In this document: one piece after another, positions 1-64,000 of the stretch
Position numbering within the stretch: position 1 is the first letter of the stretch
How the letters are laid out: every line of letters begins with the position of its first letter
DNA from: Candidatus Obscuribacterium magneticum
Lineage (GTDB): Bacteria; Elusimicrobiota; Elusimicrobia; F11
NCBI GenBank assembly: GCA_020523905.1
Contig: JAJAPZ010000003.1
Location: 62,001-126,000 of the forward strand
Length of the DNA: 64,000 nucleotides
Reading direction: 5' to 3'
Translations under genes and position numbers: made by a program
The notes under the pieces: model-generated
Told to the model about the DNA's origin: nothing
Seen by the model: only the letters and a program-made list of their open reading frames with translations
The model's database searches: none

Positions 1-1
1 A

Positions 2-385
2 CTCCCGAAGCCGCCCATCCCCGTCCAAGCGGCCCCTCAACCCACTCCGATAAAGGAGAAACAGATTTATGTCTATTCGGGGGACCAATACAGGGACCCC
101 TTTGTTCCTACCGGCCAATCCAGCAATTACAAGGCCGACGCCGTTTTCGACCCCGTCCGCTCCGTTGTGAAAGGCATCATTTTTGGACGTGAGCTAAAAT
201 CGGCCGTCTTGACGGGGAATGCGGGCAGCTACTTCGTAAAGTCGGGCCGCATTTTTGACGTCATGGGAAAGATTATTGAGGGCTATACCGCAGACATTTT
301 TGTCGACAAAGTCGTCATTCAGAATGAAGCCGGAAATACCTACGAACTGAAGGTTAAAAATCCGGATGAGGAGGATAAGAAATGA
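2..385 (+). CDS. pilP: PilP-like type IV pilus lipoprotein, 3' part only
   Basis: This is the C-terminal part of a gene that begins before the window; the frame is open from base 2 to the stop at 385. In PilP-type proteins the C-terminal beta domain sits in the periplasm and links the inner-membrane PilNO complex to the PilQ secretin. The visible part has a proline-rich linker, then the PilP-like YRDPFVP motif, then a beta-rich stretch (LKSAVLTGNAGSYFVKSG, residues about 62-79). The stop overlaps the pilQ start by four bases (ATGA), so the two are translationally coupled. The family call rests on the RDPF motif and the pilQ neighbour. The amino-terminal signal peptide cannot be seen. Confidence 0.8.
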   Translation, partial: LPKPPIPVQAAPQPTPIKEKQIYVYSGDQYRDPFVPTGQSSNYKADAVFDPVRSVVKGIIFGRELKSAVLTGNAGSYFVKSGRIFDVMGKIIEGYTADIFVDKVVIQNEAGNTYELKVKNPDEEDKK

Positions 386-2145
386 AGAAATTTTCCATGA
401 AACTAATCTGGGCCTGTGTCTATTGCGTCCAATTGATCGGGGCCCCCTTGACGGGGTCAACCGCTCCCGCCGGTGAGAGTTCCGTTCCTGCGGTTCAGGA
501 TGTCCGCGTGGAAGGATCCGACGTCATCATTGAGCTTTCACAGCTGATGCCTTATAAAACATCCAGCATGACATCCCCCTGGAGACTCATCATTGAAATT
601 CCGGGGACCTTGTACAAAACCGGATTTAGTAAAAAGGATCTCAATACCCTGTTGGTACGCCGAGTGAGGGGGTATCAGTTCAAGGAAACCCCCCTGGTCT
701 CCCGGGTCGTTGTCGATTTAAACGCCCCAGTCGACTACAAATCCTCCAACGTAGATAATAGTATTGTTATTAACTTCAGAAAAAACGAAGCCCTGGAAAG
801 CCAACAGAAAAAGGAAGCGGCCGGGAAAGAAAAATCGATGCTGGGTCAGCGCCGAAGGGATCTGCTGAACTCCTTGCCGAAGGAAATCGTGACACTGGAT
901 TTTGAAGGGGCCGACATTCGTGATGTCGTCCGCCTCATGTCCGAGACGAGCAACATCAATATCATTTACGGACCCGAGGTGGCCGGCACCATCACCATCC
1001 ATCTTAAACAGGTCCCTTTTGATGAAGCCTTCAATACCATTCTGAATCTCAAGGGTTTCGTCGCCAGCCAATTGGGGTCGAACATCCTTCGGGTAACCAC
1101 GCCGGAAATCCTTCAAAAAGAACAATCCAAAGCGGTGGTCTTCACCAAAACAATCCCCGTCAACTACATCAAGGCCCAGGAAATGCAGAAGCACATCCAG
1201 TCGATCATGTCGTCCGCCGGCCGCCGGGGCAACATCACAATCGCGGAAGAAACCAACAGCCTCGTTGTCACCGATACCCAGGACGGCCTTGCCCAAGCGG
1301 AACGGCTGATTGCCCAAATCGACAAAAAGCCGGCCCAAGTCATGATCGAAGCCCGCATCGTCGAAATCAATCTCAACAACGGCCTCGATGTGGGCGTTCA
1401 GTGGGAATACGCCAAGCAGAATTTTAAAACGGACGCATCGGGAGCGACGGAAAAAGCGACGACGTTTGGGTTACTTGACCGATCAGGAGGTTCTCGCATT
1501 TCTCAAACTGGAACATTCTCAGGATCAGGTGAGGAATCCATTGGAGCTATAGGTCCCGGTCAGGCGGGGACAGGAGTCAATCTCCCCGGTCCCGCCTCGG
1601 CCGCCATCACCTTCGGTATCGTGAAAAATCTTTCCGCCTTCAGCGCAACACTCTCCGCCCTGGTCAACCAAAGCAGGGCCAAAATCCTAGCCGCTCCAAA
1701 GGTCGTCACCATTAATGGTAAAGAAGCCAGAATACAAGCCGTTCAAGACATTCCTTTCCGCACCGCTGCCGTCTCGGCTTCCGGAGCGGTGGCCGAATCC
1801 TTCACCACGGTGAGTGCTGGTATCATCTTGGCGGTCACCCCCACGATCAACGCAGAAGACAAAATTACCCTCAAAATTGCACCCGAATCGAGTTTTCCAA
1901 CCGCCGACAGCACGCCGGCAGGCCCCATCATCCGCACCCGGAAAGCGGAAACCACGGTTATCGTCAAAGACGGAGATACACTGGTCATTGGGGGGCTTAT
2001 TGACGATCAGGACTCCAAAGGGGTGTCGAAAGTGCCGTTATTGGGAGATATTCCCATCATTGGGATCTTCTTCCGCTCCAATACCAGTCGAAAGATCCGA
2101 AACGAACTCCTGATTTTTGTGACGCCGCGTATTATCCGCGAGTAA
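382..2145 (+). CDS. pilQ: Type IV pilus secretin PilQ
   Basis: Predicted to form the outer-membrane channel through which the type IV pilus emerges. The 587 residues start with a signal peptide, followed by an AMIN domain (about 35-130), a secretin/TonB N-terminal domain (about 165-225, with DFEGADIRDVVRLMSE), a NolW-type N domain (about 255-320), a Gly/Ser-rich insertion (about 350-405) and the C-terminal secretin domain. The secretin domain carries the VPLLGDIPIIGIFFR motif and ends in LLIFVTPRII. Length and order fit PilQ, and the overlap with the pilP stop supports the assignment. A GspD-type secretin is the alternative, but the AMIN domain and pilP favour PilQ. Confidence 0.95.
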   Translation: MKKFSMKLIWACVYCVQLIGAPLTGSTAPAGESSVPAVQDVRVEGSDVIIELSQLMPYKTSSMTSPWRLIIEIPGTLYKTGFSKKDLNTLLVRRVRGYQFKETPLVSRVVVDLNAPVDYKSSNVDNSIVINFRKNEALESQQKKEAAGKEKSMLGQRRRDLLNSLPKEIVTLDFEGADIRDVVRLMSETSNINIIYGPEVAGTITIHLKQVPFDEAFNTILNLKGFVASQLGSNILRVTTPEILQKEQSKAVVFTKTIPVNYIKAQEMQKHIQSIMSSAGRRGNITIAEETNSLVVTDTQDGLAQAERLIAQIDKKPAQVMIEARIVEINLNNGLDVGVQWEYAKQNFKTDASGATEKATTFGLLDRSGGSRISQTGTFSGSGEESIGAIGPGQAGTGVNLPGPASAAITFGIVKNLSAFSATLSALVNQSRAKILAAPKVVTINGKEARIQAVQDIPFRTAAVSASGAVAESFTTVSAGIILAVTPTINAEDKITLKIAPESSFPTADSTPAGPIIRTRKAETTVIVKDGDTLVIGGLIDDQDSKGVSKVPLLGDIPIIGIFFRSNTSRKIRNELLIFVTPRIIRE

Positions 2146-2180
2146 ATATCATCGGATTAACAACCTGACAACCCATTAGA

Positions 2181-4091
2181 GTGAATTGGCTCGACAAGCG
2201 ACGACTGTCTATTGCTTTCGCCTTATTCCCAAGTTTGGCTTACCTTTTGGAAGGCGCAAAGACAGGATTTACTTTCTCCATCCTTTTTCTTTCCTTTATC
2301 ATCCTCTTAATCCTTAATTCAAGGAATGCAGGAAAAATTCACTTCCCTAAAAGTATTTATCTTCCCTTTTTTCTCTTTTTTCTATGGTGCTGGCTTCCCC
2401 TATTAAATCAACCTCCGCTGGAGACTCATCTCTTTTTCTATTCCCGTATACTTCTATATGGCGTTTACACTCTTTTTTGCACGAGTTTTTTAACGACGAA
2501 TTTCAAATCTCTATTTAGTTTGGGGGTCTTCCTCACCGCATTAATAGAATCACTTTTTTGGATCGGTGGTCTTCACTGGCCCTTCTTTCCCCGGTTATTC
2601 CTCGCAAATCCTCTCCATTCGGGGCTACTCATTTCCTTGGGGTATACATATGCTTATACACGCATACAAGAAAAGCCCATCAAGTGGCACAAATCCCTCA
2701 TCTTACTTTTAGCCATCCTTATATGCGCAACGACTGTTTACTTAACACAAACGCGTGTGGCCTTTCTTTCAATTGTTATTACCTCCGTTTTTCTTACCCC
2801 AAGGAAACATCGAACCCGGCTTGCCTTTCTCGCCTTGGCCACCACGTCCATCGCATTTATCATGCTCCCAAGACACATCCTTTGGAACTACCTGGAAATG
2901 GACGATGCTCAGTTCACATCCAATCTGGGAAGGATCTCAATTTGGAAATCGGCTCTTCTGGCCATCAAGGACAAGTGGCTGCTCGGTTACGGCCTCGGTA
3001 ATTTTGAAACGGCCTACCTCATGCACCAACAACCCTCCCGGGAATTATTGCGTTATGGCAAGTCCACAATTTTTGCTCACAATGGGGCCCTGCAAATCGG
3101 CGTGGAGGCCGGCCTGACGGGTTTGCTGCTCGTCCTTTGGGGATTCCTGTCATGTTTCCAATATGTCAAAGAGGTCATCAACAAAAATGCCCACACAAAA
3201 TGGGCTTTTTCTGTCATGTTGGTTTTTTCTCTGATGTCATTTTTCAATTACACGATGTTCTTGCCGGCCAACGGCTTAATTTTTTGCGGTTGCTTGGCCA
3301 TCCTTATCGGGGAAGCCAAGGCCATCAAAAGCGATCCACTGACAAACATCGCGGATATCAAAAACGTCGGGTTATTTATTCTTATTTTGCTAACTCCATT
3401 CATCATGCTCTATGGGACCTCCGACTTCTTTCTGAATCAGAACAAACCCCTCCAGGCATTGAAGTTAATGCCGATACGATCCGAACTGTGGTACAAAATA
3501 GCCGTCGACGAAATCGAGAAAAACCCAAACGCATTATCTGATCCTCGATCAAAAGAGAAAATCATCCATTCCCTCGAACAGTCGATCAGGTGGAATCCTA
3601 CAAACCCGTTTCTGTGGTCACGATGGGCACGCGTTCTTTCGGCTCTTTCCCCCACAACATTCAATGAGAGTATACTGTTTGCCTTTAAAAAGGCGACAAC
3701 GCTAGCCCCCTGCCACACTCCTTTTTGGATCCAAGAGGGATTTTACCGTCTCTCCATTAATGATTTAGCCGACGCTGAATTATGTTTCAAAAGGGCTTCC
3801 GATCAGGAACCCATGGCACCCGTCCCCTTTTACGGATTGGCGTTGGTACAAATGAGAAAAGGACACGCTCGAGCTGTGATTAGTTACCTCGATAAAACCG
3901 TCGAATTAAAACAGGCAGAAATGGTTTTTCGGAAAACGGGCCATTACAACGCTGTACTCAACTCCTCCTATGCCACTTATTTATTTTCCGTTGACGAAAA
4001 AAAGATTGGGGAAATTCGGGATCGCTTACGAGCGCACCGCACCACTAGAAAACCGGGAGTTTCAAGGGCTTTGGCCTCAACCCGGGATTAA
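2181..4091 (+). CDS. O-antigen ligase/polymerase-like membrane protein with C-terminal TPR region
   Basis: A 636-residue protein with about ten hydrophobic segments in the first 420 residues and a soluble helical tail. The Wzy_C/WaaL-type loop is recognisable: GRISIWKSALLAIKDKW, GYGLGNFETAY and AHNGALQIGVEAGLTG (about 249-310). The tail (about 440-610) has regularly spaced Trp/Tyr/Ala helices resembling tetratricopeptide repeats, as in many O-antigen ligase family proteins. It starts with GTG and has no clear Shine-Dalgarno. The gene opens the polysaccharide cluster and is more AT-rich than pilQ and the fab genes. Whether it joins glycan to lipid A, polymerises repeat units or glycosylates pilin cannot be decided from the sequence. 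Confidence 0.8.
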   Translation: MNWLDKRRLSIAFALFPSLAYLLEGAKTGFTFSILFLSFIILLILNSRNAGKIHFPKSIYLPFFLFFLWCWLPLLNQPPLETHLFFYSRILLYGVYTLFCTSFLTTNFKSLFSLGVFLTALIESLFWIGGLHWPFFPRLFLANPLHSGLLISLGYTYAYTRIQEKPIKWHKSLILLLAILICATTVYLTQTRVAFLSIVITSVFLTPRKHRTRLAFLALATTSIAFIMLPRHILWNYLEMDDAQFTSNLGRISIWKSALLAIKDKWLLGYGLGNFETAYLMHQQPSRELLRYGKSTIFAHNGALQIGVEAGLTGLLLVLWGFLSCFQYVKEVINKNAHTKWAFSVMLVFSLMSFFNYTMFLPANGLIFCGCLAILIGEAKAIKSDPLTNIADIKNVGLFILILLTPFIMLYGTSDFFLNQNKPLQALKLMPIRSELWYKIAVDEIEKNPNALSDPRSKEKIIHSLEQSIRWNPTNPFLWSRWARVLSALSPTTFNESILFAFKKATTLAPCHTPFWIQEGFYRLSINDLADAELCFKRASDQEPMAPVPFYGLALVQMRKGHARAVISYLDKTVELKQAEMVFRKTGHYNAVLNSSYATYLFSVDEKKIGEIRDRLRAHRTTRKPGVSRALASTRD

Positions 4092-4096
4092 CCATT

Positions 4097-4105
4097 TGTT
4101 ATAAT
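4097..4105 (+). promoter_or_regulatory. Extended -10 promoter candidate (TGTTATAAT)
   Basis: A perfect TATAAT at 4100-4105 is preceded by TG at 4097-4098, the TGn extended -10 arrangement, 16 bases before the glycosyltransferase ATG at 4122. No convincing -35 box is present, which extended -10 promoters tolerate. TGTTATAAT also occurs inside a coding region near 9334, so a chance match is possible. Confidence 0.35.
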
Positions 4106-4121
4106 CCAACCAACATTTTTT

Positions 4122-5063
4122 ATGACAGAAAAACCTTACCTATCAATTATTATTCCCATTTTTAATGAGGAGGGAAACCTTACTTCTCTCATTCAGTCAT
4201 TATTGAAGGCTTGCGCAGCATATGCCCACGAAATCATCGCCATCAACGATGGATCCACGGATGGATCTGCCGAAGAGCTCGGAGCGCTCGCGAAAATCAC
4301 GCCCTCTTTAAGAATTCTTTCACTCAAACGAAACTTTGGACAGACGGCGGCCCTGGCGGCGGGAATCGACCACGCTCAAGGGGACATCATCGTCCCTCTT
4401 GATGGCGACGGACAAAATGATCCAGAAGACATTCCTCGACTCATTGAAAAACTGAAGGAGGGCTATGACGTCGTTTCCGGGTGGAGGAAAAACCGGCAGG
4501 ACAATTTTCTCAGCCGCCGCCTTCCCTCCTACGTTGCCAACGCTCTCATTTCCCGCGTGACGGGTGTGCCCTTGCACGATTACGGTTGCACCTTGAAGGC
4601 GTACCGGCGGTCGATTATTGCCCACATTCAATTGGCGGGAGAAATGCACCGTTTCCTGCCGGCCTGGTGCGTCTGGCAGGGGGGAAAGGTAACGGAAATG
4701 GTTGTCAACCACCACCCCCGCAAAAAGGGAAAATCGAAATACGGCCTCCTGAGGTTTTTGAAAGTCATTATTGACCTTATTACCGTCAAATTTTTCAGCG
4801 GCTATCTGGCAAAACCCAACTACATTTTCTCCGGCATGGGCTTGTTCTTTTTTCTCCTGGGATTTTCAGCGGCGGCCATCGCTTTCATCGATAAATTTGG
4901 CCCGGACCTTTATCCCCAATACCGCACCCCCCTCCTCCTTTTGGCGATCTTTTTCAGCCTCGTCGCCGTCTTTCTTATTCTGATGGGTTTACTGGCGGAA
5001 CTTCTTGTCCGCCTCTATTTTCATGTCAGCCATCAAAAACCCTACCGCCTAACGAATGAGTAA
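4122..5063 (+). CDS. GT2 family glycosyltransferase, undecaprenyl/dolichyl-phosphate sugar synthase type
   Basis: Likely transfers a sugar from a nucleotide donor to a polyprenyl phosphate at the cytoplasmic face. The GT-A domain (about 1-225) shows SIIIPIFNEEGN, the DGSTDGS nucleotide-binding motif (about 42-48), the DGDGQNDP metal-binding motif (about 93-100) and the HHPRKKGKSKYG motif of the DPM1/GtrB/ArnC group. Two membrane helices follow (about 232-258 and 272-298). The 313-residue length fits ArnC/GtrB-like enzymes. Its 3' end overlaps the next gene by eight bases. The sugar is unknown. Confidence 0.88.
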   Translation: MTEKPYLSIIIPIFNEEGNLTSLIQSLLKACAAYAHEIIAINDGSTDGSAEELGALAKITPSLRILSLKRNFGQTAALAAGIDHAQGDIIVPLDGDGQNDPEDIPRLIEKLKEGYDVVSGWRKNRQDNFLSRRLPSYVANALISRVTGVPLHDYGCTLKAYRRSIIAHIQLAGEMHRFLPAWCVWQGGKVTEMVVNHHPRKKGKSKYGLLRFLKVIIDLITVKFFSGYLAKPNYIFSGMGLFFFLLGFSAAAIAFIDKFGPDLYPQYRTPLLLLAIFFSLVAVFLILMGLLAELLVRLYFHVSHQKPYRLTNE

Positions 5064-6024
5064 CTGGCGACGAATTCTCATCGGCCTTTTTATCAGCACG
5101 ATCTGCCTTTATTGGACGTTTCGCTCCTTTCATTTCGAAGATCTTCTGACAGCCTTAAAACAGGCGAACTATCTTTGGTTTCTCCCGCCTCTCTTCATTT
5201 ACGTCATCAGTTTTCTCTTACGAGCTCTCCGGTGGCAGGTATTGCTCCTTCCCATTAAGAAAATCCCCTACCCGCGACTTTTTTTCACCCTGGTCTTCGG
5301 ATTTTTCATCAACACCATCATGCCTCTTCGCGCGGGGGAGTTCGCCAGAGCCTACAGCCTCAGCAAATCGTCGGATCTGCGCGTCAGCTTGAGCCTGGGG
5401 TCCATCGCGACGGAACGCTTGACAGACCTTTTCGGACTCCTCTTTTTGATGGGACTGGCATCACGGCTTTTTCCCGCCGGTCAACTGCCGATTTGGAAGC
5501 TCGCCCTTCTGTTTGTTTTGGGGCTGGCGATGGCTTATCTTGTTTTCGGTCTCTTCCGGAAGTACGGTGAAAGCTGGGAAAAGAGAGGAACCGGCCTCCC
5601 CGGAAAACTCATTCGTTTTGCCAGGGGACTTTCAGAAGGGCTCTCGGCTCTTAAATCCCCCACTAAACTCAGCCTGGTCGCCCTTTTGTCTGTGTTGATC
5701 TGGATGGTCGAAGCGACCGTTATGTTTTTCCTCTCGAGAGCCTTCGCCCTCAATCTATCCTATTTCCAATCGGCGGCGTTGGTGGTGGGCCTCGCGGCGG
5801 GTGTCATTGTCCCTGCAGCGCCGGGTTACATCGGCACCCTCGAGTTTTTCGGGCAGCAAACCCTGGTCATGTTGGGCTACCCCCCTTCTCTATCCCTTTC
5901 CTTTATTCTCGCGATGCATTTCTTTCAGATGGTCAATATCTCGATCCTGGGCCTCATCAGCCTGTTTAAACTCGGCACTTCGAACCCCATCAAATCACTT
6001 AAAATATCCCCACAAACGTCATGA
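5056..6024 (+). CDS. LPG_synthase_TM (UPF0104) family membrane protein
   Basis: A 322-residue integral membrane protein of the AglD/MprF-N/YbhN superfamily, with about eight hydrophobic segments. Recognisable family signatures are FLLRALRWQVLL, the GEFARAYSLSK stretch after NTIMPLRA (about 86-105), the SIATERLTDL motif and PAAPGYIGTLEFFGQQ near the C-terminus. Members move or modify lipid-linked substrates, but their biochemistry is uneven, so function here is inferred only from the polysaccharide cluster. It overlaps the upstream GT2 gene by eight bases and the downstream gene by four (ATGA). Confidence 0.82.
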   Translation: MSNWRRILIGLFISTICLYWTFRSFHFEDLLTALKQANYLWFLPPLFIYVISFLLRALRWQVLLLPIKKIPYPRLFFTLVFGFFINTIMPLRAGEFARAYSLSKSSDLRVSLSLGSIATERLTDLFGLLFLMGLASRLFPAGQLPIWKLALLFVLGLAMAYLVFGLFRKYGESWEKRGTGLPGKLIRFARGLSEGLSALKSPTKLSLVALLSVLIWMVEATVMFFLSRAFALNLSYFQSAALVVGLAAGVIVPAAPGYIGTLEFFGQQTLVMLGYPPSLSLSFILAMHFFQMVNISILGLISLFKLGTSNPIKSLKISPQTS

Positions 6025-7055
6025 AAAACCCAAACGTGGTCCTCTATATCATCACGTTTTCGATGGCTTTCTCCATTAGCCTGGTATTGACCGTAGCTGC
6101 CCGGGCGGCGGCGATCGTCCTGAACATTTATGACCATCCCTCCTCGGCTCTAAAAACCCATCGGGAACCCGTCCCCTATCTCGGCGGGGTCGCGATATTT
6201 CTGGCCTTCGCGTTTTCCTTGGTCGGCGTGAGAATCCTGACCTCCTTCCCGACGGGCACCCTTCGATCGTTGCGCGGCATTTTGCTGGGGAGTTTTTTGA
6301 TGTTCGCGCTGGGCCTCGTCGATGACATCATCCACCACGGCCTCCACTACCGGACCAAATTTATGGTCCAAATCATAAGTGCGGCGATGGTCATAGGGTT
6401 CGGTATCCACATTCATTTCATCCAACCGTCCTGGCTGGCGATCGCTTTAAGCCTGCTGTGGATCGTCGGATTAACCAACGCCTTCAACTTGATCGACATC
6501 ATGGACGGACTGGCTTCTGGAGTCGCCACCATTGCGGCCCTTTCTTTTCTTTTCATTTCTCTCCCAACAGAGGCCATCTACGTCAACTTTGCCGCCGCCG
6601 CCCTGGCGGGCGCCGCCTTGGGGTTTATGCCATACAATCTTTCCAAAAACCTCAAAATATTCATGGGGGACTCGGGGAGCCTCTTCGTGGGGTTTGTGGC
6701 GGCGTCTTTGTCTTTGGGAACCTCCTACAGCGAAAAAACCCAAATTGGCGTTCTGGCTCCCCTCCTCATTTTAGCGGTCCCGATTTTCGACACGCTCCTC
6801 GTCTTCTACTTGCGGGTACGCCGGGGGACCTCTCCCTTTCTCGGCTCCAAAGACCACTTCCCGCTTCGCTTGGAAGCGTTGGGTTGGCCGAGGCGAAACA
6901 TCCTCATTCTCACCTTATGTCTTTCAGCCCTTTTCTGTCTGGGGGCCTTTGCCATTACTCGCGTACAGCTGCTCTCTTCTCTTGTTATTTACCTTTTCTT
7001 CATTATCTTAATGGGTCTTTTTACAACCTATCTTCTACGAGCAAAAGTCCAGTGA
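6021..7055 (+). CDS. WecA/MraY-family undecaprenyl-phosphate sugar-1-phosphate transferase
   Basis: Predicted to start lipid-linked glycan synthesis by moving a HexNAc-1-phosphate from UDP to undecaprenyl phosphate. The 344 residues form about eleven membrane segments. Cytoplasmic loops carry the family motifs: GLVDDIIHH (about 97-105), NAFNLIDIMDGLASG (about 153-167), GDSGSLFVGF (about 216-225) and HFPLRLEALGWPRR (about 280-293). These match WecA (GlcNAc) more than MraY, since there is no Mur-operon context and a later gene at 25258 encodes a WecG/TagA enzyme. It overlaps the previous gene by ATGA and the next by GTGA. Confidence 0.88.
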   Translation: MKNPNVVLYIITFSMAFSISLVLTVAARAAAIVLNIYDHPSSALKTHREPVPYLGGVAIFLAFAFSLVGVRILTSFPTGTLRSLRGILLGSFLMFALGLVDDIIHHGLHYRTKFMVQIISAAMVIGFGIHIHFIQPSWLAIALSLLWIVGLTNAFNLIDIMDGLASGVATIAALSFLFISLPTEAIYVNFAAAALAGAALGFMPYNLSKNLKIFMGDSGSLFVGFVAASLSLGTSYSEKTQIGVLAPLLILAVPIFDTLLVFYLRVRRGTSPFLGSKDHFPLRLEALGWPRRNILILTLCLSALFCLGAFAITRVQLLSSLVIYLFFIILMGLFTTYLLRAKVQ

Positions 7056-8392
7056 TCTTAGGCCGCCACTCCAAAACCCCCGTTCTTATCGTCGGCGCTG
7101 GGTTGGCGGGTCTTTCCACCGCTTATCATCTGAAGAAAACCCCTTGCCTCGTTGTGGAAAAGGAAAAGGACGTTGGGGGCCTAGCCCGCTCCTTTTTTAT
7201 CAACGGTTTCACCTTTGATTTCACGGGACACCTGCTCCACTTGCATCATGACTATACACGCGGGTTGATCGGGCGCCTGCTTAAAGGAAACGTCAACACC
7301 TGCTACCGAAACGCCTGGATTTATTCGCACCAGGTCGCCACGCGCTACCCCTTTCAAGCCTACACCTACGGGCTTCCTCCCCGCATCGTGGATGAATGCT
7401 TGCTGGGCTTCCTTCGCGCTTTTTTGCATCGACGCCAAAACCGCCCCCTCTCTGCCGAAACAGATTTCCGCGAATGGTGCCTAAGGATTTTTGGAGAAGG
7501 GATATCAAAACACTTCATGATTCCGTACAACGAAAAACTTTTTCAGACGCCGGCCACCCGCATGATTGCCGACTGGTGCGGCCCTTTTGTGCCCATGCCC
7601 AAATTAGAAGACGTGACCGGGGGTGCCGTCAGCAACCGCGACAAGGCCTTTGGCTACAACCCCACCTTTCTCTACCCGAAAAAGGGGGGGGTTCAAGCAC
7701 TCCCTTTGGCCCTTGCCAAAAACATAAAAAACATCGCCCCCAACTCCCCCGTGGTCAAATTGGACTGGAAAAAGAAAGGGGCCACCCTGGCCACTGGAAA
7801 AACGGTTTCTTACCGGCATCTCGTGAACACGATACCTCTTCCGGAGCTCCTCCATCTCATGGCCCCTCTACCCCCGGATATCTTAAACGCAAAAAAACAA
7901 CTCCGGTGGGCCAGCATTCTGTGCCTTAATGTCGGCGTCAACCGTCCCCATATCTCGGAAAAATCCTGGATCTACTTTCCCGAGAAAAAATATCCCTACT
8001 ACCGGGTGGGATTTTCCATGAATTTTTCGTCCCAGGTGGCGCCGCCAAAAAACAGCTCCATGTATATTGAAATTCCCTGGCGCCGCATCGAAAACGGTGA
8101 ATATCCAACATGCTCAAGCCTTTTGGAAGATGTGCGGCGGGCTCTTGTCGACTGCCGAATTTTAAAGAAAGGTGACGACCTGCCAGCCGTTCAGTATCTC
8201 CCCATCCCTTACGCCTATATCATCCCGGATCGGAACCGTCCCACAGCCTTGGCCACCATCTTCTCCTTTTTGGAAAAAAACGGCATTCAATCCATTGGTC
8301 GATACGGCGCATGGAAATATTCCTTCATGGAAGAAGCGATATTGGATGGGAAAAACGCCGCCGAAAAAATCAGTCGTCACACCCAGGGATGA
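7052..8392 (+). CDS. FAD-dependent oxidoreductase, protoporphyrinogen oxidase/UDP-galactopyranose mutase-like
   Basis: A flavoprotein of 446 residues. The N-terminal dinucleotide-binding motif is VLIVGAGLAGLSTAYHL (about 11-27), followed by VVEKEKDVGGLARSF and the conserved FDFTGHLLHLHH stretch. The start chosen is GTG at 7052, which overlaps the upstream stop as GTGA and places the Rossmann motif ten residues from the N-terminus. The frame stays open far upstream, but that stretch is an antiparalogous reading of the WecA-like gene in another frame and looks nothing like protein. In a polysaccharide cluster, sugar-nucleotide modification (for example a pyranose/furanose mutase) is plausible; the substrate is not determined. 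Confidence 0.8.
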   Translation: MILGRHSKTPVLIVGAGLAGLSTAYHLKKTPCLVVEKEKDVGGLARSFFINGFTFDFTGHLLHLHHDYTRGLIGRLLKGNVNTCYRNAWIYSHQVATRYPFQAYTYGLPPRIVDECLLGFLRAFLHRRQNRPLSAETDFREWCLRIFGEGISKHFMIPYNEKLFQTPATRMIADWCGPFVPMPKLEDVTGGAVSNRDKAFGYNPTFLYPKKGGVQALPLALAKNIKNIAPNSPVVKLDWKKKGATLATGKTVSYRHLVNTIPLPELLHLMAPLPPDILNAKKQLRWASILCLNVGVNRPHISEKSWIYFPEKKYPYYRVGFSMNFSSQVAPPKNSSMYIEIPWRRIENGEYPTCSSLLEDVRRALVDCRILKKGDDLPAVQYLPIPYAYIIPDRNRPTALATIFSFLEKNGIQSIGRYGAWKYSFMEEAILDGKNAAEKISRHTQG

Positions 8393-8399
8393 CAGCCGA

Positions 8400-9584
8400 A
8401 TGAACACGAAAGTAAAAGTGGTCCATCTCATCACCCTGCTCGAAATGGGGGGCGCCCAGGGAAACACGATTTTCACCGTTAAAAACCTGGATAAAAACAA
8501 GTTCCTCACCCATCTCTGGACCGGCCACGGCGCTTACTGGGATGCCTTTCTGAAGAAGGAGCCGGACTTGGCCGGCCGCCTGCGCTATTTCCCTCACCTC
8601 AGCCGTTCCCTCAATCCGTTCTACGATGTCTTGACCCTTTTCGAACTCTGGGCCGCATTAAAAAAATTAAAACCCGATATCCTTCACACCCATTCCTCAA
8701 AAGCCGGCATCTTAGGCCGCCTGGCGGGATGGCTGGCAGGAGTCCCCGTTATCCTGCACACCTATCACGGCTTCGGATTCAATGACGAGCAAAAACCCTG
8801 GACCCAATGGCTCTTTATCGGGCTTGAAAAATTAACGGCTCGCCTATCGACGGCTCTCATCTTCGTCTCCAAAGCCAATATAGAAACCGCCCGTCGCCAC
8901 ACCATCGGCAACAAAGAACAGGTTCGGCTCATTCGAAGCGGCGTTTCCCTCCAAGCCCTTCAACGACGCGCAGCGGAAACCGACAAACAAGCCATCCGGG
9001 AAAGTTTAGACATCCCCATTGACAGCCGACTTATTGTGACAGTTGGCCCTTTCAAACCGCAAAAGAATCTCGACGACTTCATTAAATTGGTGGGGATGGT
9101 CCATCCCCTTTCCAAAAAGGTCCACGGCCTCATTATTGGGGACGGAGCCAAGCGGCGGAAACTCGAGGCGCTGGTAAAAAAACTTAATTTAACAACTCTT
9201 GTCCACATGCCGGGCTGGCGACAGGATATTCCGGAACTTCTTTCCATCGCGGACCTCTTTGTTCTGACCTCCCTCTGGGAAGGACTCCCAAGAACGCTCG
9301 TCGAAGCCATGGCTCTCGGGATCCCCTGCGTGTGTTATAATACCGATGGCACCGCCGATCTCCTGCAGCAGGGGGGGGGATTCCTTATCAAGAAGAAAGA
9401 TCTCCCAGCCCTTGCCAAGGCGGTGATTTTAATCCTGGAAGACGACACCCTCTGGTCAACCCTGTCGCGGAAAGCCCGGTCGGTGATCACCGACGAATTT
9501 GACATCAACAAGATGGTCAAACAACAAGAGGATCTCTATCTCGGGCTCCTACAGGAAAGACGAGGAAAACCTTCACAATCATAG
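8400..9584 (+). CDS. GT4 family glycosyltransferase
   Basis: A GT-B fold retaining glycosyltransferase of 394 residues. The N-terminal half has the glycine-rich acceptor loop (LLEMGGAQGNT, about 11-21) and THSSKAGILGRLAGW. The C-terminal half has VTVGPFKPQKNLDDFI and the donor-binding EX7E-type motif in WEGLPRTLVEAMALGIP (about 292-308). The ATG at 8400 is chosen because the glycosyltransferase fold begins directly after it; the open frame upstream only shadows the preceding gene. It is the last gene of the 2.2-9.6 kb cluster and probably adds a sugar to the lipid-linked oligosaccharide. Donor and acceptor are unknown. Confidence 0.88.
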   Translation: MNTKVKVVHLITLLEMGGAQGNTIFTVKNLDKNKFLTHLWTGHGAYWDAFLKKEPDLAGRLRYFPHLSRSLNPFYDVLTLFELWAALKKLKPDILHTHSSKAGILGRLAGWLAGVPVILHTYHGFGFNDEQKPWTQWLFIGLEKLTARLSTALIFVSKANIETARRHTIGNKEQVRLIRSGVSLQALQRRAAETDKQAIRESLDIPIDSRLIVTVGPFKPQKNLDDFIKLVGMVHPLSKKVHGLIIGDGAKRRKLEALVKKLNLTTLVHMPGWRQDIPELLSIADLFVLTSLWEGLPRTLVEAMALGIPCVCYNTDGTADLLQQGGGFLIKKKDLPALAKAVILILEDDTLWSTLSRKARSVITDEFDINKMVKQQEDLYLGLLQERRGKPSQS

Positions 9585-9699
9585 ATTTTTGTCATATGTT
9601 TCTCGGGGGTGAGCCAAACGGACTGGACAACTTCCGACGAATAACTTAGGATTTCTTTATTACGCTTCCAGGTAAATCTCCTTGGAGTCAAATCCCAAT

Positions 9700-10782
9700 A
9701 TGACAAATCAACACATCGTTACCCTCATCCCCGGGGATGGCACCGGGCCCGAAATCGTGAAGGTGGTGAAAGATGTTTTAGCGGGCATCGGCGCCAACAT
9801 CCGCTGGGAAGAAGTCGACGCCGGCGAAAGCGCCGTCGCCAAGCACGGCACCCCTCTTCCGGAGGCCGTCCTTCAATCCATTCGGAAAAACAAGGTCGCA
9901 TTGAAAGGGCCGCTCACCACCCCCGTGGCCACGGGTTTCCGCTCGGTGAACGTCGCCTTGCGCAAGGAACTGGACCTCTATGCCTGCGTGCGGCCATGCA
10001 AGTCGTTCAACGGCATTAAGTCACCCTACACGAACATCGACCTCGTATTCGTCCGCGAAAACACGGAGGACGTCTACTCGGGGATTGAATACCCCAACAA
10101 TTCGAAAGAAGCCCAACAGATCATTTCGTGGGCAAAAAACAAAATATTTCCGGACGCCAATATCACCATCAAGCCCATTTCCGTCACGGGCTCAAAACGG
10201 ATTGCCATCTTCGCCTTCGAGTACGCCCTGAAAAACAAACGAAGGAAGGTGACCGCCGTCACCAAAGCCAACATCATGAAACTCACCGATGGCCTCTTCT
10301 TGGAAGTCTGCCGGGACGTTGCAAAAAAGTATCCCACCGTCGAATACGATGAGCGTCTTGTTGACAATATGTGCATGCAGCTGGTCATCAAGCCGGAATT
10401 GTACGACGTGCTCCTGTTGCCCAATCTCTACGGTGACATCATGTCGGACATGGGGGCGGGGCTGGTGGGGGGCCTTGGCGTCGCCCCGGGAGCCAACTTG
10501 GGAAACGGGATGGCCCTGTTCGAAGCGGTTCACGGAAGTGCCCCCAAATACAAAGGGCAGAATAAGATCAATCCGACAGCTCTTCTTCTTTCCGCCAAAC
10601 TGATGCTGGATTATCTGGGAGAAAAAGCCGTCGGCCAGCGGCTTGAACAAGCCATTCAAAATGTCATCGCCGAAGGCAAACACATCACCTATGATTTGGG
10701 GGGCCGCGCCGGCACGTCGGAGATGGGCGAAGCCATCGTCAAGGCTTACCATACACTCGACCTCTCCTCCCTGCCGGGGTAA
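9700..10782 (+). CDS. icd: Isocitrate dehydrogenase (IDH3-type length), possibly NADP-dependent
   Basis: Predicted to oxidise isocitrate to 2-oxoglutarate. The 360 residues belong to the beta-decarboxylating dehydrogenase family. SVNVALRKELDLYACVRP (about 82-99) carries the isocitrate SxNxxLR motif, unlike isopropylmalate dehydrogenases. Also present are FVRENTEDVYSGIEY and the DNMCMQLV and PNLYGDIMSDMGAGLVGG motifs. HGSAPKYKGQNKINP has Lys-Tyr at the positions that in Escherichia coli Icd (Lys344/Tyr345) contact the NADP 2'-phosphate, whereas NAD enzymes usually have Asp-Ile. The ATG at 9700 has GGAG 12 bases upstream; a TTG at 9682 is an alternative. The 115 bases before the gene show no clear promoter. 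Confidence 0.85.
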   Translation: MTNQHIVTLIPGDGTGPEIVKVVKDVLAGIGANIRWEEVDAGESAVAKHGTPLPEAVLQSIRKNKVALKGPLTTPVATGFRSVNVALRKELDLYACVRPCKSFNGIKSPYTNIDLVFVRENTEDVYSGIEYPNNSKEAQQIISWAKNKIFPDANITIKPISVTGSKRIAIFAFEYALKNKRRKVTAVTKANIMKLTDGLFLEVCRDVAKKYPTVEYDERLVDNMCMQLVIKPELYDVLLLPNLYGDIMSDMGAGLVGGLGVAPGANLGNGMALFEAVHGSAPKYKGQNKINPTALLLSAKLMLDYLGEKAVGQRLEQAIQNVIAEGKHITYDLGGRAGTSEMGEAIVKAYHTLDLSSLPG

Positions 10783-11250
10783 GTGTCCCTCATGCAACTG
10801 AAGGTTCCCGACATCAGGGCCGCCCACGACCTCTTGTCCGAGGCCGATCTGGATTCGGAAAAAATTATCGGTTCACCGCCGGACTTTGTGGCATTTAAAA
10901 ATCCCATCCGCACCCGGGTGAGGGCGACCTTGTCGGAAAATGACATCCTGGTGTCGGGGGAGACCATGGCGGTGGTTTGGATCAATTGCGGCCGCTGTCT
11001 TGAAAATTATGAATTGACACTCATGGTTAAATTTTCGCAGATTTACGGGTTGGAGCAGGAAATCATCGATTTAAAAGACGAAATACGCGAATCGTTGCTG
11101 ATTGATCTTCCCGCCAAGTTCTTATGCACAGAGGCGTGCGAGGGTCTCTGCCCCCATTGCGGGGCGAACAGAAACGTCAATAAATGCTCATGTGAAAAAA
11201 ATAGCGCCGCCCCCCGCTGGGGACCGCTTAAAAATTTGAAACTTCAGTAA
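10783..11250 (+). CDS. YceD/DUF177 family protein (rRNA-associated)
   Basis: A 155-residue protein of the DUF177 family, which sits before rpmF in most bacteria and is linked to 23S rRNA or ribosome biogenesis. Two cysteine pairs are visible: CGRC (about 66-69) and a C-terminal cluster CTEACEGLCPHCGANRN, which could bind metal. The family core is RESLLIDLPAKF. It begins with GTG immediately after the icd stop; an internal ATG three codons later is equally possible. The yceD-rpmF-plsX order that follows supports the call. Confidence 0.85.
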   Translation: MSLMQLKVPDIRAAHDLLSEADLDSEKIIGSPPDFVAFKNPIRTRVRATLSENDILVSGETMAVVWINCGRCLENYELTLMVKFSQIYGLEQEIIDLKDEIRESLLIDLPAKFLCTEACEGLCPHCGANRNVNKCSCEKNSAAPRWGPLKNLKLQ

Positions 11251-11261
11251 AAGGAGACTTC

Positions 11262-11468
11262 ATGCCCAATCCAAAAAAGAAACACACGCCGATGCGGCGG
11301 GATATGAGACGGGCGGCCAACTTTCGTTTGGGGGCCCCCAACCTCTCCCAATGCCCCAAATGCGGGGCGGCCTACCTTTCCCACCATGTCTGCATCAACT
11401 GCGGTTACTATGGCGATGTGCTTGTCCTTCCGCCCAAACAGGAGAAAAAGAAGGGGGAAGGGAAATAG
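11262..11468 (+). CDS. rpmF: Large ribosomal subunit protein bL32
   Basis: A 68-residue basic protein of the 50S subunit. It has the invariant start MPNPKKKHTPMRRDMRR and a zinc-ribbon Cys pattern (CPKC ... CINC), so it is the zinc-binding C+ form. AGGAG lies seven bases upstream of the ATG. It is followed after three bases by plsX, the classic linkage of ribosome and phospholipid synthesis genes. Confidence 0.97.
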   Translation: MPNPKKKHTPMRRDMRRAANFRLGAPNLSQCPKCGAAYLSHHVCINCGYYGDVLVLPPKQEKKKGEGK

Positions 11469-11471
11469 CCG

Positions 11472-12488
11472 ATGAAAATCGCGTTGGACGCCATGGGGGG
11501 AGACCACGGCATCCCCATCAATGTCGAAGGGGCCATCCAGGCCTGCCAGGCCTGGCGCGACATTGAGATTGTCCTGGTTGGAAACGAACGTCACCTGGCA
11601 CGGGAGTTGAAACGCCACAATGCGGCCCCCCGTCTTCCCCTTCACCTCCACGATGCCTCGGATGCCATCGGCATGCATGAACCCCCGGTGGAAGCCTGCC
11701 GGTCCAAGCCCGATGCCAGCATCATGGTATGCGCCAAACTCCTGGCCCAAGGGGCGGTGGATGGCCTTGTTTCCGCTGGTAACTCCGGCGCCATCATGAC
11801 GGCTTCCCTCTTTCACTTAAGACGTTTGGAAGGGATCTCCCGCCCCGCCATCGCCACCATCTTCCCCACTTTAAAAGGCCATTGTGTCATTCTTGACATG
11901 GGCGCCAATGTCGACTGCAAACCGAAACATCTTCTTCAATTCGCCATCATGGGAGCCGTCTATTACGAAGCGATTTTTAAAACGAAACGGCCAACCGTTG
12001 GCCTTCTTTCCATCGGCGAAGAAGAATCCAAGGGAAACGAACTCACCTTGGGAACCCACCAATTGCTCAAGGAGAGCGGCCTCCATTACATCGGCAATGT
12101 GGAGGGGCGGGATATCCCATTGGGAAAGGCCGATGTCATTGTGTGCGACGGTTTTGTCGGCAATGTCGTCCTTAAATTCGGAGAGGGCCTGGCCTACGCT
12201 CTCTTGACGCTCATCAAAAAAGAGCTGAAAACTCATCCTTTGGCTATTATCGGAGGCCTCCTGATGCGGCGTGCGTTCCGGAACATCCGCGAAAAGGTCG
12301 ATCCTCACGAACACGGGGGGGCCCCTCTTTTGGGGGTTAAAGGCATCTCCATTGTCTGCCACGGGGGATCGAACGCCACCGCGATTAAAAACGCCCTCCG
12401 GGTCGCCGCCGACCTTTACAAAGACAACCTGAACGAACACATCCAATCCCAAATTCAAAAACATTCCCTCACGGCCACCATCGCCTAA
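11472..12488 (+). CDS. plsX: Phosphate acyltransferase PlsX
   Basis: Makes acyl-phosphate from acyl-ACP, the first step of phospholipid synthesis through PlsY/PlsC. The 338 residues begin MKIALDAMGGDHG, the family hallmark, and contain SAGNSGAIMTASL (about 97-109), DMGANVDCKP (about 141-150) and GFVGNVVLKFGEG. Length is normal. The TAA stop at 12486-12488 is also the left copy of the TAA flanking the inserted palindromic element that follows. The insertion has therefore not changed the protein, but it separates plsX from fabH. Confidence 0.96.
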   Translation: MKIALDAMGGDHGIPINVEGAIQACQAWRDIEIVLVGNERHLARELKRHNAAPRLPLHLHDASDAIGMHEPPVEACRSKPDASIMVCAKLLAQGAVDGLVSAGNSGAIMTASLFHLRRLEGISRPAIATIFPTLKGHCVILDMGANVDCKPKHLLQFAIMGAVYYEAIFKTKRPTVGLLSIGEEESKGNELTLGTHQLLKESGLHYIGNVEGRDIPLGKADVIVCDGFVGNVVLKFGEGLAYALLTLIKKELKTHPLAIIGGLLMRRAFRNIREKVDPHEHGGAPLLGVKGISIVCHGGSNATAIKNALRVAADLYKDNLNEHIQSQIQKHSLTATIA

Positions 12489-12760
12489 GTGTTGCGTCCC
12501 AGTAATATCTTCACAATGGAAAGCCCGGATTTGAGACAATTTCAAGGAACGACGACGAAGGCGTGCCCGCAGGGGCACGTCAAGGAGGAGTGACGATGAA
12601 ATTGGCAAAAGATGGGCTTTCCTTTCAGGCCGAGGATCTTTTGCCCATCTTCCGCGTTGCTCGTCGCTCACATACTCCTTCGAGTATGCTCGCTCCTCGC
12701 GCCTTGAAGCCGGGACAAAATATCCTCGGCCATTGTAAAGATATTACTGGGACGCAACAC
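12489..12760 (+). mobile_element. MITE-like element with ~32 bp terminal inverted repeats, between plsX and fabH
   Basis: Bases 12488-12519 and 12730-12761 are inverted copies that differ at one position. Both ends are flanked by TAA (12486-12488 and 12761-12763), consistent with a short TA-containing target duplication. The interior is partly palindromic: an inverted pair of GGCAAAAGAT (12603-12612 and its complement near 12636) and a hairpin CATACTC/GAGTATG near 12671-12688. No transposase is encoded. A short open frame reads through it, but because the ends are inverted the same DITGTQH peptide appears on both strands, so it is a by-product of the repeat. Probably a non-autonomous element mobilised in trans. 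Confidence 0.75.
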
Positions 12761-12768
12761 TAAAATCC

Positions 12769-13788
12769 ATGGAAAACGTGTCCGTCAAACCTATGAATTC
12801 CGTCCGAATTACCGGCACCGGTTCCGCCCTTCCCGACAAGGTCCTCACCAACGACGAACTGGCCAAACTCGTCGATACGTCGGATGAGTGGATCACCACG
12901 CGGACCGGCATCAAGGAAAGACGCGTCGCAGGCGAAACAACAGCCACCTCCGACCTTTCCACCATTGCCGCAAAAAGGGCGCTTGATGCCGCACAACTCA
13001 GTCCAAAAGAGTTGGACATCATTATTGTGGCGACCTGCACGCCGGATCACCTTTTCCCCTCTGTCGGCTGCCTTCTGCAAAACGCTCTGGGGGCCCCTCA
13101 GGCAGCGGCCTTTGACTTGTCGGCGGCCTGTTCCGGGTTTATCTACGCCCTGGCCACAGGCTTAAGCTTCATCGAATCCGGCCGCTATAAAAACGCCCTT
13201 ATTGTCGGGGCCGATATTCTCAGCAAATTCACCAATTGGAAGGACCGAGCGACCTGCGTTCTTTTTGGCGACGGCGCCGGGGCTGTGATTCTTGAAAAGA
13301 AGAAACAGCCTTCTTCTTCGAGCAACCACACCCTCATTGCCCTTGACCTCGGGGCCGACGGGTCCCAGGCCGACATATTAAAAATCCCCGGCGGGGGATC
13401 TCGCTACCCGATCACTGAGGGATCCTTCAACAACCATCCCCCTTTTATTTTTATGAATGGCCGCGAGGTTTACAAACACGCTGTCAAGCGGATGATCGAG
13501 ACGGCCGTAAGAGCCCTGGAGAAAGCCGGAAAGAAGCCGAATGACCTCGCCCTCCTCATTCCCCATCAGGCCAACCTGCGCATCATCGAATCCATTGCCA
13601 AAAGAATGCGCCTTCCCATGGAAAAGGTTTTCCTAAACATCCATAAATACGGGAACATGTCGGCCGCCACCACGGCGGTGGCGCTCGATGAGGCCGCCCG
13701 ATCCGGCCGCTTAAAATCGGGCGACCTGGTTGAGCTCATTGCTTTCGGAGCCGGCTTTACCTGGGGCGCCGCCGTCATCCAATGGTAA
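12769..13788 (+). CDS. fabH: 3-oxoacyl-ACP synthase III (KAS III)
   Basis: Condenses an acyl-CoA primer with malonyl-ACP to start fatty-acid synthesis. Catalytic residues are visible: Cys in AFDLSAACSGF (about residue 121), His in LLIPHQANLRI and Asn in NKYGNMSAATT-like context (HKYGNMSAATT). VDTSDEWITTRTGIKERR is the family signature. The ATG at 12769 gives 339 residues; the ATG at 12793 would place the catalytic Cys at 113, close to the usual 112, and may be the real start. Neither has a good ribosome site. The preceding mobile element may have replaced the original leader. The 3' end overlaps fabD by seven bases. Confidence 0.95.
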   Translation: MENVSVKPMNSVRITGTGSALPDKVLTNDELAKLVDTSDEWITTRTGIKERRVAGETTATSDLSTIAAKRALDAAQLSPKELDIIIVATCTPDHLFPSVGCLLQNALGAPQAAAFDLSAACSGFIYALATGLSFIESGRYKNALIVGADILSKFTNWKDRATCVLFGDGAGAVILEKKKQPSSSSNHTLIALDLGADGSQADILKIPGGGSRYPITEGSFNNHPPFIFMNGREVYKHAVKRMIETAVRALEKAGKKPNDLALLIPHQANLRIIESIAKRMRLPMEKVFLNIHKYGNMSAATTAVALDEAARSGRLKSGDLVELIAFGAGFTWGAAVIQW

Positions 13789-14720
13789 ACCGCATCGCTT
13801 TCCTTTTTCCGGGCCAGGGATCCCAGTCCATCGGCATGGGGAAAACCTACGCGGATCTGTCTCCCAAAGCGGCCCGGTTCATCCATGAGGCGGACCGGAT
13901 TCTCGGCTTTCCTCTCTCCACTTTCATGTTTGAAGGTCCGGAGGAAAAGCTCAAGGAAACCTCCATCACCCAACCGGCTTTGTTTGTCACCAGCGCCGCC
14001 GCCCTGGAAATCCTGAAAGAAAGGGGCCTCCATGCCCAATGGGCTGCGGGACATTCGGTGGGGGAATACGCCGCGCTCTATGCCGCCGGCGTCATCAAAT
14101 TTGAGGATGCCCTGCGCCTCGTCCGGGCACGGGGAGATGCCATGCACGAAGCGTCCCTGAAAAACGTCGGGACCATGGCGGCGATCATCGGTTTGGATGT
14201 CGCAAAAATCACCGAGGTCTGTCAGGAGGTATCCAAAGAAGGCGGCCTCTGCACGCCGGCCAACTTCAACACGGCGTCACAAACGGTGGTCGCAGGAACG
14301 CCGGAAGCCGTCGCGAAGGTGATGGAAAAATGCAAGGCGCTCGGCGCCGCCAAGGTGGTTCGACTGAATGTCGAAGGGGCTTTCCACTCCCCCCTGATGG
14401 CACCCGCTGCTGAAAAAATGAAGGAAGTTATTGAAAACGTTGAATTTTCAAAACCGTTGCTGGCGGTCCTCACCAATGTGGACGCCCAAATCACACGAGA
14501 CCCCGAAGAATTTAAACGAAAGCTCATCCGGCAAATGGATCATCCCGTCCGCTGGGACGAATCCCTGCAAAGAATAATGGAGGAAGGAGCCGATACCTTC
14601 ATCGAAGTGGGGGCCGGCAAAGTCTTGAGCTCCATGGTCAAACGACTGGACCGGCAAAAAACCGCCCTTTATACCGACGATTTTGGTGAAATTGACAAAC
14701 ACGTCTCAGTTAAGATCTAG
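13782..14720 (+). CDS. fabD: Malonyl-CoA:ACP transacylase
   Basis: Loads malonyl groups onto acyl carrier protein. The 312 residues start with the family motif FLFPGQGSQSIGMG. They contain the catalytic serine in GHSVGEYAAL (about 88-97), an Arg-containing LVRARGDAM stretch, and the active-site His in VEGAFHSPLM. Length and motifs are normal. The start overlaps the end of fabH. After its stop comes a palindromic repeat and then fabG. Confidence 0.96.
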   Translation: MVNRIAFLFPGQGSQSIGMGKTYADLSPKAARFIHEADRILGFPLSTFMFEGPEEKLKETSITQPALFVTSAAALEILKERGLHAQWAAGHSVGEYAALYAAGVIKFEDALRLVRARGDAMHEASLKNVGTMAAIIGLDVAKITEVCQEVSKEGGLCTPANFNTASQTVVAGTPEAVAKVMEKCKALGAAKVVRLNVEGAFHSPLMAPAAEKMKEVIENVEFSKPLLAVLTNVDAQITRDPEEFKRKLIRQMDHPVRWDESLQRIMEEGADTFIEVGAGKVLSSMVKRLDRQKTALYTDDFGEIDKHVSVKI

Positions 14721-14733
14721 ATGCTAATTTCCC

Positions 14734-14808
14734 GTCATTCCCGCGAAGGCGGGAATCCAGTCACCTTTGTTGATGTGCCTGGACCCCCGCCTTCGCGGGG
14801 GTGACGAC
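14734..14808. repeat. REP-like palindromic pair between fabD and fabG
   Basis: Two inverted REP-type units: GTCATTCCCGCGAAGGCGGG at 14734 onward and its mirror ending GGGGGTGACGAC at 14808, with an internal spacer reading TTTGTTGATGTG. The same spacer and arm recur inverted in the element at 29552-29694. It could form a long stem-loop in the fab mRNA. Confidence 0.8.
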
Positions 14809-14820
14809 ATAAAGGAGCCG

Positions 14821-15570
14821 ATGATGATGCGATTAAAAGGCAAAGTCGCCGTGATAACAGGAGGGGCCCAAGGCATCGGGCGCGCGATCGCAGAAACGTT
14901 TGCGAAAGAAGGCGCCAACGTCGCCTTATTAGACGTGCTTTTGGACGTCGTCCAAAAAACGGCGGCCGACATCAAACACCAATATGGGACCGAAGCCATC
15001 GCTGTTAAAGTGGACGTCACCAAATTCGAGGACGTCGAAGCCGGCATCAAACAAGTTGTTGACAGATTTGGCAAAATTGATGTATTAGTCAACAACGCTG
15101 GCATCACCAAGGACAATCTTGTCCTGCGAATGTCCGATGCCGAATGGGATGCTGTCCTGGCGGTCAACCTCAAAGGACCTTTTAATTGCACGAAAGCCGT
15201 TTTTTCCCCCATGCGCAAAGCGGGGGGAGGGCGCATCATCAATGTCGCTTCGATTGTGGGCCTGATGGGAAACGCCGGCCAGGCCAATTACGCCGCCTCC
15301 AAAGGGGGCGTGATCGCTTTGACTAAAACATGTGCCCGCGAATTTGCTAAAAAGAACATTCAGGTGAACGCCATCGCGCCCGGGTTTATCAAAACGGCGA
15401 TGACAGAAAAGCTGGCGGACGATGCCAAAGCCGCCCTGGCCGCCCAGATCCCGCAGGAACGGTTGGGCGAGCCTCAAGATGTGGCGAACGCGGCGCTCTT
15501 TTTAGCCAGTGAGGAATCCTCCTATATCACCGGTCAAGTGCTTTCGGTGAATGGGGGGATGTACATGTAA
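14821..15570 (+). CDS. fabG: 3-oxoacyl-ACP reductase
   Basis: NADPH-dependent reduction of 3-oxoacyl-ACP in fatty-acid elongation. A short-chain dehydrogenase of 249 residues: cofactor motif TGGAQGIGRA near the N-terminus, NNAG (about 88-91), and the catalytic Ser...YxxxK in INVASIVG and QANYAASKGG. The C-terminus FLASEESSYITGQ and VNGGMYM is typical of FabG. Three consecutive ATG codons (14821, 14824, 14827) follow AAAGGAG at 14811; the second or third has better spacing. The frame is open further upstream only through the palindromic repeat. Confidence 0.95.
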   Translation: MMMRLKGKVAVITGGAQGIGRAIAETFAKEGANVALLDVLLDVVQKTAADIKHQYGTEAIAVKVDVTKFEDVEAGIKQVVDRFGKIDVLVNNAGITKDNLVLRMSDAEWDAVLAVNLKGPFNCTKAVFSPMRKAGGGRIINVASIVGLMGNAGQANYAASKGGVIALTKTCAREFAKKNIQVNAIAPGFIKTAMTEKLADDAKAALAAQIPQERLGEPQDVANAALFLASEESSYITGQVLSVNGGMYM

Positions 15571-15653
15571 GAGCCAGGCTTTAGGAATTAGGATCGCTTA
15601 TTTCGCCAACGGATCCTAAATCCCAAGACCTGGGACAACTTCAGGAGGACATC

Positions 15654-15893
15654 ATGGCAGATGACATTGAGCAAAAGGTGAAAGACATCATCGTGGAGCA
15701 GCTTGGGGTGGACGCCGCCGAAGTGAAGCCCGAATCGTCTTTCGTCAACGACCTCGGGGCCGACTCCCTGGACACCGTCGAGTTGGTCATGGCCCTGGAA
15801 GAAGCTTTCGACATGGAAATTCCGGATGAAGAGGCGGAGAAGATCCAAACCGTCGGTCAGGCCACCGACTACATCCGCAGCCATAAAAAATAG
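15654..15893 (+). CDS. acpP: Acyl carrier protein
   Basis: A 79-residue acidic four-helix carrier that holds growing acyl chains on a phosphopantetheine. The attachment serine is Ser38 in [16 protein letters not shown]. Its length, charge and position between fabG and fabF are those of AcpP. The ATG has AGGAGG seven bases upstream. The 83 bases between fabG and this gene hold nothing I recognise. Confidence 0.98.
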
Positions 15894-15965
15894 CACTCCC
15901 ATCTCCCTGCATTGAAACCCATGACGCCTGTCCTTTAAAGGCGCTGTGGTCTTTCTGATTTAACC

Positions 15966-17207
15966 ATGAAAAAAGTGGTCATTACCGGCGTCGGGATCGT
16001 GAGTCCCGTGGGCATTGGCAAAGAGGATTTCTGGAAAGCCATTGCCAGCGGGGCCAACGGCTTTGGCCCCATCACGCACTTCGACGCCACAAACTACGAC
16101 TGCAAGATCGCCGCCGAAGTCAAAAACTTCGATCCCCTCCTATATGTCGACAAAAAAAGGGCCCGGCGGATGGATTTCTTCACCCTTTACGCCGTGGCGG
16201 CAGCCCACCTCGCTGTCAAAGACGCGGGGCTCGATCCCAAGACCGTCGACCCCGAACGGGCCGGGGTGATCGTCGGCTCCGGCACCGGGGGACTCCCCAC
16301 CATTGAGGCCCAGTACAAAATTCTTATCGAAAAAGGACCCGGCCGCGTCACACCCTTTCTGATCCCCATGCTGATCACCAACATCGCGCCAGGCGAAATT
16401 GCCATCGATTTCGGCTTTCTGGGGCCCAACTTCTCCGTTTCCTCGGCTTGCGCCACCGCCAATCAGGCCATCGGGACCGCCCTGAGGCATCTGCGCTATG
16501 GAGACGCGGACCTGATTATCGCCGGCGGAACGGAAGGGGCCATTACTCATCTTGGTGTGGCGGGTTTCTGCCAGGCGCAAGCCTTGACCACGGATTTTAA
16601 TGACAATCCGGCCAAGTCCAGCCGACCTTTTGACGCCAAACGATCGGGATTCGTCATGGGAGAAGGCGCGGGGCTGGTCGTTCTCGAAACGGAAGAGCAC
16701 GCCCAAAAGAGGGGGGCCAGGATATACGCGGAACTCGCCGGCTACGGCGCAACAGACGACGCCTACCACATCACCGCCCCCAACCCCGACGCCAAAGCAG
16801 CCGTCAATGCCATGCAACTGGCCATCAAAGACGCAGGGATAACGCCCGATGCGATCGATTACATCAACGCCCACGGCACCTCCACGCCCTTGAACGACAA
16901 AACCGAAACCAAAGCCGTCAAAATCGTCTTTGGGGAAAGGGCTTACAAAATCCCCATCTCTTCCACCAAATCCATGATCGGCCACCTTTTGGGGGCCGCC
17001 GGCGGAGCGGAACTGATCGCCACCCTTCTTTGCATGGAACACAGCCTCGTCCACCCCACCATCAATTACGAAAACCCCGATCCGGAGTGCGATCTGGACT
17101 ATGTCCCCAACAAAGCCCGCACGCACACGATCAACGTCGCCCTCTCCAATTCCCTCGGCTTCGGAGGCCATAATGCCGTCCTTGTCGTCAAAAAGCACAT
17201 CCGTTAA
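15966..17207 (+). CDS. fabF: 3-oxoacyl-ACP synthase II (KAS II)
   Basis: Elongating condensing enzyme, 413 residues. The Cys-His-His triad is intact: Cys in [12 protein letters not shown] (about 162), His in [11 protein letters not shown] (about 303) and His in [13 protein letters not shown] (about 340). [11 protein letters not shown]-type start ([14 protein letters not shown]) and the [11 protein letters not shown] end are full length. The last 35 bases also encode the start of rnc in another frame. Confidence 0.97.
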
Positions 17208-17883
17208 TTTCGAAACTCTTGAAAAAAAGATCCGCATCAGGTTCAAGGATGCCAAACTTCTGCAGGAAGCCTTCACGCATAAATCTTACGCCATCGAACA
17301 CGGCCTGCTCGCCAACAACGAACGCCTGGAATTTCTGGGGGACAGCATCATTTCCGCCGTCGTGGCCCATTACCTGTATAAAAAGTATCCGAACGTTGAC
17401 GAAGGGCGGCTGTCCAAAATGAAATCCCAAATCGTGTCACGCAGTAACCTCTTCACCTGGGCGGACGATCTTGACCTGGGGGAACACCTCCTCTTGAGCC
17501 AAGGGGAGGAGGCGACGGGCGGCCGAAAACGGGAAAGCCTTCTCGGGAACGTCTATGAATCCCTGGTGGGCGCCCTCTTTTTAGACCAGGGTTTCCCGCG
17601 GGCCCAGCGCTTCATCGTGCGGCAGCTGGTCAAGAAAAAACGGATCATTGAAAACGACTATAAAAGCAAGCTTCAGGAAATCGTCCAAAAGAAATACAAG
17701 ATTCCGCCCACCTATTCGGTCATTAACGAAGAGGGGCCCGATCACGCCAAAAAATTTACGCTGGACGTCCGCATCCACAAAAAGATTCTCGGCCAGGGCG
17801 AGGGCCGCTCAAAAAAGGAAGCCGAGCAATCCGCCGCGCGCGACGCCCTGAAAAACATCCGGCACGACGGCATTATCGAGTGA
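17173..17883 (+). CDS. rnc: Ribonuclease III
   Basis: Double-stranded RNA endonuclease for rRNA and mRNA processing. The 236 residues include the nuclease signature [15 protein letters not shown] (about 49-63), the second catalytic acidic motif [16 protein letters not shown] (about 123-138), and a C-terminal dsRNA-binding domain (about 160-235) ending in [17 protein letters not shown] chose ATG 17173, inside the fabF 3' end, because it gives the usual length and leaves 13 residues before the first conserved helix. The frame is open upstream, but only as a shadow of fabF. The acpP-fabF-rnc order is widely conserved. Confidence 0.95.
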
Positions 17884-17891
17884 TTTTGGGT

Positions 17892-17996
17892 GTCATTCCC
17901 GCGAAAGCGGGAATCCATGACGTGAACACCGGAATGGATTCCCGCTTTCGCGGGAATGACCCTGGACTGGATACCGGCTTTCGCCGGTATGACGAC
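17892..17996. repeat. REP-like palindromic cluster after rnc
   Basis: Three units: an inverted pair of GTCATTCCCGCGAAAGCGGG (17892 onward and ending 17960) with spacer GACGTGAACACCGGA, then a variant unit with ACCGGCTTTCGCCGGT ending in GACGAC at 17996. It lies between rnc and the acyl-CoA dehydrogenase and probably marks the end of the fab transcription unit. Confidence 0.8.
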
Positions 17997-18016
17997 GCAA
18001 GAGAGGAGGAAACCCT

Positions 18017-19243
18017 GTGGACTACAGTTTAACCGACGAACAACAATCGATCATCGACATCGCCCGGGAAATCGGCGAAAAAAAGATCAAGCCCATCCGC
18101 ATGGCCTATGACGAGGAAGAGAAATTCCCCTGGCCTGTCGTCGACGAACTCAAGAAAGCGGATCTCTTTGGCATCTACTTTCATCCGAATTATGGAGGCC
18201 TCGGCGGAGGAGGATTTGAACTGGTCCTGGCGGTCGAGGAACTGTCCCGCTTCTGCGGCGGCATCTCGTTGTGCCTGGCCGCCACGGCCCTCGGCGCTTT
18301 CCCGATCCTTCTCTACGGAACAAAAGAGCAGAAGAAAAAATGGCTGCCCGATATCGCCTCCGGCAAGCGCCTGGCGGCTTTCTGCATTACCGAACCCGCG
18401 GCCGGCTCCGATGCCACCGCCATCCAAGCCACGGCCAAAAAGGAGGGGGATCACTACATCTTAAACGGGGTCAAGAACTTCTGTTCCAACGGGGAGGCGG
18501 CCGACGTCTACACCGTCTTTTTCTCCACCAACCCCGCGCGCGGCGCCCGCGGCATCACCTGTTTTGTGGCCGAGAAAGGAACCCCCGGATTTAAATTCGG
18601 AAAAAAGGAAACCAAAATGGGCATCCGGGCCAGCAGCACCTATGAGCTGGTCTTCGATAACTGCAAGGTACCCAAGAATAACGTCATCGGAGGCGAGGGA
18701 AAGGGCCTTTTCGTCGCCCAGGCCACCTTTGATCTCTCCCGGCCCGGCGTGGCCGCTCAAGCCCTCGGGATCGCCCAAGGGGCGTTCGATGAATTGCTCA
18801 ACTACGGTCGCCTTCGCACCCAATTTGGGCAGACCATCCTTTCCTTTCAATCCAGCCAGCACATGATCGCCGACATGGCCACCCAAATCGAAGCCGGCCG
18901 GGCGCTTCTTTACAGCGTCGCCCGCGCCATGGACAAAGATTTCCTTCCGGCGGTTGAGGCCGCGGAAAAATCGGGAAATTTCGTGGCGGATGAGCTGAGG
19001 ACCCTGTCAAAGAAACGCTGGACCAAAGAGTCGGGGATGGTCAAACTGTACTGCTCGGATGTGGCCATGAAAGTCACCACCGATTGCGTTCAACTGGCCG
19101 GGGGCATCGGCTACATGCGCGATTTTCCGCTTGAGAAATACATGCGCGACGCCAAGATCACGCAGATCTATGAAGGCACGAATCAAATTCAGCGCAATGA
19201 AATCGGCATGACCATCATCAAGGAACTTGCCAGCAGAAAGTAA
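18017..19243 (+). CDS. Acyl-CoA dehydrogenase
   Basis: FAD enzyme making a 2,3-enoyl-CoA from an acyl-CoA and passing electrons to an electron-transfer flavoprotein. The 408 residues hold the family motifs CITEPAAGSDATAIQATA (about 124-141), FGQTILSFQSSQHMIADM and the C-terminal QIYEGTNQIQRNEIG (about 384-398); the Glu in YEGT is the catalytic base position of the short-chain/butyryl-CoA group. It starts at GTG with GAGAGGAGG nine bases upstream. etfB, etfA and a ferredoxin follow on the same strand, so it is probably the dehydrogenase of this electron-transfer unit. Chain length and direction of the reaction are not readable. Confidence 0.93.
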   Translation: MDYSLTDEQQSIIDIAREIGEKKIKPIRMAYDEEEKFPWPVVDELKKADLFGIYFHPNYGGLGGGGFELVLAVEELSRFCGGISLCLAATALGAFPILLYGTKEQKKKWLPDIASGKRLAAFCITEPAAGSDATAIQATAKKEGDHYILNGVKNFCSNGEAADVYTVFFSTNPARGARGITCFVAEKGTPGFKFGKKETKMGIRASSTYELVFDNCKVPKNNVIGGEGKGLFVAQATFDLSRPGVAAQALGIAQGAFDELLNYGRLRTQFGQTILSFQSSQHMIADMATQIEAGRALLYSVARAMDKDFLPAVEAAEKSGNFVADELRTLSKKRWTKESGMVKLYCSDVAMKVTTDCVQLAGGIGYMRDFPLEKYMRDAKITQIYEGTNQIQRNEIGMTIIKELASRK

Positions 19244-19273
19244 AATAGTATATAAGGAAAATCACACAAATCC

Positions 19274-20098
19274 ATGCACATCGTCGTCTGCATAAAACAA
19301 ACGCCCAACACGGACAACGTTCAGATTGACCCGGAAACAGGCACGCTGAAAAGGGAAGGGATGGCGGCGGCCATCAATCCCTTCGATGAATACGCCATCG
19401 AAGAGGCCGTCCGGATCAAAGAGCGCCTTGGCGGCGATTCGAGCGTCAGCTGCATCACCATGGGTCCGCCCCAGGCGGAGGATTCCCTTCGGGACGCCAT
19501 CTCCCGCGGGGTCGACCGGTCCTTCCACATCTGCGGCCGTGAATTCGCCGGCGCCGACACCTGGGCAACCTCTTACACTCTTCACAAAGGAATCCTTAAA
19601 ATTTCAACGGATATTGCCCCGGTGGATCTCATCATCTGTGGCAAACAAAGCAACGACGGCGACACCGGCCACATCGGGCCCGGCTTGGCCGCCTGGCTCA
19701 ACTGGCCCAATGTCGCCTATGTTCGGAAAGTGGACGCCGTCAATTCAAACGGGTCGGGAAAAGGGGGAACCATTGTCGTCCAACGCATGATGGAAGACGG
19801 CATTGACGTCCTGGAAATGGACCTGCCGGCGGTGTTTTCGGTGTTAAAAGAAATCAACGAACCCCGCGTGCCCTCTCTCAGGGGAAAAATGGCCGGCAAA
19901 AAAGCCGTCATCCCCAAGTGGGACGCCGCCGCTTTGGGCGCCAAAGTGGAATGCGTGGGAATGAAAGGGTCCCCGACCATCGTGGCCCGCAGTTTCCGCC
20001 CGACCATGAAAACCGGGGGGATCAAAATTGAAGGAGCCACCCCCGAAGAAAAAGCCAAAAAGCTGGTCGACAAGCTCAGGGAACTCCAACTGATTTAA
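19274..20098 (+). CDS. etfB: Electron transfer flavoprotein beta subunit
   Basis: A 274-residue EtfB that should bind AMP or a second FAD and form a heterodimer with the next gene product. It shows MHIVVCIKQTPNTDNV, MGPPQAEDSLRDAISRGVD, GADTWATSYTLHKGI (about 94-108) and CGKQSNDGDTGHIGPGLA (about 123-140). These resemble the clostridial Bcd-associated EtfB, some of which bifurcate electrons, more than the mitochondrial type, judged by eye from remembered sequences. The 3' end is two bases from etfA. Confidence 0.94.
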   Translation: MHIVVCIKQTPNTDNVQIDPETGTLKREGMAAAINPFDEYAIEEAVRIKERLGGDSSVSCITMGPPQAEDSLRDAISRGVDRSFHICGREFAGADTWATSYTLHKGILKISTDIAPVDLIICGKQSNDGDTGHIGPGLAAWLNWPNVAYVRKVDAVNSNGSGKGGTIVVQRMMEDGIDVLEMDLPAVFSVLKEINEPRVPSLRGKMAGKKAVIPKWDAAALGAKVECVGMKGSPTIVARSFRPTMKTGGIKIEGATPEEKAKKLVDKLRELQLI

Positions 20099-20099
20099 T

Positions 20100-21173
20100 A
20101 TGTCCAACGAAAATGCCATCTTAGCGGTCCCCGTCGATACGGAAAACCACAGGGACGTCTGGACCTACGCCGAAGTCCGCCACGGCAAGTTGATCCCGTC
20201 CGCCTACGAACTCCTCTTTATCGGGAAGAAACTGGCGGCGGACCTCAACCAAAAAGTGGCCGCGGTGATCATCGGTAAAAACGTGTCCTCCTACGCACAG
20301 AAACTGATCGACCACGGGGCGGACAAGGTCTACATGATCGAACATGACGCGCTGGAACAATTCGTCGATGAAACCTACGCCCAGGTGTTGACCGACCTCG
20401 TCATCAAGGAAAAACCGAACAAGTTGCTGATGGCGGCCTCCACCATCGGCCGCTCCTTCGCCAGCCGCATCGCTGTCCTCACGAACACCGGCCTCACCGC
20501 CGATGCCACCGAGGTCGACATCAACAAGGACAACGGGCTCCTGAACGCCACGCGGCCGACGTTCGGCGGCACCCTCATGGCCACCATTCTTTGCAAACGC
20601 CACCGGCCGGAGATGGTCACGGTCCGGCCCATGGTCTTCCCCCGGGCGACGCCCCAACCCGGGCGCACCGGCGAAATCATCAAGGTGCCGGTCGACCCCA
20701 GCCAGTGGAAACAGCGGGAGCGGCATCTTCGTTTTGAACCGGAAACCAACCAGGAAATTGACATTTCCCAGGCCAACATCATCGTCTCCGGCGGTTATGG
20801 CGTGAAGGACACGGAGGGATTCAATCTATTGAAAGAGCTGGCCCACGCCTTGGGCGGCGCCGTGGGAGCCAGCCGGCGCGCCGTCGATTCCGGCTGGATT
20901 CCCTACCGTCACCAGATCGGCCTGACCGGCCGGGTGGTGAGGCCAAAGCTCTACATCGCCTGCGGGATTTCGGGGCAAATTCAGCACCTGGCCGGTATGA
21001 ATTCGGCCGACACCATCGTCTGCATCAACAAGGATCCCGAAGCCCCCTTGATGAAACTGGCCACCATCGCTATCGAAGGCGACCTTTTTGAAATACTCCC
21101 GGCGGTTAAAAAAGAACTGGAGACCCGGGGACTCACCAAAAAGATGCCGGTTGGTGCCGTTGCGGACAACTGA
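20100..21173 (+). CDS. etfA: Electron transfer flavoprotein alpha subunit
   Basis: FAD-binding subunit of the flavoprotein, 357 residues. The C-terminal FAD domain is canonical: SRRAVDSGWIPYRHQIG, TGRVVRPKLYIACGISG, IQHLAGMNSADTIVCIN and DLFEILP. It starts two bases after etfB. Its last seven codons lie in the left arm of a perfect 27 bp inverted repeat that continues past the stop (21153-21208), so the C-terminal residues may derive from the repeat rather than from an ancestral tail. Confidence 0.95.
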   Translation: MSNENAILAVPVDTENHRDVWTYAEVRHGKLIPSAYELLFIGKKLAADLNQKVAAVIIGKNVSSYAQKLIDHGADKVYMIEHDALEQFVDETYAQVLTDLVIKEKPNKLLMAASTIGRSFASRIAVLTNTGLTADATEVDINKDNGLLNATRPTFGGTLMATILCKRHRPEMVTVRPMVFPRATPQPGRTGEIIKVPVDPSQWKQRERHLRFEPETNQEIDISQANIIVSGGYGVKDTEGFNLLKELAHALGGAVGASRRAVDSGWIPYRHQIGLTGRVVRPKLYIACGISGQIQHLAGMNSADTIVCINKDPEAPLMKLATIAIEGDLFEILPAVKKELETRGLTKKMPVGAVADN

Positions 21174-21208
21174 CTCGCCGGGGCGAGTCAGTTGTCCGCA
21201 ACGGCACC
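21153..21208. repeat. Perfect 27 bp inverted repeat over the etfA stop codon
   Basis: Bases 21153-21179 and 21182-21208 are exact reverse complements with a two-base spacer. The left arm encodes the end of EtfA and its TGA; the right arm is the leader before the ferredoxin ribosome site. There is no T-tract, so it is not a classical terminator. It could set the EtfA/ferredoxin mRNA ratio or protect the upstream mRNA end. Confidence 0.9.
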
Positions 21209-21227
21209 CAAACAAAAGGAGATTCAA

Positions 21228-21548
21228 ATGGCAGGAATTGATCCCGATTTTCAGTTAAACAGGCCCGCCGTCGAAAAAGCGCCGGAGGGGTACCAGATTT
21301 GGGGCCCCGTGGATCCACCCCAACTACTGGGCATTCACGGCACCTGGGTGGCGGTTGACTTCGACCTCTGCACCGGTGACGGCGCCTGCCTTGACGCCTG
21401 CCCCGAAAGTGTTTTCGAATGGCGTGAGACGCCGGGCCATCCCGCCGCCGATAAAAAGGCTGCTCCCGCCAAGGAAGAAGCCTGTATTTTCTGCATGGCC
21501 TGCGAAAGCGTCTGTCCCGTTCAAGCCATCAAAATCACACCGAAATAA
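21228..21548 (+). CDS. Ferredoxin of the archaeal zinc-ferredoxin type (one complete and one three-Cys cluster motif)
   Basis: A 106-residue ferredoxin. The second cluster motif is complete (CIFCMACESVCP, about 85-96). The first is CTGDGACLDACP, with Asp where the second Cys would be, which predicts a 3Fe-4S or convertible cluster. The extended N-terminus (GIDPDF ... GPVDPPQLLGIHGTWV) and the ETPGHPAADKKA loop closely recall, from memory, the Sulfolobus zinc-containing ferredoxin. In that protein three His and one Asp bind zinc; here only one of the three His (about 37) seems kept. The ATG has AAAGGAGATT upstream. It follows etfA directly and probably exchanges electrons with the Etf or dehydrogenase. 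Confidence 0.88.
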   Translation: MAGIDPDFQLNRPAVEKAPEGYQIWGPVDPPQLLGIHGTWVAVDFDLCTGDGACLDACPESVFEWRETPGHPAADKKAAPAKEEACIFCMACESVCPVQAIKITPK

Positions 21549-21555
21549 AAGGGGG

Positions 21556-21621
21556 AAGGGGTCAAGTCTCCCTTTTCCCCTCCGTGTTCAGGAGGGGAAA
21601 AGGGAGACTTGACCCCTTTTT
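21556..21621 (+). terminator. Strong terminator-like hairpin after the etf-ferredoxin unit
   Basis: A 28 bp perfect stem (21556-21583 with 21591-21618), a seven-base loop and a following T-run (21617-21621) fit a rho-independent terminator, seven bases after the ferredoxin stop. The arm contains GGGGTCAAGTCTCCC, a motif I associate with palindromes near REP-associated transposases, so the hairpin may be a co-opted mobile repeat. Confidence 0.75.
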
Positions 21622-21625
21622 CTTC

Positions 21626-21655
21626 TTGCCTTTTCCGAGGAAGAACCGTTACAAT
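21626..21655 (+). promoter_or_regulatory. Candidate promoter for smc (TTGCCT-N18-TACAAT)
   Basis: TTGCCT (21626-21631) and TACAAT (21650-21655) are 18 bases apart, directly downstream of the terminator and about 75 bases before the smc ATG. The -35 box matches consensus at four of six positions. Confidence 0.4.
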
Positions 21656-21731
21656 AGAGGTCACATGGTGGGAGAACTCCAAACAATTAGAGACAACATC
21701 CTATGAGACAACACAGGACCGAGCGTCCCTC

Positions 21732-24700
21732 ATGTATTTAAAACAGCTCGAGATTGCTGGTTTTAAATCCTTCGCGGATCCCATCGATCTGGAATTTGAA
21801 CCGGGCACCACCGCCATCGTCGGTCCCAACGGCTGTGGAAAATCCAACATTGTCGATGCCATCCGCTGGTGCCTGGGTGAAATGTCCGCCAAATCCCTTC
21901 GTTCCAACCTGATGATGGATGTGGTGTTTAACGGTTCCGGCTCCCGGCCGCCCCAAAATTTAGCGGGAGTCACCCTCACCTTCGACAACAGCGACCGGAA
22001 ACTGCCCATCGATTTCACCGACGTCTCCATCACTCGCCGCCTTTTCCGCTCCGGGGAATCCGAATATTTCATCAACCGGACCCAATGCCGCCTGCGCGAC
22101 ATCAAGGAACTCTTTCTGGACACCGGCATGGGAGAAGACGGCTACTCCTCGATGGAACAGGGCCGGGTGGAATGGATCCTTCAAGCCAAACCAGAGGAAC
22201 GGCGGGAGCTTTTTGAGGAAGCCGCCGGCGTCTCCAAATACCGCACGCGACGGGAGGAAGCCCTCCGGAAATTGGAGCGGGTTGAAATCGACCTGTCGCG
22301 CCTGGCCGACATCATCACCGTCACGCAGGAGCAGATCAACAAGCTTGAGAACGCCGTCCACCGGGCCCACACCTATCAGAAACTGCGCGATCAGCTGAAA
22401 AACACCGAGATCAGCGACTGGCTTTATCAGTTGAATCAAATCCAGGCCGATTGGCAGACGGTTCAAGGCCGCCTCAAAGAGGCCGAGAAAAAGAACGAGG
22501 AACTCAACACGGCGACCCACCAAATCGAAGCCGAACTGGCTGAACGCCGACTCTCCCTTTCGGAAAACGAGGAAGCGCTCCTGAAAGCCAATGGAACCTT
22601 GGCCGGCATCGACGCCGACATCAAAATCGGGGAAGAACGCCTCGCCAACGCCCACAAGAGGGAAATCGAGCTGAAAAACCAGCTCACCAATATCCAGGAC
22701 TCCATCCGCCGCGAAGAGGCGCGGATGAAAGAGCTCCAGCCTCTGGCCGTCAACCAGAAGAAAGACCTCGACGCCCTTCATCAGGAAGGCCGGACCATCG
22801 AAACGGATTATCAGGCCGCCAAAAACAACCAGTCGGCGGCCCTGCGTCAGCTGGAACAGCAACGTCAGAAGGTCAAAGAAGGACGGGACAAAATCCTCGA
22901 TCGCGCCCACGAACGGGCCCGCCTCCAACAGCAAATGAGCCGGACCACCTCCGACCTGACCCGTTTTGAAACCGAAGGCCACAACCGCAAACGCGAGCTT
23001 CTCCGATGCAAAAACCAAATCGAAGAGATTGAAAAATCCACCGGCGAAACCCGGACCCAAAAAAATGACCTGGCCCAACAGCTGAAGTTCAAGGCGAAGG
23101 AGTCGGAGGAGATCAACAAGCGCGTCGATAAAACAAAGAGCGCGGACCACGAACTCCAAAAGGAATGGATGGCCTTGATGGAGGAGATCGCGGGCTTGAA
23201 AGGTGAAATTCACTCCTTTGAGATGGAACAGAAGCAGGACCCCTACGGCGCCGGAACCCAAGCCCTTCTTTCAAGCCGCCTCAAGGGCATTGACGGCCCC
23301 TTGGGCCGGTTCCTTCAGTGCTCGCAACTGGACCGGGAACTCGTCTCCGCCACGCTGGGAGAACATCTGGGAGACTTGGTGGCCGACACGTTGGAGGATG
23401 CCGAGCGCGCCCTGGACTTTTTAAAAAGCGGTCAAAAAGGGCGGGCGCGGATCTGGATCCTTGAAAAAATCCCGGCCTCCGGCCCCCGCGGCGCCGTCGG
23501 CCTCATGCCGACGGGCGAACGCTTCTTAAATCGCCTTCACTGCGAGGAAAAATTCAAACCCCTTCTTTCTCATCTGGTCTCCGCCCTCTGGATCCAGGGG
23601 ACCACCGTTTACGGAGATGCCATCGTTCACGGCGGCGTCGACCCCGCCAAATGGAAGGGCTATGGGCCCCACCGCGTCAACGAGCTCGAAACCACCCTGG
23701 AACGGAAAGGAAAGAGCAAGGCAGAGATGGAGACAAGGATCGATTCCCTTCGTCGGGAAGACGCGGCGCTGGCGCAAAAGCGCGACCAGACGATGAAAGA
23801 AATGGAAGAGATCCGCATACGGCACGAAATCACTCAGGAAGAATTCGACCGGCTCTCCTCCCGAAAGGAGATGGTCCTGGAAGAGGAAAAGGTCGTCCAG
23901 CTCGAATTGGCCCAGTCCCTGACGGACGTCGAAAAAGCGAAAAAAACGCTGGAAGAAACCAAGAGCCTCGCCCACCAGCTGGACCTGCAGGAGAAAGAAG
24001 ACCATGTGCAGATGGACATTTTGCAGCAGGAGATGGCGGAGCACCAAATTTTACATGCCAACGCCAGCGGCGAGCTTTCGGCCAAGATGGAACGGTACAA
24101 CTCCTTCCAGGAGAAGCTGAACTGGCAAAAGTCCGTCCTGGAACACACGCAGGAAGAGCTGGAGGGAATCGGAAAAAGCCTGAAGCGACAGCAGGAATCG
24201 CACGCGCATTCGAAAGCCGAAATCCAGAATTCCATCAAGGCCCAGGCGGACGCCAAATCCCTCATTGAAACCTCGCTCACCCGGCGTCAGGGGGCGGCCG
24301 ACAGCTGCACCCAGCTGCAAAACCAACGGATCGACCTCACCAACAAGATTGAAAAAGCGCAGGGGCAGCTGGACAAACTGCGGGAGGACCTGGCGGTTGT
24401 TCAGGAAACGGTTCAAAACGAACTCATCGCGGAAATGAATCTCAAGAACAAAGCGGAAACCATCCAGCAGAAGCTCTTTGACCAATACGAAATGTCGCTG
24501 GAAACGGCCAAAGCCCAGTTTCAGCCCCAGGCGGCCGACCCCGAGGGGCTGGAAAAGCTCAAGCGGCGCCTTTCCAACATCGGCCCTGTGAACCTGGCCG
24601 CGCCCCAGGAACACGCCGAGCTCGTCGAAAAACACGCCTTTTTAACCCAACAGCAAAACGATCTCCTGAAGGCCAAAGACGACCTGAGACAGGTGATCAC

Positions 24701-25220
24701 CAAAATCAACACCACCACCCGCGAACATTTTAAGGAGACGTTCTTCAAGGTCAGGGAGAACTTCCGGACGATTTACGCGAAGCTCTTTGAGGGCGGCGAG
24801 GCCGATCTCCATTTCACGAACGAAGCCGACATCCTCTCCACCGGCATCGACATCTATTGCCAGCCGCCGGGAAAAAAACTACAGCACATTTCGCTTCTTT
24901 CCGGCGGTGAAAAAGCCCTGACCGCGATCGCCCTCCTTTTCGCCTTCTTCCAGGTCCGCCCCTCTCCGATCGCCCTTTTGGATGAGGTCGACGCCCCGCT
25001 CGATGAAGCCAATATTCTTCGCTTCATCACCATGCTCAAAACCTACGTTGAAAAGAGCCAATTTCTCATTATCACGCACAACAAACGCACCATGGAGGCG
25101 GCCAACAGTCTCTATGGCGTCACCATGGAAGAACTCGGCGTTTCCAAAGTTCTCTCCGCCCGGCTTCAAAAAGAAAAAGAAGAGGCCGCCGTTGCCACTG
25201 CTGAACCCGCCTCTGTCTAA
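21732..25220 (+). CDS. smc: Chromosome segregation ATPase SMC
   Basis: Condensin core protein, 1162 residues, the usual bacterial SMC length. Walker A is GPNGCGKS (31-38). Long coiled-coil arms (about 165-500 and 630-980) surround a hinge (about 505-625, with KGIDGPLGRFLQ). The C-terminal head has the ABC signature LLSGGEKALTAIALLFAFF (about 1053-1071) and Walker B ALLDEVDAPLD. The ATG at 21732 gives the canonical start MYLKQLEIAGFKSFAD; the open frame 41 codons upstream runs into the terminator hairpin and is not coding. No clear ribosome site precedes the ATG. ScpA and ScpB are not in the window. Confidence 0.96.
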   Translation: MYLKQLEIAGFKSFADPIDLEFEPGTTAIVGPNGCGKSNIVDAIRWCLGEMSAKSLRSNLMMDVVFNGSGSRPPQNLAGVTLTFDNSDRKLPIDFTDVSITRRLFRSGESEYFINRTQCRLRDIKELFLDTGMGEDGYSSMEQGRVEWILQAKPEERRELFEEAAGVSKYRTRREEALRKLERVEIDLSRLADIITVTQEQINKLENAVHRAHTYQKLRDQLKNTEISDWLYQLNQIQADWQTVQGRLKEAEKKNEELNTATHQIEAELAERRLSLSENEEALLKANGTLAGIDADIKIGEERLANAHKREIELKNQLTNIQDSIRREEARMKELQPLAVNQKKDLDALHQEGRTIETDYQAAKNNQSAALRQLEQQRQKVKEGRDKILDRAHERARLQQQMSRTTSDLTRFETEGHNRKRELLRCKNQIEEIEKSTGETRTQKNDLAQQLKFKAKESEEINKRVDKTKSADHELQKEWMALMEEIAGLKGEIHSFEMEQKQDPYGAGTQALLSSRLKGIDGPLGRFLQCSQLDRELVSATLGEHLGDLVADTLEDAERALDFLKSGQKGRARIWILEKIPASGPRGAVGLMPTGERFLNRLHCEEKFKPLLSHLVSALWIQGTTVYGDAIVHGGVDPAKWKGYGPHRVNELETTLERKGKSKAEMETRIDSLRREDAALAQKRDQTMKEMEEIRIRHEITQEEFDRLSSRKEMVLEEEKVVQLELAQSLTDVEKAKKTLEETKSLAHQLDLQEKEDHVQMDILQQEMAEHQILHANASGELSAKMERYNSFQEKLNWQKSVLEHTQEELEGIGKSLKRQQESHAHSKAEIQNSIKAQADAKSLIETSLTRRQGAADSCTQLQNQRIDLTNKIEKAQGQLDKLREDLAVVQETVQNELIAEMNLKNKAETIQQKLFDQYEMSLETAKAQFQPQAADPEGLEKLKRRLSNIGPVNLAAPQEHAELVEKHAFLTQQQNDLLKAKDDLRQVITKINTTTREHFKETFFKVRENFRTIYAKLFEGGEADLHFTNEADILSTGIDIYCQPPGKKLQHISLLSGGEKALTAIALLFAFFQVRPSPIALLDEVDAPLDEANILRFITMLKTYVEKSQFLIITHNKRTMEAANSLYGVTMEELGVSKVLSARLQKEKEEAAVATAEPASV

Positions 25221-25257
25221 GAGCACCCCGAAAGGGGGGCGCCAACAAATCCCGAGA

Positions 25258-25971
25258 GTGGAGATTCTGGGTGTGCCCCTCCATTCCCTGTCCAAAGAGA
25301 GAGCCTTGGGTTGGGGGATCTCCTTCATGCTATCGGACCACGCCCACCATCTCATCACAGCCAATTCCCTATTCGCTCTGGAAACGCAAAAGTCCGCCGC
25401 CCTCCAAGAAGCGTGTACGCACGCCTCCCTCATTCTGGCTGAATCCAGCGGCCTGGCTTGGGCCGCACAAAAGCTGGGACTGACACCGCCGCCCGTGATA
25501 CCCGGGATCGATCTGGCCTATGACCTTTGTCACCTGGCCGAAATTCTGTCGGTGCCCGTCTATCTTTTGGGGGGACGACCGGGAGTCTCAAAAGAAGCCG
25601 TCTCCTTCCTGACGCGGAAATTTCCAAATCTCCTCATTGCCGGCATGAGGGACGGTTACTTCAAACCGCACGACGATGAGGCCATCATCCGGGATATGAC
25701 GCTCAGTCGCTCCAAGCTCTTTTTAGTGGCCCTCGGCATGCCCAAACAGGAACTCTGGATCCACAAAAACCGGCGGCACCTTCCGCCCGGCCTTTTTGTG
25801 GGTGTGGGGGGAACCTTTGATGTCTGGGCCGGCCAACTCAAACGGGCTCCCTTGTGGATTCGCAATCGCGGCCTGGAGTGGCTCTACCGCTTGAGCCAAG
25901 AACCCTCCCGTCTTCGCCGCATCTCCCGTCTTCCCCAATTCGCCCTCCACGTCTTCATTTCTCGTAAGTAA
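25258..25971 (+). CDS. WecG/TagA family glycosyltransferase (GT26)
   Basis: Transfers an N-acetylmannosaminyl-type sugar onto a lipid-linked HexNAc, forming lipid II-like intermediates. 237 residues: VEILGVPLHSL start, ITANSLFALETQ, the VYLLGGRPGVSKEA motif, AGMRDGYFKPHDD and the GMPKQELWI and VGVGGTFDVWAGQLKRAP motifs. GTG at 25258 is chosen because the family normally begins at this strand; TTG at 25192, inside the smc 3' end, is an alternative. It may complete the pathway begun by the WecA-like enzyme at 6021, although it lies 16 kb away. Confidence 0.9.
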   Translation: MEILGVPLHSLSKERALGWGISFMLSDHAHHLITANSLFALETQKSAALQEACTHASLILAESSGLAWAAQKLGLTPPPVIPGIDLAYDLCHLAEILSVPVYLLGGRPGVSKEAVSFLTRKFPNLLIAGMRDGYFKPHDDEAIIRDMTLSRSKLFLVALGMPKQELWIHKNRRHLPPGLFVGVGGTFDVWAGQLKRAPLWIRNRGLEWLYRLSQEPSRLRRISRLPQFALHVFISRK

Positions 25972-25997
25972 ACGTCAACCGTCGCGGCGGATCCAGG

Positions 25998-26119
25998 CCG
26001 TCATCCCGGCGAAAGCCGGAATCCCGTTTCGATAATTGGAATTATCGACGGGACCGTTCCGTAACACGGTCCATTCCGGTGTTCACGTCCTGGATTCCGG
26101 CTTTCGCCGGGATGACGGC
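25998..26119. repeat. Composite REP-like element with conserved core, before rpmB
   Basis: Outer arms GTCATCCCGGCGAAAGCCGG and its complement enclose a core (26031-26072) holding a second inverted repeat GGACCGT...ACGGTCC. Nearly the same core occurs inverted at 29621-29662, so this is a defined composite element and not two chance REPs. Length is about 122 bp. Confidence 0.8.
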
Positions 26120-26193
26120 CATCACCGCGATGGCGGTTTTAAACGCCGCATTTTTGGTATCATCCGGCGGCTGATTTTCGAAGGAGATTTATC

Positions 26194-26430
26194 ATGTCGA
26201 AACGTTGTGAATTAACAGGCGTGGGGCCGTCGACCGGAAACACCGTTTCCCACTCGAACCGACACATCCGTCGACGCTGGCTCCCCAACCTCCGGAAAAA
26301 ACGGATCTATTTAGCCGATGAGGACCGGTGGGTGAGCGTCCGAGTGACGGCAAACGTCCTAAAAACCTTGACAAAAAAGGGCATGGCGTCCGTTCTAAAG
26401 ATGAAGGCCCGCGTCGCGCGCGCACATTGA
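26194..26430 (+). CDS. rpmB: Large ribosomal subunit protein bL28
   Basis: A 78-residue basic 50S protein. MSKRCELTGVGPSTGNTVSH and RRRWLPNLRKKRI are the L28 signature; a two-Cys zinc form is not evident, as only one Cys is present. GGAGATT lies seven bases before the ATG. A palindromic repeat element precedes it and ribD follows. Confidence 0.96.
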   Translation: MSKRCELTGVGPSTGNTVSHSNRHIRRRWLPNLRKKRIYLADEDRWVSVRVTANVLKTLTKKGMASVLKMKARVARAH

Positions 26431-26481
26431 TTTTTTCCGAAGGCCCCCTTTCCAACACCTGAGGTCGGAACAACCACATCC

Positions 26482-27582
26482 ATGGCAAAAAAAGACTCCC
26501 CGCATATCGCTTTCATGCAACGAGCGCTCTCTCTGGCCGCCCGCGGCAAGGGCCGGGTGAGCCCGAATCCGTGCGTGGGTTGTGTCATTGTCAACAACGG
26601 TCGCATCGTCGGGGAAGGCGCCCACAAATTCTACGGCGGTCCCCACGCGGAAATCGAAGCCCTTAAAGAAGCCTGGGCCAGCGTCAAAGGCGGCACCGTC
26701 TACATCAACCTCGAACCGTGCAGCCACTGGGGAAAAACGCCGCCCTGTGCCCCGGTCTTGATCCAATCCGGCATCAAACGGATCTACATCGCAACCAGAG
26801 ATCCCAATCCTCTCATGCAAGGCCGAAGCATCCGCCTTCTCAAAAGAGCTGGACTGAAGGTCCACGTGGGCCTGGAGAAAGAGGCAGCCGAACACCTGAA
26901 CCGCCCCTTCTTCACCTGGATGAAGAAAAAAAGGCCCTACGTCATTTTGAAAATGGCCATGACGATTGATGGAAAGATCGCCACCCGCAAAGGGCAATCC
27001 AAGTGGATCTCAAGCCCGGCCTCCCGCCGCCTGGTCCACAAATTGAGAACTGAATCGGATGCCGTCATTATCGGAGCCAACACGGCGATCCGGGACAACC
27101 CCTCTCTCACCTCCCATCATGCTGGAAGAGACCCCCTTCGGTTTGTTTTGGACCCTCACCTGCGGACACCGCCAACTTTAAGGCTTTACAATGACGCCCG
27201 GGCGAGGACGTTCATCATCACGTCGGTCAACACGCCCACCTCAGCCGCCGCTCCCTACCTAAAAAGGGGAGTCCAAGTGATCAGAACCAAACTAAAAAAC
27301 GGGGAATTCGATTTATCGGAAGTTCTTAAAATAATTGCTAAACTTGATGTATCTCAACTGTTTATAGAGGGAGGGGGGGGGACCGCCTGGAGCTTCATTC
27401 ACAAACGGCTGGTCGACGAAGTCCTCTTCTTCATCTCCCCCTTGATTTTTGGGGGAAAAGACGCCAAAACGCCGGTCGAAGGGCCGGGTGTCGACCAAAT
27501 AAAGAAGGCCTTTCGGGTCAAATCGTTTTCCATCGGACGCGTGGGTCCGGACATTCTGGTTAAAGGTTATCTCAAAAACTAG
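26482..27582 (+). CDS. ribD: Bifunctional riboflavin biosynthesis deaminase/reductase
   Basis: Deaminates and then reduces the pyrimidine product of GTP cyclohydrolase II. The N-terminal deaminase (about 1-145) has the zinc motifs HAEIEAL and PCSHWGKTPPCAP; RVSPNPCVGCVIV precedes them. The C-terminal reductase (about 146-366) has LKMAMTIDGKIATRKGQSKW, SDAVIIGANTAIRDNP and IEGGGGTAWSF. 366 residues is normal. It opens the rib operon. I looked for an FMN riboswitch in the 51 bases upstream and found none. Confidence 0.97.
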   Translation: MAKKDSPHIAFMQRALSLAARGKGRVSPNPCVGCVIVNNGRIVGEGAHKFYGGPHAEIEALKEAWASVKGGTVYINLEPCSHWGKTPPCAPVLIQSGIKRIYIATRDPNPLMQGRSIRLLKRAGLKVHVGLEKEAAEHLNRPFFTWMKKKRPYVILKMAMTIDGKIATRKGQSKWISSPASRRLVHKLRTESDAVIIGANTAIRDNPSLTSHHAGRDPLRFVLDPHLRTPPTLRLYNDARARTFIITSVNTPTSAAAPYLKRGVQVIRTKLKNGEFDLSEVLKIIAKLDVSQLFIEGGGGTAWSFIHKRLVDEVLFFISPLIFGGKDAKTPVEGPGVDQIKKAFRVKSFSIGRVGPDILVKGYLKN

Positions 27583-27603
27583 TCCTTTTCGGTTTTTTGA
27601 TTT

Positions 27604-28194
27604 ATGTTCTCTGGCATCATTCAACAAAGGGGCACGCTGATCGGCCGGGACCATGACAAACTGGGTCTCACCGTCCGCTTGAAAGCGCAGAAAGCAAAAC
27701 GGGGCGACAGCGTCGCCGTCAACGGCGTCTGCCTGACCGTCGCCAAACAAAACAAACGCGCAAGAGGCCTCGACCTCTATTTCCAGCTTTCCCCGGAAAC
27801 CCTCCAGAAGACGACCTTGGGAGACCTGCCACCCGGAACCCGCCTCAACATCGAAAAGCCGCTCTCCGCTGCCGAAGCCTTCGGCGGCCACATCGTGCAG
27901 GGGCATGTGGACGGCGTCGGCCGCGTCGAAAAGATCATCGACGAAGGGGAATCCAAGAAGATGTGGTATTCTGCACCTCCGCCGGCGATGGACACCCTGG
28001 TCCCCAAAGGCTCTGTGGCCATCGACGGAATCAGCCTCACGGTCGTCGACCTTTCAGAGAAAAGCTTTTCCGTGGCTCTTATTCCCTACACCCTGGACAA
28101 CACCAACCTGGGTTCAATCAAGGTGGGCGATCCCGTCAATTTAGAAGCCGACATCATCGGCAAATACGTTTACAAATATATAAGGAAGCCATAG
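27604..28194 (+). CDS. ribE: Riboflavin synthase alpha subunit
   Basis: Dismutates two lumazines to riboflavin. 196 residues with two internally repeated lumazine-binding barrels (about 1-96 and 97-190). The start MFSGIIQQRGTL, VNGVCLTV, the linker GGHIVQGHVDGVG and the second-barrel IDGISLTVVDL are all present. The ATG lies 21 bases after ribD. A REP-like repeat separates it from ribBA. Confidence 0.96.
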   Translation: MFSGIIQQRGTLIGRDHDKLGLTVRLKAQKAKRGDSVAVNGVCLTVAKQNKRARGLDLYFQLSPETLQKTTLGDLPPGTRLNIEKPLSAAEAFGGHIVQGHVDGVGRVEKIIDEGESKKMWYSAPPPAMDTLVPKGSVAIDGISLTVVDLSEKSFSVALIPYTLDNTNLGSIKVGDPVNLEADIIGKYVYKYIRKP

Positions 28195-28207
28195 AAGAAG
28201 ATCCGGT

Positions 28208-28280
28208 CGTCATTCGCGCGAAAGCGGGAATCCAGGACGTGAACACCGGACTGGATCCCCGCTTTCGCGCGAATGACGAC
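28208..28280. repeat. REP-like inverted pair between ribE and ribBA
   Basis: Inverted units CGTCATTCGCGCGAAAGCGG and its mirror ending CGCGAATGACGAC, with spacer GACGTGAACACCGGACTGGA. The same spacer is found at 17918-17935 and 34948-34967. Confidence 0.8.
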
Positions 28281-28303
28281 ATGAGCGGGAATGACGGATT
28301 CAT

Positions 28304-29503
28304 ATGAAAACACACTTCTCTTCAATCTCTGACGCCCTCCGGCGCATTAAAAGGGGCCAGATGGTCATCGTCGTCGACGACGCCGACCGTGAAAACGAGG
28401 GGGACCTCGTCATGGCGGCCGAAAAAGTGACGGCGAACGCCATCAACTTCATGGCGCGCCACGGCCGGGGCCTCATCTGTGTCCCCATGACCGGAGAGAG
28501 GTTGGATCAGCTTCGCTTAAACCCCATGGTCACCGATAACACCGAACTGCGCGAAGCGGCTTTCACGGTGAGCGTCGACGTGAAAAAGGGAACCACGACG
28601 GGAATTTCGGCCGCGGACCGGGCCGCCACCATTCGGGCTTTGATCAACAAAAAGACACGGCCCGACGACCTGGCCAGGCCGGGACACGTGTTTCCGCTTC
28701 GCTCCCAGGAGGGGGGGGTCTTGGTCCGAAGCGGCCACACGGAAGCCGGCGTTGACCTCGCGCGCCTGGCCGGCCTTACCCCCGCGGCTGTCATCTGCGA
28801 AATCATGAGTCCGAACGGGACTATGGCCCGCCTTTCCACCCTTGTCAAGACCTCCAAAAAGCACAAGCTGGCCATGATTGCGATCCGGGACCTCATCTCG
28901 TACCGCCGGCAAAACGAAAAACTGGTGAAGCGGATCGTCTCCACACGCCTTCCCACCCGGTTCGGGGAATTCGACCTGCATCTTTTCGAAGACGTGATTT
29001 TGGGAGAACACCACCTGGCTCTCGTCAAAGGAACGGCGGAGGGACAAAAAGACGTTTTGGTGCGCGTGCATTCCTCCTGTTTTACCGGCGACGTTTTGGA
29101 ATCCCTCCGATGCGACTGCGGGGAACAACTGCGGACGGCCTTGATCGCCGTCAACCAAGCCGGCCGGGGTGTGGTCCTTTACATGCACCAGGAAGGGCGG
29201 GGAATCGGCTTGACGAACAAGCTCCACGCCTACCAGCTTCAAGAGAAAGGGTTGGACACCGTCCAAGCCAATAAAAAACTGGGTTTCCCCGCCGACCTCA
29301 GGGACTACGGCATCGGCGCCCAGATCTTAAGCGACCTCGGGCTCTCGACCATCCACCTGATGACCAACAACCCCCGCAAGATCGTCGGCCTCGAAGGCTA
29401 CGGCCTGAAAATCACCAAGCGCGTGCCGCTCCTTGTCGAACCCAATCCGCTCAATAAAAAATATTTGGCCACAAAACGCCGGAAGATGGGGCACCTGATT
29501 TAA
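28304..29503 (+). CDS. ribBA: Bifunctional DHBP synthase/GTP cyclohydrolase II
   Basis: Supplies both riboflavin precursors. The RibB domain (about 1-200) has [20 protein letters not shown] and [14 protein letters not shown]. The RibA domain (about 205-399) has the zinc site [17 protein letters not shown] (about 260-276), [30 protein letters not shown] and [16 protein letters not shown]. 399 residues is the normal fused length. The ATG follows a repeat element; no strong ribosome site is visible. Confidence 0.97.
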
Positions 29504-29551
29504 TGAAAACTTGCCGAGAAAACCATCCCATCAAGACGTTGGGATTGTCGG

Positions 29552-29694
29552 GACGTCACCCCCGCGTAGGCGGGGGTCCAGACACATCAACAAAGAAAAC
29601 GAGAGCCCTAAAAAGTGTCTGGACCGTGTCACGGAACGGTCCCGTCGATTATTTAAATTATCAAAACGGGATTCCCGCCTTCGCGGGAATGACA
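29552..29694. repeat. Composite REP-like element between ribBA and ribH
   Basis: About 143 bp. Outer palindromic arms at 29552-29580 and 29670-29694 surround the same conserved core as at 26031-26072, here inverted (29621-29662), and a spacer shared inverted with 14768-14790. Spurious open frames run through it on both strands, including a false 70-codon extension of ribH. Confidence 0.8.
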
Positions 29695-29720
29695 GACATT
29701 GCGCACCTGGGCCCACGAAC

Positions 29721-30152
29721 GTGAAGAAACACGGGCGCATTGGCATCGTTGTTTCGGAATTTAATTTCGAGTTCTCCAACAAACTCCTCGCGTCCTGCCG
29801 CCACGAGCTGATCAAAGAAGGCCTCCCGAAGAAAAACATCACTACCCTCTGGGTCCCGGGCGCCTACGAGCTTCCCTTCATGGCTCAGAAGATGGCTCGC
29901 TCAAAGAGATACGACGCCATCATCGGCTTAGGGATCGTCATCAAAGGGGAAACCTCACACGACGTCCACGTCGCCAACTGGGCTTCTATCGGAATGGGCC
30001 TGGTCTCTTTGGGAACGGGCGTCCCCATTTTATACGGCGTCCTCACGCCCAAAAATGAAGCCCAAGCCAAAGCCCGGGTGGGACAGGGGCCTTTGAATCG
30101 CGGCAGAGAAATCGCCAAGGCCGCTCTCAAGATAATCGAGTTAAATAGTTGA
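29721..30152 (+). CDS. ribH: 6,7-dimethyl-8-ribityllumazine synthase
   Basis: Makes the riboflavin synthase substrate. 143 residues, slightly short of the usual 150-160 because the N-terminus is trimmed. IGIVVSEFNFEFSNKLL, WVPGAYELPFMAQ, GLGIVIKGETSHDVHV and FGVLT-like YGVLTPKNEAQA are the substrate motifs; the catalytic His is in SHDVHV. GTG at 29721 is the only plausible start, since upstream codons belong to a repeat element. It is possible that the element replaced the original start region. Confidence 0.93.
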   Translation: MKKHGRIGIVVSEFNFEFSNKLLASCRHELIKEGLPKKNITTLWVPGAYELPFMAQKMARSKRYDAIIGLGIVIKGETSHDVHVANWASIGMGLVSLGTGVPILYGVLTPKNEAQAKARVGQGPLNRGREIAKAALKIIELNS

Positions 30153-30155
30153 ATT

Positions 30156-32638
<2,483 letters not shown>

Positions 32639-32662
32639 GCTCCCCTCGTCGGAAAAGTCATT

Positions 32663-32785
32663 CGTCATCCGCCGCGGCGGATCCAGGCCCTTCGTCATTC
32701 CGGCGAAAGCCGGAATCCAGGCTACGCACTTGTATTTAAAAAATGGTTTAAGACCTGGACACCGGCTTCCGCCGGTGTGACGAGC
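32663..32785. repeat. REP-like cluster between ligA and purH
   Basis: Three units: CGTCATCCGCCGCGGCGGAT at 32663, CGTCATTCCGGCGAAAGCCG at 32693, and a mirrored unit ending CCGGTGTGACGAG at 32785. The first is a sequence variant also seen at 25981 and 48353-48372. Confidence 0.8.
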
Positions 32786-32811
32786 TGACTTGGAATGGAG
32801 GTGTCATTCTC

Positions 32812-34365
32812 GTGCCATTGATTACTCGAGCTCTTCTTTCCGTCACCGACAAAACCGGCGTCGTCGATTTCGCCCACCGGCTGCATGAACTGGGAGCGGA
32901 AATCGTCTCCACCGGAGGGACCGCCGCCACCCTCCGCCAGGCCGAAATCAACGTCAAAGAAGTATCCGACATCACCGGCTTCCCTGAAATCTTGGATGGG
33001 CGGGTCAAAACCCTTCACCCCATCGTCTTCGGCGGCCTCTTGGGCCTGCCGGACAAACCGGAACACAAATCCGCCATGCAGACCCACGGCATCGTCCCCT
33101 TTGATTTGATCGCCGTCAACCTCTACCCGTTTGAAAAAGTCATCGAAGGGAGATCCCTCGACGACAAAGAGATGGTCGAGTACATCGACATCGGCGGCGT
33201 CGCCCTCCTCCGGGCCGCAGCCAAAAATTACCGAAACGTCATCCCCCTCTGCGACCCGAAAGACTACGGCCTGGTTCTGGAGGAACTGCAAAGCCCGCTC
33301 GGCCTCTCCGACGAGCTCCGGCATAAACTCGCCATCAAGGCCTTCGCCCACACCGCTCATTACGATTCCGTGATCTCCTCTCACCTCAGGTCTCGCTGGG
33401 GTAAAACAGATAAATTCTCGGAAGAGATGACCATCGGCCTTCGGAAAATCCGCGACCTTCGCTACGGTGAAAATCCCCACCAGCAGGCCGCCATCTACAA
33501 GGAATCGGGCGCGCCGTCCTGGGGCGTCGTCTCGGCCAACATCCTTCAGGGCAAGGAAATTTCCTTCAACAACTACCTGGACTGCGAAGCCGCCTGGCAG
33601 CTGGCCTTAAGTTTTACCGACCCCGTCTGTGCCATCGTCAAACACAACAATCCCTGCGGCGTGGCGACGGCGAAAAATCCGGCCGAAGCCTACCGGTGGG
33701 CCCTCATGTGCGACCCGGTGAGCGCCTTTGGCGGCATTGTCGGCTTCAACCGGGCCGTCGACCGCGAAGCGGCCGAAGAATTGAAGAAGCTCTTTTTGGA
33801 GTGCGTCATCGCGCCCAGCTACCATCCGGAAGCGCTCGAAATACTTAAATCCAAGAAGAACTTGCGGGTCCTCGAGCAGCCCACGCCCCTGGCGGCCCCT
33901 TATGATTTGGACGTCCGGCGCATTTCCGGGGGCTACCTCGTTCAGGATTTCGACCGGCCCCCGGTTCTCGACTTGAAAGTCGCGACCAAAAGAAGCCCGA
34001 ACGAACCGGAAAAAGGGTCCCTCGATTTCGCCTGGCGGGTGTGCAAATACGTCAAATCAAACGCCATCGTTCTGGCGCGCGGGCGCCAGACCGTCGGGAT
34101 CGGAGCGGGCCAGATGTCCCGGATCGATTCCCTGAGGATCGCCGCGCAAAAAATGAAACAGGCGAAACTGGATGTGGGAGAATCTCTGGTCATGGCATCC
34201 GACGCCTTCTTCCCCTTCCGCGACACCGTGGATGAAGCCGCCAAAACCGGCGTGACGGCGATCATCCAGCCCGGCGGTTCCGTCCGCGATGAGGAATCCA
34301 TCAAAGCGGCGGATGAAAACAACATCGCCATGGTGTTCACGGGCGTGAGGCATTTTAGGCATTAA
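32812..34365 (+). CDS. purH: Bifunctional AICAR transformylase/IMP cyclohydrolase
   Basis: Last two steps of IMP synthesis. The IMP cyclohydrolase domain (about 1-200) has ALLSVTDKTGVVDFA, STGGTAATLR and GRVKTLHP. The formyltransferase domain has DLRYGENPHQQAA, the catalytic KHNNPCGVA (about 280-288), SAFGGIVGFN and ASDAFFPFRD; it ends AMVFTGVRHFRH. 517 residues is normal. GTG start with GGAGG ten bases upstream. Confidence 0.97.
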   Translation: MPLITRALLSVTDKTGVVDFAHRLHELGAEIVSTGGTAATLRQAEINVKEVSDITGFPEILDGRVKTLHPIVFGGLLGLPDKPEHKSAMQTHGIVPFDLIAVNLYPFEKVIEGRSLDDKEMVEYIDIGGVALLRAAAKNYRNVIPLCDPKDYGLVLEELQSPLGLSDELRHKLAIKAFAHTAHYDSVISSHLRSRWGKTDKFSEEMTIGLRKIRDLRYGENPHQQAAIYKESGAPSWGVVSANILQGKEISFNNYLDCEAAWQLALSFTDPVCAIVKHNNPCGVATAKNPAEAYRWALMCDPVSAFGGIVGFNRAVDREAAEELKKLFLECVIAPSYHPEALEILKSKKNLRVLEQPTPLAAPYDLDVRRISGGYLVQDFDRPPVLDLKVATKRSPNEPEKGSLDFAWRVCKYVKSNAIVLARGRQTVGIGAGQMSRIDSLRIAAQKMKQAKLDVGESLVMASDAFFPFRDTVDEAAKTGVTAIIQPGGSVRDEESIKAADENNIAMVFTGVRHFRH

Positions 34366-34372
34366 TTCGAAT

Positions 34373-34444
34373 CGTCATTCCGGCGAAAGCCGGAATCCAG
34401 TCCGGTGTTCACGGCCTGGTTTCCGGCTTTCGCCGGAATGACGA
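34373..34444. repeat. REP-like inverted pair after purH
   Basis: CGTCATTCCGGCGAAAGCCG and its mirror ending GCCGGAATGACGAG, with spacer TCCGGTGTTCACGGCCTGG. It begins eight bases after the purH stop. Confidence 0.8.
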
Positions 34445-34462
34445 GCTAATTTAGGGGGGAAC

Positions 34463-34882
34463 ATGACACCAACTCAAGTCCTTGAATTAACCGACGACGC
34501 CCACTGTTTTGTCTGCGGCCATGCCAACGTGAGCGGCCTGCAGCTCACCTGGCACACGGAGGGAAACCACACCAAGGCGGAGTTCTATCCCTCCCGCACC
34601 CACCAGGGCTGGCGGGGCCTCGTCCACGGCGGGATTCTGGCCTCCCTTCTCGATGAAGCCATGACCCGCCTCGCCTGGGAAAGCCAGGGCCCGGCGGTCT
34701 CCGCGGAACTCAACATCCGCTATTTCAACCCGGCCCGCACCGGAGAAAAACTCACCGTGACGGGCGAAATCGCCCAGGTAAAAGGTAAACTCATCCTCGG
34801 CAAAGCGGAAATCCGGAACGGCCAACGGCGCCTGATCGCCACCGCCACGGGGAAGGTCCTGAAGGTTGAGGCAAATCCGTAA
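34463..34882 (+). CDS. PaaI-like hotdog-fold thioesterase
   Basis: A 139-residue single hotdog domain. The motif GLVHGGILASLLDEAMTRLAW (about 53-73) contains the HGG and the acidic residue typical of acyl-CoA thioesterases of the PaaI/YbdB group; CFVCG at the N-terminus is frequent in one subgroup. It probably hydrolyses an acyl- or aryl-CoA thioester. It has its own ribosome site (GGGGGGAAC) and is flanked on both sides by REP-like repeats, so it may be transcribed alone. The substrate is unknown. Confidence 0.85.
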   Translation: MTPTQVLELTDDAHCFVCGHANVSGLQLTWHTEGNHTKAEFYPSRTHQGWRGLVHGGILASLLDEAMTRLAWESQGPAVSAELNIRYFNPARTGEKLTVTGEIAQVKGKLILGKAEIRNGQRRLIATATGKVLKVEANP

Positions 34883-34917
34883 GGCGTCATTCATGCGAGG
34901 GCGGAGAAACCGATGAG

Positions 34918-34988
34918 CGTCATTCCGGCGGAAGCCGGAATCTAGGCCGTGAACACCGGACTGGATTCCGGCTTCCGCCGGAATGACA
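34918..34988. repeat. REP-like inverted pair before alaS
   Basis: CGTCATTCCGGCGGAAGCCG (34918 onward) and its mirror ending GCCGGAATGACAGC, with spacer CCGTGAACACCGGACTGGA. It ends 41 bases before the alaS ATG. Confidence 0.8.
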
Positions 34989-35029
34989 GCTTTCGCAGGA
35001 ACGACGGCGGCCGCAGGATTTACGAATAA

Positions 35030-37753
35030 ATGAAAGATCTCAGACAGGCGTTTCTCCAGTTCTTCAAGAAGCAAAACCACACCCTTGTCCCGTCCGATTC
35101 CCTCATCCCCTCCAGCGACCCCACGCTCCTTTTTACCTCCGCCGGCATGGTCCAGTTTAAAGCCCATTTCCTGCAGCAAATTCCCCTCACCTTCCGCCGG
35201 GCCGCCTCGAGCCAGCGCTGCTTGCGGACGACCGACATCGATGTGGTCGGCACCACCCCGCGCCACCTCACCTTCTTTGAGATGCTCGGCAACTTCTCCT
35301 TCGGCGATTATTTCAAGGAAGAGGCCATTGCCTGGGGCTGGGAGTTTTTAACCAAGGATTTAAACATCCCGAAGGAGCGGCTCTGGGCCACGGTCTATAA
35401 AGAGGACGACGAGGCCCACGCGATCTGGAAGAAATTAGTTCCCGAATCGAGAATCAGCCGCCTGGGCGAGGACACCAACTTCTGGAACATGGGGCCGACC
35501 GGCCCCTGCGGCCCCTGCTCCGAAATCCATTGGGACTTTGGCTCCGGCCCGACCAAAGGGCCGGACGACTCCGACCGCTGGATGGAGGTGTGGAACCTGG
35601 TCTTCACCCAGTTCGACCGGCAGGCGGACGGGCGGCTCACCCCTTTGCCGAACAAAAACATCGACACCGGCATGGGCCTGGAGCGCCTGACCTCCGTCGT
35701 CGAGGGCGTCTCGGGGGCCTTTGAAACGTCTCTCTTGAAACCTCTGATCAAATTCGGCGAGGAGATGCTGGAGCATAAATACGGAAAAGATTCCAAAAAA
35801 GATGTTTCCCTGCGCATCGTCGCCGATCACCTAAGGGCGGTCACCCTTCTCGTCTTCGACGGCATCCTGCCCTCCAACGAGGGGCGGGGCTACGTCCTAA
35901 GGCGCCTTTTGCGCCGGGCGGTCCGGCAAGGGACGCTCTTCGGGAAAAAGGAACCCTTCCTCTACCGTGGCGTTTCCATCGTCACCGACTATCTGAAAGA
36001 CGCGGCCCTGGGCTTGGTCGAGCGCCGGGAAAGCATCGCCCTCCTCATCAAACAGGAAGAAGAAAGATTTCTGGAAACCGTCGAAACCGGCCTAGGGCGG
36101 CTAAACGAGCTGGTCGACGCCGCCAAAAAAGCAAAGAAAAAAAGGGTCCCGGGGAAGGACGTTTTCCGCCTTTATGACACCTATGGTTTCCCGCCCGAAC
36201 TCACGAAAGAAATCCTGGAGGAATCCAGCATGACATTTGACGAAAAGGAATTTGGCGGCGCCCGCGAAGGGGCGCAACGGCTCGCCCGCGAGGGTTGGAA
36301 AGGCTCCGGCGCCAAGGACGTCGCCGTGTATAACGAGATCCTCAAGAAAATCGGGCCCTCTACCTTCAGGGGCTACGAAACCCTGTCTCTTAAAACTCAA
36401 ATCAGGGCCTTGATAAAAGACGGACAAAGCGTCCCGTCCCTCAAGGCGGGCGAGAAAGGCGAAGTCATCGTTTCCGAAACCCCGTTTTATCCGGAAGGGG
36501 GGGGACAGGTGGGCGACAAAGGGGGAATTCATTCCACCGGCGGTGACGTCGCTGCCTCCGTCCTGAATACCCATAAACCCATCAACGACCTTATCTCCCA
36601 TACCGTCACAGTGCTTTCCCTCCCCCCTGACGGGGGGAGGCCAGGAGGGGGGGCCCCTCCCCTAACCCCTCCCCTTGCGGGGAGGGGAACCGAAAATCTT
36701 GGGGGCCTCTCCGTCGGCGATACGATCGAACTTCGGGTCGACAAAAATCACAGGGAACCGACCATGCGCCATCACACGGCCACGCATCTTCTCCACGCGG
36801 CTTTAAGGAAGGTCCTGGGGCCGCAGGCGACGCAGGCCGGCTCCCTCGTCTCGCCGGAGAAACTTCGGTTCGACTACAGTTACAACAAAGCCCTGGCGCC
36901 GGAGCAGATCAAAGAGATTGAAACCATCGTCAATGAGGCTGTTTTGAAAAATATGAAGGCCACCCCCATTCTCACCACGCCCGAGGCCGCCCGCAAAATG
37001 GGAGCCATGGCTCTTTTCGGTGAAAAATACGGCGACAAGGTCCGCTGCCTCGTCATTTCCGAACACGAGCCCGACGCCCCTGAGAAGGCGTTCAGCCTGG
37101 AGCTGTGCGGGGGAACCCACTGTTCGAGGACGGGCGACATCGGCGCTTTCAAGATCTTGAGCGAAACGTCCATTGCCGCCGGGGCGCGCCGCATCGAAGC
37201 CGTGTCCGGCCTGAAAGCGCTGGAGCATTTCAACAAGAGGGAAGAAGCGCTTCAGGCCCTCTCCGAGAAACTGAAGGCCACGCCTCAAGAGTTGGGAGGC
37301 CGGATTGACAAAATGCTCGAGCGGCAAAAGCAGCTGGAGCAAGAGGTGCGGGACTTAAAAATCAAGCTGGCGCAAGGGGGATCGGGAAGCCCCGGCGCCG
37401 GCGGGCCGGAGATTCAAACCGTGAACGGCATCCCCCTCGCCATCAAGGTGGCGGAGGGCCTTTCCGTCGATGAACTGCGCACCTTGGCCGACCGCTTAAA
37501 GCACGAACTCAAATCCGGCGTCGTCTTTGTCGCCACCACCACCCCAGAGGACGGCCGGGAGAAAGTGTCCTTCGTTTTCGCCGTCACCCCCGACCTCAAG
37601 GAAAAAGGCCTGAACGCCGGCCAGCTCGCCAAGGCGGTGGCGCAAGAGCTCGGCGGCTCCGGCGGCGGCCGCGCCGACTTCGCCCAAGGCGGCGGCCAAG
37701 GAAAGGAAAATCTCCAATCCATCCTGAAAAAAATCCCCTCTCTTATAAAGTAG
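35030..37753 (+). CDS. alaS: Alanyl-tRNA synthetase
   Basis: Charges tRNA-Ala, 907 residues against a usual 870-880. Class II core at the N-terminus (motif 1 TSAGMVQFKAHF, motif 2 RAASSQRCLRTTDIDVVG), editing domain with the zinc ligands HHTATHLLH (about 581-589) and CGGTHC (about 692-697), and a C-terminal C-Ala region with a Gly-rich end. The excess length is explained by about 28 residues (about 530-558) encoded by a palindromic DNA repeat kept in frame just before the editing domain. The first residue of the usual NHTATH is His here. No frameshift is visible. Confidence 0.96.
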   Translation: MKDLRQAFLQFFKKQNHTLVPSDSLIPSSDPTLLFTSAGMVQFKAHFLQQIPLTFRRAASSQRCLRTTDIDVVGTTPRHLTFFEMLGNFSFGDYFKEEAIAWGWEFLTKDLNIPKERLWATVYKEDDEAHAIWKKLVPESRISRLGEDTNFWNMGPTGPCGPCSEIHWDFGSGPTKGPDDSDRWMEVWNLVFTQFDRQADGRLTPLPNKNIDTGMGLERLTSVVEGVSGAFETSLLKPLIKFGEEMLEHKYGKDSKKDVSLRIVADHLRAVTLLVFDGILPSNEGRGYVLRRLLRRAVRQGTLFGKKEPFLYRGVSIVTDYLKDAALGLVERRESIALLIKQEEERFLETVETGLGRLNELVDAAKKAKKKRVPGKDVFRLYDTYGFPPELTKEILEESSMTFDEKEFGGAREGAQRLAREGWKGSGAKDVAVYNEILKKIGPSTFRGYETLSLKTQIRALIKDGQSVPSLKAGEKGEVIVSETPFYPEGGGQVGDKGGIHSTGGDVAASVLNTHKPINDLISHTVTVLSLPPDGGRPGGGAPPLTPPLAGRGTENLGGLSVGDTIELRVDKNHREPTMRHHTATHLLHAALRKVLGPQATQAGSLVSPEKLRFDYSYNKALAPEQIKEIETIVNEAVLKNMKATPILTTPEAARKMGAMALFGEKYGDKVRCLVISEHEPDAPEKAFSLELCGGTHCSRTGDIGAFKILSETSIAAGARRIEAVSGLKALEHFNKREEALQALSEKLKATPQELGGRIDKMLERQKQLEQEVRDLKIKLAQGGSGSPGAGGPEIQTVNGIPLAIKVAEGLSVDELRTLADRLKHELKSGVVFVATTTPEDGREKVSFVFAVTPDLKEKGLNAGQLAKAVAQELGGSGGGRADFAQGGGQGKENLQSILKKIPSLIK
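36618..36690. repeat. Palindromic repeat inserted in frame within alaS
   Basis: Two GC-rich hairpins in coding sequence: CCTCCCCCC/GGGGGGAGG at about 36620-36640 and CCCCTCCCC/GGGGAGGGG at about 36666-36688. They encode a Pro/Gly-rich linker (LPPDGGRPGGGAPPLTPP) absent from typical AlaS. The length is compatible with an intact frame on both sides. Confidence 0.75.
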
Positions 37754-37756
37754 GGG

Positions 37757-38197
37757 TCAACCGTTTGGGAAGTACTTATCTAAAAACTCTCTCGGCGTGA
37801 GAATTTCAATGCCTTCGAAGCGCCCCAAGGGTCGAAGATCTTTCAAGTTTCCTGTCACCAAGGCATCCGCTTTCGCATCCAACGCACATTCCAAAATGCG
37901 GTTATCGGCGTCAACGCGTTTGATAATGCCGAGGCGGCTCTTGGGCTCCAGCATCGTCAAAAATTGTTTGAGTTTCTTTCGGGCCGCCGCCAACCGCTCC
38001 AAATCCCAAGCCATCTTGCCCGCCAGATTCTTTTCCAACTCACCTAGAATAAAAGGGGAGATGATGATCTCTATCTTACCCAGACGAGCCAGGTCAAGAA
38101 TCTTGGTGGGGGGGCTCGCCGCGGGGAGTGCCAGGGCAGAGAAAAGGACATTGGTGTCAACGACCACCCGTTGAAGCCTAGGTTCGTGATTCATCAA
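37757..38197 (-). CDS. PIN-domain toxin (putative RNase, PIN_3/VapC-like)
   Basis: A 146-residue PIN-domain protein. Acidic residues of the active site are visible: Asp in VVVDTNVLFSAL (about 11-22), Glu in FILGELEKNL, and the two Asp in VDADNRILECALDAKADALVTGNL. Such proteins cut RNA when not held by their antitoxin. The start lies within the 3' end of the upstream ribbon-helix-helix gene (20-base overlap), so the two form an operon on the minus strand. It is convergent with alaS, three bases away. Confidence 0.85.
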   Translation of the reverse strand: MMNHEPRLQRVVVDTNVLFSALALPAASPPTKILDLARLGKIEIIISPFILGELEKNLAGKMAWDLERLAAARKKLKQFLTMLEPKSRLGIIKRVDADNRILECALDAKADALVTGNLKDLRPLGRFEGIEILTPREFLDKYFPNG

Positions 38198-38426
38198 TCA
38201 ACCGTTCGACATCTTCTTCCGATCGCACGCCCGTTTCCAGGGCTTTCCGCCGTCCATAGGCCAAAATACCCTGCCACTCTTCCTCCCCCTTCTCAAACCG
38301 GCGCAACGCTTCCCGAAAGAGCTCCGAGCGCGTCATTCCATGGGCCCGTGCCCACTTCAGGCTTTGGGCATATAATTTGGGGGGAAGAGATATGGTCAAT
38401 ATTCTGCTCATCCGAGTGGGTTTCAT
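38178..38426 (-). CDS. Ribbon-helix-helix antitoxin for the PIN toxin
   Basis: An 82-residue protein with an N-terminal CopG/Arc-type ribbon-helix-helix (MSRILTISLPPKLYAQ, then HGMTRSELFREALRRF, about 6-45) and a charged C-terminal tail (EEDVERLIDESRT) that would contact the toxin. The ATG at 38426 is chosen over the one five codons upstream because GGAGG lies eight bases before it. The AGTATTACACT site at 38450-38460 is a plausible autorepression operator. Confidence 0.8.
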   Translation of the reverse strand: MKPTRMSRILTISLPPKLYAQSLKWARAHGMTRSELFREALRRFEKGEEEWQGILAYGRRKALETGVRSEEDVERLIDESRT

Positions 38427-38449
38427 GGGGGGATCCTCCATTATTACTA

Positions 38450-38460
38450 AGTATTACACT
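38450..38460 (-). promoter_or_regulatory. Candidate antitoxin operator upstream of the PIN/RHH pair
   Basis: AGTATTACACT (AGTGTAATACT on the coding strand), 24 bases before the antitoxin start. It matches 10 of 11 positions of the perfect palindrome AGTGTTACACT in front of the RelBE-like pair at 61600-61610. TAATAC within it could be the -10 box. Confidence 0.45.
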
Positions 38461-38519
38461 TGAAATTTACCATTAGACGGTTCTTCCGTCAATCGCCCAT
38501 TATTTTGCAAAAAGCTAAG

Positions 38520-38549
38520 TTGAACCATTCAGAGAAAAAGGGGTAGACT
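38520..38549 (+). promoter_or_regulatory. Weak promoter candidate TTGAAC-N18-TAGACT
   Basis: TTGAAC (38520-38525) and TAGACT (38544-38549) are 18 bases apart and end 14 bases before the ATG at 38564. The leader would be very short, and that gene has no ribosome site. Confidence 0.3.
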
Positions 38550-38563
38550 TTCTCGGCAAATCC

Positions 38564-38803
38564 ATGAAAAAAACTAGCCTTCCACCTCAACCTCCCAAGG
38601 AATACTGGCAGGATTATGACTGGGCCAACCAGCATTATGGGGAACTTCTTAAGGCCTATCCCAACCAGTGGGTCGGCATCCACCATAAACGGGTTGTTGC
38701 AGCAAGCCGGGACGGACGCAAGGTCGAAGAGTCCCTAGGGATCCAATTCCCCGGCCAGCAAATTCCCCTCGTGTTTGTCGCAGACGCTTCTCATATATAC
38801 TGA
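38564..38803 (+). CDS. DUF5678-like small protein
   Basis: A 79-residue protein of unknown function. The pattern WANQHYGELLKAYPNQWVGI, then a KRVVAASRDGRKVEESL strand-helix and a C-terminal PLVFVAD strand, resembles the DUF5678 family, small proteins often found beside aspartic-protease-like or toxin-antitoxin genes. No partner of that type is adjacent here. It sits alone between the PIN toxin pair (divergent) and the AbiE pair. No Shine-Dalgarno is evident; coding is supported by protein-like composition and the family resemblance. Confidence 0.6.
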   Translation: MKKTSLPPQPPKEYWQDYDWANQHYGELLKAYPNQWVGIHHKRVVAASRDGRKVEESLGIQFPGQQIPLVFVADASHIY

Positions 38804-38902
38804 TTCCAGCGGCAGATCTTGCGGGGGAGTGCCGGAGTCAAAAAACAACTTAATAAAACAGGTTAATATTTCGGTGGAAAGGTATATCATTTAAATATAT
38901 AC

Positions 38903-38920
38903 TTTCACTCGTGAGTGAAA
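38903..38920 (+). promoter_or_regulatory. Palindromic operator candidate over the abiEi start
   Basis: TTTCACTC-GT-GAGTGAAA is a perfect 8 bp inverted repeat with two bases between, overlapping the GTG start at 38911. A further AAGTGAAA half-site lies at 38931-38938. AbiEi antitoxins are known to repress their own promoter by binding inverted repeats, so this is a reasonable operator. Confidence 0.55.
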
Positions 38921-39984
38921 TTAGACAATTAAGTGAAACATCCCCTCGGGGTCTAGCAGCCCATCTGCTCAAAACCCTCCCCTCTTTATTGCCCTCCTTA
39001 CAAATTCTCAAAAGGAGCACTAAAAAAGGCCAGGAGAACACCCCCACCGATGCGACCGTTTGGGTTAAAACGCCAACAGGAAAAAAACAGAAGCTCATTG
39101 TCAAAATTAAAGCCGCCACCTATCCGAGCAATTTAATCCAGGCGGTTCGCAAACTCAAAGCATCGGCCCCCGCCCCCTCTTGCCCTGTGCTCGCCACCTC
39201 CTTTATTAGCCCCCAAGCACGGAAGATTTGTCGAGAGGAAGGCGTCGGATATATTGATCTGGCCGGCAACTGCTTTCTTCAGTTTCCCGATTACCTCGTT
39301 GAAAAAGTCGTTGAGAAAAACCCGTTCCCACGGAGGGGGCGCCCCCCCTCGCTTTTCAGCCCGGTTTCAACGCGTGTCATTCGAGCCTTTCTCGAAGAAC
39401 CCCAGCGGACATGGAAAGTCATCGAGTTGGCCGAAACCATGAAAGCGAGCCTGGGACAGGCTTCAAAAATCACGCAACAATTGATCGCTGATGGTTATAT
39501 CGCCAAGACGGGCCGAGAGCTCAAGCTGATTGCTCCGACAAAACTGCTCGACGATTGGCGCGACCAATACAAATCCGACACAAACGGCCGAACGACCACT
39601 TACAGTTTCGAACAGTATCCGGAACGATTGATGGCACACGTGGCCAAGAGCGCCGAAGAAAAAGAATTACGGTACGCGCTCACCTCCTTTGCCGCCTCGT
39701 CTCTCGTGGCTCCATTTGTTCGTGGCGCCGAAACCGTCGAATGGTACGTTGAAAATGAAAGCGCCGTTGATCAATGGGTCCAAGCGTTGGATTTACGTCC
39801 CGTCGAAGCGGGGGCCAATGCCGTTTTGATTATTCCTTATGACAAAGGCGTTTTTTACCGGACGCAAAACGTGAACGAGCTCATTTTGGTTAGTAACATT
39901 CAGCTCTATCTTGATCTCACATCCAATCCCGCCCGTGGGCGGGAACAAGCAGAATTTCTACGAAAGGAAAGGATTCCTTTTTAA
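38911..39984 (+). CDS. Type IV toxin-antitoxin AbiEi family antitoxin/regulator
   Basis: A 357-residue protein resembling AbiEi antitoxins. A winged-helix segment is seen at about 150-210 (STRVIRAFLEEPQRTWKVIELAETM ... ASKITQQLIADGYIAKTGR, in parts), with a preceding region PVLATSFISPQARKICRE and GVGYIDLAGNCFLQF typical of this subgroup. The C-terminal region would oppose the toxin. It starts at GTG inside a palindrome and ends three bases before a nucleotidyltransferase gene, the normal abiEi-abiEii order. The region upstream is strongly AT-rich. The family call is from pattern and gene order. Confidence 0.75.
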   Translation: MSEIRQLSETSPRGLAAHLLKTLPSLLPSLQILKRSTKKGQENTPTDATVWVKTPTGKKQKLIVKIKAATYPSNLIQAVRKLKASAPAPSCPVLATSFISPQARKICREEGVGYIDLAGNCFLQFPDYLVEKVVEKNPFPRRGRPPSLFSPVSTRVIRAFLEEPQRTWKVIELAETMKASLGQASKITQQLIADGYIAKTGRELKLIAPTKLLDDWRDQYKSDTNGRTTTYSFEQYPERLMAHVAKSAEEKELRYALTSFAASSLVAPFVRGAETVEWYVENESAVDQWVQALDLRPVEAGANAVLIIPYDKGVFYRTQNVNELILVSNIQLYLDLTSNPARGREQAEFLRKERIPF

Positions 39985-39987
39985 GCC

Positions 39988-40863
39988 ATGGCACCGGAAC
40001 AGACAGCACAAACATATAGCTCCGCCGTCACCGCCGCGTCCAAAAGCGCTCTCTTGGAACTCATGACCATGTTTCGTTCTTATCGGGAAGCGATTGTTTT
40101 GGTGGGGGGCTGGGTGCCGGCCTTCCTTCTGGAGCAGTGTCACAGAGTGGGGGACACGTTCACGCACATCGGTTCAATCGACATCGATCTGGCCATCAAT
40201 CCGGGAAAAATAAGCTCCGCCCAATACGCAACAATCGTTGAACTTCTGACGCAGGGGAGCTATCAACCCGCTTCGGATCGGGAGGGTAAGCCGATCCCTT
40301 TTTCTTTCGAAAAAATGATCTCCTCACCGATCGATGCGAAGCTTTACAAGATCCGGGTCGACTTCCTGACTCATGAACGGGACTTGAGGCCCGGGAAACA
40401 TCGCCATTCCCCGGTGCAAGAGGATCTTCTGGCAAGGAAAGCCAGGGGTTGTGAAGCCGCGTTCCAACACAAAACCGAATTTGAACTGAGGGGTGTGTTA
40501 CACGGGGGCGGGCAGATTTCTATGCCGATCCGAATGGCGGATGTCGTTGGTTGCATCACAATGAAGGGGATCGTGCTGGGAGAACGTTTTAAGGAGAAAG
40601 ATGCGTATGATACCTATGCATTGGCCGCTCATTATGGGGATGGGCCGAAAAGTGTCGCGGATCGGCTAAAGCCTTACACAAACGAACCTCTGCTGAAAGA
40701 AGCTCTTAACAATATCCAACAGGCGTTTTCGAGCCGGGACGCACACGGCCCCATTTGGGTCGCCGACTTTTTAGGACCGGCGTCCGCCGCCGAACGCGAT
40801 CGCATGGTCACTCATGCCTTTATGGTGGTTAATGAGATGATTCGCTTATTGTTCCCTCAATGA
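39988..40863 (+). CDS. AbiEii-like nucleotidyltransferase toxin
   Basis: A 291-residue protein with the nucleotidyltransferase signature: LVGGWVPAFLLEQ (about 32-44) followed by THIGSIDIDLAINPGKI (about 56-72), that is GG and the DxD metal-binding pair. AbiEii-type enzymes act as toxins by modifying tRNA acceptor ends or similar targets. Immediately follows the AbiEi-like gene and overlaps the methyltransferase start by ATGA. The toxin assignment is inferred from family and context. Confidence 0.75.
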   Translation: MAPEQTAQTYSSAVTAASKSALLELMTMFRSYREAIVLVGGWVPAFLLEQCHRVGDTFTHIGSIDIDLAINPGKISSAQYATIVELLTQGSYQPASDREGKPIPFSFEKMISSPIDAKLYKIRVDFLTHERDLRPGKHRHSPVQEDLLARKARGCEAAFQHKTEFELRGVLHGGGQISMPIRMADVVGCITMKGIVLGERFKEKDAYDTYALAAHYGDGPKSVADRLKPYTNEPLLKEALNNIQQAFSSRDAHGPIWVADFLGPASAAERDRMVTHAFMVVNEMIRLLFPQ

Positions 40864-41720
40864 ATCAATTTGATCGGGACATAAAAAAGGGCCGACGCTT
40901 CCCGTTCGGGAAAAACTGGGCGAGCTTCCTGGCCACCCTAAACGAGGACCGTATCAAAACCGCGGAGAGGTCCCTTCAGAAGATGCTGGAAGGTCCCGAT
41001 TTGAAGGGGAAAACTTTCCTGGATGTAGGCTCGGGGAGCGGCCTCTTTTCGCTGGCCGCCCGGCGCCTGGGCGCCCGGGTCCATTCCTTTGATTACGATC
41101 CCCAATCCGTGGAATGCACGAAAACCCTCAGAGCCCAGTATTACCCCGCCGATGAAGCCTGGACTATTGGGCAAGCCTCCGTCCTCGATCTCGATTACTT
41201 AAAGGAGCTGGGAACGTTCGACATCGTCTATTCCTGGGGAGTCCTCCATCACACGGGACAGATGTGGCAAGCCTTAGGAAATGTGTCTCACCTGGTTAAA
41301 CCAGGGGGGAAACTCTACATCGCGATCTATAACGACCAAGGCTGGATCTCGAAATTTTGGCGGGGGGTCAAAAAAGCCTATTGTTCGGGCCCTGTCGGCA
41401 AAACTCTTATGAATATTGTATTCGTCCCCTATTTCTTCCTGCGCGCCACCGCCAAAAGCATCCTCACCCGCCAAAACGCCTTCGCCACTTACCGCAAAGA
41501 ACGGGGCATGTCCATCTGGCACGACTGGCAGGACTGGCTGGGGGGACTTCCCTATGAGGTGGCCAAACCGGAGGAAATCAATTCATTTTTTCAAAAGGCG
41601 GGCTTGACCTTCACCAAACTTAAAACCACCAAATCCCTCGGCAACAACGAATTCGTCTTGATCAAAAAGTTTTTGCCCCTGCCCCGTTCAACGCACGGCA
41701 TGTCAAGGATGGGATATTAA
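40860..41720 (+). CDS. Class I SAM-dependent methyltransferase
   Basis: A 286-residue Rossmann methyltransferase: motif I FLDVGSGSGLFSLAARRLGA (about 54-73), acidic SFDYDPQSVEC (motif II), and YSWGVLHHTGQMWQAL (about 123-138). The C-terminal part has basic and aromatic residues (WRGVKKAYC, WHDWQDWLGGLPYEV) as in methyltransferases of surface glycan clusters. It is coupled to the AbiEii-like gene by a four-base overlap. Its 3' end overlaps the convergent Ig-like gene by 18 bases. Substrate unknown; it may be part of the AbiE module or a glycan/pilus enzyme that happens to be adjacent. Confidence 0.85.
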   Translation: MNQFDRDIKKGRRFPFGKNWASFLATLNEDRIKTAERSLQKMLEGPDLKGKTFLDVGSGSGLFSLAARRLGARVHSFDYDPQSVECTKTLRAQYYPADEAWTIGQASVLDLDYLKELGTFDIVYSWGVLHHTGQMWQALGNVSHLVKPGGKLYIAIYNDQGWISKFWRGVKKAYCSGPVGKTLMNIVFVPYFFLRATAKSILTRQNAFATYRKERGMSIWHDWQDWLGGLPYEVAKPEEINSFFQKAGLTFTKLKTTKSLGNNEFVLIKKFLPLPRSTHGMSRMGY

Positions 41721-43157
41721 ATTTATGGTTCCCACAGCGCTGTCGGGGGAGCCGCCAAGGCCACCCCGATAAGTCATGGTGTCAGTTCCAAACCAGCCTG
41801 GATTCGGCGTATAATGCAGACTTGGCGGTGTCCCACCAAGAGTCCCATGGGACGGGCCTTGGTATGAAAATGATTGGACCTGTGAAGTGACATCTTGACC
41901 ATTCAAAGTAAAATAAAAGTAAAACCAGAACCCCGCACCCGCATACGTGTCAAACTGAAGGTTCGATGCCACCAGCGTCCCACCCATTGATACGGTAATC
42001 GATACCGTCGCATTGTTGCTGTCCACTGTTCCGTCGTTCGCCTTGTATGTAAAACTGTCATTCCCCGACCAACCCGAAGTGGGCGTATAGGGTATATTCG
42101 GCCCTGCAATCGAACCTAATGAACCATTGCTCGGACCCGTCACTACACTGTAAGTTAGCGGATCTCCATCCGGATCCGTTGCAGATAACGTGATGTTATT
42201 GTTAGTGGAGTCTTGATATGCAGTCACATTCATATTATTCGCCACGGGTGGGCGATTGACCGCAGTCACTGTGATCGAGACGGTCGCTTCATTACTGTCC
42301 ACTGTTCCGTCGTTCGCCTTGTACGTAAAACTGTCATCTCCAGAATAGCCCCCCTCCGGCGAGTAGAGCACATCCGGACCCGGCGGTGCCCCGCTGACAC
42401 TCCCATGACTCGGGGAGGTCACAAAGTAGTAATTTAACGGATCTCCATCCGGATCCGACGCATCCAATATGATGCTATTGTTAGAGGAGTCTTTATCGAC
42501 CGTCGCACTCACATTATTCGCCACCGGGGGTTGATTGCTCTCCCTCACCAGGATCGACACCGTTGCAACATTACTGTCCGAACTTCCGTCGTTCGCTTTG
42601 AACGTAAAAGAATCACTCCCCGTCCAACCCGAATTGGGCGTATAGGACACATTCGGTGGGACCCCACTTAAGAATCCTTGGGCCGGGGAAGCCACAATAG
42701 AATAACTTAACGTATCTCCATCCGGATCCATCGCATGCAAAGTGATATTCACCGCGGTGTCTTGATCGGTCGAGATACCATCGTTGTAGGCAACCGGCGG
42801 ACGATTGGACGAAGATGATTCGCCGGATGTATCAATAGACTCGTCCGGAGAAGAGAAGACCTCTCGTGGTTCAGGGCCTTCAGCGCCGGTTCCCCCACCA
42901 CCTCCTCCCTGCTCTGAATCAAATCCATCCTCTGAGTCAGATGTAAATTCACCGGGACTAAGTTCAATCCATTGAACGACACCTGAAGTTGAAGAATCAT
43001 CCGGTTCAACACGTCCATAAGATCGAAGTCCACCCCCCAATAAAGGACTGCCCCCGGATGTCCGGTAAACATAAGCGTATAGAACAACGATTACTGAAAA
43101 ACAGGCAATCAACAACGCACTCCACACCATGTACTTATATCGTCGATAGATCTTCAT
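41703..43157 (-). CDS. Membrane-anchored protein with tandem cadherin/Ig-like (Big_9-type) repeats
   Basis: A 484-residue surface protein. A short basic N-terminus is followed by one hydrophobic helix (about 10-31), an acidic Ser/Gly linker (about 50-117), three tandem repeats of about 93 residues (118-391) and a diverged fourth (about 400-480). Each repeat has NRPPVANN, DPDGDPL, YTPTSGWSGNDSFTYKANDG and ATVSITV, the tandem-95/Big_9 pattern that binds calcium in related folds. The start at 43157 has AGGTG six bases upstream; two earlier codons are possible. It is last in the minus-strand pilin-like operon, 32 bases after the PilX-like gene. Probably an adhesin or pilus-tip component. Confidence 0.8.
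   Translation of the reverse strand: MKIYRRYKYMVWSALLIACFSVIVVLYAYVYRTSGGSPLLGGGLRSYGRVEPDDSSTSGVVQWIELSPGEFTSDSEDGFDSEQGGGGGGTGAEGPEPREVFSSPDESIDTSGESSSSNRPPVAYNDGISTDQDTAVNITLHAMDPDGDTLSYSIVASPAQGFLSGVPPNVSYTPNSGWTGSDSFTFKANDGSSDSNVATVSILVRESNQPPVANNVSATVDKDSSNNSIILDASDPDGDPLNYYFVTSPSHGSVSGAPPGPDVLYSPEGGYSGDDSFTYKANDGTVDSNEATVSITVTAVNRPPVANNMNVTAYQDSTNNNITLSATDPDGDPLTYSVVTGPSNGSLGSIAGPNIPYTPTSGWSGNDSFTYKANDGTVDSNNATVSITVSMGGTLVASNLQFDTYAGAGFWFYFYFTLNGQDVTSQVQSFSYQGPSHGTLGGTPPSLHYTPNPGWFGTDTMTYRGGLGGSPDSAVGTINLISHP
41985..42806 (-). repeat. Three tandem ~275 bp coding repeats (Ig-like domains)
   Basis: Protein repeats of about 90-93 residues. Units two and three are also close in DNA, sharing CTGTCCACTGTTCCGTCGTT and GCCTTGTA(C/T)GTAAAACTGTCA, which indicates recent duplication. 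Confidence 0.85.
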
Positions 43158-43189
43158 AGTCATCACCTAATGTGCAGCATTCACCTCTC

Positions 43190-44560
43190 TCAATCACCGC
43201 CGACCGCACTGCTGTGCTGGAACTGATTATAAATAATCAGAAGTGGTGGCAAATAGGGCGGAGGGTTGTCTTTAAGCGTCGGATCATATTGATAAGACCG
43301 CCCCTTTATAAAAACTTCCCCGAAGTTAACACCACTCCCCAAAATTGTCGCTCCCTTGAAAGAAAGCACCAAATACTGATGATCCGAAGTAGGTTCATGA
43401 GCAATGGCCCGAAATGTTCCATTGGGAGCCAACACCAAGGCCTCGATTTTCTGTTCCGTTTCGGGAGGACTCACGGGTATGTCATTTTGAATGAACACCG
43501 TTCCCCTGGTTCCGGGTATTAACACCAATTGATTCGCGGTGGACTCGAATTGTTGGCCTCTTCCGGGGTATGTTGTATCAATTGATACCGTGACATTCCC
43601 GTGGAGGTAAATATTCCCATTGGCCACCATGAGAACCTGGCCATGCACCACGGTGTCCATGGCGGGATCCCCGATATCAATATCCCCATTAAAATAATAC
43701 ACATGTTCCCTGTTGTCCCGTGTGTGAAGAGAGTGTCCGCCGGCATCCACATAAAAATCGTTCGCGGGAGGATTATTGAGATCAAAATTCCAAAATCCTG
43801 GAGGATAAATATCCCCTTTAAAATTGTGAACGGTTGTATGATCACCCGTCAATTTGGCCAGAACCTTGTACCGCTTTTCCAAGTCATTCTCCGTCACTTG
43901 GGGAAAAACCATGGGGAATATCAATTTAAAGGGCTCCCCAGGCACGGCGGGGTCATCGATAATGATCTTGCCCTTCGTAAAAGGATCCCAAGGAGTAGCC
44001 GGTACGACACTTTCAAAATATTCCGCTCGAAAGAGGCGCATTGTATCCGGGTTACTAAATCCATCAAACGTCAACTCCCGCGCGTACACTTTCCCGCCGG
44101 TCAAATTGGCGGGGATGGAAAAGGTGGCCGGACCATTGACGGCTGAAAAGTACGAGGAAATGTTGGCAATGTCCAAAATGGTGTGGAAAACAATTTCGAA
44201 AACTTTCCCTGAGACTGTCAACGTCGCGCTGGTAACAATATAATAAACATTATCTTTGGGTTGGTTTCGCCGATAGCAAAAACTTTGGTATCTTTTTGAG
44301 GCGCCGACCTGCACCACTGTACAAAATGGATCGTCCGGATCGGAAGAACACAACGTCGGTTCCAACGAAAGCCTCCCAATCGCCTCGCTGGTTCCCGTTT
44401 GTGCGAGAGCCGCCACTTCTTCCATGGTTCTTAAAAAGGTGGATTGCTTTGACTTGGTCATGAAAACCTGCGTCAACGAGTAAAGGATGACGGTGGCCGC
44501 CAACAACACGACCGCCACAAAAGCGACGGAAACCCCCTTATCCCTCCGTTTTAAATTCAT
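43190..44560 (-). CDS. PilX-like pilus assembly protein
   Basis: A 456-residue protein with a basic N-terminus (MNLKRRDKG), then a hydrophobic helix VSVAFVAVVLLAATVILYSL typical of PilX/minor pseudopilins but without a Glu at +5, and a large extracellular domain with a beta-helix-like stretch (TVVHGQVLMVANGNIYLHGN, about 300-320). PilX_N-type proteins join the pilus tip complex. The ATG at 44560 overlaps the upstream stop (ATGA) and has GGAG nine bases upstream. Its C-terminus is unlike any family I recognise, so only the N-terminal part supports the call. Confidence 0.7.
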   Translation of the reverse strand: MNLKRRDKGVSVAFVAVVLLAATVILYSLTQVFMTKSKQSTFLRTMEEVAALAQTGTSEAIGRLSLEPTLCSSDPDDPFCTVVQVGASKRYQSFCYRRNQPKDNVYYIVTSATLTVSGKVFEIVFHTILDIANISSYFSAVNGPATFSIPANLTGGKVYARELTFDGFSNPDTMRLFRAEYFESVVPATPWDPFTKGKIIIDDPAVPGEPFKLIFPMVFPQVTENDLEKRYKVLAKLTGDHTTVHNFKGDIYPPGFWNFDLNNPPANDFYVDAGGHSLHTRDNREHVYYFNGDIDIGDPAMDTVVHGQVLMVANGNIYLHGNVTVSIDTTYPGRGQQFESTANQLVLIPGTRGTVFIQNDIPVSPPETEQKIEALVLAPNGTFRAIAHEPTSDHQYLVLSFKGATILGSGVNFGEVFIKGRSYQYDPTLKDNPPPYLPPLLIIYNQFQHSSAVGGD

Positions 44561-45147
44561 GGGTGGAAACTCCATACCGTGGCATCTGTTTTAAGCATCA
44601 CGGGGGCTTTTGCAAAGATTCCCTTGTTAAAGCGAAGGACGATGCGAACCGAGGAAACCGGGTCGTTCAACGGTTCAAATATGGGGTTGTGTTCATCCGG
44701 TTGTTGAAGGAGATTTTTAAAATATTTTTTCACATTCCACACTGTATGTGGTTCATCCGCTGTGAAGTCGACCGTCTTCATTAGGCAGGCTTCTGCGGGC
44801 GAATATATATACGTGATAAATCCATCCTTCCCTTCAACGAACAAATCAGGATTCTTAGCAGGATCAAAGCCCTTGGCGGTGTTGTACACACGAATGGTAC
44901 AGGAGGAAGGCCCTACACTCCAAATGGATTTGGCGTTGTTAATTTCCTTGGCCATATTAAAAAGGACCGGGTCCGACACCATTTCAACCTGGAACTTCGC
45001 GTTTTGTTCGTTCAGGGCTCCCAAGAAACGGACGGCTGTACCGGTCATTAAGACCACACTGCCGAGAATCGCCATGCTGATCACGGCTTCCGTCAGGGTG
45101 ATACCGGGGTCATATCGTCTCATTAATGCCCAAGCTCTCATTTTCAT
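44557..45147 (-). CDS. Type IV prepilin-like minor pilin (PilV/PilW type)
   Basis: A 196-residue protein with a prepilin leader: basic start, then cleavage site G-ITLTEAVISMAILGSVVLM (Gly15/Ile16) and the conserved Glu at mature position 5. The mature domain is small and beta-rich. The leader would also fit an internal start at 45123 (MRRYDPG), giving a normal seven-residue leader. The start is two bases after the giant pilin gene and its stop overlaps the PilX-like gene. Role: minor pilin in an initiation or tip complex. Confidence 0.82.
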   Translation of the reverse strand: MKMRAWALMRRYDPGITLTEAVISMAILGSVVLMTGTAVRFLGALNEQNAKFQVEMVSDPVLFNMAKEINNAKSIWSVGPSSCTIRVYNTAKGFDPAKNPDLFVEGKDGFITYIYSPAEACLMKTVDFTADEPHTVWNVKKYFKNLLQQPDEHNPIFEPLNDPVSSVRIVLRFNKGIFAKAPVMLKTDATVWSFHP

Positions 45148-45149
45148 CT

Positions 45150-48017
45150 TCAGTATCCCGTCCCTGGTTTAAGCTCCATCACGCAATCGAAAGATTGTTC
45201 TGGATTCGATTGCTCATACACTGGATAATAGGAAGATGTGGTATCCTGATACGCTGGATGAGTACAAACGATATACCATTGCCACGTGTTTTTCGTCTGT
45301 GGAACGTAGACATTGGGAATATTATACTGAAGCTTGTTAGGACACGGGGTCCTCACACAGGCATGAGTCGCATTGCCCGCATCATCAACCGAGGATCTGG
45401 CAATATTTCCTTCCGTATCTCGATACAAGGTCACCGTGGCGTTCCGAATGGGACGGCCATAATAATCCTGTACCCGTCCATAAAAATGCATCTTTTTCAT
45501 GAGGCGTAAATCAATCCGCCCCCTATAAACAGGCGGGGCCGATGTCGTTGGATCCCAAGTCAGATAGTAGGCACCGCTAAATGACGTATCCCTCAACCCG
45601 TCCTCATGCATTAAAATACATTTATAACCCACCGCATCGTTGGACGTGGGAATGACCATGGAAACAGGGTTATTGCTGGAGTCAACAACGATCACCTTCG
45701 CATTCCTAAATTTCGTTTTCTTATCGCTCTCCAAATCCAACACTTCGACATTGACCGTCGGAGCCGGGGATTCGCCCGGTGAAGGCGGTTGTCCGAACTG
45801 GTCTTTGACACGGGAATCAGCATCCGAATAGCCGAGACTCTCATACGTTTCCGTTTTAAGGGTCGGAACAGGAGGGGAAAGGGTGGGGATATTCCCATTG
45901 ACGTTTGGATCGCGGCGAGCCTTCTCAACCCAATTACCCGACTCATTCTGAATTTCGACCCTTAAACGAAGGGGATCAATGACATCGGACGCATTGTTTA
46001 TTCGATTTTCAGGCACAATCCCATCGGGGCCGCCGGTATCTCTGTTGAAGCTGACCCTCAAATCAAGCTTAATATCCGCGTCGAGATCCGATGTTTTGAA
46101 GGCGCTATAACTGACATACATTGTATTGAAAAGCGGAGGAACGAAGTTGGTAAAGGCAGTGGTGTTGAGACACAAGGTGGGATAGGTAACGATAATCCGC
46201 GGGTCCTTGAATATCGTGGTTTTGGACCCATCATTGTCGACACGAAGGGCGGCAAAATCCTTGAAACGGACACCTGATTCCACTCTTATGTAAGGGGTAA
46301 TGCTACACGAAAAACCTTCGTTTCCGTTCGGATTCGGATTGAACGGCTGACTGGGAGCCGAGTTTTTCTTGATGTTCACATTAACGGTTAAAAGATTGCC
46401 CGCGTTGTACCCCAACATATAATAATCATTCCTTTCGGTCGCGGCGGCATGAACGGGAAAGAGAAAATTCGTGTCATCACTAATACTGCTAAAAATACGG
46501 GGATAAACTTCCGTGCCCCACGATTCTGTGGTAATTATAAATTGCACGTTTTCTTTTGTTTTTTGATCAGGTGTGGTTTTGCCCGTCCCCAAAACAAAAA
46601 TAGGAATGAGGGTGGGAGGGACCTGTTTGTAGGGCCAACTAAGGACTAGGCTGCTTGCATCATCGGGCGAGTAATTGTTGAAATCTGGATGAATGACTAA
46701 AGGCACCAATTGATTGACCCTATAGGACCCATCGCCATTTTTCGTGGCCACCTGAACCGGATTGGCCTGGCCATAGGTATTGCGCAACAGCGGGCCGCTA
46801 ACGGTGTTATTGTAATTAAAGTCATGCGGTAAGGGGCCCGTTGTATAGTTGTAAATGCTCCATTTCTCTTGGAAAGTAAGTTTCACATCGTTGGGAACGG
46901 GGACCCCCGAATTCACGAACTTGCCACCGGCGAAATTGACCACCGAAACCGTGCCATAGACATCCCCCCGTTTAGGAAGAAAATAGGTTTTCTGTATAGC
47001 CGGGGAATTGTCACCCACATTGAAAATCTCTGTTCCCTGCCAATCGGGCCGGTCCAATGCCACACGAATGTCCGTCACGGTTTGATCCGGCCGCCTTGGA
47101 AAAAGACCCAGCACGGTAACGCGGCATGTCCCTGGGATGAAGGAATATTCGGCGGTTCTCCCGTAGGTGGAATCGGTTGTTAATATGGTACTGGTTAAAT
47201 GACCCGGGTAATCATTCAAATCCCAGCGTTCGAATTTTACCTTGGCGCTTCCAATGGGAACATCCGGATTCGACCGAGGCCATCGGAAAACATTGATGGT
47301 AACTCCCTTTAATTTCTTCAGATCCAGATTCAGAACCGGATTCACCCCAACGACCATGACCATCGGGAATTCACGTTTCGTTCCCGCTGGCAAGTCAGGA
47401 GACGTGGAGGCGGGAAAATAAGAGGCGGGCCGGGCCTGATGCTCTGTATCGCAGGTGACGGTAATGCTGCCGTAAGCGACCCCCCGTAAATTGCCTTCGC
47501 CATCGGAATCCGTCTGGCGGTACACATTCGACGATCCCTCATAGGGAGGGGCTTCGCAGTAAACATCACGAACAGGATCTCCGTCGGCCCGAGCCACCAG
47601 ATGAATAACCCCGCCGAGCGAGCGGCCGGGCCTTTGATTAAAAGAAAACGTTCGCGTCAATTCCACCTTCCGTCCATGTTCATCAAATCGATAAACAGTA
47701 ATGCTGGCCAAGCGCGAATTGACTCTAATGTCATCGACCACCAAATGATAATACAATCCCGGGTATTTTTTATCATTGGCGGGAAGAGTCACGTCTTGCG
47801 TCATCTCATACCAAGCGGATCCCGCCGAATCCTTGGTCAGACTGTTTCGCAAATCGGATATCAGCGCTCTCATCCGGCGATTTTCCCCTCCTAAAAATCC
47901 AGCTCGATAAAAACTGACAATGGCAACGGTAATAGCGGCCCCTAAAATGGTCAGAACGGCCATGGAGATGACCAATTCAACCAGTGAAAACCCGCGCTTC
48001 GTTGTGCTCTTCACCAT
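45150..48017 (-). CDS. Giant prepilin-like protein with carboxypeptidase-regulatory-like domains
   Basis: A 955-residue protein, several times the size of ordinary pilins. The prepilin peptidase site is clear: MVKSTTKRG-FSLVELVISMAVLTILG, with Phe at +1 and Glu at +5 (Gly9/Phe10), then a PilW-like FYRAGFLGGENRRMRAL helix. The rest is extracellular, with at least two carboxypeptidase-regulatory-like beta sandwiches: GVTINVFRWP...GSAKVKFERW (about 232-260) and HFYGRVQDYYGRPIRNATVTLYRDT (about 855-880). The middle shows long beta-rich segments. Two helices at most are hydrophobic. It heads the operon and is preceded by a promoter-like AT-rich gap. A pilus-tip adhesin or surface sensor is the best guess. 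Confidence 0.75.
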   Translation of the reverse strand: MVKSTTKRGFSLVELVISMAVLTILGAAITVAIVSFYRAGFLGGENRRMRALISDLRNSLTKDSAGSAWYEMTQDVTLPANDKKYPGLYYHLVVDDIRVNSRLASITVYRFDEHGRKVELTRTFSFNQRPGRSLGGVIHLVARADGDPVRDVYCEAPPYEGSSNVYRQTDSDGEGNLRGVAYGSITVTCDTEHQARPASYFPASTSPDLPAGTKREFPMVMVVGVNPVLNLDLKKLKGVTINVFRWPRSNPDVPIGSAKVKFERWDLNDYPGHLTSTILTTDSTYGRTAEYSFIPGTCRVTVLGLFPRRPDQTVTDIRVALDRPDWQGTEIFNVGDNSPAIQKTYFLPKRGDVYGTVSVVNFAGGKFVNSGVPVPNDVKLTFQEKWSIYNYTTGPLPHDFNYNNTVSGPLLRNTYGQANPVQVATKNGDGSYRVNQLVPLVIHPDFNNYSPDDASSLVLSWPYKQVPPTLIPIFVLGTGKTTPDQKTKENVQFIITTESWGTEVYPRIFSSISDDTNFLFPVHAAATERNDYYMLGYNAGNLLTVNVNIKKNSAPSQPFNPNPNGNEGFSCSITPYIRVESGVRFKDFAALRVDNDGSKTTIFKDPRIIVTYPTLCLNTTAFTNFVPPLFNTMYVSYSAFKTSDLDADIKLDLRVSFNRDTGGPDGIVPENRINNASDVIDPLRLRVEIQNESGNWVEKARRDPNVNGNIPTLSPPVPTLKTETYESLGYSDADSRVKDQFGQPPSPGESPAPTVNVEVLDLESDKKTKFRNAKVIVVDSSNNPVSMVIPTSNDAVGYKCILMHEDGLRDTSFSGAYYLTWDPTTSAPPVYRGRIDLRLMKKMHFYGRVQDYYGRPIRNATVTLYRDTEGNIARSSVDDAGNATHACVRTPCPNKLQYNIPNVYVPQTKNTWQWYIVCTHPAYQDTTSSYYPVYEQSNPEQSFDCVMELKPGTGY

Positions 48018-48394
48018 ATTTTTCCCTCTCGCTCTTCGATTTGCAACATTCAGACCACGGTGATTATAAAATTAGCCCCCTTATAATCCTAGTGATTATG
48101 TAAAAATTTCCCGATGTATGAATCCATTTACCGACGATCTCCGGACAAGTTCAAAACCCATTTTACCGACCGCAAAGGCCGCCACTAGGCTTAATAAGTT
48201 TAGCCCCATTTCCGCCGGAAAACAACTTGCCAAAAACACCCCGTTTTTTCAACGCGATTATATCGCAAAACGTCTATAGCAAAGGCAAAAAGTTTCTGAA
48301 CAGCGTCATTCCGGCGAAAGCCGGAATCCAGGACAGAGTGATAAAGGCCTGGAACCGCCGCGGCGGATGACGACATACAATGTGGCCTGTGCCT
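48018..48394. other. 377 bp intergenic region upstream of the giant pilin operon
   Basis: The first 100 bases are AT-rich and lie upstream of the pilin operon on the minus strand; TATAAT (minus, complement of 48063-48068) could be a -10 box, without a good -35. The middle (48120-48290) has no gene-like frame that I would support. The end holds a REP-like pair (48304-48374) that also lies downstream of the next minus-strand gene. Confidence 0.5.
48304..48374. repeat. REP-like pair in the pilin/membrane-protein gap
   Basis: CGTCATTCCGGCGAAAGCCG at 48304 and a mirrored variant GAACCGCCGCGGCGGATGACGAC ending 48374 in part; the second unit has the CCGCCGCGGCGG arm variant seen at 32663. Confidence 0.75.
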
Positions 48395-50248
48395 CTACAA
48401 CCCGGCGTTATAGATAAGAATGTCCTTAACCCCCGATGAATTGTCAACCTCAATAAAGGGGACAGGGTCGTCTTTCAAGTACACCGGCTTAAGGAGCAAG
48501 GCGGGACTCGATCGGAAGGTTTTTATCCAATGGAATTTCAAGACAACCCGCCCTTTCGACAATTTCTTTATGTCGATCCGATCGTAGTCGAAGGAGAGGT
48601 CCCCGGATCCTTCAACAAACCAGGAGGGAGGCTGCTTTATCCGGTATAAAAAAGTCCCGTCCAGAACTTCCAGGGGCTCCAAAACGGTCGAAAACTTGGC
48701 GAGCACCTTCCGGATTTCCTCCGAGCGAAAGGCAACGACCTGGACATTGTAGAGAGTCAGATAAGACGCGAACACCTCTTCCGTCATGGTTTTCAATTTT
48801 TTAGCGAACGCCTTCGGTTCGTCAGTAACCATCTTAACACCATCAAAATAATGACCGCTAAATACCAGGAATTGTGTGACCATGTGGTTGCCCGGATGGG
48901 GCCCTCCTATGACGGATTGCCCCGTCCAGATTGGGACCAGATCCGAAAAATGCGGCTCCCCTAAACCCCTCGTTTCCATAAGCAACCGCCCAGACGGGGG
49001 ATAATACTCCTTTAAATGCGTCATTAAATTCATTTGATATTCAGGCATCCGGGTCGTCAAGGGGCCCGTCCCTTTTTCCGCCGAATAAGCAAAAGGGGAA
49101 AAAAGGTAAAAGGGAATGAGTGTCGCTAACACACCGGCAAACTTCACTGGCTGTTTTCCTTCAATGAGGGACGACAATGAGAATCCAGCCAGAACACAGA
49201 GAAAGAGCCACAGGAAAAATAGGTTTCGTCCAGGCTGTAACGTATGTATCCAAGGCAGGTGGCTTCCCCAAAAAGAAATAACAGTTAGCCAAATTATCCA
49301 TATCACCATAACGCCGATGCAAGGACGCGGAAAAAATCGCTGTCTCAACGATTGAACAGAGAAAATCAACGTTGCCGCTTGAAACAGAAAATGGGCTGAT
49401 TCGAAAAACGTTGACCCCATGGGAAATATTAGACTCATCAATCCAATGGTACCGGATGACGGAAAATAAGGGGCCTCAGCCCGCCAATTTGAAAAAGCGA
49501 TAAAAGGATGGATCCAATACCAATTGGCCAAAAGGACCACGGCGACGGCACCCGTCAATTTAACCTGATCACGCCAACGGAAAGACCGAAAATAAAAGAA
49601 ATAAAGAAGAAGGTTCGGCACTCCGATCTGGAGCAAGGAAATCGGATGAAGTTGAAAAACCAAGGAACTTGCAAGAGTGAGGAATATCCACGTCTTCCAA
49701 TCCCGTGTTTGGATCCATTTCCATAGGAGACTCACCTGCCACAACGAAAAAAAAGAAGCCACATAAAATCCGAATAGGCCTGCCTGTATGAAGGTTGACA
49801 TGGGCAGCAGAACACCAAGGCCGATCACCAAAAGTCCAAATGTAACCCACGACATCTTTGTGCTTCCGCCAAAATTGCGGACAGTATGAATCATTAAAAA
49901 AGGGGCCAATGCGATACCGAGTAATTCAATAAATAAGAGGGACCTACTAACCGGGATGAAACCTGAAAAGCAGTGACAGACCAGGCCTATAAGATAATTT
50001 CCAACTTCAAAAAGGCCGTCAATCATCCCTGCCGATTGGAAGGGATCATACCCCCAAAAGTGATGAGACCGGGTGAAAAATTCATGCGCCCGTAGAGCCC
50101 GCGCGTAATACTGGATGTAATCGAAATTAACGAGGGGCAGGTTTGACGTAAAGTCAATCTTTCTAAACCAGAAGGCTATCTTCAGGAAGTGCAGGGCGAT
50201 GAGGTACAAATACCAGTGATTCCGAAAAAATCTCCGCAGCCAATGCAT
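48395..50248 (-). CDS. Large multi-spanning membrane protein, GT-C/PTPS-related-like (paralog 1)
   Basis: A 617-residue protein with about a dozen hydrophobic segments and a soluble C-terminal domain. It shares with the genes at 52196 and 54176 the N-terminal signature YYARALRAHEFFTRS and FWGYDPFQSAG, and the C-terminal LKDDPVPFIEVDNSSG and IYNAGL end. The YYxRA/GYDPF loop after the first membrane helix recalls the acidic first loop of GT-C glycosyltransferases, but the catalytic Asp/Glu pair is not certain. Function unknown; transfer of sugar to a surface structure is an inference. Start overlaps the upstream stop as TGATG. Confidence 0.75.
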   Translation of the reverse strand: MHWLRRFFRNHWYLYLIALHFLKIAFWFRKIDFTSNLPLVNFDYIQYYARALRAHEFFTRSHHFWGYDPFQSAGMIDGLFEVGNYLIGLVCHCFSGFIPVSRSLLFIELLGIALAPFLMIHTVRNFGGSTKMSWVTFGLLVIGLGVLLPMSTFIQAGLFGFYVASFFSLWQVSLLWKWIQTRDWKTWIFLTLASSLVFQLHPISLLQIGVPNLLLYFFYFRSFRWRDQVKLTGAVAVVLLANWYWIHPFIAFSNWRAEAPYFPSSGTIGLMSLIFPMGSTFFESAHFLFQAATLIFSVQSLRQRFFPRPCIGVMVIWIIWLTVISFWGSHLPWIHTLQPGRNLFFLWLFLCVLAGFSLSSLIEGKQPVKFAGVLATLIPFYLFSPFAYSAEKGTGPLTTRMPEYQMNLMTHLKEYYPPSGRLLMETRGLGEPHFSDLVPIWTGQSVIGGPHPGNHMVTQFLVFSGHYFDGVKMVTDEPKAFAKKLKTMTEEVFASYLTLYNVQVVAFRSEEIRKVLAKFSTVLEPLEVLDGTFLYRIKQPPSWFVEGSGDLSFDYDRIDIKKLSKGRVVLKFHWIKTFRSSPALLLKPVYLKDDPVPFIEVDNSSGVKDILIYNAGL

Positions 50249-52164
50249 CAGGTTTTATTCGTTATGATGATGCGTTTGAGGTGAGTGACGTTGATCAACG
50301 AGATGAAGGGAGTCGGATCATTCCCCACTTTCTTCGGCCGTATCTGAACGCCGAAAGGGGCTTGAAGCACATCGTTCCAATGGTATTTAAGAAGGATTTT
50401 CCCTCGGTTGGGGTTTTGAATTTCAATCCGATTGTAGCCCGCTTTCACGTGTCCTGAGCCCTCCAAAATATAATCCGGTGAATAACTAATGACCCTGTAG
50501 ATGCGATAGGGATCGGCTTGGGGCGGATAAAAAGGTTTGCCTTCCTTTTTTATGGGTGGTTTATATCTCTTTTGAAACAAAGGACGGAAATCGTTGGGAT
50601 ACCGGTCAAATTGGGACCGTGCCTGGAGTGAGAAAGCCACCACATAAACCACGTTATACTGATACAAGACCTTCACAAGATTGTCCTGATTGTAAGCTGA
50701 CAGGGGCGCCCCAAAAAGCATGGGCGGATGGCCGTTTATCTTGGCGGTGAAGCTCACCGATTTCTCTACGGATGTATACGGATCGTAGGTTGGAATACCG
50801 ATGAACTCAAGGCCCGTCCACAAAGGTAAAACATCATACTTATCATAATCCTGGCTTGTCACTTCATACAGGACTCGCCCATCGCGCGGTAAATGCTTCA
50901 ACATGCTAACGAGAGAGTTCGGTCTCCCAGGGAGGCTTTCCCTATAATCATTGAAGCCAGAGAGATTTCCCGGCAGCTGCCAGGTCATCTGGAACCAGAC
51001 AAACCAGAGTAGATATATCATCCAAACGCTTTTCGTTTCAATGACTTTCTTCGACAAGTAAATGCTCGCCGGGATAATGAGAACCAAAATGAGGGGGAAA
51101 ACGTATCGAAAGGGATCCCAATTGAATGTATATGAAATTTTCCCGACAATCCATGCAAAGGGGATCAGAAACAATACCCAAAGAAAAAATAGCCACGCCT
51201 GATTCTTCTTTTCCTTCCAAAATGTCCAGATCCCTCCGCAAAAAGACACCAAAATGAAAAACCGAATCAGAATCCCGGTCCACTCGTCCCGCCCCATATG
51301 AAAGGGACGGAAGCTCAGAAAAGCCGCCAACAATGGCCAGTTCACCAAATAAGGGATCAACAAGCTTGCCGAGACGGCCACCCGCCCCTTCGACCTTAGT
51401 GCGGTCCAATGGCTCATAAAAATCGCTCCGAGCGGCACAAGGAGAATGACAAGAAGGATCGGATATAAATACCCCACAAAAGTGAAAGTCATCGAAAATA
51501 GAATGAGATGGAATATTAAACGATCCAGTGGATTATTATCATCGCGGACTTGATCTGACAGCACTTTAAAAAATTGGCTGATGCAGAAGACGGAGAGGAA
51601 GCTGGCAAAGACAAATGGCACCAACTTCCACGGGACAAACCACGAGAAGAAATCGGAATTCGCCAATGCGGCCACCCCCAACGCCATCGCCAAAAGGGAA
51701 GCCGGTTGGTTTCCGCCGAAATTCCGACAGGTCCTATACAAGAGAAGAGGGGAAACCAAAAAACATAAAAAGAAAGTGAGAAATAGTAAGCGGGCCACCG
51801 ACATCCACCGGCCCACCAGTCGATCCACAAACATCGTAAACCTCGCCCTGTCATCCAAAGAAACATTGAACGATGCGCCAGCCCGATGATAGGGATCGTA
51901 GCCCGTACCTTTCCCACTGGCTTTTCTCATCAATCGATTCCTCAATACACTGGCATATTCAAAACTATAATTGGTTGAAATAAAATTACTTGGTTTGAAA
52001 AAATATTCCACCGGAAGAAGCCGTGACACTTTGACTAAATGAAGGCAATAAATCAGGACAAAAACCAATGCCACCCGAAAAGGGACCGAAATCTGTTTCT
52101 TCAGAAACTCAAAAAATGTTTCACTTCGTTCCTTCAAACCAATCTCGGGCGTTGGGCTATCCAC
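50248..52164 (-). CDS. Large multi-spanning membrane protein, divergent relative (paralog 2)
   Basis: A 638-residue protein with the same plan (about a dozen hydrophobic segments, beta-rich C-terminal domain), the loop GTGYDPYHRAGASFNVS (about 86-102) where the others have GYDPF, RTCRNFGGNQPASLLAMALG and the C-terminal LEGSGHVKAGYNRIEIQNPNRG, GKILLKYHWNDVLQAPFGV. It lacks the RAHEFF and IYNAGL motifs. The stop overlaps the start of the next gene by one base. Function unknown. Confidence 0.7.
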   Translation of the reverse strand: MDSPTPEIGLKERSETFFEFLKKQISVPFRVALVFVLIYCLHLVKVSRLLPVEYFFKPSNFISTNYSFEYASVLRNRLMRKASGKGTGYDPYHRAGASFNVSLDDRARFTMFVDRLVGRWMSVARLLFLTFFLCFLVSPLLLYRTCRNFGGNQPASLLAMALGVAALANSDFFSWFVPWKLVPFVFASFLSVFCISQFFKVLSDQVRDDNNPLDRLIFHLILFSMTFTFVGYLYPILLVILLVPLGAIFMSHWTALRSKGRVAVSASLLIPYLVNWPLLAAFLSFRPFHMGRDEWTGILIRFFILVSFCGGIWTFWKEKKNQAWLFFLWVLFLIPFAWIVGKISYTFNWDPFRYVFPLILVLIIPASIYLSKKVIETKSVWMIYLLWFVWFQMTWQLPGNLSGFNDYRESLPGRPNSLVSMLKHLPRDGRVLYEVTSQDYDKYDVLPLWTGLEFIGIPTYDPYTSVEKSVSFTAKINGHPPMLFGAPLSAYNQDNLVKVLYQYNVVYVVAFSLQARSQFDRYPNDFRPLFQKRYKPPIKKEGKPFYPPQADPYRIYRVISYSPDYILEGSGHVKAGYNRIEIQNPNRGKILLKYHWNDVLQAPFGVQIRPKKVGNDPTPFISLINVTHLKRIIITNKT

Positions 52165-52195
52165 TCTGCTACCTCCTATCAGTCAATCGGTGATT

Positions 52196-54052
52196 TCACA
52201 ATCCCGCATTATAGATGACAATATCTTTTGCGCCAACAGAGTTATCAACCTCAATAAAGGGAACGGGATCATCCATCAGCCATCGCGGTCGGATGGGGAC
52301 AGAAGGACGGGTTTTAAACGTTTTTATCCAATGGGATTTTATAACGAGAATACCCTTCGAAGCACCGCGAATCGTAAGTTTGTCGTAATCCATCGCTAAA
52401 TTACCATTCCCCTGAATAAACCAATTGAAATTGCCTTTAACTTGATAAAAGTTATGATCTCCAATTTTAACTGGAGAAAATAGAATTCCAGAGTGTCTGT
52501 TGAGAATCCGGATGGATTGCTTTGACCATGCCGCGATATTAGAAACGTTGTAAAGGCGGAGATAGGCGGCAAATTTTTTTTCGTCAATGTCTGACAAGTG
52601 CTTGCCAAACGCAACGGGTTTGTCCGTAAAGGAACCATTGTCTTCAATACAATTATTCATGAATTTGGTAAATCGCGTAATCAAATAGTTTGAGGGAAGG
52701 TCGCCGCCAAGTAGAGGTTGCCCAGTAAGTATAGGTATAATTTCAGAAAAATGAGGGTAGCAGTTCGGCCGATCCCCACATTCGAGGAGTAATCGTCCCG
52801 GCAATGGTTTCTCAACTTTAATGTAATTGATAACTGTTTGGAGGTCCTTAGGAAATTCGGAGAAATAACATACGGGATTAAACCATAGCAGACATACTGG
52901 AAGAGCGAGTGGGATTAAAAAAACTAACGATTTTCTAATAGTGGAAGTATCTAGGGACAAGGAAACAACACCTGCACCAAGTAGCCAAAACGGCAATAAA
53001 TACCGGAGTGGTTGAAGACCAGCAATCTTCGGAATATGACTTCCCAAAAATGGGAAAACAGCCAATCCCATTAACCAAATAGCCAATAGGACGGATTTGG
53101 AGGCAGAATGTTTGGATAACTTTACCAGGAAAAAGCACGGCATAACCACCGTTATAATATTTGCAACAGATCGAAGAGAGTCTTCCCATCGAGTTTGAAT
53201 CGGAGAATAATGGGTGATCAAGTCACGCAAATTAAAAGAAGGCAAATAAGGACTTGGCAATATCCAATCGTAAAAGGCGATTAGGGGTTTTATCCAATAC
53301 CAGTTACTGATGAAAAATATTAATACTGAGATGGAAAGAAATATGTGATGTTTAAATTTAAGAGTACGTGCAAAATAAAGATAGATTGACAAAAATGGAA
53401 TAATGACAATGAAAAGAGACGAGGGATGAAGCTGAAAAATAACGGAGATGCCCGCTGTCAATAATAGCCATGAAATAAATCCCTTTTTAACCATCCATTT
53501 CCAGAAAACACTTACAATCCATAAACCAAGAAAACTACTAATGAAAAAAGTGAAGAGGCATCCCGGAATCCACCATGCTGTAGAAAAATCCAACCCCCCG
53601 AACATAAGGATGCAAATGGCGAACGCGAGGCGCCCTTGGTCACGGGTTCCACCAAAATTACGAACAAATGAAATCATCAAAAAGGGACAAAGAAAGAAAC
53701 CGATAAACACAGCCATAAGAAGCGTTTTGTCGATGGTAAGAATACTGGACAAAAGATGAGCCAAGAGACTCGTAAAAATATTTCCAACTTCATGGATGGG
53801 GCCGGAGATATATCCGGCCATCTCAAAAGGATCGTACCCCCAAAAACGCCCTGATCGGATAAAGAATTCGTGTGTACGAATGGCGCGGGTGTAGTATAAA
53901 ACGAAGTCGGTATTTAGTATGGGATAACCAGAAGAGAAATTTATCTTATGGAATCGCCATATCCAGTGCACGCTATGCAGAAACACAAAAAAATAAAACC
54001 AATGATTTTCCGCCAGTTTTTTAAGCCGCTCGATACGATTGGGGTTAATCAT
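52196..54052 (-). CDS. Large multi-spanning membrane protein (paralog 3)
   Basis: 618 residues with start at 54052, chosen because MINPNRIERLKKLAENHWFY aligns with the N-termini of the other paralogs; an earlier ATG at 54097 adds 15 unlike residues. It has YYTRAIRTHEFFIRS, GRFWGYDPFEMAGYI and the C-terminal DDPVPFIEVDNSVG and IYNAGL. Very close to the gene at 54176 in the first 110 residues. More AT-rich than the housekeeping genes. Function unknown. Confidence 0.72.
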   Translation of the reverse strand: MINPNRIERLKKLAENHWFYFFVFLHSVHWIWRFHKINFSSGYPILNTDFVLYYTRAIRTHEFFIRSGRFWGYDPFEMAGYISGPIHEVGNIFTSLLAHLLSSILTIDKTLLMAVFIGFFLCPFLMISFVRNFGGTRDQGRLAFAICILMFGGLDFSTAWWIPGCLFTFFISSFLGLWIVSVFWKWMVKKGFISWLLLTAGISVIFQLHPSSLFIVIIPFLSIYLYFARTLKFKHHIFLSISVLIFFISNWYWIKPLIAFYDWILPSPYLPSFNLRDLITHYSPIQTRWEDSLRSVANIITVVMPCFFLVKLSKHSASKSVLLAIWLMGLAVFPFLGSHIPKIAGLQPLRYLLPFWLLGAGVVSLSLDTSTIRKSLVFLIPLALPVCLLWFNPVCYFSEFPKDLQTVINYIKVEKPLPGRLLLECGDRPNCYPHFSEIIPILTGQPLLGGDLPSNYLITRFTKFMNNCIEDNGSFTDKPVAFGKHLSDIDEKKFAAYLRLYNVSNIAAWSKQSIRILNRHSGILFSPVKIGDHNFYQVKGNFNWFIQGNGNLAMDYDKLTIRGASKGILVIKSHWIKTFKTRPSVPIRPRWLMDDPVPFIEVDNSVGAKDIVIYNAGL

Positions 54053-54175
54053 ATTAGACCATCTCATCTGACACACGTGACCGAAGTACACTTTCATGCT
54101 ATCATCAAATTTCGACCTGGAACACTTATAATATAATCTCTTCGCTTGACAAGATTACACCGTTAGCGGACATTC
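54053..54175. promoter_or_regulatory. Divergent promoter region between paralogs 3 and 4
   Basis: A short AT-rich gap separates two divergent membrane protein genes. Two overlapping TATAAT boxes on the + strand (54127-54132 and 54132-54137) lie 40-50 bases before the ATG at 54176. No matching -35 is visible. Confidence 0.35.
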
Positions 54176-56005
54176 ATGAAAATCTTCAACAGATTAATTC
54201 GCGATCATTGGTATTGGTTCTTCATTTTATTACACATCATTAAGTGGGGGTATAAATTCCTCCCCTTAAACTTATCCTCCGGCTTCCCGATTCTAAATTG
54301 TGATTATATGCTTTATTACACGCGAGCTTTGCGGACCCACGAATTCTTTATTCGATCGGGACGTTTTTGGGGGTACGATCCTTTTGAGATGGCTGGATAT
54401 ATCTCCGGCCCCATCCATGAAGGTGGTAGCATATTCACCAGCATTGCTTCACATCTCCTATCATATTTCATACCTATCTCAAAGACGCTCTTATCCATTG
54501 AACTCGCATATTTCTTTTTAGCGCCGTTTTTCATCATCCTTTTCATTCGCAATTGGGGGGGAACTCGCGAGCAATCGTGGATCGGTTTCGGAATATGCAC
54601 TTTAATGTTCTGCGGTTTGTCCTTTTGGGACAATTTGTACGGTCTCCTGGGGTTTCAACTTAGTTGTTTTATGGGGTTATGGTTGGTCAGCTTTTTCTGG
54701 AAATGGATTGGGAAAGGAGACCTAAAATCCTGGGCTATCCTAACGATCGGCTTATCCGTTATTTTCCAAATTCATCCAGCCACCTTACTTATCATAGGAG
54801 TGCCGATGGCATTGATTTACTTCATAAATAGTCGCACTCTAAAATTATATCAACATGCGTTGATAGGGGTGACCGGAATTATCGTTTTAGTGGCAAATTT
54901 ATATTGGATTAAGCCTTATCTGGCTTTTAAGGATTGGCAGACGATAACACCTTATTACATGACGTTAAGTTTAAAGAATTTAGTTAATTTTCACGGGCCG
55001 ATTCAGGAGTATTGGGGTAATTCAGTCCGTAGAGTCGTATCTTACCTTCTAATTTATTTATCAATCCGCGCCCTTCTAAAAATACACTCGACCTCGCCGG
55101 CAAAGGCATGGGTTCTGATCTCATGGGCCTCTTTTCTGGCGATCATCAGCTTATTGGGTAGCCACCTTCCTTTCATCCGCAATCAGCAGCCTCACCGGTT
55201 CCTCATACCATTATTTTTGTTGTTGACTGGAATCAGTCCTTTCGCGCTAGACGCCTTCTTGCTTCTTCGTAAAAAAACCATGGCGTTCATCTTACCCTTT
55301 GTCCTGGTGTTCGCTATTCTGTGGTTTCCAAATCTTTCCTTTCAATTCGACCTTACCCAAAATCAAAAAGAATTCATCAAACACGTAAAGAGAATAAGTC
55401 CTCTCCCCGGCCGGTTATTAATCGAATGTGCCGAAAAGAGCACGGCTCATTTTTCCGACTATATCCCCTTCACTTCGGGACAGTTGATCCTCGGTGGAAG
55501 CAATCCGGGTAACTTTTTGCGAACAAAATTCACCGTTTTCAAAGGGAACTATTCCGATGGTTTTAGATCCGTAGAAAATCGCCCCATGGTATTCGATCGA
55601 TTATTGTCGGAATTTAACGAAGAGAAATTCATGTCTTATTTGGACCTATATAACGTGTCAAACATCGCTGCTTGGTCCTCAAAGTCCACCGAAATACTAA
55701 ACAGTTTCGTTAAAATCCTTTCCTATGAGGGGCGGTTTGGCGATCACAATTTTTACAAAGTTAAGCGAAAATCCAATTGGTTCTTTGTGGGAAGTGGTGA
55801 TCTAAGAATGGAGTACGACAAACTGTTCGTGAAGAGGGCATCAACGGGCCGCATTGTCATCAAATCACACTGGATCAATACTTTCAAATGCAATCCCCCA
55901 TTACCAATAAAACCCGTTTATCTCAAAGACGATCCCGTTCCTTTTATATCCATCGATAATTCAACGGGAATTGAAAATATTGAAATTTTCAACGCTGGTT
56001 TATAA
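54176..56005 (+). CDS. Large multi-spanning membrane protein (paralog 4)
   Basis: 609 residues, divergent from the three minus-strand relatives. N-terminus NRLIRDHWYWFFILLHIIKW, then YYTRALRTHEFFIRSGRF and WGYDPFEMAGYISGPIH, which is nearly identical to the gene at 52196. The C-terminal half ends DDPVPFISIDNSTG and IFNAGL. AT-rich like its neighbours, which suggests the array was acquired or duplicated locally. No clear ribosome site. Function unknown. Confidence 0.74.
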   Translation: MKIFNRLIRDHWYWFFILLHIIKWGYKFLPLNLSSGFPILNCDYMLYYTRALRTHEFFIRSGRFWGYDPFEMAGYISGPIHEGGSIFTSIASHLLSYFIPISKTLLSIELAYFFLAPFFIILFIRNWGGTREQSWIGFGICTLMFCGLSFWDNLYGLLGFQLSCFMGLWLVSFFWKWIGKGDLKSWAILTIGLSVIFQIHPATLLIIGVPMALIYFINSRTLKLYQHALIGVTGIIVLVANLYWIKPYLAFKDWQTITPYYMTLSLKNLVNFHGPIQEYWGNSVRRVVSYLLIYLSIRALLKIHSTSPAKAWVLISWASFLAIISLLGSHLPFIRNQQPHRFLIPLFLLLTGISPFALDAFLLLRKKTMAFILPFVLVFAILWFPNLSFQFDLTQNQKEFIKHVKRISPLPGRLLIECAEKSTAHFSDYIPFTSGQLILGGSNPGNFLRTKFTVFKGNYSDGFRSVENRPMVFDRLLSEFNEEKFMSYLDLYNVSNIAAWSSKSTEILNSFVKILSYEGRFGDHNFYKVKRKSNWFFVGSGDLRMEYDKLFVKRASTGRIVIKSHWINTFKCNPPLPIKPVYLKDDPVPFISIDNSTGIENIEIFNAGL

Positions 56006-56065
56006 CGCCAAATTCACGAGTTTTTCTGCTAGCTACTCGTTTCTCCCAACATTATGTGACCAATA

Positions 56066-58489
56066 ATGAAACACAAGGATTCCAGCATATATGCGGGCCT
56101 TTCCCTGATCGCTGGGACCACGCTCATGTATGAGATCCTTCTCACGCGGATTTTCAGCGTCACGCTGTGGTACCACCTGGCTTTTTTGGCCGTTTCCCTC
56201 GCCATGCTTGGCTTGACCTTGGGGGCTCTACTGGTATTCCTCCTGCCGACCTTTTTCTCCAACGACAAACTTTATTTTCACCTCAGTTGTGGGAGCTTTC
56301 TTTTTTCCGGGACGATGGTGGCCAGCCTTTATTATCATTTCCAAATGGACCCGAAGATTTTTCACTTTGACAAGGGCGGGCCCGGATTCCTTCTAACCCT
56401 CGCCTCTTTTTCCGTCATCGCGATTCCTTTCGTGGCCAGTGGTGTCGTCATAACGTTGGCTCTGACGAAAACGCCCTTTAACATCGGCCCTCTTTACGCT
56501 GCCGATTTGGGAGGCGCAGCGCTGGGATGCCTATCCGTCGTGGGGCTAATGAATATGACGGAGGCCCCGAACGCCGCTGTTCTCGTTGCCTTCCTCGCCA
56601 GCGTGGGCGGCTTGTTGTTCTCCTTGGAGAAGGGAAGTAAATTTCCAAAGAGAATGGCTGTCCTGGGCGTATGCATCATGGGAGGAATGGCCCTCGGGAA
56701 CACCCTCTTATCCCGGTATCACGAATCATTCCTCCGGCCCCAAGAGGTGAAAGGGGGGCCGGAGAACACATATCTATACGAAAAATGGAACGCCCTCTCA
56801 CGGATCACAGTCCATGGCAATCCGGTCCGTGCGGCCTTCCCCAGCGGGTGGGGTCAAAGCCCAGCTTATAAGCCCACCCGTAAGATAAGAAATCTGTTCA
56901 TGACTCTGGATGCCTCGGCTGGAACCGAGCTCACCCAATTCAGAGGCGATATCGCCGACTTGGATCATTTGAAATATGACATCGTCAACACGGCCTATCA
57001 TCTACGGGAAAAACCCCGCGTCCTGATTATCGGCGCGGGCGGCGGTCGTGACGTCCTCTCCGCCCTCGCGTTTCATTCGCCAGCGGTTACTGCCGTGGAG
57101 ATCAATAAAGACATCGTCCGGGCCGTCAATGGCGTGTTCGGCGATTTCACAGGGCACCTGGACCGGCAGCCCAACGTCCGGTTCGTCATCGATGACGCGC
57201 GTAGCTACATTGCTCGGGATCGAAACCAGTATGACATCATCCAGGCTTCCCTCATTGACACCTGGGCCGCCACGGCAGCCGGAGCATTTGTCCTCTCCGA
57301 GCATTCCCTCTACACAACGGAGGCCTGGAGTGATTTTCTCAACCACCTCTCTCCCAAAGGGATACTGACCTTCTCCCGCTGGTTTTCCAAACCCCGTTAT
57401 CCCATCGCCCCTGAAATGTACCGTTTGGTTGCCCTGGCCCGAGCCTCCCTCTTAAAGATTGGATGTTCCAATCCCCTTGACCACATAGCCATCCTTGCCG
57501 ACAGTCGGAACCGCTCTGAAAAAGTGGGCACGATCCTTGTTTCCCGATCTCCTTTTACCAAGGACGAAATCGATAGAATTCACAAATTAGCCTCCGATTA
57601 TCAATTCTTAGTGGCGCTGAGTCCCTCTCCGCAACCGGGGAATCCCTACGATTTTGTCCTTGTCACCTTGACCGCTCATTCATCGCCTCCCCTTCTACCT
57701 TTTGACCTGGCCTCATTAAACCTGTCTCCCCCGACGGACGAAAAACCATACTTTTTCTGGACCCACAAATTGTCTTCCAGCATCGGTCAAGATCCTGGTG
57801 AATTAACGAAAATTCCGGAATTTTCCCTTTTCATGCTTGCCCTTATTGTCATCACCTTCTCTTCCCTGTGTGCCCTTCTGCCAATCCTCTTTTTTGACCC
57901 GAAAACGCAAGCTCCCTCCCTTTTGCTTCTTCTCTTTTTCGCTGGAATTGGGCTCGCTTTCATGACGATTGAAATTTCGCTTCTGCAGCGACTGACCCTT
58001 TATCTCGGACACCCGACCTACGGCCTCTCCGTCCTCCTCTTCTCATTGCTTCTGTCCAGTGGAATCGGAAGCTACTTGACAAAAAACATAGAACCTATTG
58101 GTCTTCGCCCCCATGCCGTTCGATGGGGGGGAATGTGGCTCGCCGTTTTAACGGGGCTTGGCTTCCTGATCCCCCTCGCTTGCACGTCCACGTTCGCGTG
58201 GAACCTTCCATCCAGAATCCTCCTCACCATCGCCTTCATCATTCCCCTAGGCCTCCTCATGGGTATACCGTTTCCTCTGGGCATGAAGCTGGCAGACCTA
58301 AAAAACAAATCCCATAAACCCTGGCTGTGGGGGGTTAATGGAGCCATGTCGGTGACGGGATCCGTCATGGCCGTCCTTCTATCCATCACGCAAGGAATTT
58401 CCATGACCTTCTTTGCGGGGATCTTCTGTTACGGGATGGCGTTTTTAGCTATCGGGTGGTTTCTAAGGCTACAGAAGACGATTGTATAG
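56066..58489 (+). CDS. Membrane-fused spermidine synthase-like protein
   Basis: An 807-residue protein in three parts: six or more N-terminal membrane helices (about 10-225), a spermidine-synthase/SAM-type Rossmann domain (about 290-450) and a C-terminal bundle of about seven membrane helices (about 585-805). The Rossmann domain shows VLIIGAGGGRDVLSAL (about 316-331), an acidic AVEINKDIV and IDDARSYIARD, the polyamine-synthase-like pattern. Membrane-fused spermidine synthase-like proteins are widespread in uncultivated bacteria, and their substrate is not established. It stands alone between paralog 4 and the toxin-antitoxin island. Confidence 0.78.
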   Translation: MKHKDSSIYAGLSLIAGTTLMYEILLTRIFSVTLWYHLAFLAVSLAMLGLTLGALLVFLLPTFFSNDKLYFHLSCGSFLFSGTMVASLYYHFQMDPKIFHFDKGGPGFLLTLASFSVIAIPFVASGVVITLALTKTPFNIGPLYAADLGGAALGCLSVVGLMNMTEAPNAAVLVAFLASVGGLLFSLEKGSKFPKRMAVLGVCIMGGMALGNTLLSRYHESFLRPQEVKGGPENTYLYEKWNALSRITVHGNPVRAAFPSGWGQSPAYKPTRKIRNLFMTLDASAGTELTQFRGDIADLDHLKYDIVNTAYHLREKPRVLIIGAGGGRDVLSALAFHSPAVTAVEINKDIVRAVNGVFGDFTGHLDRQPNVRFVIDDARSYIARDRNQYDIIQASLIDTWAATAAGAFVLSEHSLYTTEAWSDFLNHLSPKGILTFSRWFSKPRYPIAPEMYRLVALARASLLKIGCSNPLDHIAILADSRNRSEKVGTILVSRSPFTKDEIDRIHKLASDYQFLVALSPSPQPGNPYDFVLVTLTAHSSPPLLPFDLASLNLSPPTDEKPYFFWTHKLSSSIGQDPGELTKIPEFSLFMLALIVITFSSLCALLPILFFDPKTQAPSLLLLLFFAGIGLAFMTIEISLLQRLTLYLGHPTYGLSVLLFSLLLSSGIGSYLTKNIEPIGLRPHAVRWGGMWLAVLTGLGFLIPLACTSTFAWNLPSRILLTIAFIIPLGLLMGIPFPLGMKLADLKNKSHKPWLWGVNGAMSVTGSVMAVLLSITQGISMTFFAGIFCYGMAFLAIGWFLRLQKTIV

Positions 58490-58534
58490 CGGCCTTGCCG
58501 GCGGGCCTGCGCCAATACCGCTCCCACCAAAGAC

Positions 58535-58579
58535 GTTCTCGTGATGAAACGGATATCATGGAAGCCGTCGAAACTTTCT
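58535..58579 (+). pseudogene. 5' tRNA-Arg-like fragment (decayed)
   Basis: About 45 bases aligning with the first half of the tRNA-Arg at 60675: the D-arm core GAAACGGATATCA is identical and a 5' arm reads GTTCTCG. An anticodon-like loop reads CGTCGAA (TCG). The 3' half, with T-arm and closing acceptor strand, is missing, so it cannot be a functional tRNA. Confidence 0.6.
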
Positions 58580-58610
58580 TCGCAGTGGACGCGGGACATT
58601 GAAGAGCGAT

Positions 58611-58642
58611 CCCATAATGGGTACAATCAAACCCATTATGGG
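58611..58642 (+). promoter_or_regulatory. Inverted operator-like repeat before the HTH-nucleotidyltransferase gene
   Basis: CCCATAATGGGT (58611-58622) and its inverted copy ACCCATTATGGG (58631-58642) are separated by eight bases. Each is itself nearly palindromic. Since the gene product has a winged helix, autorepression at this site is plausible. CATAAT or CATTAT inside could be a -10 box. Confidence 0.6.
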
Positions 58643-58664
58643 TACGCCCCCTGTGGATGCGCAA

Positions 58665-59249
58665 ATGGCCTCCGCTTTGTTCGGCAAGAGCCGCCGGGCC
58701 GTCCTGGGCCTTCTCTACGGCCATGCGGACCAATCCTTCTATGTTCGCCAAATTGTGCGGTCTGTGGGGCTGGGGCAAGGGACGGTCCAACGAGAGTTGG
58801 CCCGCCTGGCCGCGGCGGGGATATTGAGTCAGAGGCACGAGGGGAATCAAGTTTATTTCCAAGCCAACCCTCAGTCTCCCGTTTTTCCCGAGTTAAAGTC
58901 CCTGGTCGTCAAAACTATGGGGGTGGGGGATGTCTTACAATTCGGCCTTCAGAAACTGGCGAGCCGGATCAACGTCGCCTTTGTCTACGGCTCGCTGGCG
59001 TCTGGAAAGGAATCAAGAAAAAGCGATGTGGACCTGATGGTGGTGGGGAAAGTGACGTTCGGGGAAGTGGCCGCCGCCTTAAATTCAGCTCAGGAATCCA
59101 TCGGGAGAGAGGTCAATGCGTCCGTTTATTCTCCCACGGATTTTAAAAAGAAACTGAAGACAGGCCATCATTTTTTAACGGCCCTCCTCCCATCACCCAA
59201 AATTTTCCTCATCGGAGACCAGCGTGAGCTTGAGAAATTGGGGTCGTAA
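58665..59249 (+). CDS. Winged-helix/nucleotidyltransferase (MNT) fusion, antitoxin-like
   Basis: 194 residues: an N-terminal winged helix (about 1-75, SRRAVLGLLYGHADQSFYV, RELARLAAAGIL) and a C-terminal minimal nucleotidyltransferase domain with GSLASGKESRKSDVDLMVVG (about 108-127), the GSxxxG...DxD motif. In type VII systems MNT proteins neutralise HEPN partners by attaching AMP. ATG 58665 is chosen because upstream codons lie within the operator repeat; ATG 58638 and TTG 58599 are in frame. It overlaps the HEPN-like gene by 26 bases. Confidence 0.78.
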   Translation: MASALFGKSRRAVLGLLYGHADQSFYVRQIVRSVGLGQGTVQRELARLAAAGILSQRHEGNQVYFQANPQSPVFPELKSLVVKTMGVGDVLQFGLQKLASRINVAFVYGSLASGKESRKSDVDLMVVGKVTFGEVAAALNSAQESIGREVNASVYSPTDFKKKLKTGHHFLTALLPSPKIFLIGDQRELEKLGS

Positions 59250-59664
59250 CGGGTGGATCCAGCCACACAAAACGTCAAAGGAAGAAATTTCCGATTTATT
59301 GGGGCTGGCCGAGAGGGATCTTAAAGACTGTCATACCAAGGGTTTGAGCAACGATTGGCGCCTCAATATTGCGTACAACGCGGCTCTTCAGGTCGCGACG
59401 GCAGCTTTGGCCGCCAGCGGTTATCGAGCCTCTCGGGAGGCCCACCATTACCGAGTCATTCAAAGCCTCGCTTTCACCTTGCAAGCGGAAAAAGATTGGG
59501 TGATCCGGCTGGACGGGTTTCGAAAGAAACGAAACATCAGCGACTATGAGCGGTCGGGGCTTGTGTCGGATCAAGAAGTGGATGAAATGATGGAACTGGC
59601 TCAGGATCTGAAGGATCAGGTATTGGAATATCTCCGGAGATCGCATCCCAATCTTGTTGAATAG
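59224..59664 (+). CDS. HEPN-domain protein, partner of the upstream nucleotidyltransferase
   Basis: 146 residues of mostly helical HEPN-like protein: LAERDLKDCHTKGLSNDWRL, YNAALQVATAALAASGYR and the C-terminal DGFRKKRNISDYERSG (about 96-111). In many HEPN RNases an Rx4-6H motif sits here; this one has RN..DY with no His, so RNase activity is not assured. GTG start with GGAG six bases upstream, inside the nucleotidyltransferase 3' end. The pair forms one transcription unit. Confidence 0.75.
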   Translation: MSLRNWGRNGWIQPHKTSKEEISDLLGLAERDLKDCHTKGLSNDWRLNIAYNAALQVATAALAASGYRASREAHHYRVIQSLAFTLQAEKDWVIRLDGFRKKRNISDYERSGLVSDQEVDEMMELAQDLKDQVLEYLRRSHPNLVE

Positions 59665-59686
59665 GAGGATGTCGACGTTCAATGTC

Positions 59687-59758
59687 GTGCTCGTGGTGAA
59701 ACGGATATCACGGGAGCTTCCGGAGCTCTGTCCTTAAGTTCAAGTCCCCGTGAGCATA
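59687..59758 (+). pseudogene. Decayed copy of tRNA-Arg(CCG)
   Basis: 72 bases collinear with the intact tRNA at 60675: the first 25 bases are identical and the anticodon loop still reads TTCCGGA (CCG). The acceptor stem closes with two G-T pairs, but the T-stem (TTAAG against CCCCG) no longer pairs. A tRNA pseudogene is the best reading. Confidence 0.75.
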
Positions 59759-59880
59759 CCTTCATTTGCCAGAAAAAAACAACTTCATTATTAACCAAAG
59801 ACCACGGCGGAGAAGCCGATTGTCCCAAAATTGCTACAATGCCAAAGGGTGTTGAGACGTCAGCACCAAAAAGGACGCAC

Positions 59881-60225
59881 ATGTTTAAGCTAAAGAAAAC
59901 CGGTATGAAGGAAATTCAAAGAGAGCTGAAGAGAGTTGCCCGACGTCTCATCCGTAATTATAAGCCAGAGAAAATCATTTTATTCGGTTCACTGGCCAGC
60001 GGGCGCACAAAGGCGTGGAGCGATATTGATTTAGCCATCATTAAGAAAAGCCGCCGCCGCTTTATTGATCGTCTTGGTGATGCTCTTATCGCCGCCAACC
60101 CCAAAGAGGCCGTCGACATCTTTGTGTACACTCCTGAAGAAGTTGCGACGATGGAGAAACAAAAAAACTCTTTTTGGATCCATGAAATCATCGGCCGAGG
60201 AAAAGTCCTTTACCAACGCGGTTGA
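59881..60225 (+). CDS. Minimal nucleotidyltransferase (MNT), antitoxin-like
   Basis: 114 residues with IILFGSLASGRTKAWSDIDLAII (about 33-55 in parts), the GSxxxG...DxD nucleotidyltransferase motif, and a C-terminal KEAVDIFVYTPEEVATM. The ATG at 59881 is chosen because AAAAGGA precedes it by five bases; the earlier ATG adds 14 residues of no known pattern. Its last 44 bases overlap the HEPN gene that follows. Predicted antitoxin/AMPylase of an MNT-HEPN pair. Confidence 0.8.
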   Translation: MFKLKKTGMKEIQRELKRVARRLIRNYKPEKIILFGSLASGRTKAWSDIDLAIIKKSRRRFIDRLGDALIAANPKEAVDIFVYTPEEVATMEKQKNSFWIHEIIGRGKVLYQRG

Positions 60226-60628
60226 AGTTTGGCTGACCTTTGCCCATGACGATGCGCGGGCAGCCAAAAATCTTTTTTCAGCGGAAATCTGGAATTTGGT
60301 TTGTTTCCATGCCCAACAAGCTACAGAGAAAGCGTTAAAGGCGTTCTTACGAATGCACATGGACCAAATCCCAAGAGTCCATTCGCTAGCTAAACTTACA
60401 GAACTCTGTTCCAAGATTGATCGGACATTCCTGCGCCACAAACAAATAGCCCTTCTTCTCGATCGGTTTTATATCCCAACACGTTATCCAGAAGCAGCAC
60501 CAGGGTCCTTGCCCGAAGGCCTTCCAGGAAGAGACGACGCCAAAGTTGCGATTCAACATATGAAACGTGTTCTAAAACACGTCTCAAAACGTCTGGCGGG
60601 ATATGGTAAAACACCGCTTGGGTTCTAA
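60182..60628 (+). CDS. HEPN-domain protein (PF05168 type)
   Basis: 148 residues: VEVWLTFAHDDARAAKNLF, CFHAQQATEKALKAFLRMH (about 47-65), the PRVHSLAKLTELC stretch and a RFYIPTRYPEA segment are typical of PF05168 HEPN proteins. No clear Rx4-6H motif is present. The start lies within the upstream nucleotidyltransferase gene, a frequent arrangement in MNT/HEPN pairs. The tRNA-Arg gene follows 46 bases after the stop. Confidence 0.78.
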   Translation: MKSSAEEKSFTNAVEVWLTFAHDDARAAKNLFSAEIWNLVCFHAQQATEKALKAFLRMHMDQIPRVHSLAKLTELCSKIDRTFLRHKQIALLLDRFYIPTRYPEAAPGSLPEGLPGRDDAKVAIQHMKRVLKHVSKRLAGYGKTPLGF

Positions 60629-60674
60629 CGAACCGTCCTGCTCACTCTTTGAAGCTGTCGGATAAAACCCTTTT

Positions 60675-60746
60675 GTGCTCGTGGTGAAACGGATATCACT
60701 GGAGCCTCCGGAGCTCCCGTTCTGGGTTCGAGTCCCAGCGAGCACG
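60675..60746 (+). tRNA. tRNA-Arg (anticodon CCG)
   Basis: A 72-base cloverleaf. Acceptor stem GTGCTCG/CGAGCAC with discriminator G, D-stem GTGA/TCAC, anticodon stem GGAGC/GCTCC with loop CTCCGGA (anticodon CCG), T-stem CTGGG/CCCAG with loop TTCGAGT. All stems pair fully. The CCA end is not encoded. It lies inside the nucleotidyltransferase/HEPN island, and two decayed relatives lie upstream at 58535 and 59687. Confidence 0.93.
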
Positions 60747-60876
60747 GGATCGGTAATAGAAAACCATAAATTGAGAGGGATCGATACCATAAGACGGTAA
60801 AACTTGTTAGATTTGCCATGAAATGAGTCGATGAGGGGACGGAATGAAGCAATAGTCCCTGTGATATAAAGATGGC

Positions 60877-61245
60877 GTGGTAGATATTGAGAATATGAAC
60901 CAGGAAGAGTGGGAACCCCTCATAAACAGGATTATCTTAAAGCACGTCGATCCAAAAGAAACGCTGGTCTTTCTTTTTGGATCCCGTGCCAGGGGAGGTT
61001 TCCATCGGGCGGCTGACTATGATGTCGGGCTCTATAACACAAAGAAAATCCCCTTGGCCACCATCGCAAAAATTAAAGATGAATTGGAAGACCACCCCAT
61101 CCCCGTCGACGTCGACATCGTCGACTTCTCTTCCGTTCCCGAAGAATTCAAAAGGCTCGCCCTGAAGGAGGTAAAAATATGGAACCAACCGAAGAAAAAC
61201 TTAAAGCTGACCTCATCCTCCTCGAAAAAGCCGTTGGAACGTTAG
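60877..61245 (+). CDS. Minimal nucleotidyltransferase (MNT), HI0073-like
   Basis: 122 residues with LVFLFGSRARGGFHRAADYDVGLY (in parts about 30-53), the nucleotidyltransferase motif with DYDV as the DxD pair. The C-terminus VDVDIVDFSSVPEEF resembles HI0073-type antitoxins. The GTG start at 60877 gives the longest form; ATG 60895 is an alternative and neither has a good ribosome site. The next gene starts within its 3' end (67-base overlap) with its own strong ribosome site, matching the HI0073/HI0074 pair plan. Confidence 0.78.
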   Translation: MVDIENMNQEEWEPLINRIILKHVDPKETLVFLFGSRARGGFHRAADYDVGLYNTKKIPLATIAKIKDELEDHPIPVDVDIVDFSSVPEEFKRLALKEVKIWNQPKKNLKLTSSSSKKPLER

Positions 61246-61574
61246 AAGAAGCATTAAAAGCGACGTGGACGGATCTGGTGAGAGACGCCGTCATCCAACG
61301 GTTTGAGTATGTTTTTGAGCTGGCTTGGAAATCAATTAAAGCGGCCGCCCAGTATATGGGGACGGCCTGCAACAGCCCGCGGGAAGCCGTCCGGATCGCT
61401 TATAAAATGGGATGGATTGACGACACGGACGCCTGGTTTGAAGCGATGGAAGCCAGAAACAAGACGTCCCACATCTACGATGAAAACACAGCCGGCGAGG
61501 TTTACAACGTTGCGAAAAAATACCCGAAATTAATCCGGCCTCTCCTCATCTCGCTCAAAGGATTGAAAGAATAA
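61179..61574 (+). CDS. HI0074-like nucleotidyltransferase substrate-binding/HEPN protein
   Basis: 131 residues: DAVIQRFEYVFELAWKSIKA (about 35-54) and NSPREAVRIAYKMGWIDD, then the motif ARNKTSHIYDENTA (about 91-104), which contains R-x4-H followed by Tyr, the HEPN RNase signature. Of the four HEPN-type proteins in this island it is the only one with a clear Rx4HxY. AAGGAGGT lies six bases before the ATG. Forms a pair with the upstream nucleotidyltransferase. Confidence 0.85.
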   Translation: MEPTEEKLKADLILLEKAVGTLEEALKATWTDLVRDAVIQRFEYVFELAWKSIKAAAQYMGTACNSPREAVRIAYKMGWIDDTDAWFEAMEARNKTSHIYDENTAGEVYNVAKKYPKLIRPLLISLKGLKE

Positions 61575-61581
61575 AGGACTC

Positions 61582-61610
61582 TTGTCAGAGTGGTACACAA
61601 GTGTTACACT
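61582..61610 (+). promoter_or_regulatory. Promoter and palindromic operator of the RelBE-like pair
   Basis: TTGTCA (61582-61587) and TACACT (61605-61610) are 17 bases apart, 20 bases before the antitoxin ATG. AGTGTTACACT (61600-61610) is a perfect 11 bp palindrome covering the -10 box, so antitoxin binding would block transcription. Confidence 0.6.
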
Positions 61611-61629
61611 CGTTTTACGGAGGATTCAA

Positions 61630-61881
61630 ATGCCGGCGAGAAACCCAAGAATTAACGTCGTTCTCGAAGAACCTATTTACAAAGCGATCGCCAATTTGGC
61701 GCGCCACGACAGGGTTTCCCTCTCTCTTAAAGTCAGGGATTTAATCCGGGAAGCTCTTGAAATTCACGAAGACAGGGTCCTTTCACGCATCGCGGAAGGA
61801 CGCGAGAAAACGTTTGAGAGATCCCATGCCCTCAGCCATGATGCGGTATGGGGATCGCTCAAATACAAGAAAGCCGCGTGA
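61630..61881 (+). CDS. Ribbon-helix-helix antitoxin (RelB/CopG-like)
   Basis: 83 residues. The N-terminal ribbon-helix-helix reads RINVVLEEPIYKAIANLA then VSLSLKVRDLIREALEI (about 7-44); the acidic/basic C-terminal tail (RILSRIAEG-like RVLSRIAEGREKTFERS) would wrap the toxin. GGAGG lies six bases before the ATG. The stop overlaps the toxin start (GTGA). Confidence 0.82.
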   Translation: MPARNPRINVVLEEPIYKAIANLARHDRVSLSLKVRDLIREALEIHEDRVLSRIAEGREKTFERSHALSHDAVWGSLKYKKAA

Positions 61882-62162
61882 CATTTCAGCTTCTCTACCA
61901 TCCTCACGTTGCCCGGGATTTAAAACATATAAGCACCGCTATAAAGTTTCGCATTGAATCCGCCCTGACTTCAAAATTGGCCGTTGCACCTGAAATCTTT
62001 GGGAAACCACTCTCCGGTAGCTTGGGGGGATATTGGAAACTTCGAGTAGGGGATTATCGAGTCGTCTTTAAAGTGGTCAAAAACGAAATCTGGATCTTAG
62101 CCGTTATCCACCGAAGCATTGTTTACAGGGATGCCTTAAAACGGCTATTGTGGAACCCTTAA
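61878..62162 (+). CDS. RelE/ParE-family toxin
   Basis: 94 residues with the RelE fold pattern: QLLYHPHVARDLKHIS, PLSGSLGGYWKLRVGDYRVVFKV (in parts about 46-68) and IWILAVIHRSIVY. GxxxLRVGDYRVVF-type core is characteristic of ribosome-dependent mRNA interferases and ParE relatives; which of the two is not decidable by eye. GTG start overlapping the antitoxin stop. Downstream is an imperfect hairpin (62166-62191) without a T-run. Confidence 0.82.
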   Translation: MTFQLLYHPHVARDLKHISTAIKFRIESALTSKLAVAPEIFGKPLSGSLGGYWKLRVGDYRVVFKVVKNEIWILAVIHRSIVYRDALKRLLWNP

Positions 62163-62218
62163 ATGGAACCCCACGGGCAAAGCCCGGGGTACCATTATTA
62201 AAATAAACGGAGTTAATA

Positions 62219-62536
62219 ATGATGAGTATAAATGAAATACTGAAAGACTTTCGCAGCCGAATTGCATCCCTCTACGGAAGCCGATTAAAAGAACTCATCC
62301 TTTATGGCTCTTGGGCCAGGGGTCGGGCTACGCCGGATTCCGATATTGATGTCGTGGTCCAGTTGGAAGGAAAAATAAGGGCCGGTGAAGAAATCGACAG
62401 AATGATTGACATTATCACGGATTTAAATCTGAAATATGGGGTGTTACTTTCTGTCTATCCCGTCTCAACGGCCGATTACTCAACCGTGAAAAGTCCCTTG
62501 CTTCTGAATGTTTTAAGGGAAGGGAAGGCAGTGTGA
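62219..62536 (+). CDS. Minimal nucleotidyltransferase (MNT), antitoxin-like
   Basis: 105 residues: LILYGSWARGRATPDSDIDVVVQ (about 26-48 in parts) is the nucleotidyltransferase motif, followed by a short C-terminal region (LSVYPVSTADYSTVKSPL). GGAG lies six bases before the first of two consecutive ATG codons. Its stop overlaps the HEPN gene start as GTGA. Fourth such pair in the island. Confidence 0.82.
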   Translation: MMSINEILKDFRSRIASLYGSRLKELILYGSWARGRATPDSDIDVVVQLEGKIRAGEEIDRMIDIITDLNLKYGVLLSVYPVSTADYSTVKSPLLLNVLREGKAV

Positions 62537-62919
62537 AAGAAATCGATTCGCTTATCAAACGAGCGAAAAGATATCTTGAAAGCGCCGAACTTCTCTACCG
62601 AGCCGGGGACTATGAGTCCTCGGTATCTAGAATTTACTATGCCATGTTCTATGCGGTTGAGGCGGTTCTATTAAAAAATAATTTATCGTATTCATCTCAT
62701 AAGGCCGTCATTTCCGCTTTTGGAGAACGTTTTATCAAAACAGGCGTCTTCCCCAAGGAAATGGGGCGGGAGTTGAACAGAGCTTTCGAGAAAAGGCAGC
62801 TCAGCGACTATGAATATGATTTTGTGATTTCTGAAGAAGAGACTGTGAATATTCTCAAAAGCAGCCAGAGTTTCGTTGAGAAAATCGCCCAGCACCTCTC
62901 AATGGCTGATTCTGGTTGA
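62533..62919 (+). CDS. HEPN-domain protein (PF05168 type)
   Basis: 128 residues: IKRAKRYLESAELLYRAGDY, SRIYYAMFYAVEAVLLKNN (about 32-50), SSHKAVISAFGERFIKTG and AFEKRQLSDYEYDF (about 89-102), the standard HEPN antitoxin-partner pattern. R..SDY replaces the Rx4-6H motif. GTG start coupled to the nucleotidyltransferase by four bases. Last gene of the island. Confidence 0.82.
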   Translation: MKEIDSLIKRAKRYLESAELLYRAGDYESSVSRIYYAMFYAVEAVLLKNNLSYSSHKAVISAFGERFIKTGVFPKEMGRELNRAFEKRQLSDYEYDFVISEEETVNILKSSQSFVEKIAQHLSMADSG

Positions 62920-62925
62920 TTGATT

Positions 62926-63939
62926 ATGATTATCGGGCTCACCGGGAAAAATGCATCAGGGAAGGGGGAGGTGGCGTCCTACCTCAAGTTGCGGGGGTTC
63001 CGCACGTTCTCGCTCTCCGACGTCCTGCGGGATGAACTGAAAAAACGGAAGAAGCCCGTCACGCGGGACAACCTCACCTGGTTCGGCAACAAACTTCGGG
63101 ACGACTTCGGCCCCTCGGTCCTCGCCGACAAAATCCTCGACCAATTGGAAGACGACCGGCAATACGTCGTGGACAGCTTCCGCAATCCTGAGGAAGTGAA
63201 GGCCTTTCGGCGCACCAAGGATTTCGTCCTTTTCTCCATTGAAGCCAGCCAGAAAGTCCGCTTCCAACGCATTCGAAAACGAAACCGGGAAAAGGACGCC
63301 CGGACGCTGGAGGAATTCATCCGGCACGAAAACCGCGAGATCACCAGCGCCGACCCCACGAAACAAAACCTTGAGGCCTGCGCGAGGCTGGCGGACGTTC
63401 ACTTGGACAACAGCGGCACCATCGACGATCTCTATAAGTCGCTCGACAAAATCTTCGCCAAAATCCTCATGCACCGGCCCCGGCCTTCCTGGGACGAGTA
63501 TTTCATGAAAATCGCCAAGGTGGTGGCCATGCGATCCAACTGCATGAAACGGAAAGTGGCCGCCGTCATCGTCAAGGAAGGGCGGATCATCTCCACCGGC
63601 TACAACGGAACCCCCCGCGGGATCAAAAACTGCAACGAGGGCGGCTGCCGGCGCTGCAACGCCTTCAAGCCGAGCGGCCAACATTTAAGCGAATGCACCT
63701 GCTCGCACGCCGAGGAAAACGCCATCGTGCAGGCGGCCTATCACGGGATCAGCATCAAAGGCTCCGTCCTCTACTCCACCTACGCCCCCTGCCTTCTTTG
63801 CACAAAAATGATCATCAACGCCGGCCTCCAGGAGGTCGTCTACAACGAGGCGTATCCCTTGGGAGATGAGTCCATCGCGCTTCTTAAAGAGGCGGACATC
63901 AAGGTGAGGAAATACACGACAAAGCCCGCCAACTCTTAA
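62926..63939 (+). CDS. P-loop nucleotide kinase/dCMP deaminase fusion
   Basis: 337 residues. N-terminal P-loop kinase-like domain (about 1-185): Walker A GLTGKNASGKGEV (about 4-16), a dephospho-CoA-kinase/nucleotide-kinase-like layout with VVDSFRNPEEV. C-terminal cytidine/deoxycytidylate deaminase domain (about 188-337): zinc site CSHAEENAIVQAA with the catalytic Glu, and PCLLCTKMIINAG; an extra Cys-rich loop CNEGGCRRC precedes it. Predicted to make dUMP from dCMP for dTTP synthesis, with the kinase half possibly phosphorylating the same nucleotide pool. The fused arrangement is known from eukaryotic and some bacterial enzymes. ATG 62926 is chosen over a TTG two codons upstream. Confidence 0.85.
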   Translation: MIIGLTGKNASGKGEVASYLKLRGFRTFSLSDVLRDELKKRKKPVTRDNLTWFGNKLRDDFGPSVLADKILDQLEDDRQYVVDSFRNPEEVKAFRRTKDFVLFSIEASQKVRFQRIRKRNREKDARTLEEFIRHENREITSADPTKQNLEACARLADVHLDNSGTIDDLYKSLDKIFAKILMHRPRPSWDEYFMKIAKVVAMRSNCMKRKVAAVIVKEGRIISTGYNGTPRGIKNCNEGGCRRCNAFKPSGQHLSECTCSHAEENAIVQAAYHGISIKGSVLYSTYAPCLLCTKMIINAGLQEVVYNEAYPLGDESIALLKEADIKVRKYTTKPANS

Positions 63940-63984
63940 TTTCTTATGCTGACCGATCAACCATTGAACTGCCAAAGAATGCTC

Positions 63985-64000
63985 CGTCATACCGGCGAAA
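63985..64000. repeat. REP-like unit cut by the window edge
   Basis: CGTCATACCGGCGAAA matches the first half of the REP units found elsewhere, for example at 34373. The rest lies outside the window. Confidence 0.6.

Follow-up and report, generated by a model that had tools for sequence, protein, structure and literature searches.

The window analysed here, a stretch of 64,000 nucleotides, carries at 41703-48017 four genes on one strand, the first of which encodes a prepilin of 955 residues. The questions raised by this locus are what such a large pilin might do and which of the genes behind it belong with it. An earlier note, made from the sequence alone, had proposed a dedicated tip-adhesin operon serving the pilus whose secretin gene, pilQ, lies at the other end of the window. 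The window is part of a 168-kb contig from a fragmentary Elusimicrobiota MAG with 71% completeness and 13% contamination.

Layout of the operon

The features concerned are listed below, with the evidence for each in brackets.

45150..48017, minus strand: giant prepilin, 955 aa, with a mature form of about 946 aa and about 105 kDa; assigned as an I-class modular minor pilin (ORF; N_methyl above the Pfam cutoff)
47991..48017, minus strand: class III leader peptide, residues 1-9 of the 955-aa protein (sequence)
47442..47612, minus strand: CarboxypepD_reg-like region after the pilin head, about residues 136-192 of the giant (weak Pfam match)
45363..45479, minus strand: CarboxypepD_reg-like region, residues 847-885 of the giant (Pfam E 9e-7, below the gathering cutoff)
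44557..45147, minus strand: J-class minor pilin, 196 aa, DPG^ITLTEA, Glu5 present (ORF and profile match)
43190..44575, minus strand: K/PilX-like subunit, 461 aa, KG^VSVAF, without Glu5 (ORF and profile match)
41703..43166, minus strand: N-terminally anchored protein, 487 aa, with four tandem Big_9/cadherin-like repeats (ORF and Pfam)
382..2145, plus strand: PilQ secretin, last gene of the T4aP core cluster (Secretin, Secretin_N and AMIN)

All four operon ORFs are present where the earlier note had placed them, and the close spacing that it described is borne out by measurement. The 955-aa and 196-aa genes are 2 bp apart. The 196-aa and 461-aa genes overlap by 19 bp if the latter is read from its first ATG and by 4 bp (ATGA) if it begins at its alternative start, Met6 at 44560. 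The gap from the 461-aa gene to the Ig-repeat gene is 23-32 bp, depending on the choice of start codon. A single strongly hydrophobic segment, located at the N-terminus, is present in each of the four products. The 955-codon ORF is not a chance one, since homologues exist in other genera; these, together with the gene order kept across genera, also rule out a frameshift artefact. Contamination of the MAG was considered as a source of the contig and is countered by its relatives: other members of the same GTDB family have the same triplet of giant, minor pilin and K genes, so a foreign origin of the contig is rejected.

Several other features were observed around the operon. A palindromic GGATTCCGGCTTTCGCCGGAATGAC repeat (48300-48360) separates it from the upstream genes, which begin with three consecutive large hydrophobic ORFs on the same strand (617, 638 and 633 aa; 48395-54097) without a Pfam match. 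On the other side, an AbiEi-like antitoxin gene (AbiEi_2, E 2.9e-10) is followed by a 291-aa gene (38911-40863), a possible type IV toxin-antitoxin pair. The window also includes a HEPN-domain gene (60065-60628) and an AAA (kinase-like) domain fused to a cytidine/dCMP deaminase (62920-63939).

The perfect class III site claimed for the 955-aa protein is confirmed: RG^FSLVE is exact, with predicted cleavage before F10 and Glu5 present, and N_methyl is found at residues 7-29 with 25.7 bits against a cutoff of 21.2. The carboxypeptidase-regulatory-like domains attributed to the same protein are weakly detectable. In the window giant, PF13620 at residues 847-885 remains below the cutoff (29.6 bits against 32.3) and a second CarboxypepD_reg match, at about residues 141-191, has an E of 0.07, but the domain is above the cutoff in four paralogues of the giant. 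In addition, region 136-192 aligns with a homologue from genome G002 in which the domain (residues 156-210) is again above the cutoff. Structure prediction with few alignment rows gave pLDDT values of 28 (955-aa protein) and 40 (461-aa protein), too poor to use, and PDB sequence searches returned nothing except weak pilin N-termini.

Modules in the family and across the phylum

Relatives were sought with a K-protein profile against 235 genomes of the class. Full-length matches are confined to the window's own family (G000, the genome of the window, G001, and G002 twice), with a fragment in G003. These type I modules are about 25% identical among themselves. The triplet order of the window is kept in the relatives in G001 and G002: giant prepilin (868 to 1137 aa), minor pilin (205-249 aa) and K (498-546 aa). 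For one G002 copy, giant and minor pilin lie on two contig ends and we infer their adjacency. The window giant is homologous to the 1137-aa prepilin of G002 (BLAST E 1e-9 over 299 residues). Directly upstream of this 1137-aa giant lies a gene (L005 3533-10504) for a product of at least 2323 aa, which contains fn3 repeats and has a C-terminus of the CHU_C/FlgD type.

A prepilin-motif scan of four genomes of the family identified further giants. In type II modules the order is giant-J-K (about 830-960 / 160-240 / 420-500 aa). The window's own genome carries a divergent type II pair (G000:C51; 868/168/427 aa and 821/194/426 aa), and elsewhere in the family there is one module in G001 and pieces in G003. 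Type III modules, present in G001, G002 and G003, have the order K-giant-J (432-453 / 1033-1076 / 332-341 aa).

The type II giant is widespread, and most of its matches fall in open reading frames 830-960 residues long. It occurs in 130 of the 235 class genomes (54 of 64 genera) and, in the phylum-wide set, in 123 of 295 genomes (62 of 90 genera; 97 of 190 high-quality genomes). In nine of the 235 class genomes there is a type III giant. The giant-J-K order on one strand is found in all 24 type II modules inspected (20 regions in 20 genomes of 12 families), and several genomes have two such modules per locus, either divergent or convergent. Oppositely oriented pairs were often observed (L034, L069, L070, L071, L072 and L063); at L063 a type II giant adjoins a type III giant. 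Nearly all members of family f10, whose genomes are small, gave no match to the type II giant. These genomes (1.4-1.7 Mb; for example, G041, G030, G053 and G051), nearly without giant modules, carry from 18 to at least 150 prepilin motifs each (at least 150 in G041); the other families searched have 4-17 per genome.

Mean pairwise identity among type II giants is 0.29-0.47 in every 50-residue block, so the graft of about 800 residues is a conserved part of the protein rather than a hypervariable tail, and more than 120 genomes are available as a deep alignment for learning what such a pilin graft looks like. At the profile sensitivity used for K and J, the window giant shares with the type II giants the pilin start alone. 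Its two partners match the class-wide type II profiles (196-aa protein against J, E 4.5e-6; 461-aa protein against K, E 5e-6). The window giant is one of a family of pilins of 820-1140 residues found in most of the Elusimicrobiota genera sampled. The size that the earlier note called unusual is so for bacteria in general, but within Elusimicrobiota such pilins are common. A search of the literature on Elusimicrobiota pilins, with subscription journals outside its scope, returned no description of these modules.

Subunit classes and a probable pilus tip

The earlier note had staked its reading on orthologues with both the processing site and an intact operon, and the triplet of the first three genes withstands this test. 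The site is kept in homologues, and Glu5 is present in 27/27 type II giants, absent from all 28 K proteins and present in 24/24 J proteins as well as in every J of the window's own family (for giants and K, the counts are from aligned N-termini, the automatic pattern count being noisy). The window follows this pattern, with E5 in the giant and in J and F5 in K. The N-termini of sibling giants have PilV, GspI and ComGE models as best matches in most cases, and J proteins match PpdB, GspJ and ComGF. All these matches, including those to the NCBIfam T2SS GspI/J/K models, are well below the cutoff of any subunit-class equivalog and mostly cover the pilin helix common to all classes; the class labels therefore owe as much to gene order and to the distribution of Glu5 as to the model matches. 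For the 461-aa protein, the earlier label 'PilX-like' agrees with its position, with a hydrophobic helix carrying Phe in place of Glu5 and with a weak C-terminal DUF7305 match. It does not extend to the PilX_N family (PF14341), which at E 0.1 matches neither the window K nor six sibling K proteins scanned; the K proteins scanned have no T2SSK match either.

Directly upstream of the window pilQ, on the same contig, lie pilB, pilT, pilC, a PMT-type glycosyltransferase gene (L030 13866-15914), pilA (a 162-aa pilin), pilD, pilM, pilN and pilO. This is a T4aP core cluster ending in pilQ, and the proposed tie between operon and pilus is upheld to the extent that both are on one contig. In G001, the gene behind K (L016 8411-9925) encodes a multi-TM protein of 504 aa that resembles glycosyltransferases; the two glycosyltransferase genes might point to pilin glycosylation.

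We consider it likely that the first three genes encode the minor-pilin tip complex (I-J-K), with a giant I subunit, of a retractable type IVa pilus. The observed basis consists of the coordinates, the prepilin sites, the gene order, the Glu5 pattern, the relatives at family level and the T4aP core on the contig. The 955-aa protein would be an I-class modular pilin bearing a graft of about 800 residues, probably rich in beta structure, the 196-aa protein a J-class minor pilin and the 461-aa protein a K-class capping subunit without Glu5. By analogy with type IV filaments studied elsewhere, the triplet is expected to prime pilus assembly, with the giant module placed at the tip. The leaders of the three prepilins would be cut by PilD; the I, J and K subunits would assemble first at the inner-membrane platform, prime pilus extension and leave through PilQ at the pilus tip, where the giant module, exposed outside, could bind a surface or a glycan. 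A tip-adhesin role of the giant is a plausible hypothesis. As there are several paralogous modules per genome, these are probably alternative tips on one machine. Against the tip complex stand the sub-cutoff class models with matches mostly in the shared helix, the missing PilX_N and T2SSK matches, the unusable structure models, the 43 kb and opposite strands that separate the operon from pilQ, several other PilB-like ATPases in the genomes, and the lack of an adjoining gene of the H/FimU type: no FimU- or GspH-like gene adjoins the module, whose upstream neighbour is the 617-aa ORF at 48395-50248.

The fourth gene could be given a larger part. PilY1 follows PilX in known operons, and the Ig-repeat gene, on the same strand and close behind K, could by this count take the place of PilY1 in a four-gene adhesin operon and encode a partner dedicated to its function. 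We think this improbable. No Ig-repeat gene lies downstream of K in the other type I loci, where the downstream gene differs each time, and neighbours at this position vary among type II modules too. The repeats themselves (four Big_9 repeats according to Pfam and not three Ig-like domains as first described) are common parts of surface proteins and are not PilY1. The first three genes of the earlier four-gene unit recur elsewhere, but the complete set was not found in the other type I loci. The Ig-repeat gene is probably co-transcribed with the triplet, and its product is probably a lineage-specific surface protein outside the conserved module.

The triplet could also belong to another machine, forming the tip of a T2SS pseudopilus or of a different type IV filament, with the giant acting in the periplasm on secreted substrates. 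GspI and GspJ are indeed among the matching models, and the genomes have several additional PilB-like ATPases, but the cluster on the contig is a T4aP with PilT, PilM, PilN, PilO and PilQ, modular grafts are documented for T4P (PMC8179133) and a short pseudopilus would hardly have room for a 105-kDa subunit; we give this little credence. Slightly less probable still is a stand-alone surface or envelope structure that would use the prepilin peptidase and not the T4aP, like the multi-copy Verru_Chthon cassettes. The modules are likewise multi-copy cassettes of prepilin-like genes, they are located away from the pil cluster, and type II J weakly matches protein C of the Verru_Chthon cassette (E 2.9e-6), far short of the model cutoff. 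This match is limited to the first 63 residues, a stretch that is similar in all pilins, and the I-J-K order with a cap lacking Glu5 fits the tip logic of T4P and T2SS.

The T4aP tip complex may be extended, more tentatively, to the phylum. It is conceivable, though we would not count on it, that giant I-class pilins occur phylum-wide in several exchangeable I-J-K modules per genome and replace PilY1 at the T4aP tip, type I of the window being a fast-changing, family-specific branch. A search for PilY1 (PF05567) gave 0/117 class genomes, but all its controls were silent too. If right, a phylum known almost only from sequence would rely on a giant pilin subunit as its principal surface for adhesion or sensing. 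Since the I-J-K layout is strict and Glu5 is kept in I and J but missing from K, this can be tested in any cultured relative that bears a module.

Comparison with known systems

Verru_Chthon prepilin cassettes are multi-copy sets of prepilin-like genes, a trait they have in common with the Elusimicrobiota modules; against the corresponding NCBIfam models (TIGR02596, TIGR02599) there is a weak N-terminal match to protein C only. The GspI-GspJ-GspK pseudopilus tip of T2SS has the same I, J, K logic, with a larger K that lacks Glu5, but the I subunit here is a giant and the NCBIfam equivalog cutoffs are not reached. The order has an exception in Elusimicrobiota itself, where type III modules run K-I-J.

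In known type IV filaments, assembly starts from a complex of minor pilins at the tip whose capping subunit lacks Glu5 (PMC10191384). In Myxococcus xanthus a single machine with a single major pilin is served by three minor-pilin clusters, and either cluster 1 or cluster 3 by itself suffices for pili (PMC7541494). The FimU-PilV-PilW-PilX-PilY1 clusters of this species resemble the present modules in being several paralogous sets for one T4aP, in the order V-W-X and in a PilX without Glu5; they differ in that no FimU adjoins the modules here and that the bulky part is on the PilV-like subunit.

In architecture, the giants resemble modular type IV pilins such as Streptococcus sanguinis PilB and PilC, in which a bulky graft comes after the class III signal and pilin helix. 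An InterPro survey of such proteins lists PF13620 as one of the 15 commonest grafts, and the vWA graft of S. sanguinis PilB is a demonstrated adhesin (PMC8179133). The largest case quoted there has 860 residues, compared with 820-1140 aa here, and unlike other modular pilins the Elusimicrobiota graft is on the I-class subunit of an I-J-K triplet and is conserved over the phylum. The triplet is a variant of the known modular minor pilins and not a new system.

Follow-up and report, generated by a model that had tools for sequence, protein, structure and literature searches.

Scars of probable tRNA-gene integration around stacked toxin-antitoxin pairs at tRNA-Arg(CCG) in Candidatus Obscuribacterium magneticum

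In the genome of Candidatus Obscuribacterium magneticum, an intact tRNA-Arg(CCG) gene stands downstream of a decayed copy of itself and of a still shorter piece, and each of the two intervals bounded in this way holds a single toxin-antitoxin-like module. The locus raises the question of whether the modules arrived together with the tRNA copies and, if they did, by which route. We analysed a window of 64,000 nucleotides from this metagenome-assembled genome (G000; 71% complete, 13% contaminated) and compared it with G001 and G002, two members of the same family that belong to other genera.

The tRNA copies and the modules between them

Rfam, ARAGORN and alignment bore out what an earlier note on this DNA had read from the letters, namely an intact tRNA, a decayed full-length copy and a 5' fragment, here called C, B and A and all on the plus strand; the start spacings given there, 1152 and 988, were correct. 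Copy C (60675-60746) scores 55.1 bits against an Rfam tRNA cut-off of 29 and is called tRNA-Arg(ccg) by ARAGORN. Copy B (59687-59758), described as a pseudo-tRNA with a broken T-stem, proved to be one when its folding was checked, with 28.0 bits, just below the cut-off, and three of the five T-stem pairs broken, so that it has neither the covariance score nor the intact T-stem of a functional tRNA; ARAGORN still reports it as a tRNA despite this score. The prediction in the note that C alone would be charged agrees with the covariance scores. B and C are 85% identical across nt 1-71, their homology starting exactly at tRNA nt 1 and stopping at nt 70/71, and pairwise comparison of the flanks gave no match beyond the tRNA ends. 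Copy A (58528-58573) is a displaced 5' half and the most decayed of the three. Its similarity to C spans 58535-58566 (88% over 33 nt, E ~4e-5 in 64 kb) and its similarity to B spans 58528-58566 (38 nt), breaking off where the anticodon loop starts; the half had thus been recognised correctly, with a 3' end (58579) placed slightly beyond the point at which similarity stops. No flank homology extends between A, B and C, and no other repeat joins the three intervals.

Exactly one MNT/HEPN-type module lies in each interval, as the note had claimed and as PADLOC, Pfam and the GSx9DxD motif agree. Module 1, between A and B, consists of an MNT protein with a winged-helix and a nucleotidyltransferase part (58599-59249; GSx9DxD, PDC-M05A-like), whose true start is probably near 58654, and of a HEPN-like protein with an RKKRNISDY motif (PDC-M05B, 59224-59664). 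PADLOC matched both proteins (PDC-M05A, E = 8e-75; PDC-M05B, E = 9e-60); Pfam recognised the nucleotidyltransferase alone, the HEPN-like partner being seen by PADLOC only. Module 2, between B and C, joins an antitoxin-like nucleotidyltransferase of the MNT type with GSx9DxD (59839-60225) to a toxin-like HEPN protein (60182-60628, start codon approximate) that matches PF05168 at 88.7 bits (4e-25). All four genes are on the plus strand, and in both modules a GSx9-10DxD MNT stands beside a HEPN protein in one operon, the arrangement by which HEPN/MNT modules are defined; on the strength of these motifs and profile matches, both are predicted to be HEPN/MNT toxin-antitoxin pairs. Like type VII HEPN/MNT and the PADLOC candidate PDC-M05, they combine an MNT carrying GSx9DxD with a HEPN or HEPN-like partner; unlike those families, they sit between tRNA pieces. 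The intervals are almost exactly filled, with the stop of the module 1 HEPN-like gene 22 nt before B and that of the module 2 HEPN gene 46 nt before C. A promoter scan from module 2 to C gave nothing strong. No PF00589 integrase, nor any integrase remnant, was found on the window's contig (C71), in agreement with the earlier statement that none is nearby, and no arm repeats were visible following A or B.

An inserted region and its empty sites in relatives

In both G001 and G002, alaS, tRNA-Arg(CCG) and the dCMP deaminase gene are adjacent, separated by gaps of ~12-50 nt, with one tRNA and no modules; in G001, ligA and purH stand before this group. In the window, ligA, purH and alaS (35030-37753) end at 37.75 kb and the deaminase gene (62926-63936) begins at 62.9 kb, and since the two genes are adjacent in the relatives we conclude that ~25 kb was inserted here. 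This variable region (37754-62919), missing in both relatives, carries A, B and C close to its right end. Empty sites with a single tRNA, as expected for a tRNA-anchored island and as the earlier note had proposed to look for, are thus present in G001 and G002; because these are other genera, they do not locate the breakpoints with single-base precision. A contig scan for a same-genus empty site, with the deaminase as query, returned distant relatives only (at most 59% identity across the full protein), and the first six of these had no tRNA.

Downstream of C we found three further toxin-antitoxin-like pairs that were absent from the earlier note, all on the plus strand and all without a tRNA piece: a third module, made of an MNT and an HI0074-type substrate-binding protein of HEPN fold (60877-61574), an RHH-like plus ParE/RelE-like pair (61582-62162), and an MNT/HEPN module between ParE and the dCMP deaminase gene (62219-62919). 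PIN/RHH and AbiEi-like genes, likewise absent from that note and without a tRNA piece, follow alaS at 37.8-40.9 kb. The inserted region also contains a cluster of four multi-pass membrane proteins of ~610-640 aa (48395-56005; three on the minus and one on the plus strand) that look like paralogs. Insertions within alaS itself, and within a lumazine-synthase-like ORF (29511-30152), encode palindromic-repeat-like peptides, e.g. SPPRRRGSRHINK...DSRLRGNDR.

Displaced tRNA halves elsewhere, their cargo and their integrases

Each tRNA of G000, G001 and G002 was searched against its own locus at E<=1e-4, with dinucleotide-shuffled tRNAs as control. The search, which covered tRNA neighbourhoods and would miss pieces beyond a few kb, gave 24 remnant matches (7 in G000, 15 in G001 and 2 in G002), compared with none per replicate for the shuffled tRNAs. 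A few of the 24 are near full length or short, and some repeat one place. All 14 unambiguous halves lay on the side expected from integration, 5' halves upstream and 3' halves downstream, and one additional copy, of tRNA-Ala(GGC) in G001, was inverted. Displaced halves occur at about ten other tRNAs in G000 and one family-mate, and the longer ones break in the anticodon loop, with 5' halves comprising nt 1-38/41 and 3' halves running from nt 32/33 to the end. For example, tRNA-Glu(CTC) is followed by 1.87 kb holding one AAA/DUF4143 gene and then by an exact 43-nt 3' half. Within 1.0 kb of G001, a 41-nt 5' half of tRNA-Leu(TAA) precedes a RelE-like toxin, its HI1420-type antidote and the intact tRNA, the toxin having no Pfam match and owing its RelE-like name to its sequence and its partner. 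In G021, from a different family, a single MNT/HEPN pair lies between tRNA-Glu(TTC) and a 3' piece of 26 nt, the whole spanning 1.05 kb. Scars on the 5' side are unusually frequent in this clade, where they bound six of nine intervals of at least 0.9 kb compared with 159 of the 3919 tRNA/tmRNA-gene islands in Islander (PMC4383910; Fisher p ~4e-7), a comparison between differing methods in that an integrase is required by Islander and not here.

Elements that keep an integrase are found at other tRNAs of the family. On contig C82 of G000 (20214-27507, L251), a 7.2-kb element lies at tRNA-Tyr: an exact 39-nt 5' half stands 7.2 kb upstream of the intact tRNA, a tyrosine integrase gene (PF00589) abuts that tRNA, the arm-like repeat TTAGCACAAATTTAGCACA lies just inside each end, and the cargo includes small lipoprotein-like genes. 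Its topology is that of A, module 1 and the following tRNA copy. The plan is repeated in G001 by an element at tRNA-Ser(GGA), with a 5' half, a truncated integrase, a YhcG-type nuclease and its own matching end repeats, and in G002 an integrase gene adjoins the 5' end of tRNA-Gly. These three anatomies establish that integrases in the 5'-side tRNA configuration exist in the family; the integrases do not form one tight group. Contig C82 additionally carries an inverted second copy of the element (integrase at 71931-72401), perhaps an assembly artefact.

Other tRNA arrangements in these genomes deserve mention. Two genera have inserts at tRNA-Ser(TGA) (L129:2795-3014 and L194:2976-3170; G000 and G001) that agree over the ~100 bases directly following the 5' half (z=17) and carry different cargo, EamA/methyltransferase in one and an SDR oxidoreductase in the other; an att-like left end of this kind was not found for A or B. 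At four loci (L203, L173, L179 and L114; G000/G001/G002), tRNA pseudo-copies have a palindrome of the TCCGCC-N-GGCGGA type in place of the anticodon arm, and the palindrome TCCGCCGCGGCGGA is also dispersed through G000 and G002. At tRNA-Arg(ACG) on contig C44 of G000 (L114:3640-7604), three near-full-length copies stand in tandem, one decayed, one insert-bearing with a ~49-nt GC-rich palindrome replacing the anticodon arm, and one intact. Methyltransferase, tadA-like and NTase genes separate the copies, and another tadA follows the intact one; this array looks like a segmental duplication.

The earlier note had suggested that insertion of the modules was tied to the tRNA. A tie to the tRNA gene is supported by the empty sites, by the halves on the expected side and by the C82 element; a tie specific to MNT/HEPN modules is not. 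We rejected the latter after a survey across the class in which 30 PF05168 loci and 30 response-regulator loci were searched for a tRNA or tRNA piece within 1.5 kb: three of the former had an intact tRNA (with a weaker 3' piece at one of the three) and one had a separate fragment at E<=1e-5, two of the latter had an intact tRNA and one had a fragment, this being a tRNA truncated where the locus ended, and enrichment at the PF05168 loci was not significant. Of 20 close homologs of the modules, 3 (in G021, G114 and G095) have a tRNA piece nearby, which is only suggestive of a link between module and tRNA. Modules without flanking tRNA fragments, which the note had named as evidence against its insertion link, are therefore what most homologs present; they speak against a module-specific link and leave a mechanism based on a tRNA hotspot unrefuted. 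Taken together with the mixed cargo at other tRNAs (methyltransferases, the AAA/DUF4143 gene, a YhcG-type nuclease and the RelE-like pair), these homologs indicate that the link is with the tRNA hotspot and not with the type of module, toxin-antitoxin pairs being a common but not exclusive cargo.

Probable integration at the anticodon loop, and competing accounts

We interpret A and B as scars left when elements integrated one after another, site-specifically and mostly on the 5' side, at the anticodon loop of tRNA-Arg(CCG), a reading to which we assign a probability of about 0.6. Its observed basis consists of the scars, the empty sites, the recurrence at other tRNAs and, in G000, the intact element with an integrase and matching topology; from these we infer that integration made A and B, that the integrase was lost or supplied in trans, and in which order events took place. 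An ancestral tRNA-Arg(CCG) between alaS and the dCMP-deaminase gene would have been struck repeatedly by integrative elements, the circle of each recombining at the anticodon-loop region of the tRNA, a step whose anatomy is seen at tRNA-Tyr and others. Judging from that anatomy, the old 5' half would stay upstream, and downstream an intact tRNA would be restored with a 5' half that the element brought. The integrase genes would later have been lost, or would never have been present where an integrase acted in trans, and the toxin-antitoxin cargo would have been retained since its loss is costly, as for addictive genes. That toxin-antitoxin pairs persist for this reason is an established idea for such modules. 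The remnants would then be left to the decay that A and B display, with A as the oldest scar, B as a later one and C as the working gene. In an alignment of the anticodon stem, A retains the ancestral A, as in both family-mates, and a derived G-C pair is common to B and C; an older A and a surviving C would fit these bases, at very few sites, and also the decay of A.

Viewed as a possible tandem array, the locus has a tRNA piece for each member, no integrase and a B of full length. Half-site integration leaves halves, and in its simple form it does not account for such a B; its source may be tRNA duplication, homologous recombination through the tRNA, or an element that brought a complete tRNA with it. 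Our estimate is held at 0.6 by this full-length copy together with the occurrence of duplication in G000. Also counter to integration are the lack of visible arm repeats after A or B and of an integrase or its remnant on the contig, the size of the intervals, at ~1 kb far below that usual for islands, and the three modules that follow C without a tRNA piece.

In a first rival account, the tRNA would have been duplicated segmentally or in tandem, modules would then have inserted independently between copies, and the tRNAs made redundant would have decayed. Such a history would yield a full-length B directly and has a parallel in the tRNA-Arg(ACG) triplet of G000, where 35 nt of upstream flank are common to two copies and a tadA duplicate lies nearby; it also agrees with the derived bases common to B and C, which would make these two recent sisters. 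We nevertheless consider duplication unlikely, given that B/C homology ends exactly at the tRNA ends, with flanks and modules unrelated, and that A is a half stopping at the anticodon loop, as halves do at several other tRNAs. Homologous recombination of the Campbell type, in which circles bearing one tRNA and cargo cross over within the 72-bp tRNA to give tRNA-cargo-tRNA without flank homology, accounts well for a full-length B whose flanks are unrelated to those of C, but it should not produce halves with constant anticodon-loop breakpoints, of which A is one among many, and 72 bp is short for homologous recombination, so that we judge it less probable still. The poorest candidate, and in our view a highly improbable one, is that the events were unrelated and modules gathered in a permissive intergenic region that happened to hold tRNA pseudogenes: modules without tRNA pieces directly after alaS and after C, and most module homologs elsewhere, are what it would lead one to expect, whereas the almost exactly filled intervals and the recurrence of tRNA, one pair and tRNA piece at tRNA-Leu (G001) and tRNA-Glu (G021) are not.

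Integration at the anticodon loop could also take a narrower form, which we put forward as a doubtful proposal: the intervals would be minimal ~1 kb one-operon mobile cassettes without a recombinase, bounded by tRNA, mobilised in trans by tRNA-targeting tyrosine integrases that larger elements encode, and accumulated at one tRNA in an integron-like manner, with toxin-antitoxin pairs as frequent cargo. The Prochlorococcus Tycheposons likewise carry cargo and are linked to tRNA genes, and some of them have no recombinase of their own; they are larger than the window intervals and not confined to toxin-antitoxin cargo. The locus shares with Islander islands an intact tRNA at one end and a displaced fragment at the other, on the correct side and in the correct orientation (A is a 5' half upstream of C on the same strand), and an anticodon-loop subsite; tandem arrays at one tRNA are known in Islander, with three or more members in 4 (PMC4383910). 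Unlike those islands, its intervals are ~1 kb long and lack the integrase that Islander requires, one remnant is full length, and 5' fragments dominate. It likewise resembles tRNA gene fragments described as attachment-site remnants of mobile elements mis-scored as tRNAs (PMC9897764), in that its partial copies appear to be made by integration and B is called a tRNA by ARAGORN, but it has one module per interval in place of the 9-23 kb or more of element DNA in those examples. Among known cases of tRNA-anchored integration, the locus represents a variant, set apart by its 5'-side bias, its ~1-kb integrase-free intervals and its stacked toxin-antitoxin cargo.

A tRNA pseudogene pair here becomes a readable insertion history, in which the position and decay of the pieces suggest the order of module arrival, and an integrase for the 5'-side site is now on offer for direct study. 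Integrase-free tRNA cassettes of 1 kb may be either remnants or active passengers. As a warning, tRNA finders list such remnants as genes. Two minor observations concern tRNA genes outside the window: a second, different tRNA-Arg(CCG) in G000 lies on contig C112 (L133:4807-4878), possibly a contaminant, and contig C3 of G001 carries at 52.8-65.4 kb (L185) a dense array of ~20 lower-scoring tRNA genes, possibly of phage origin.
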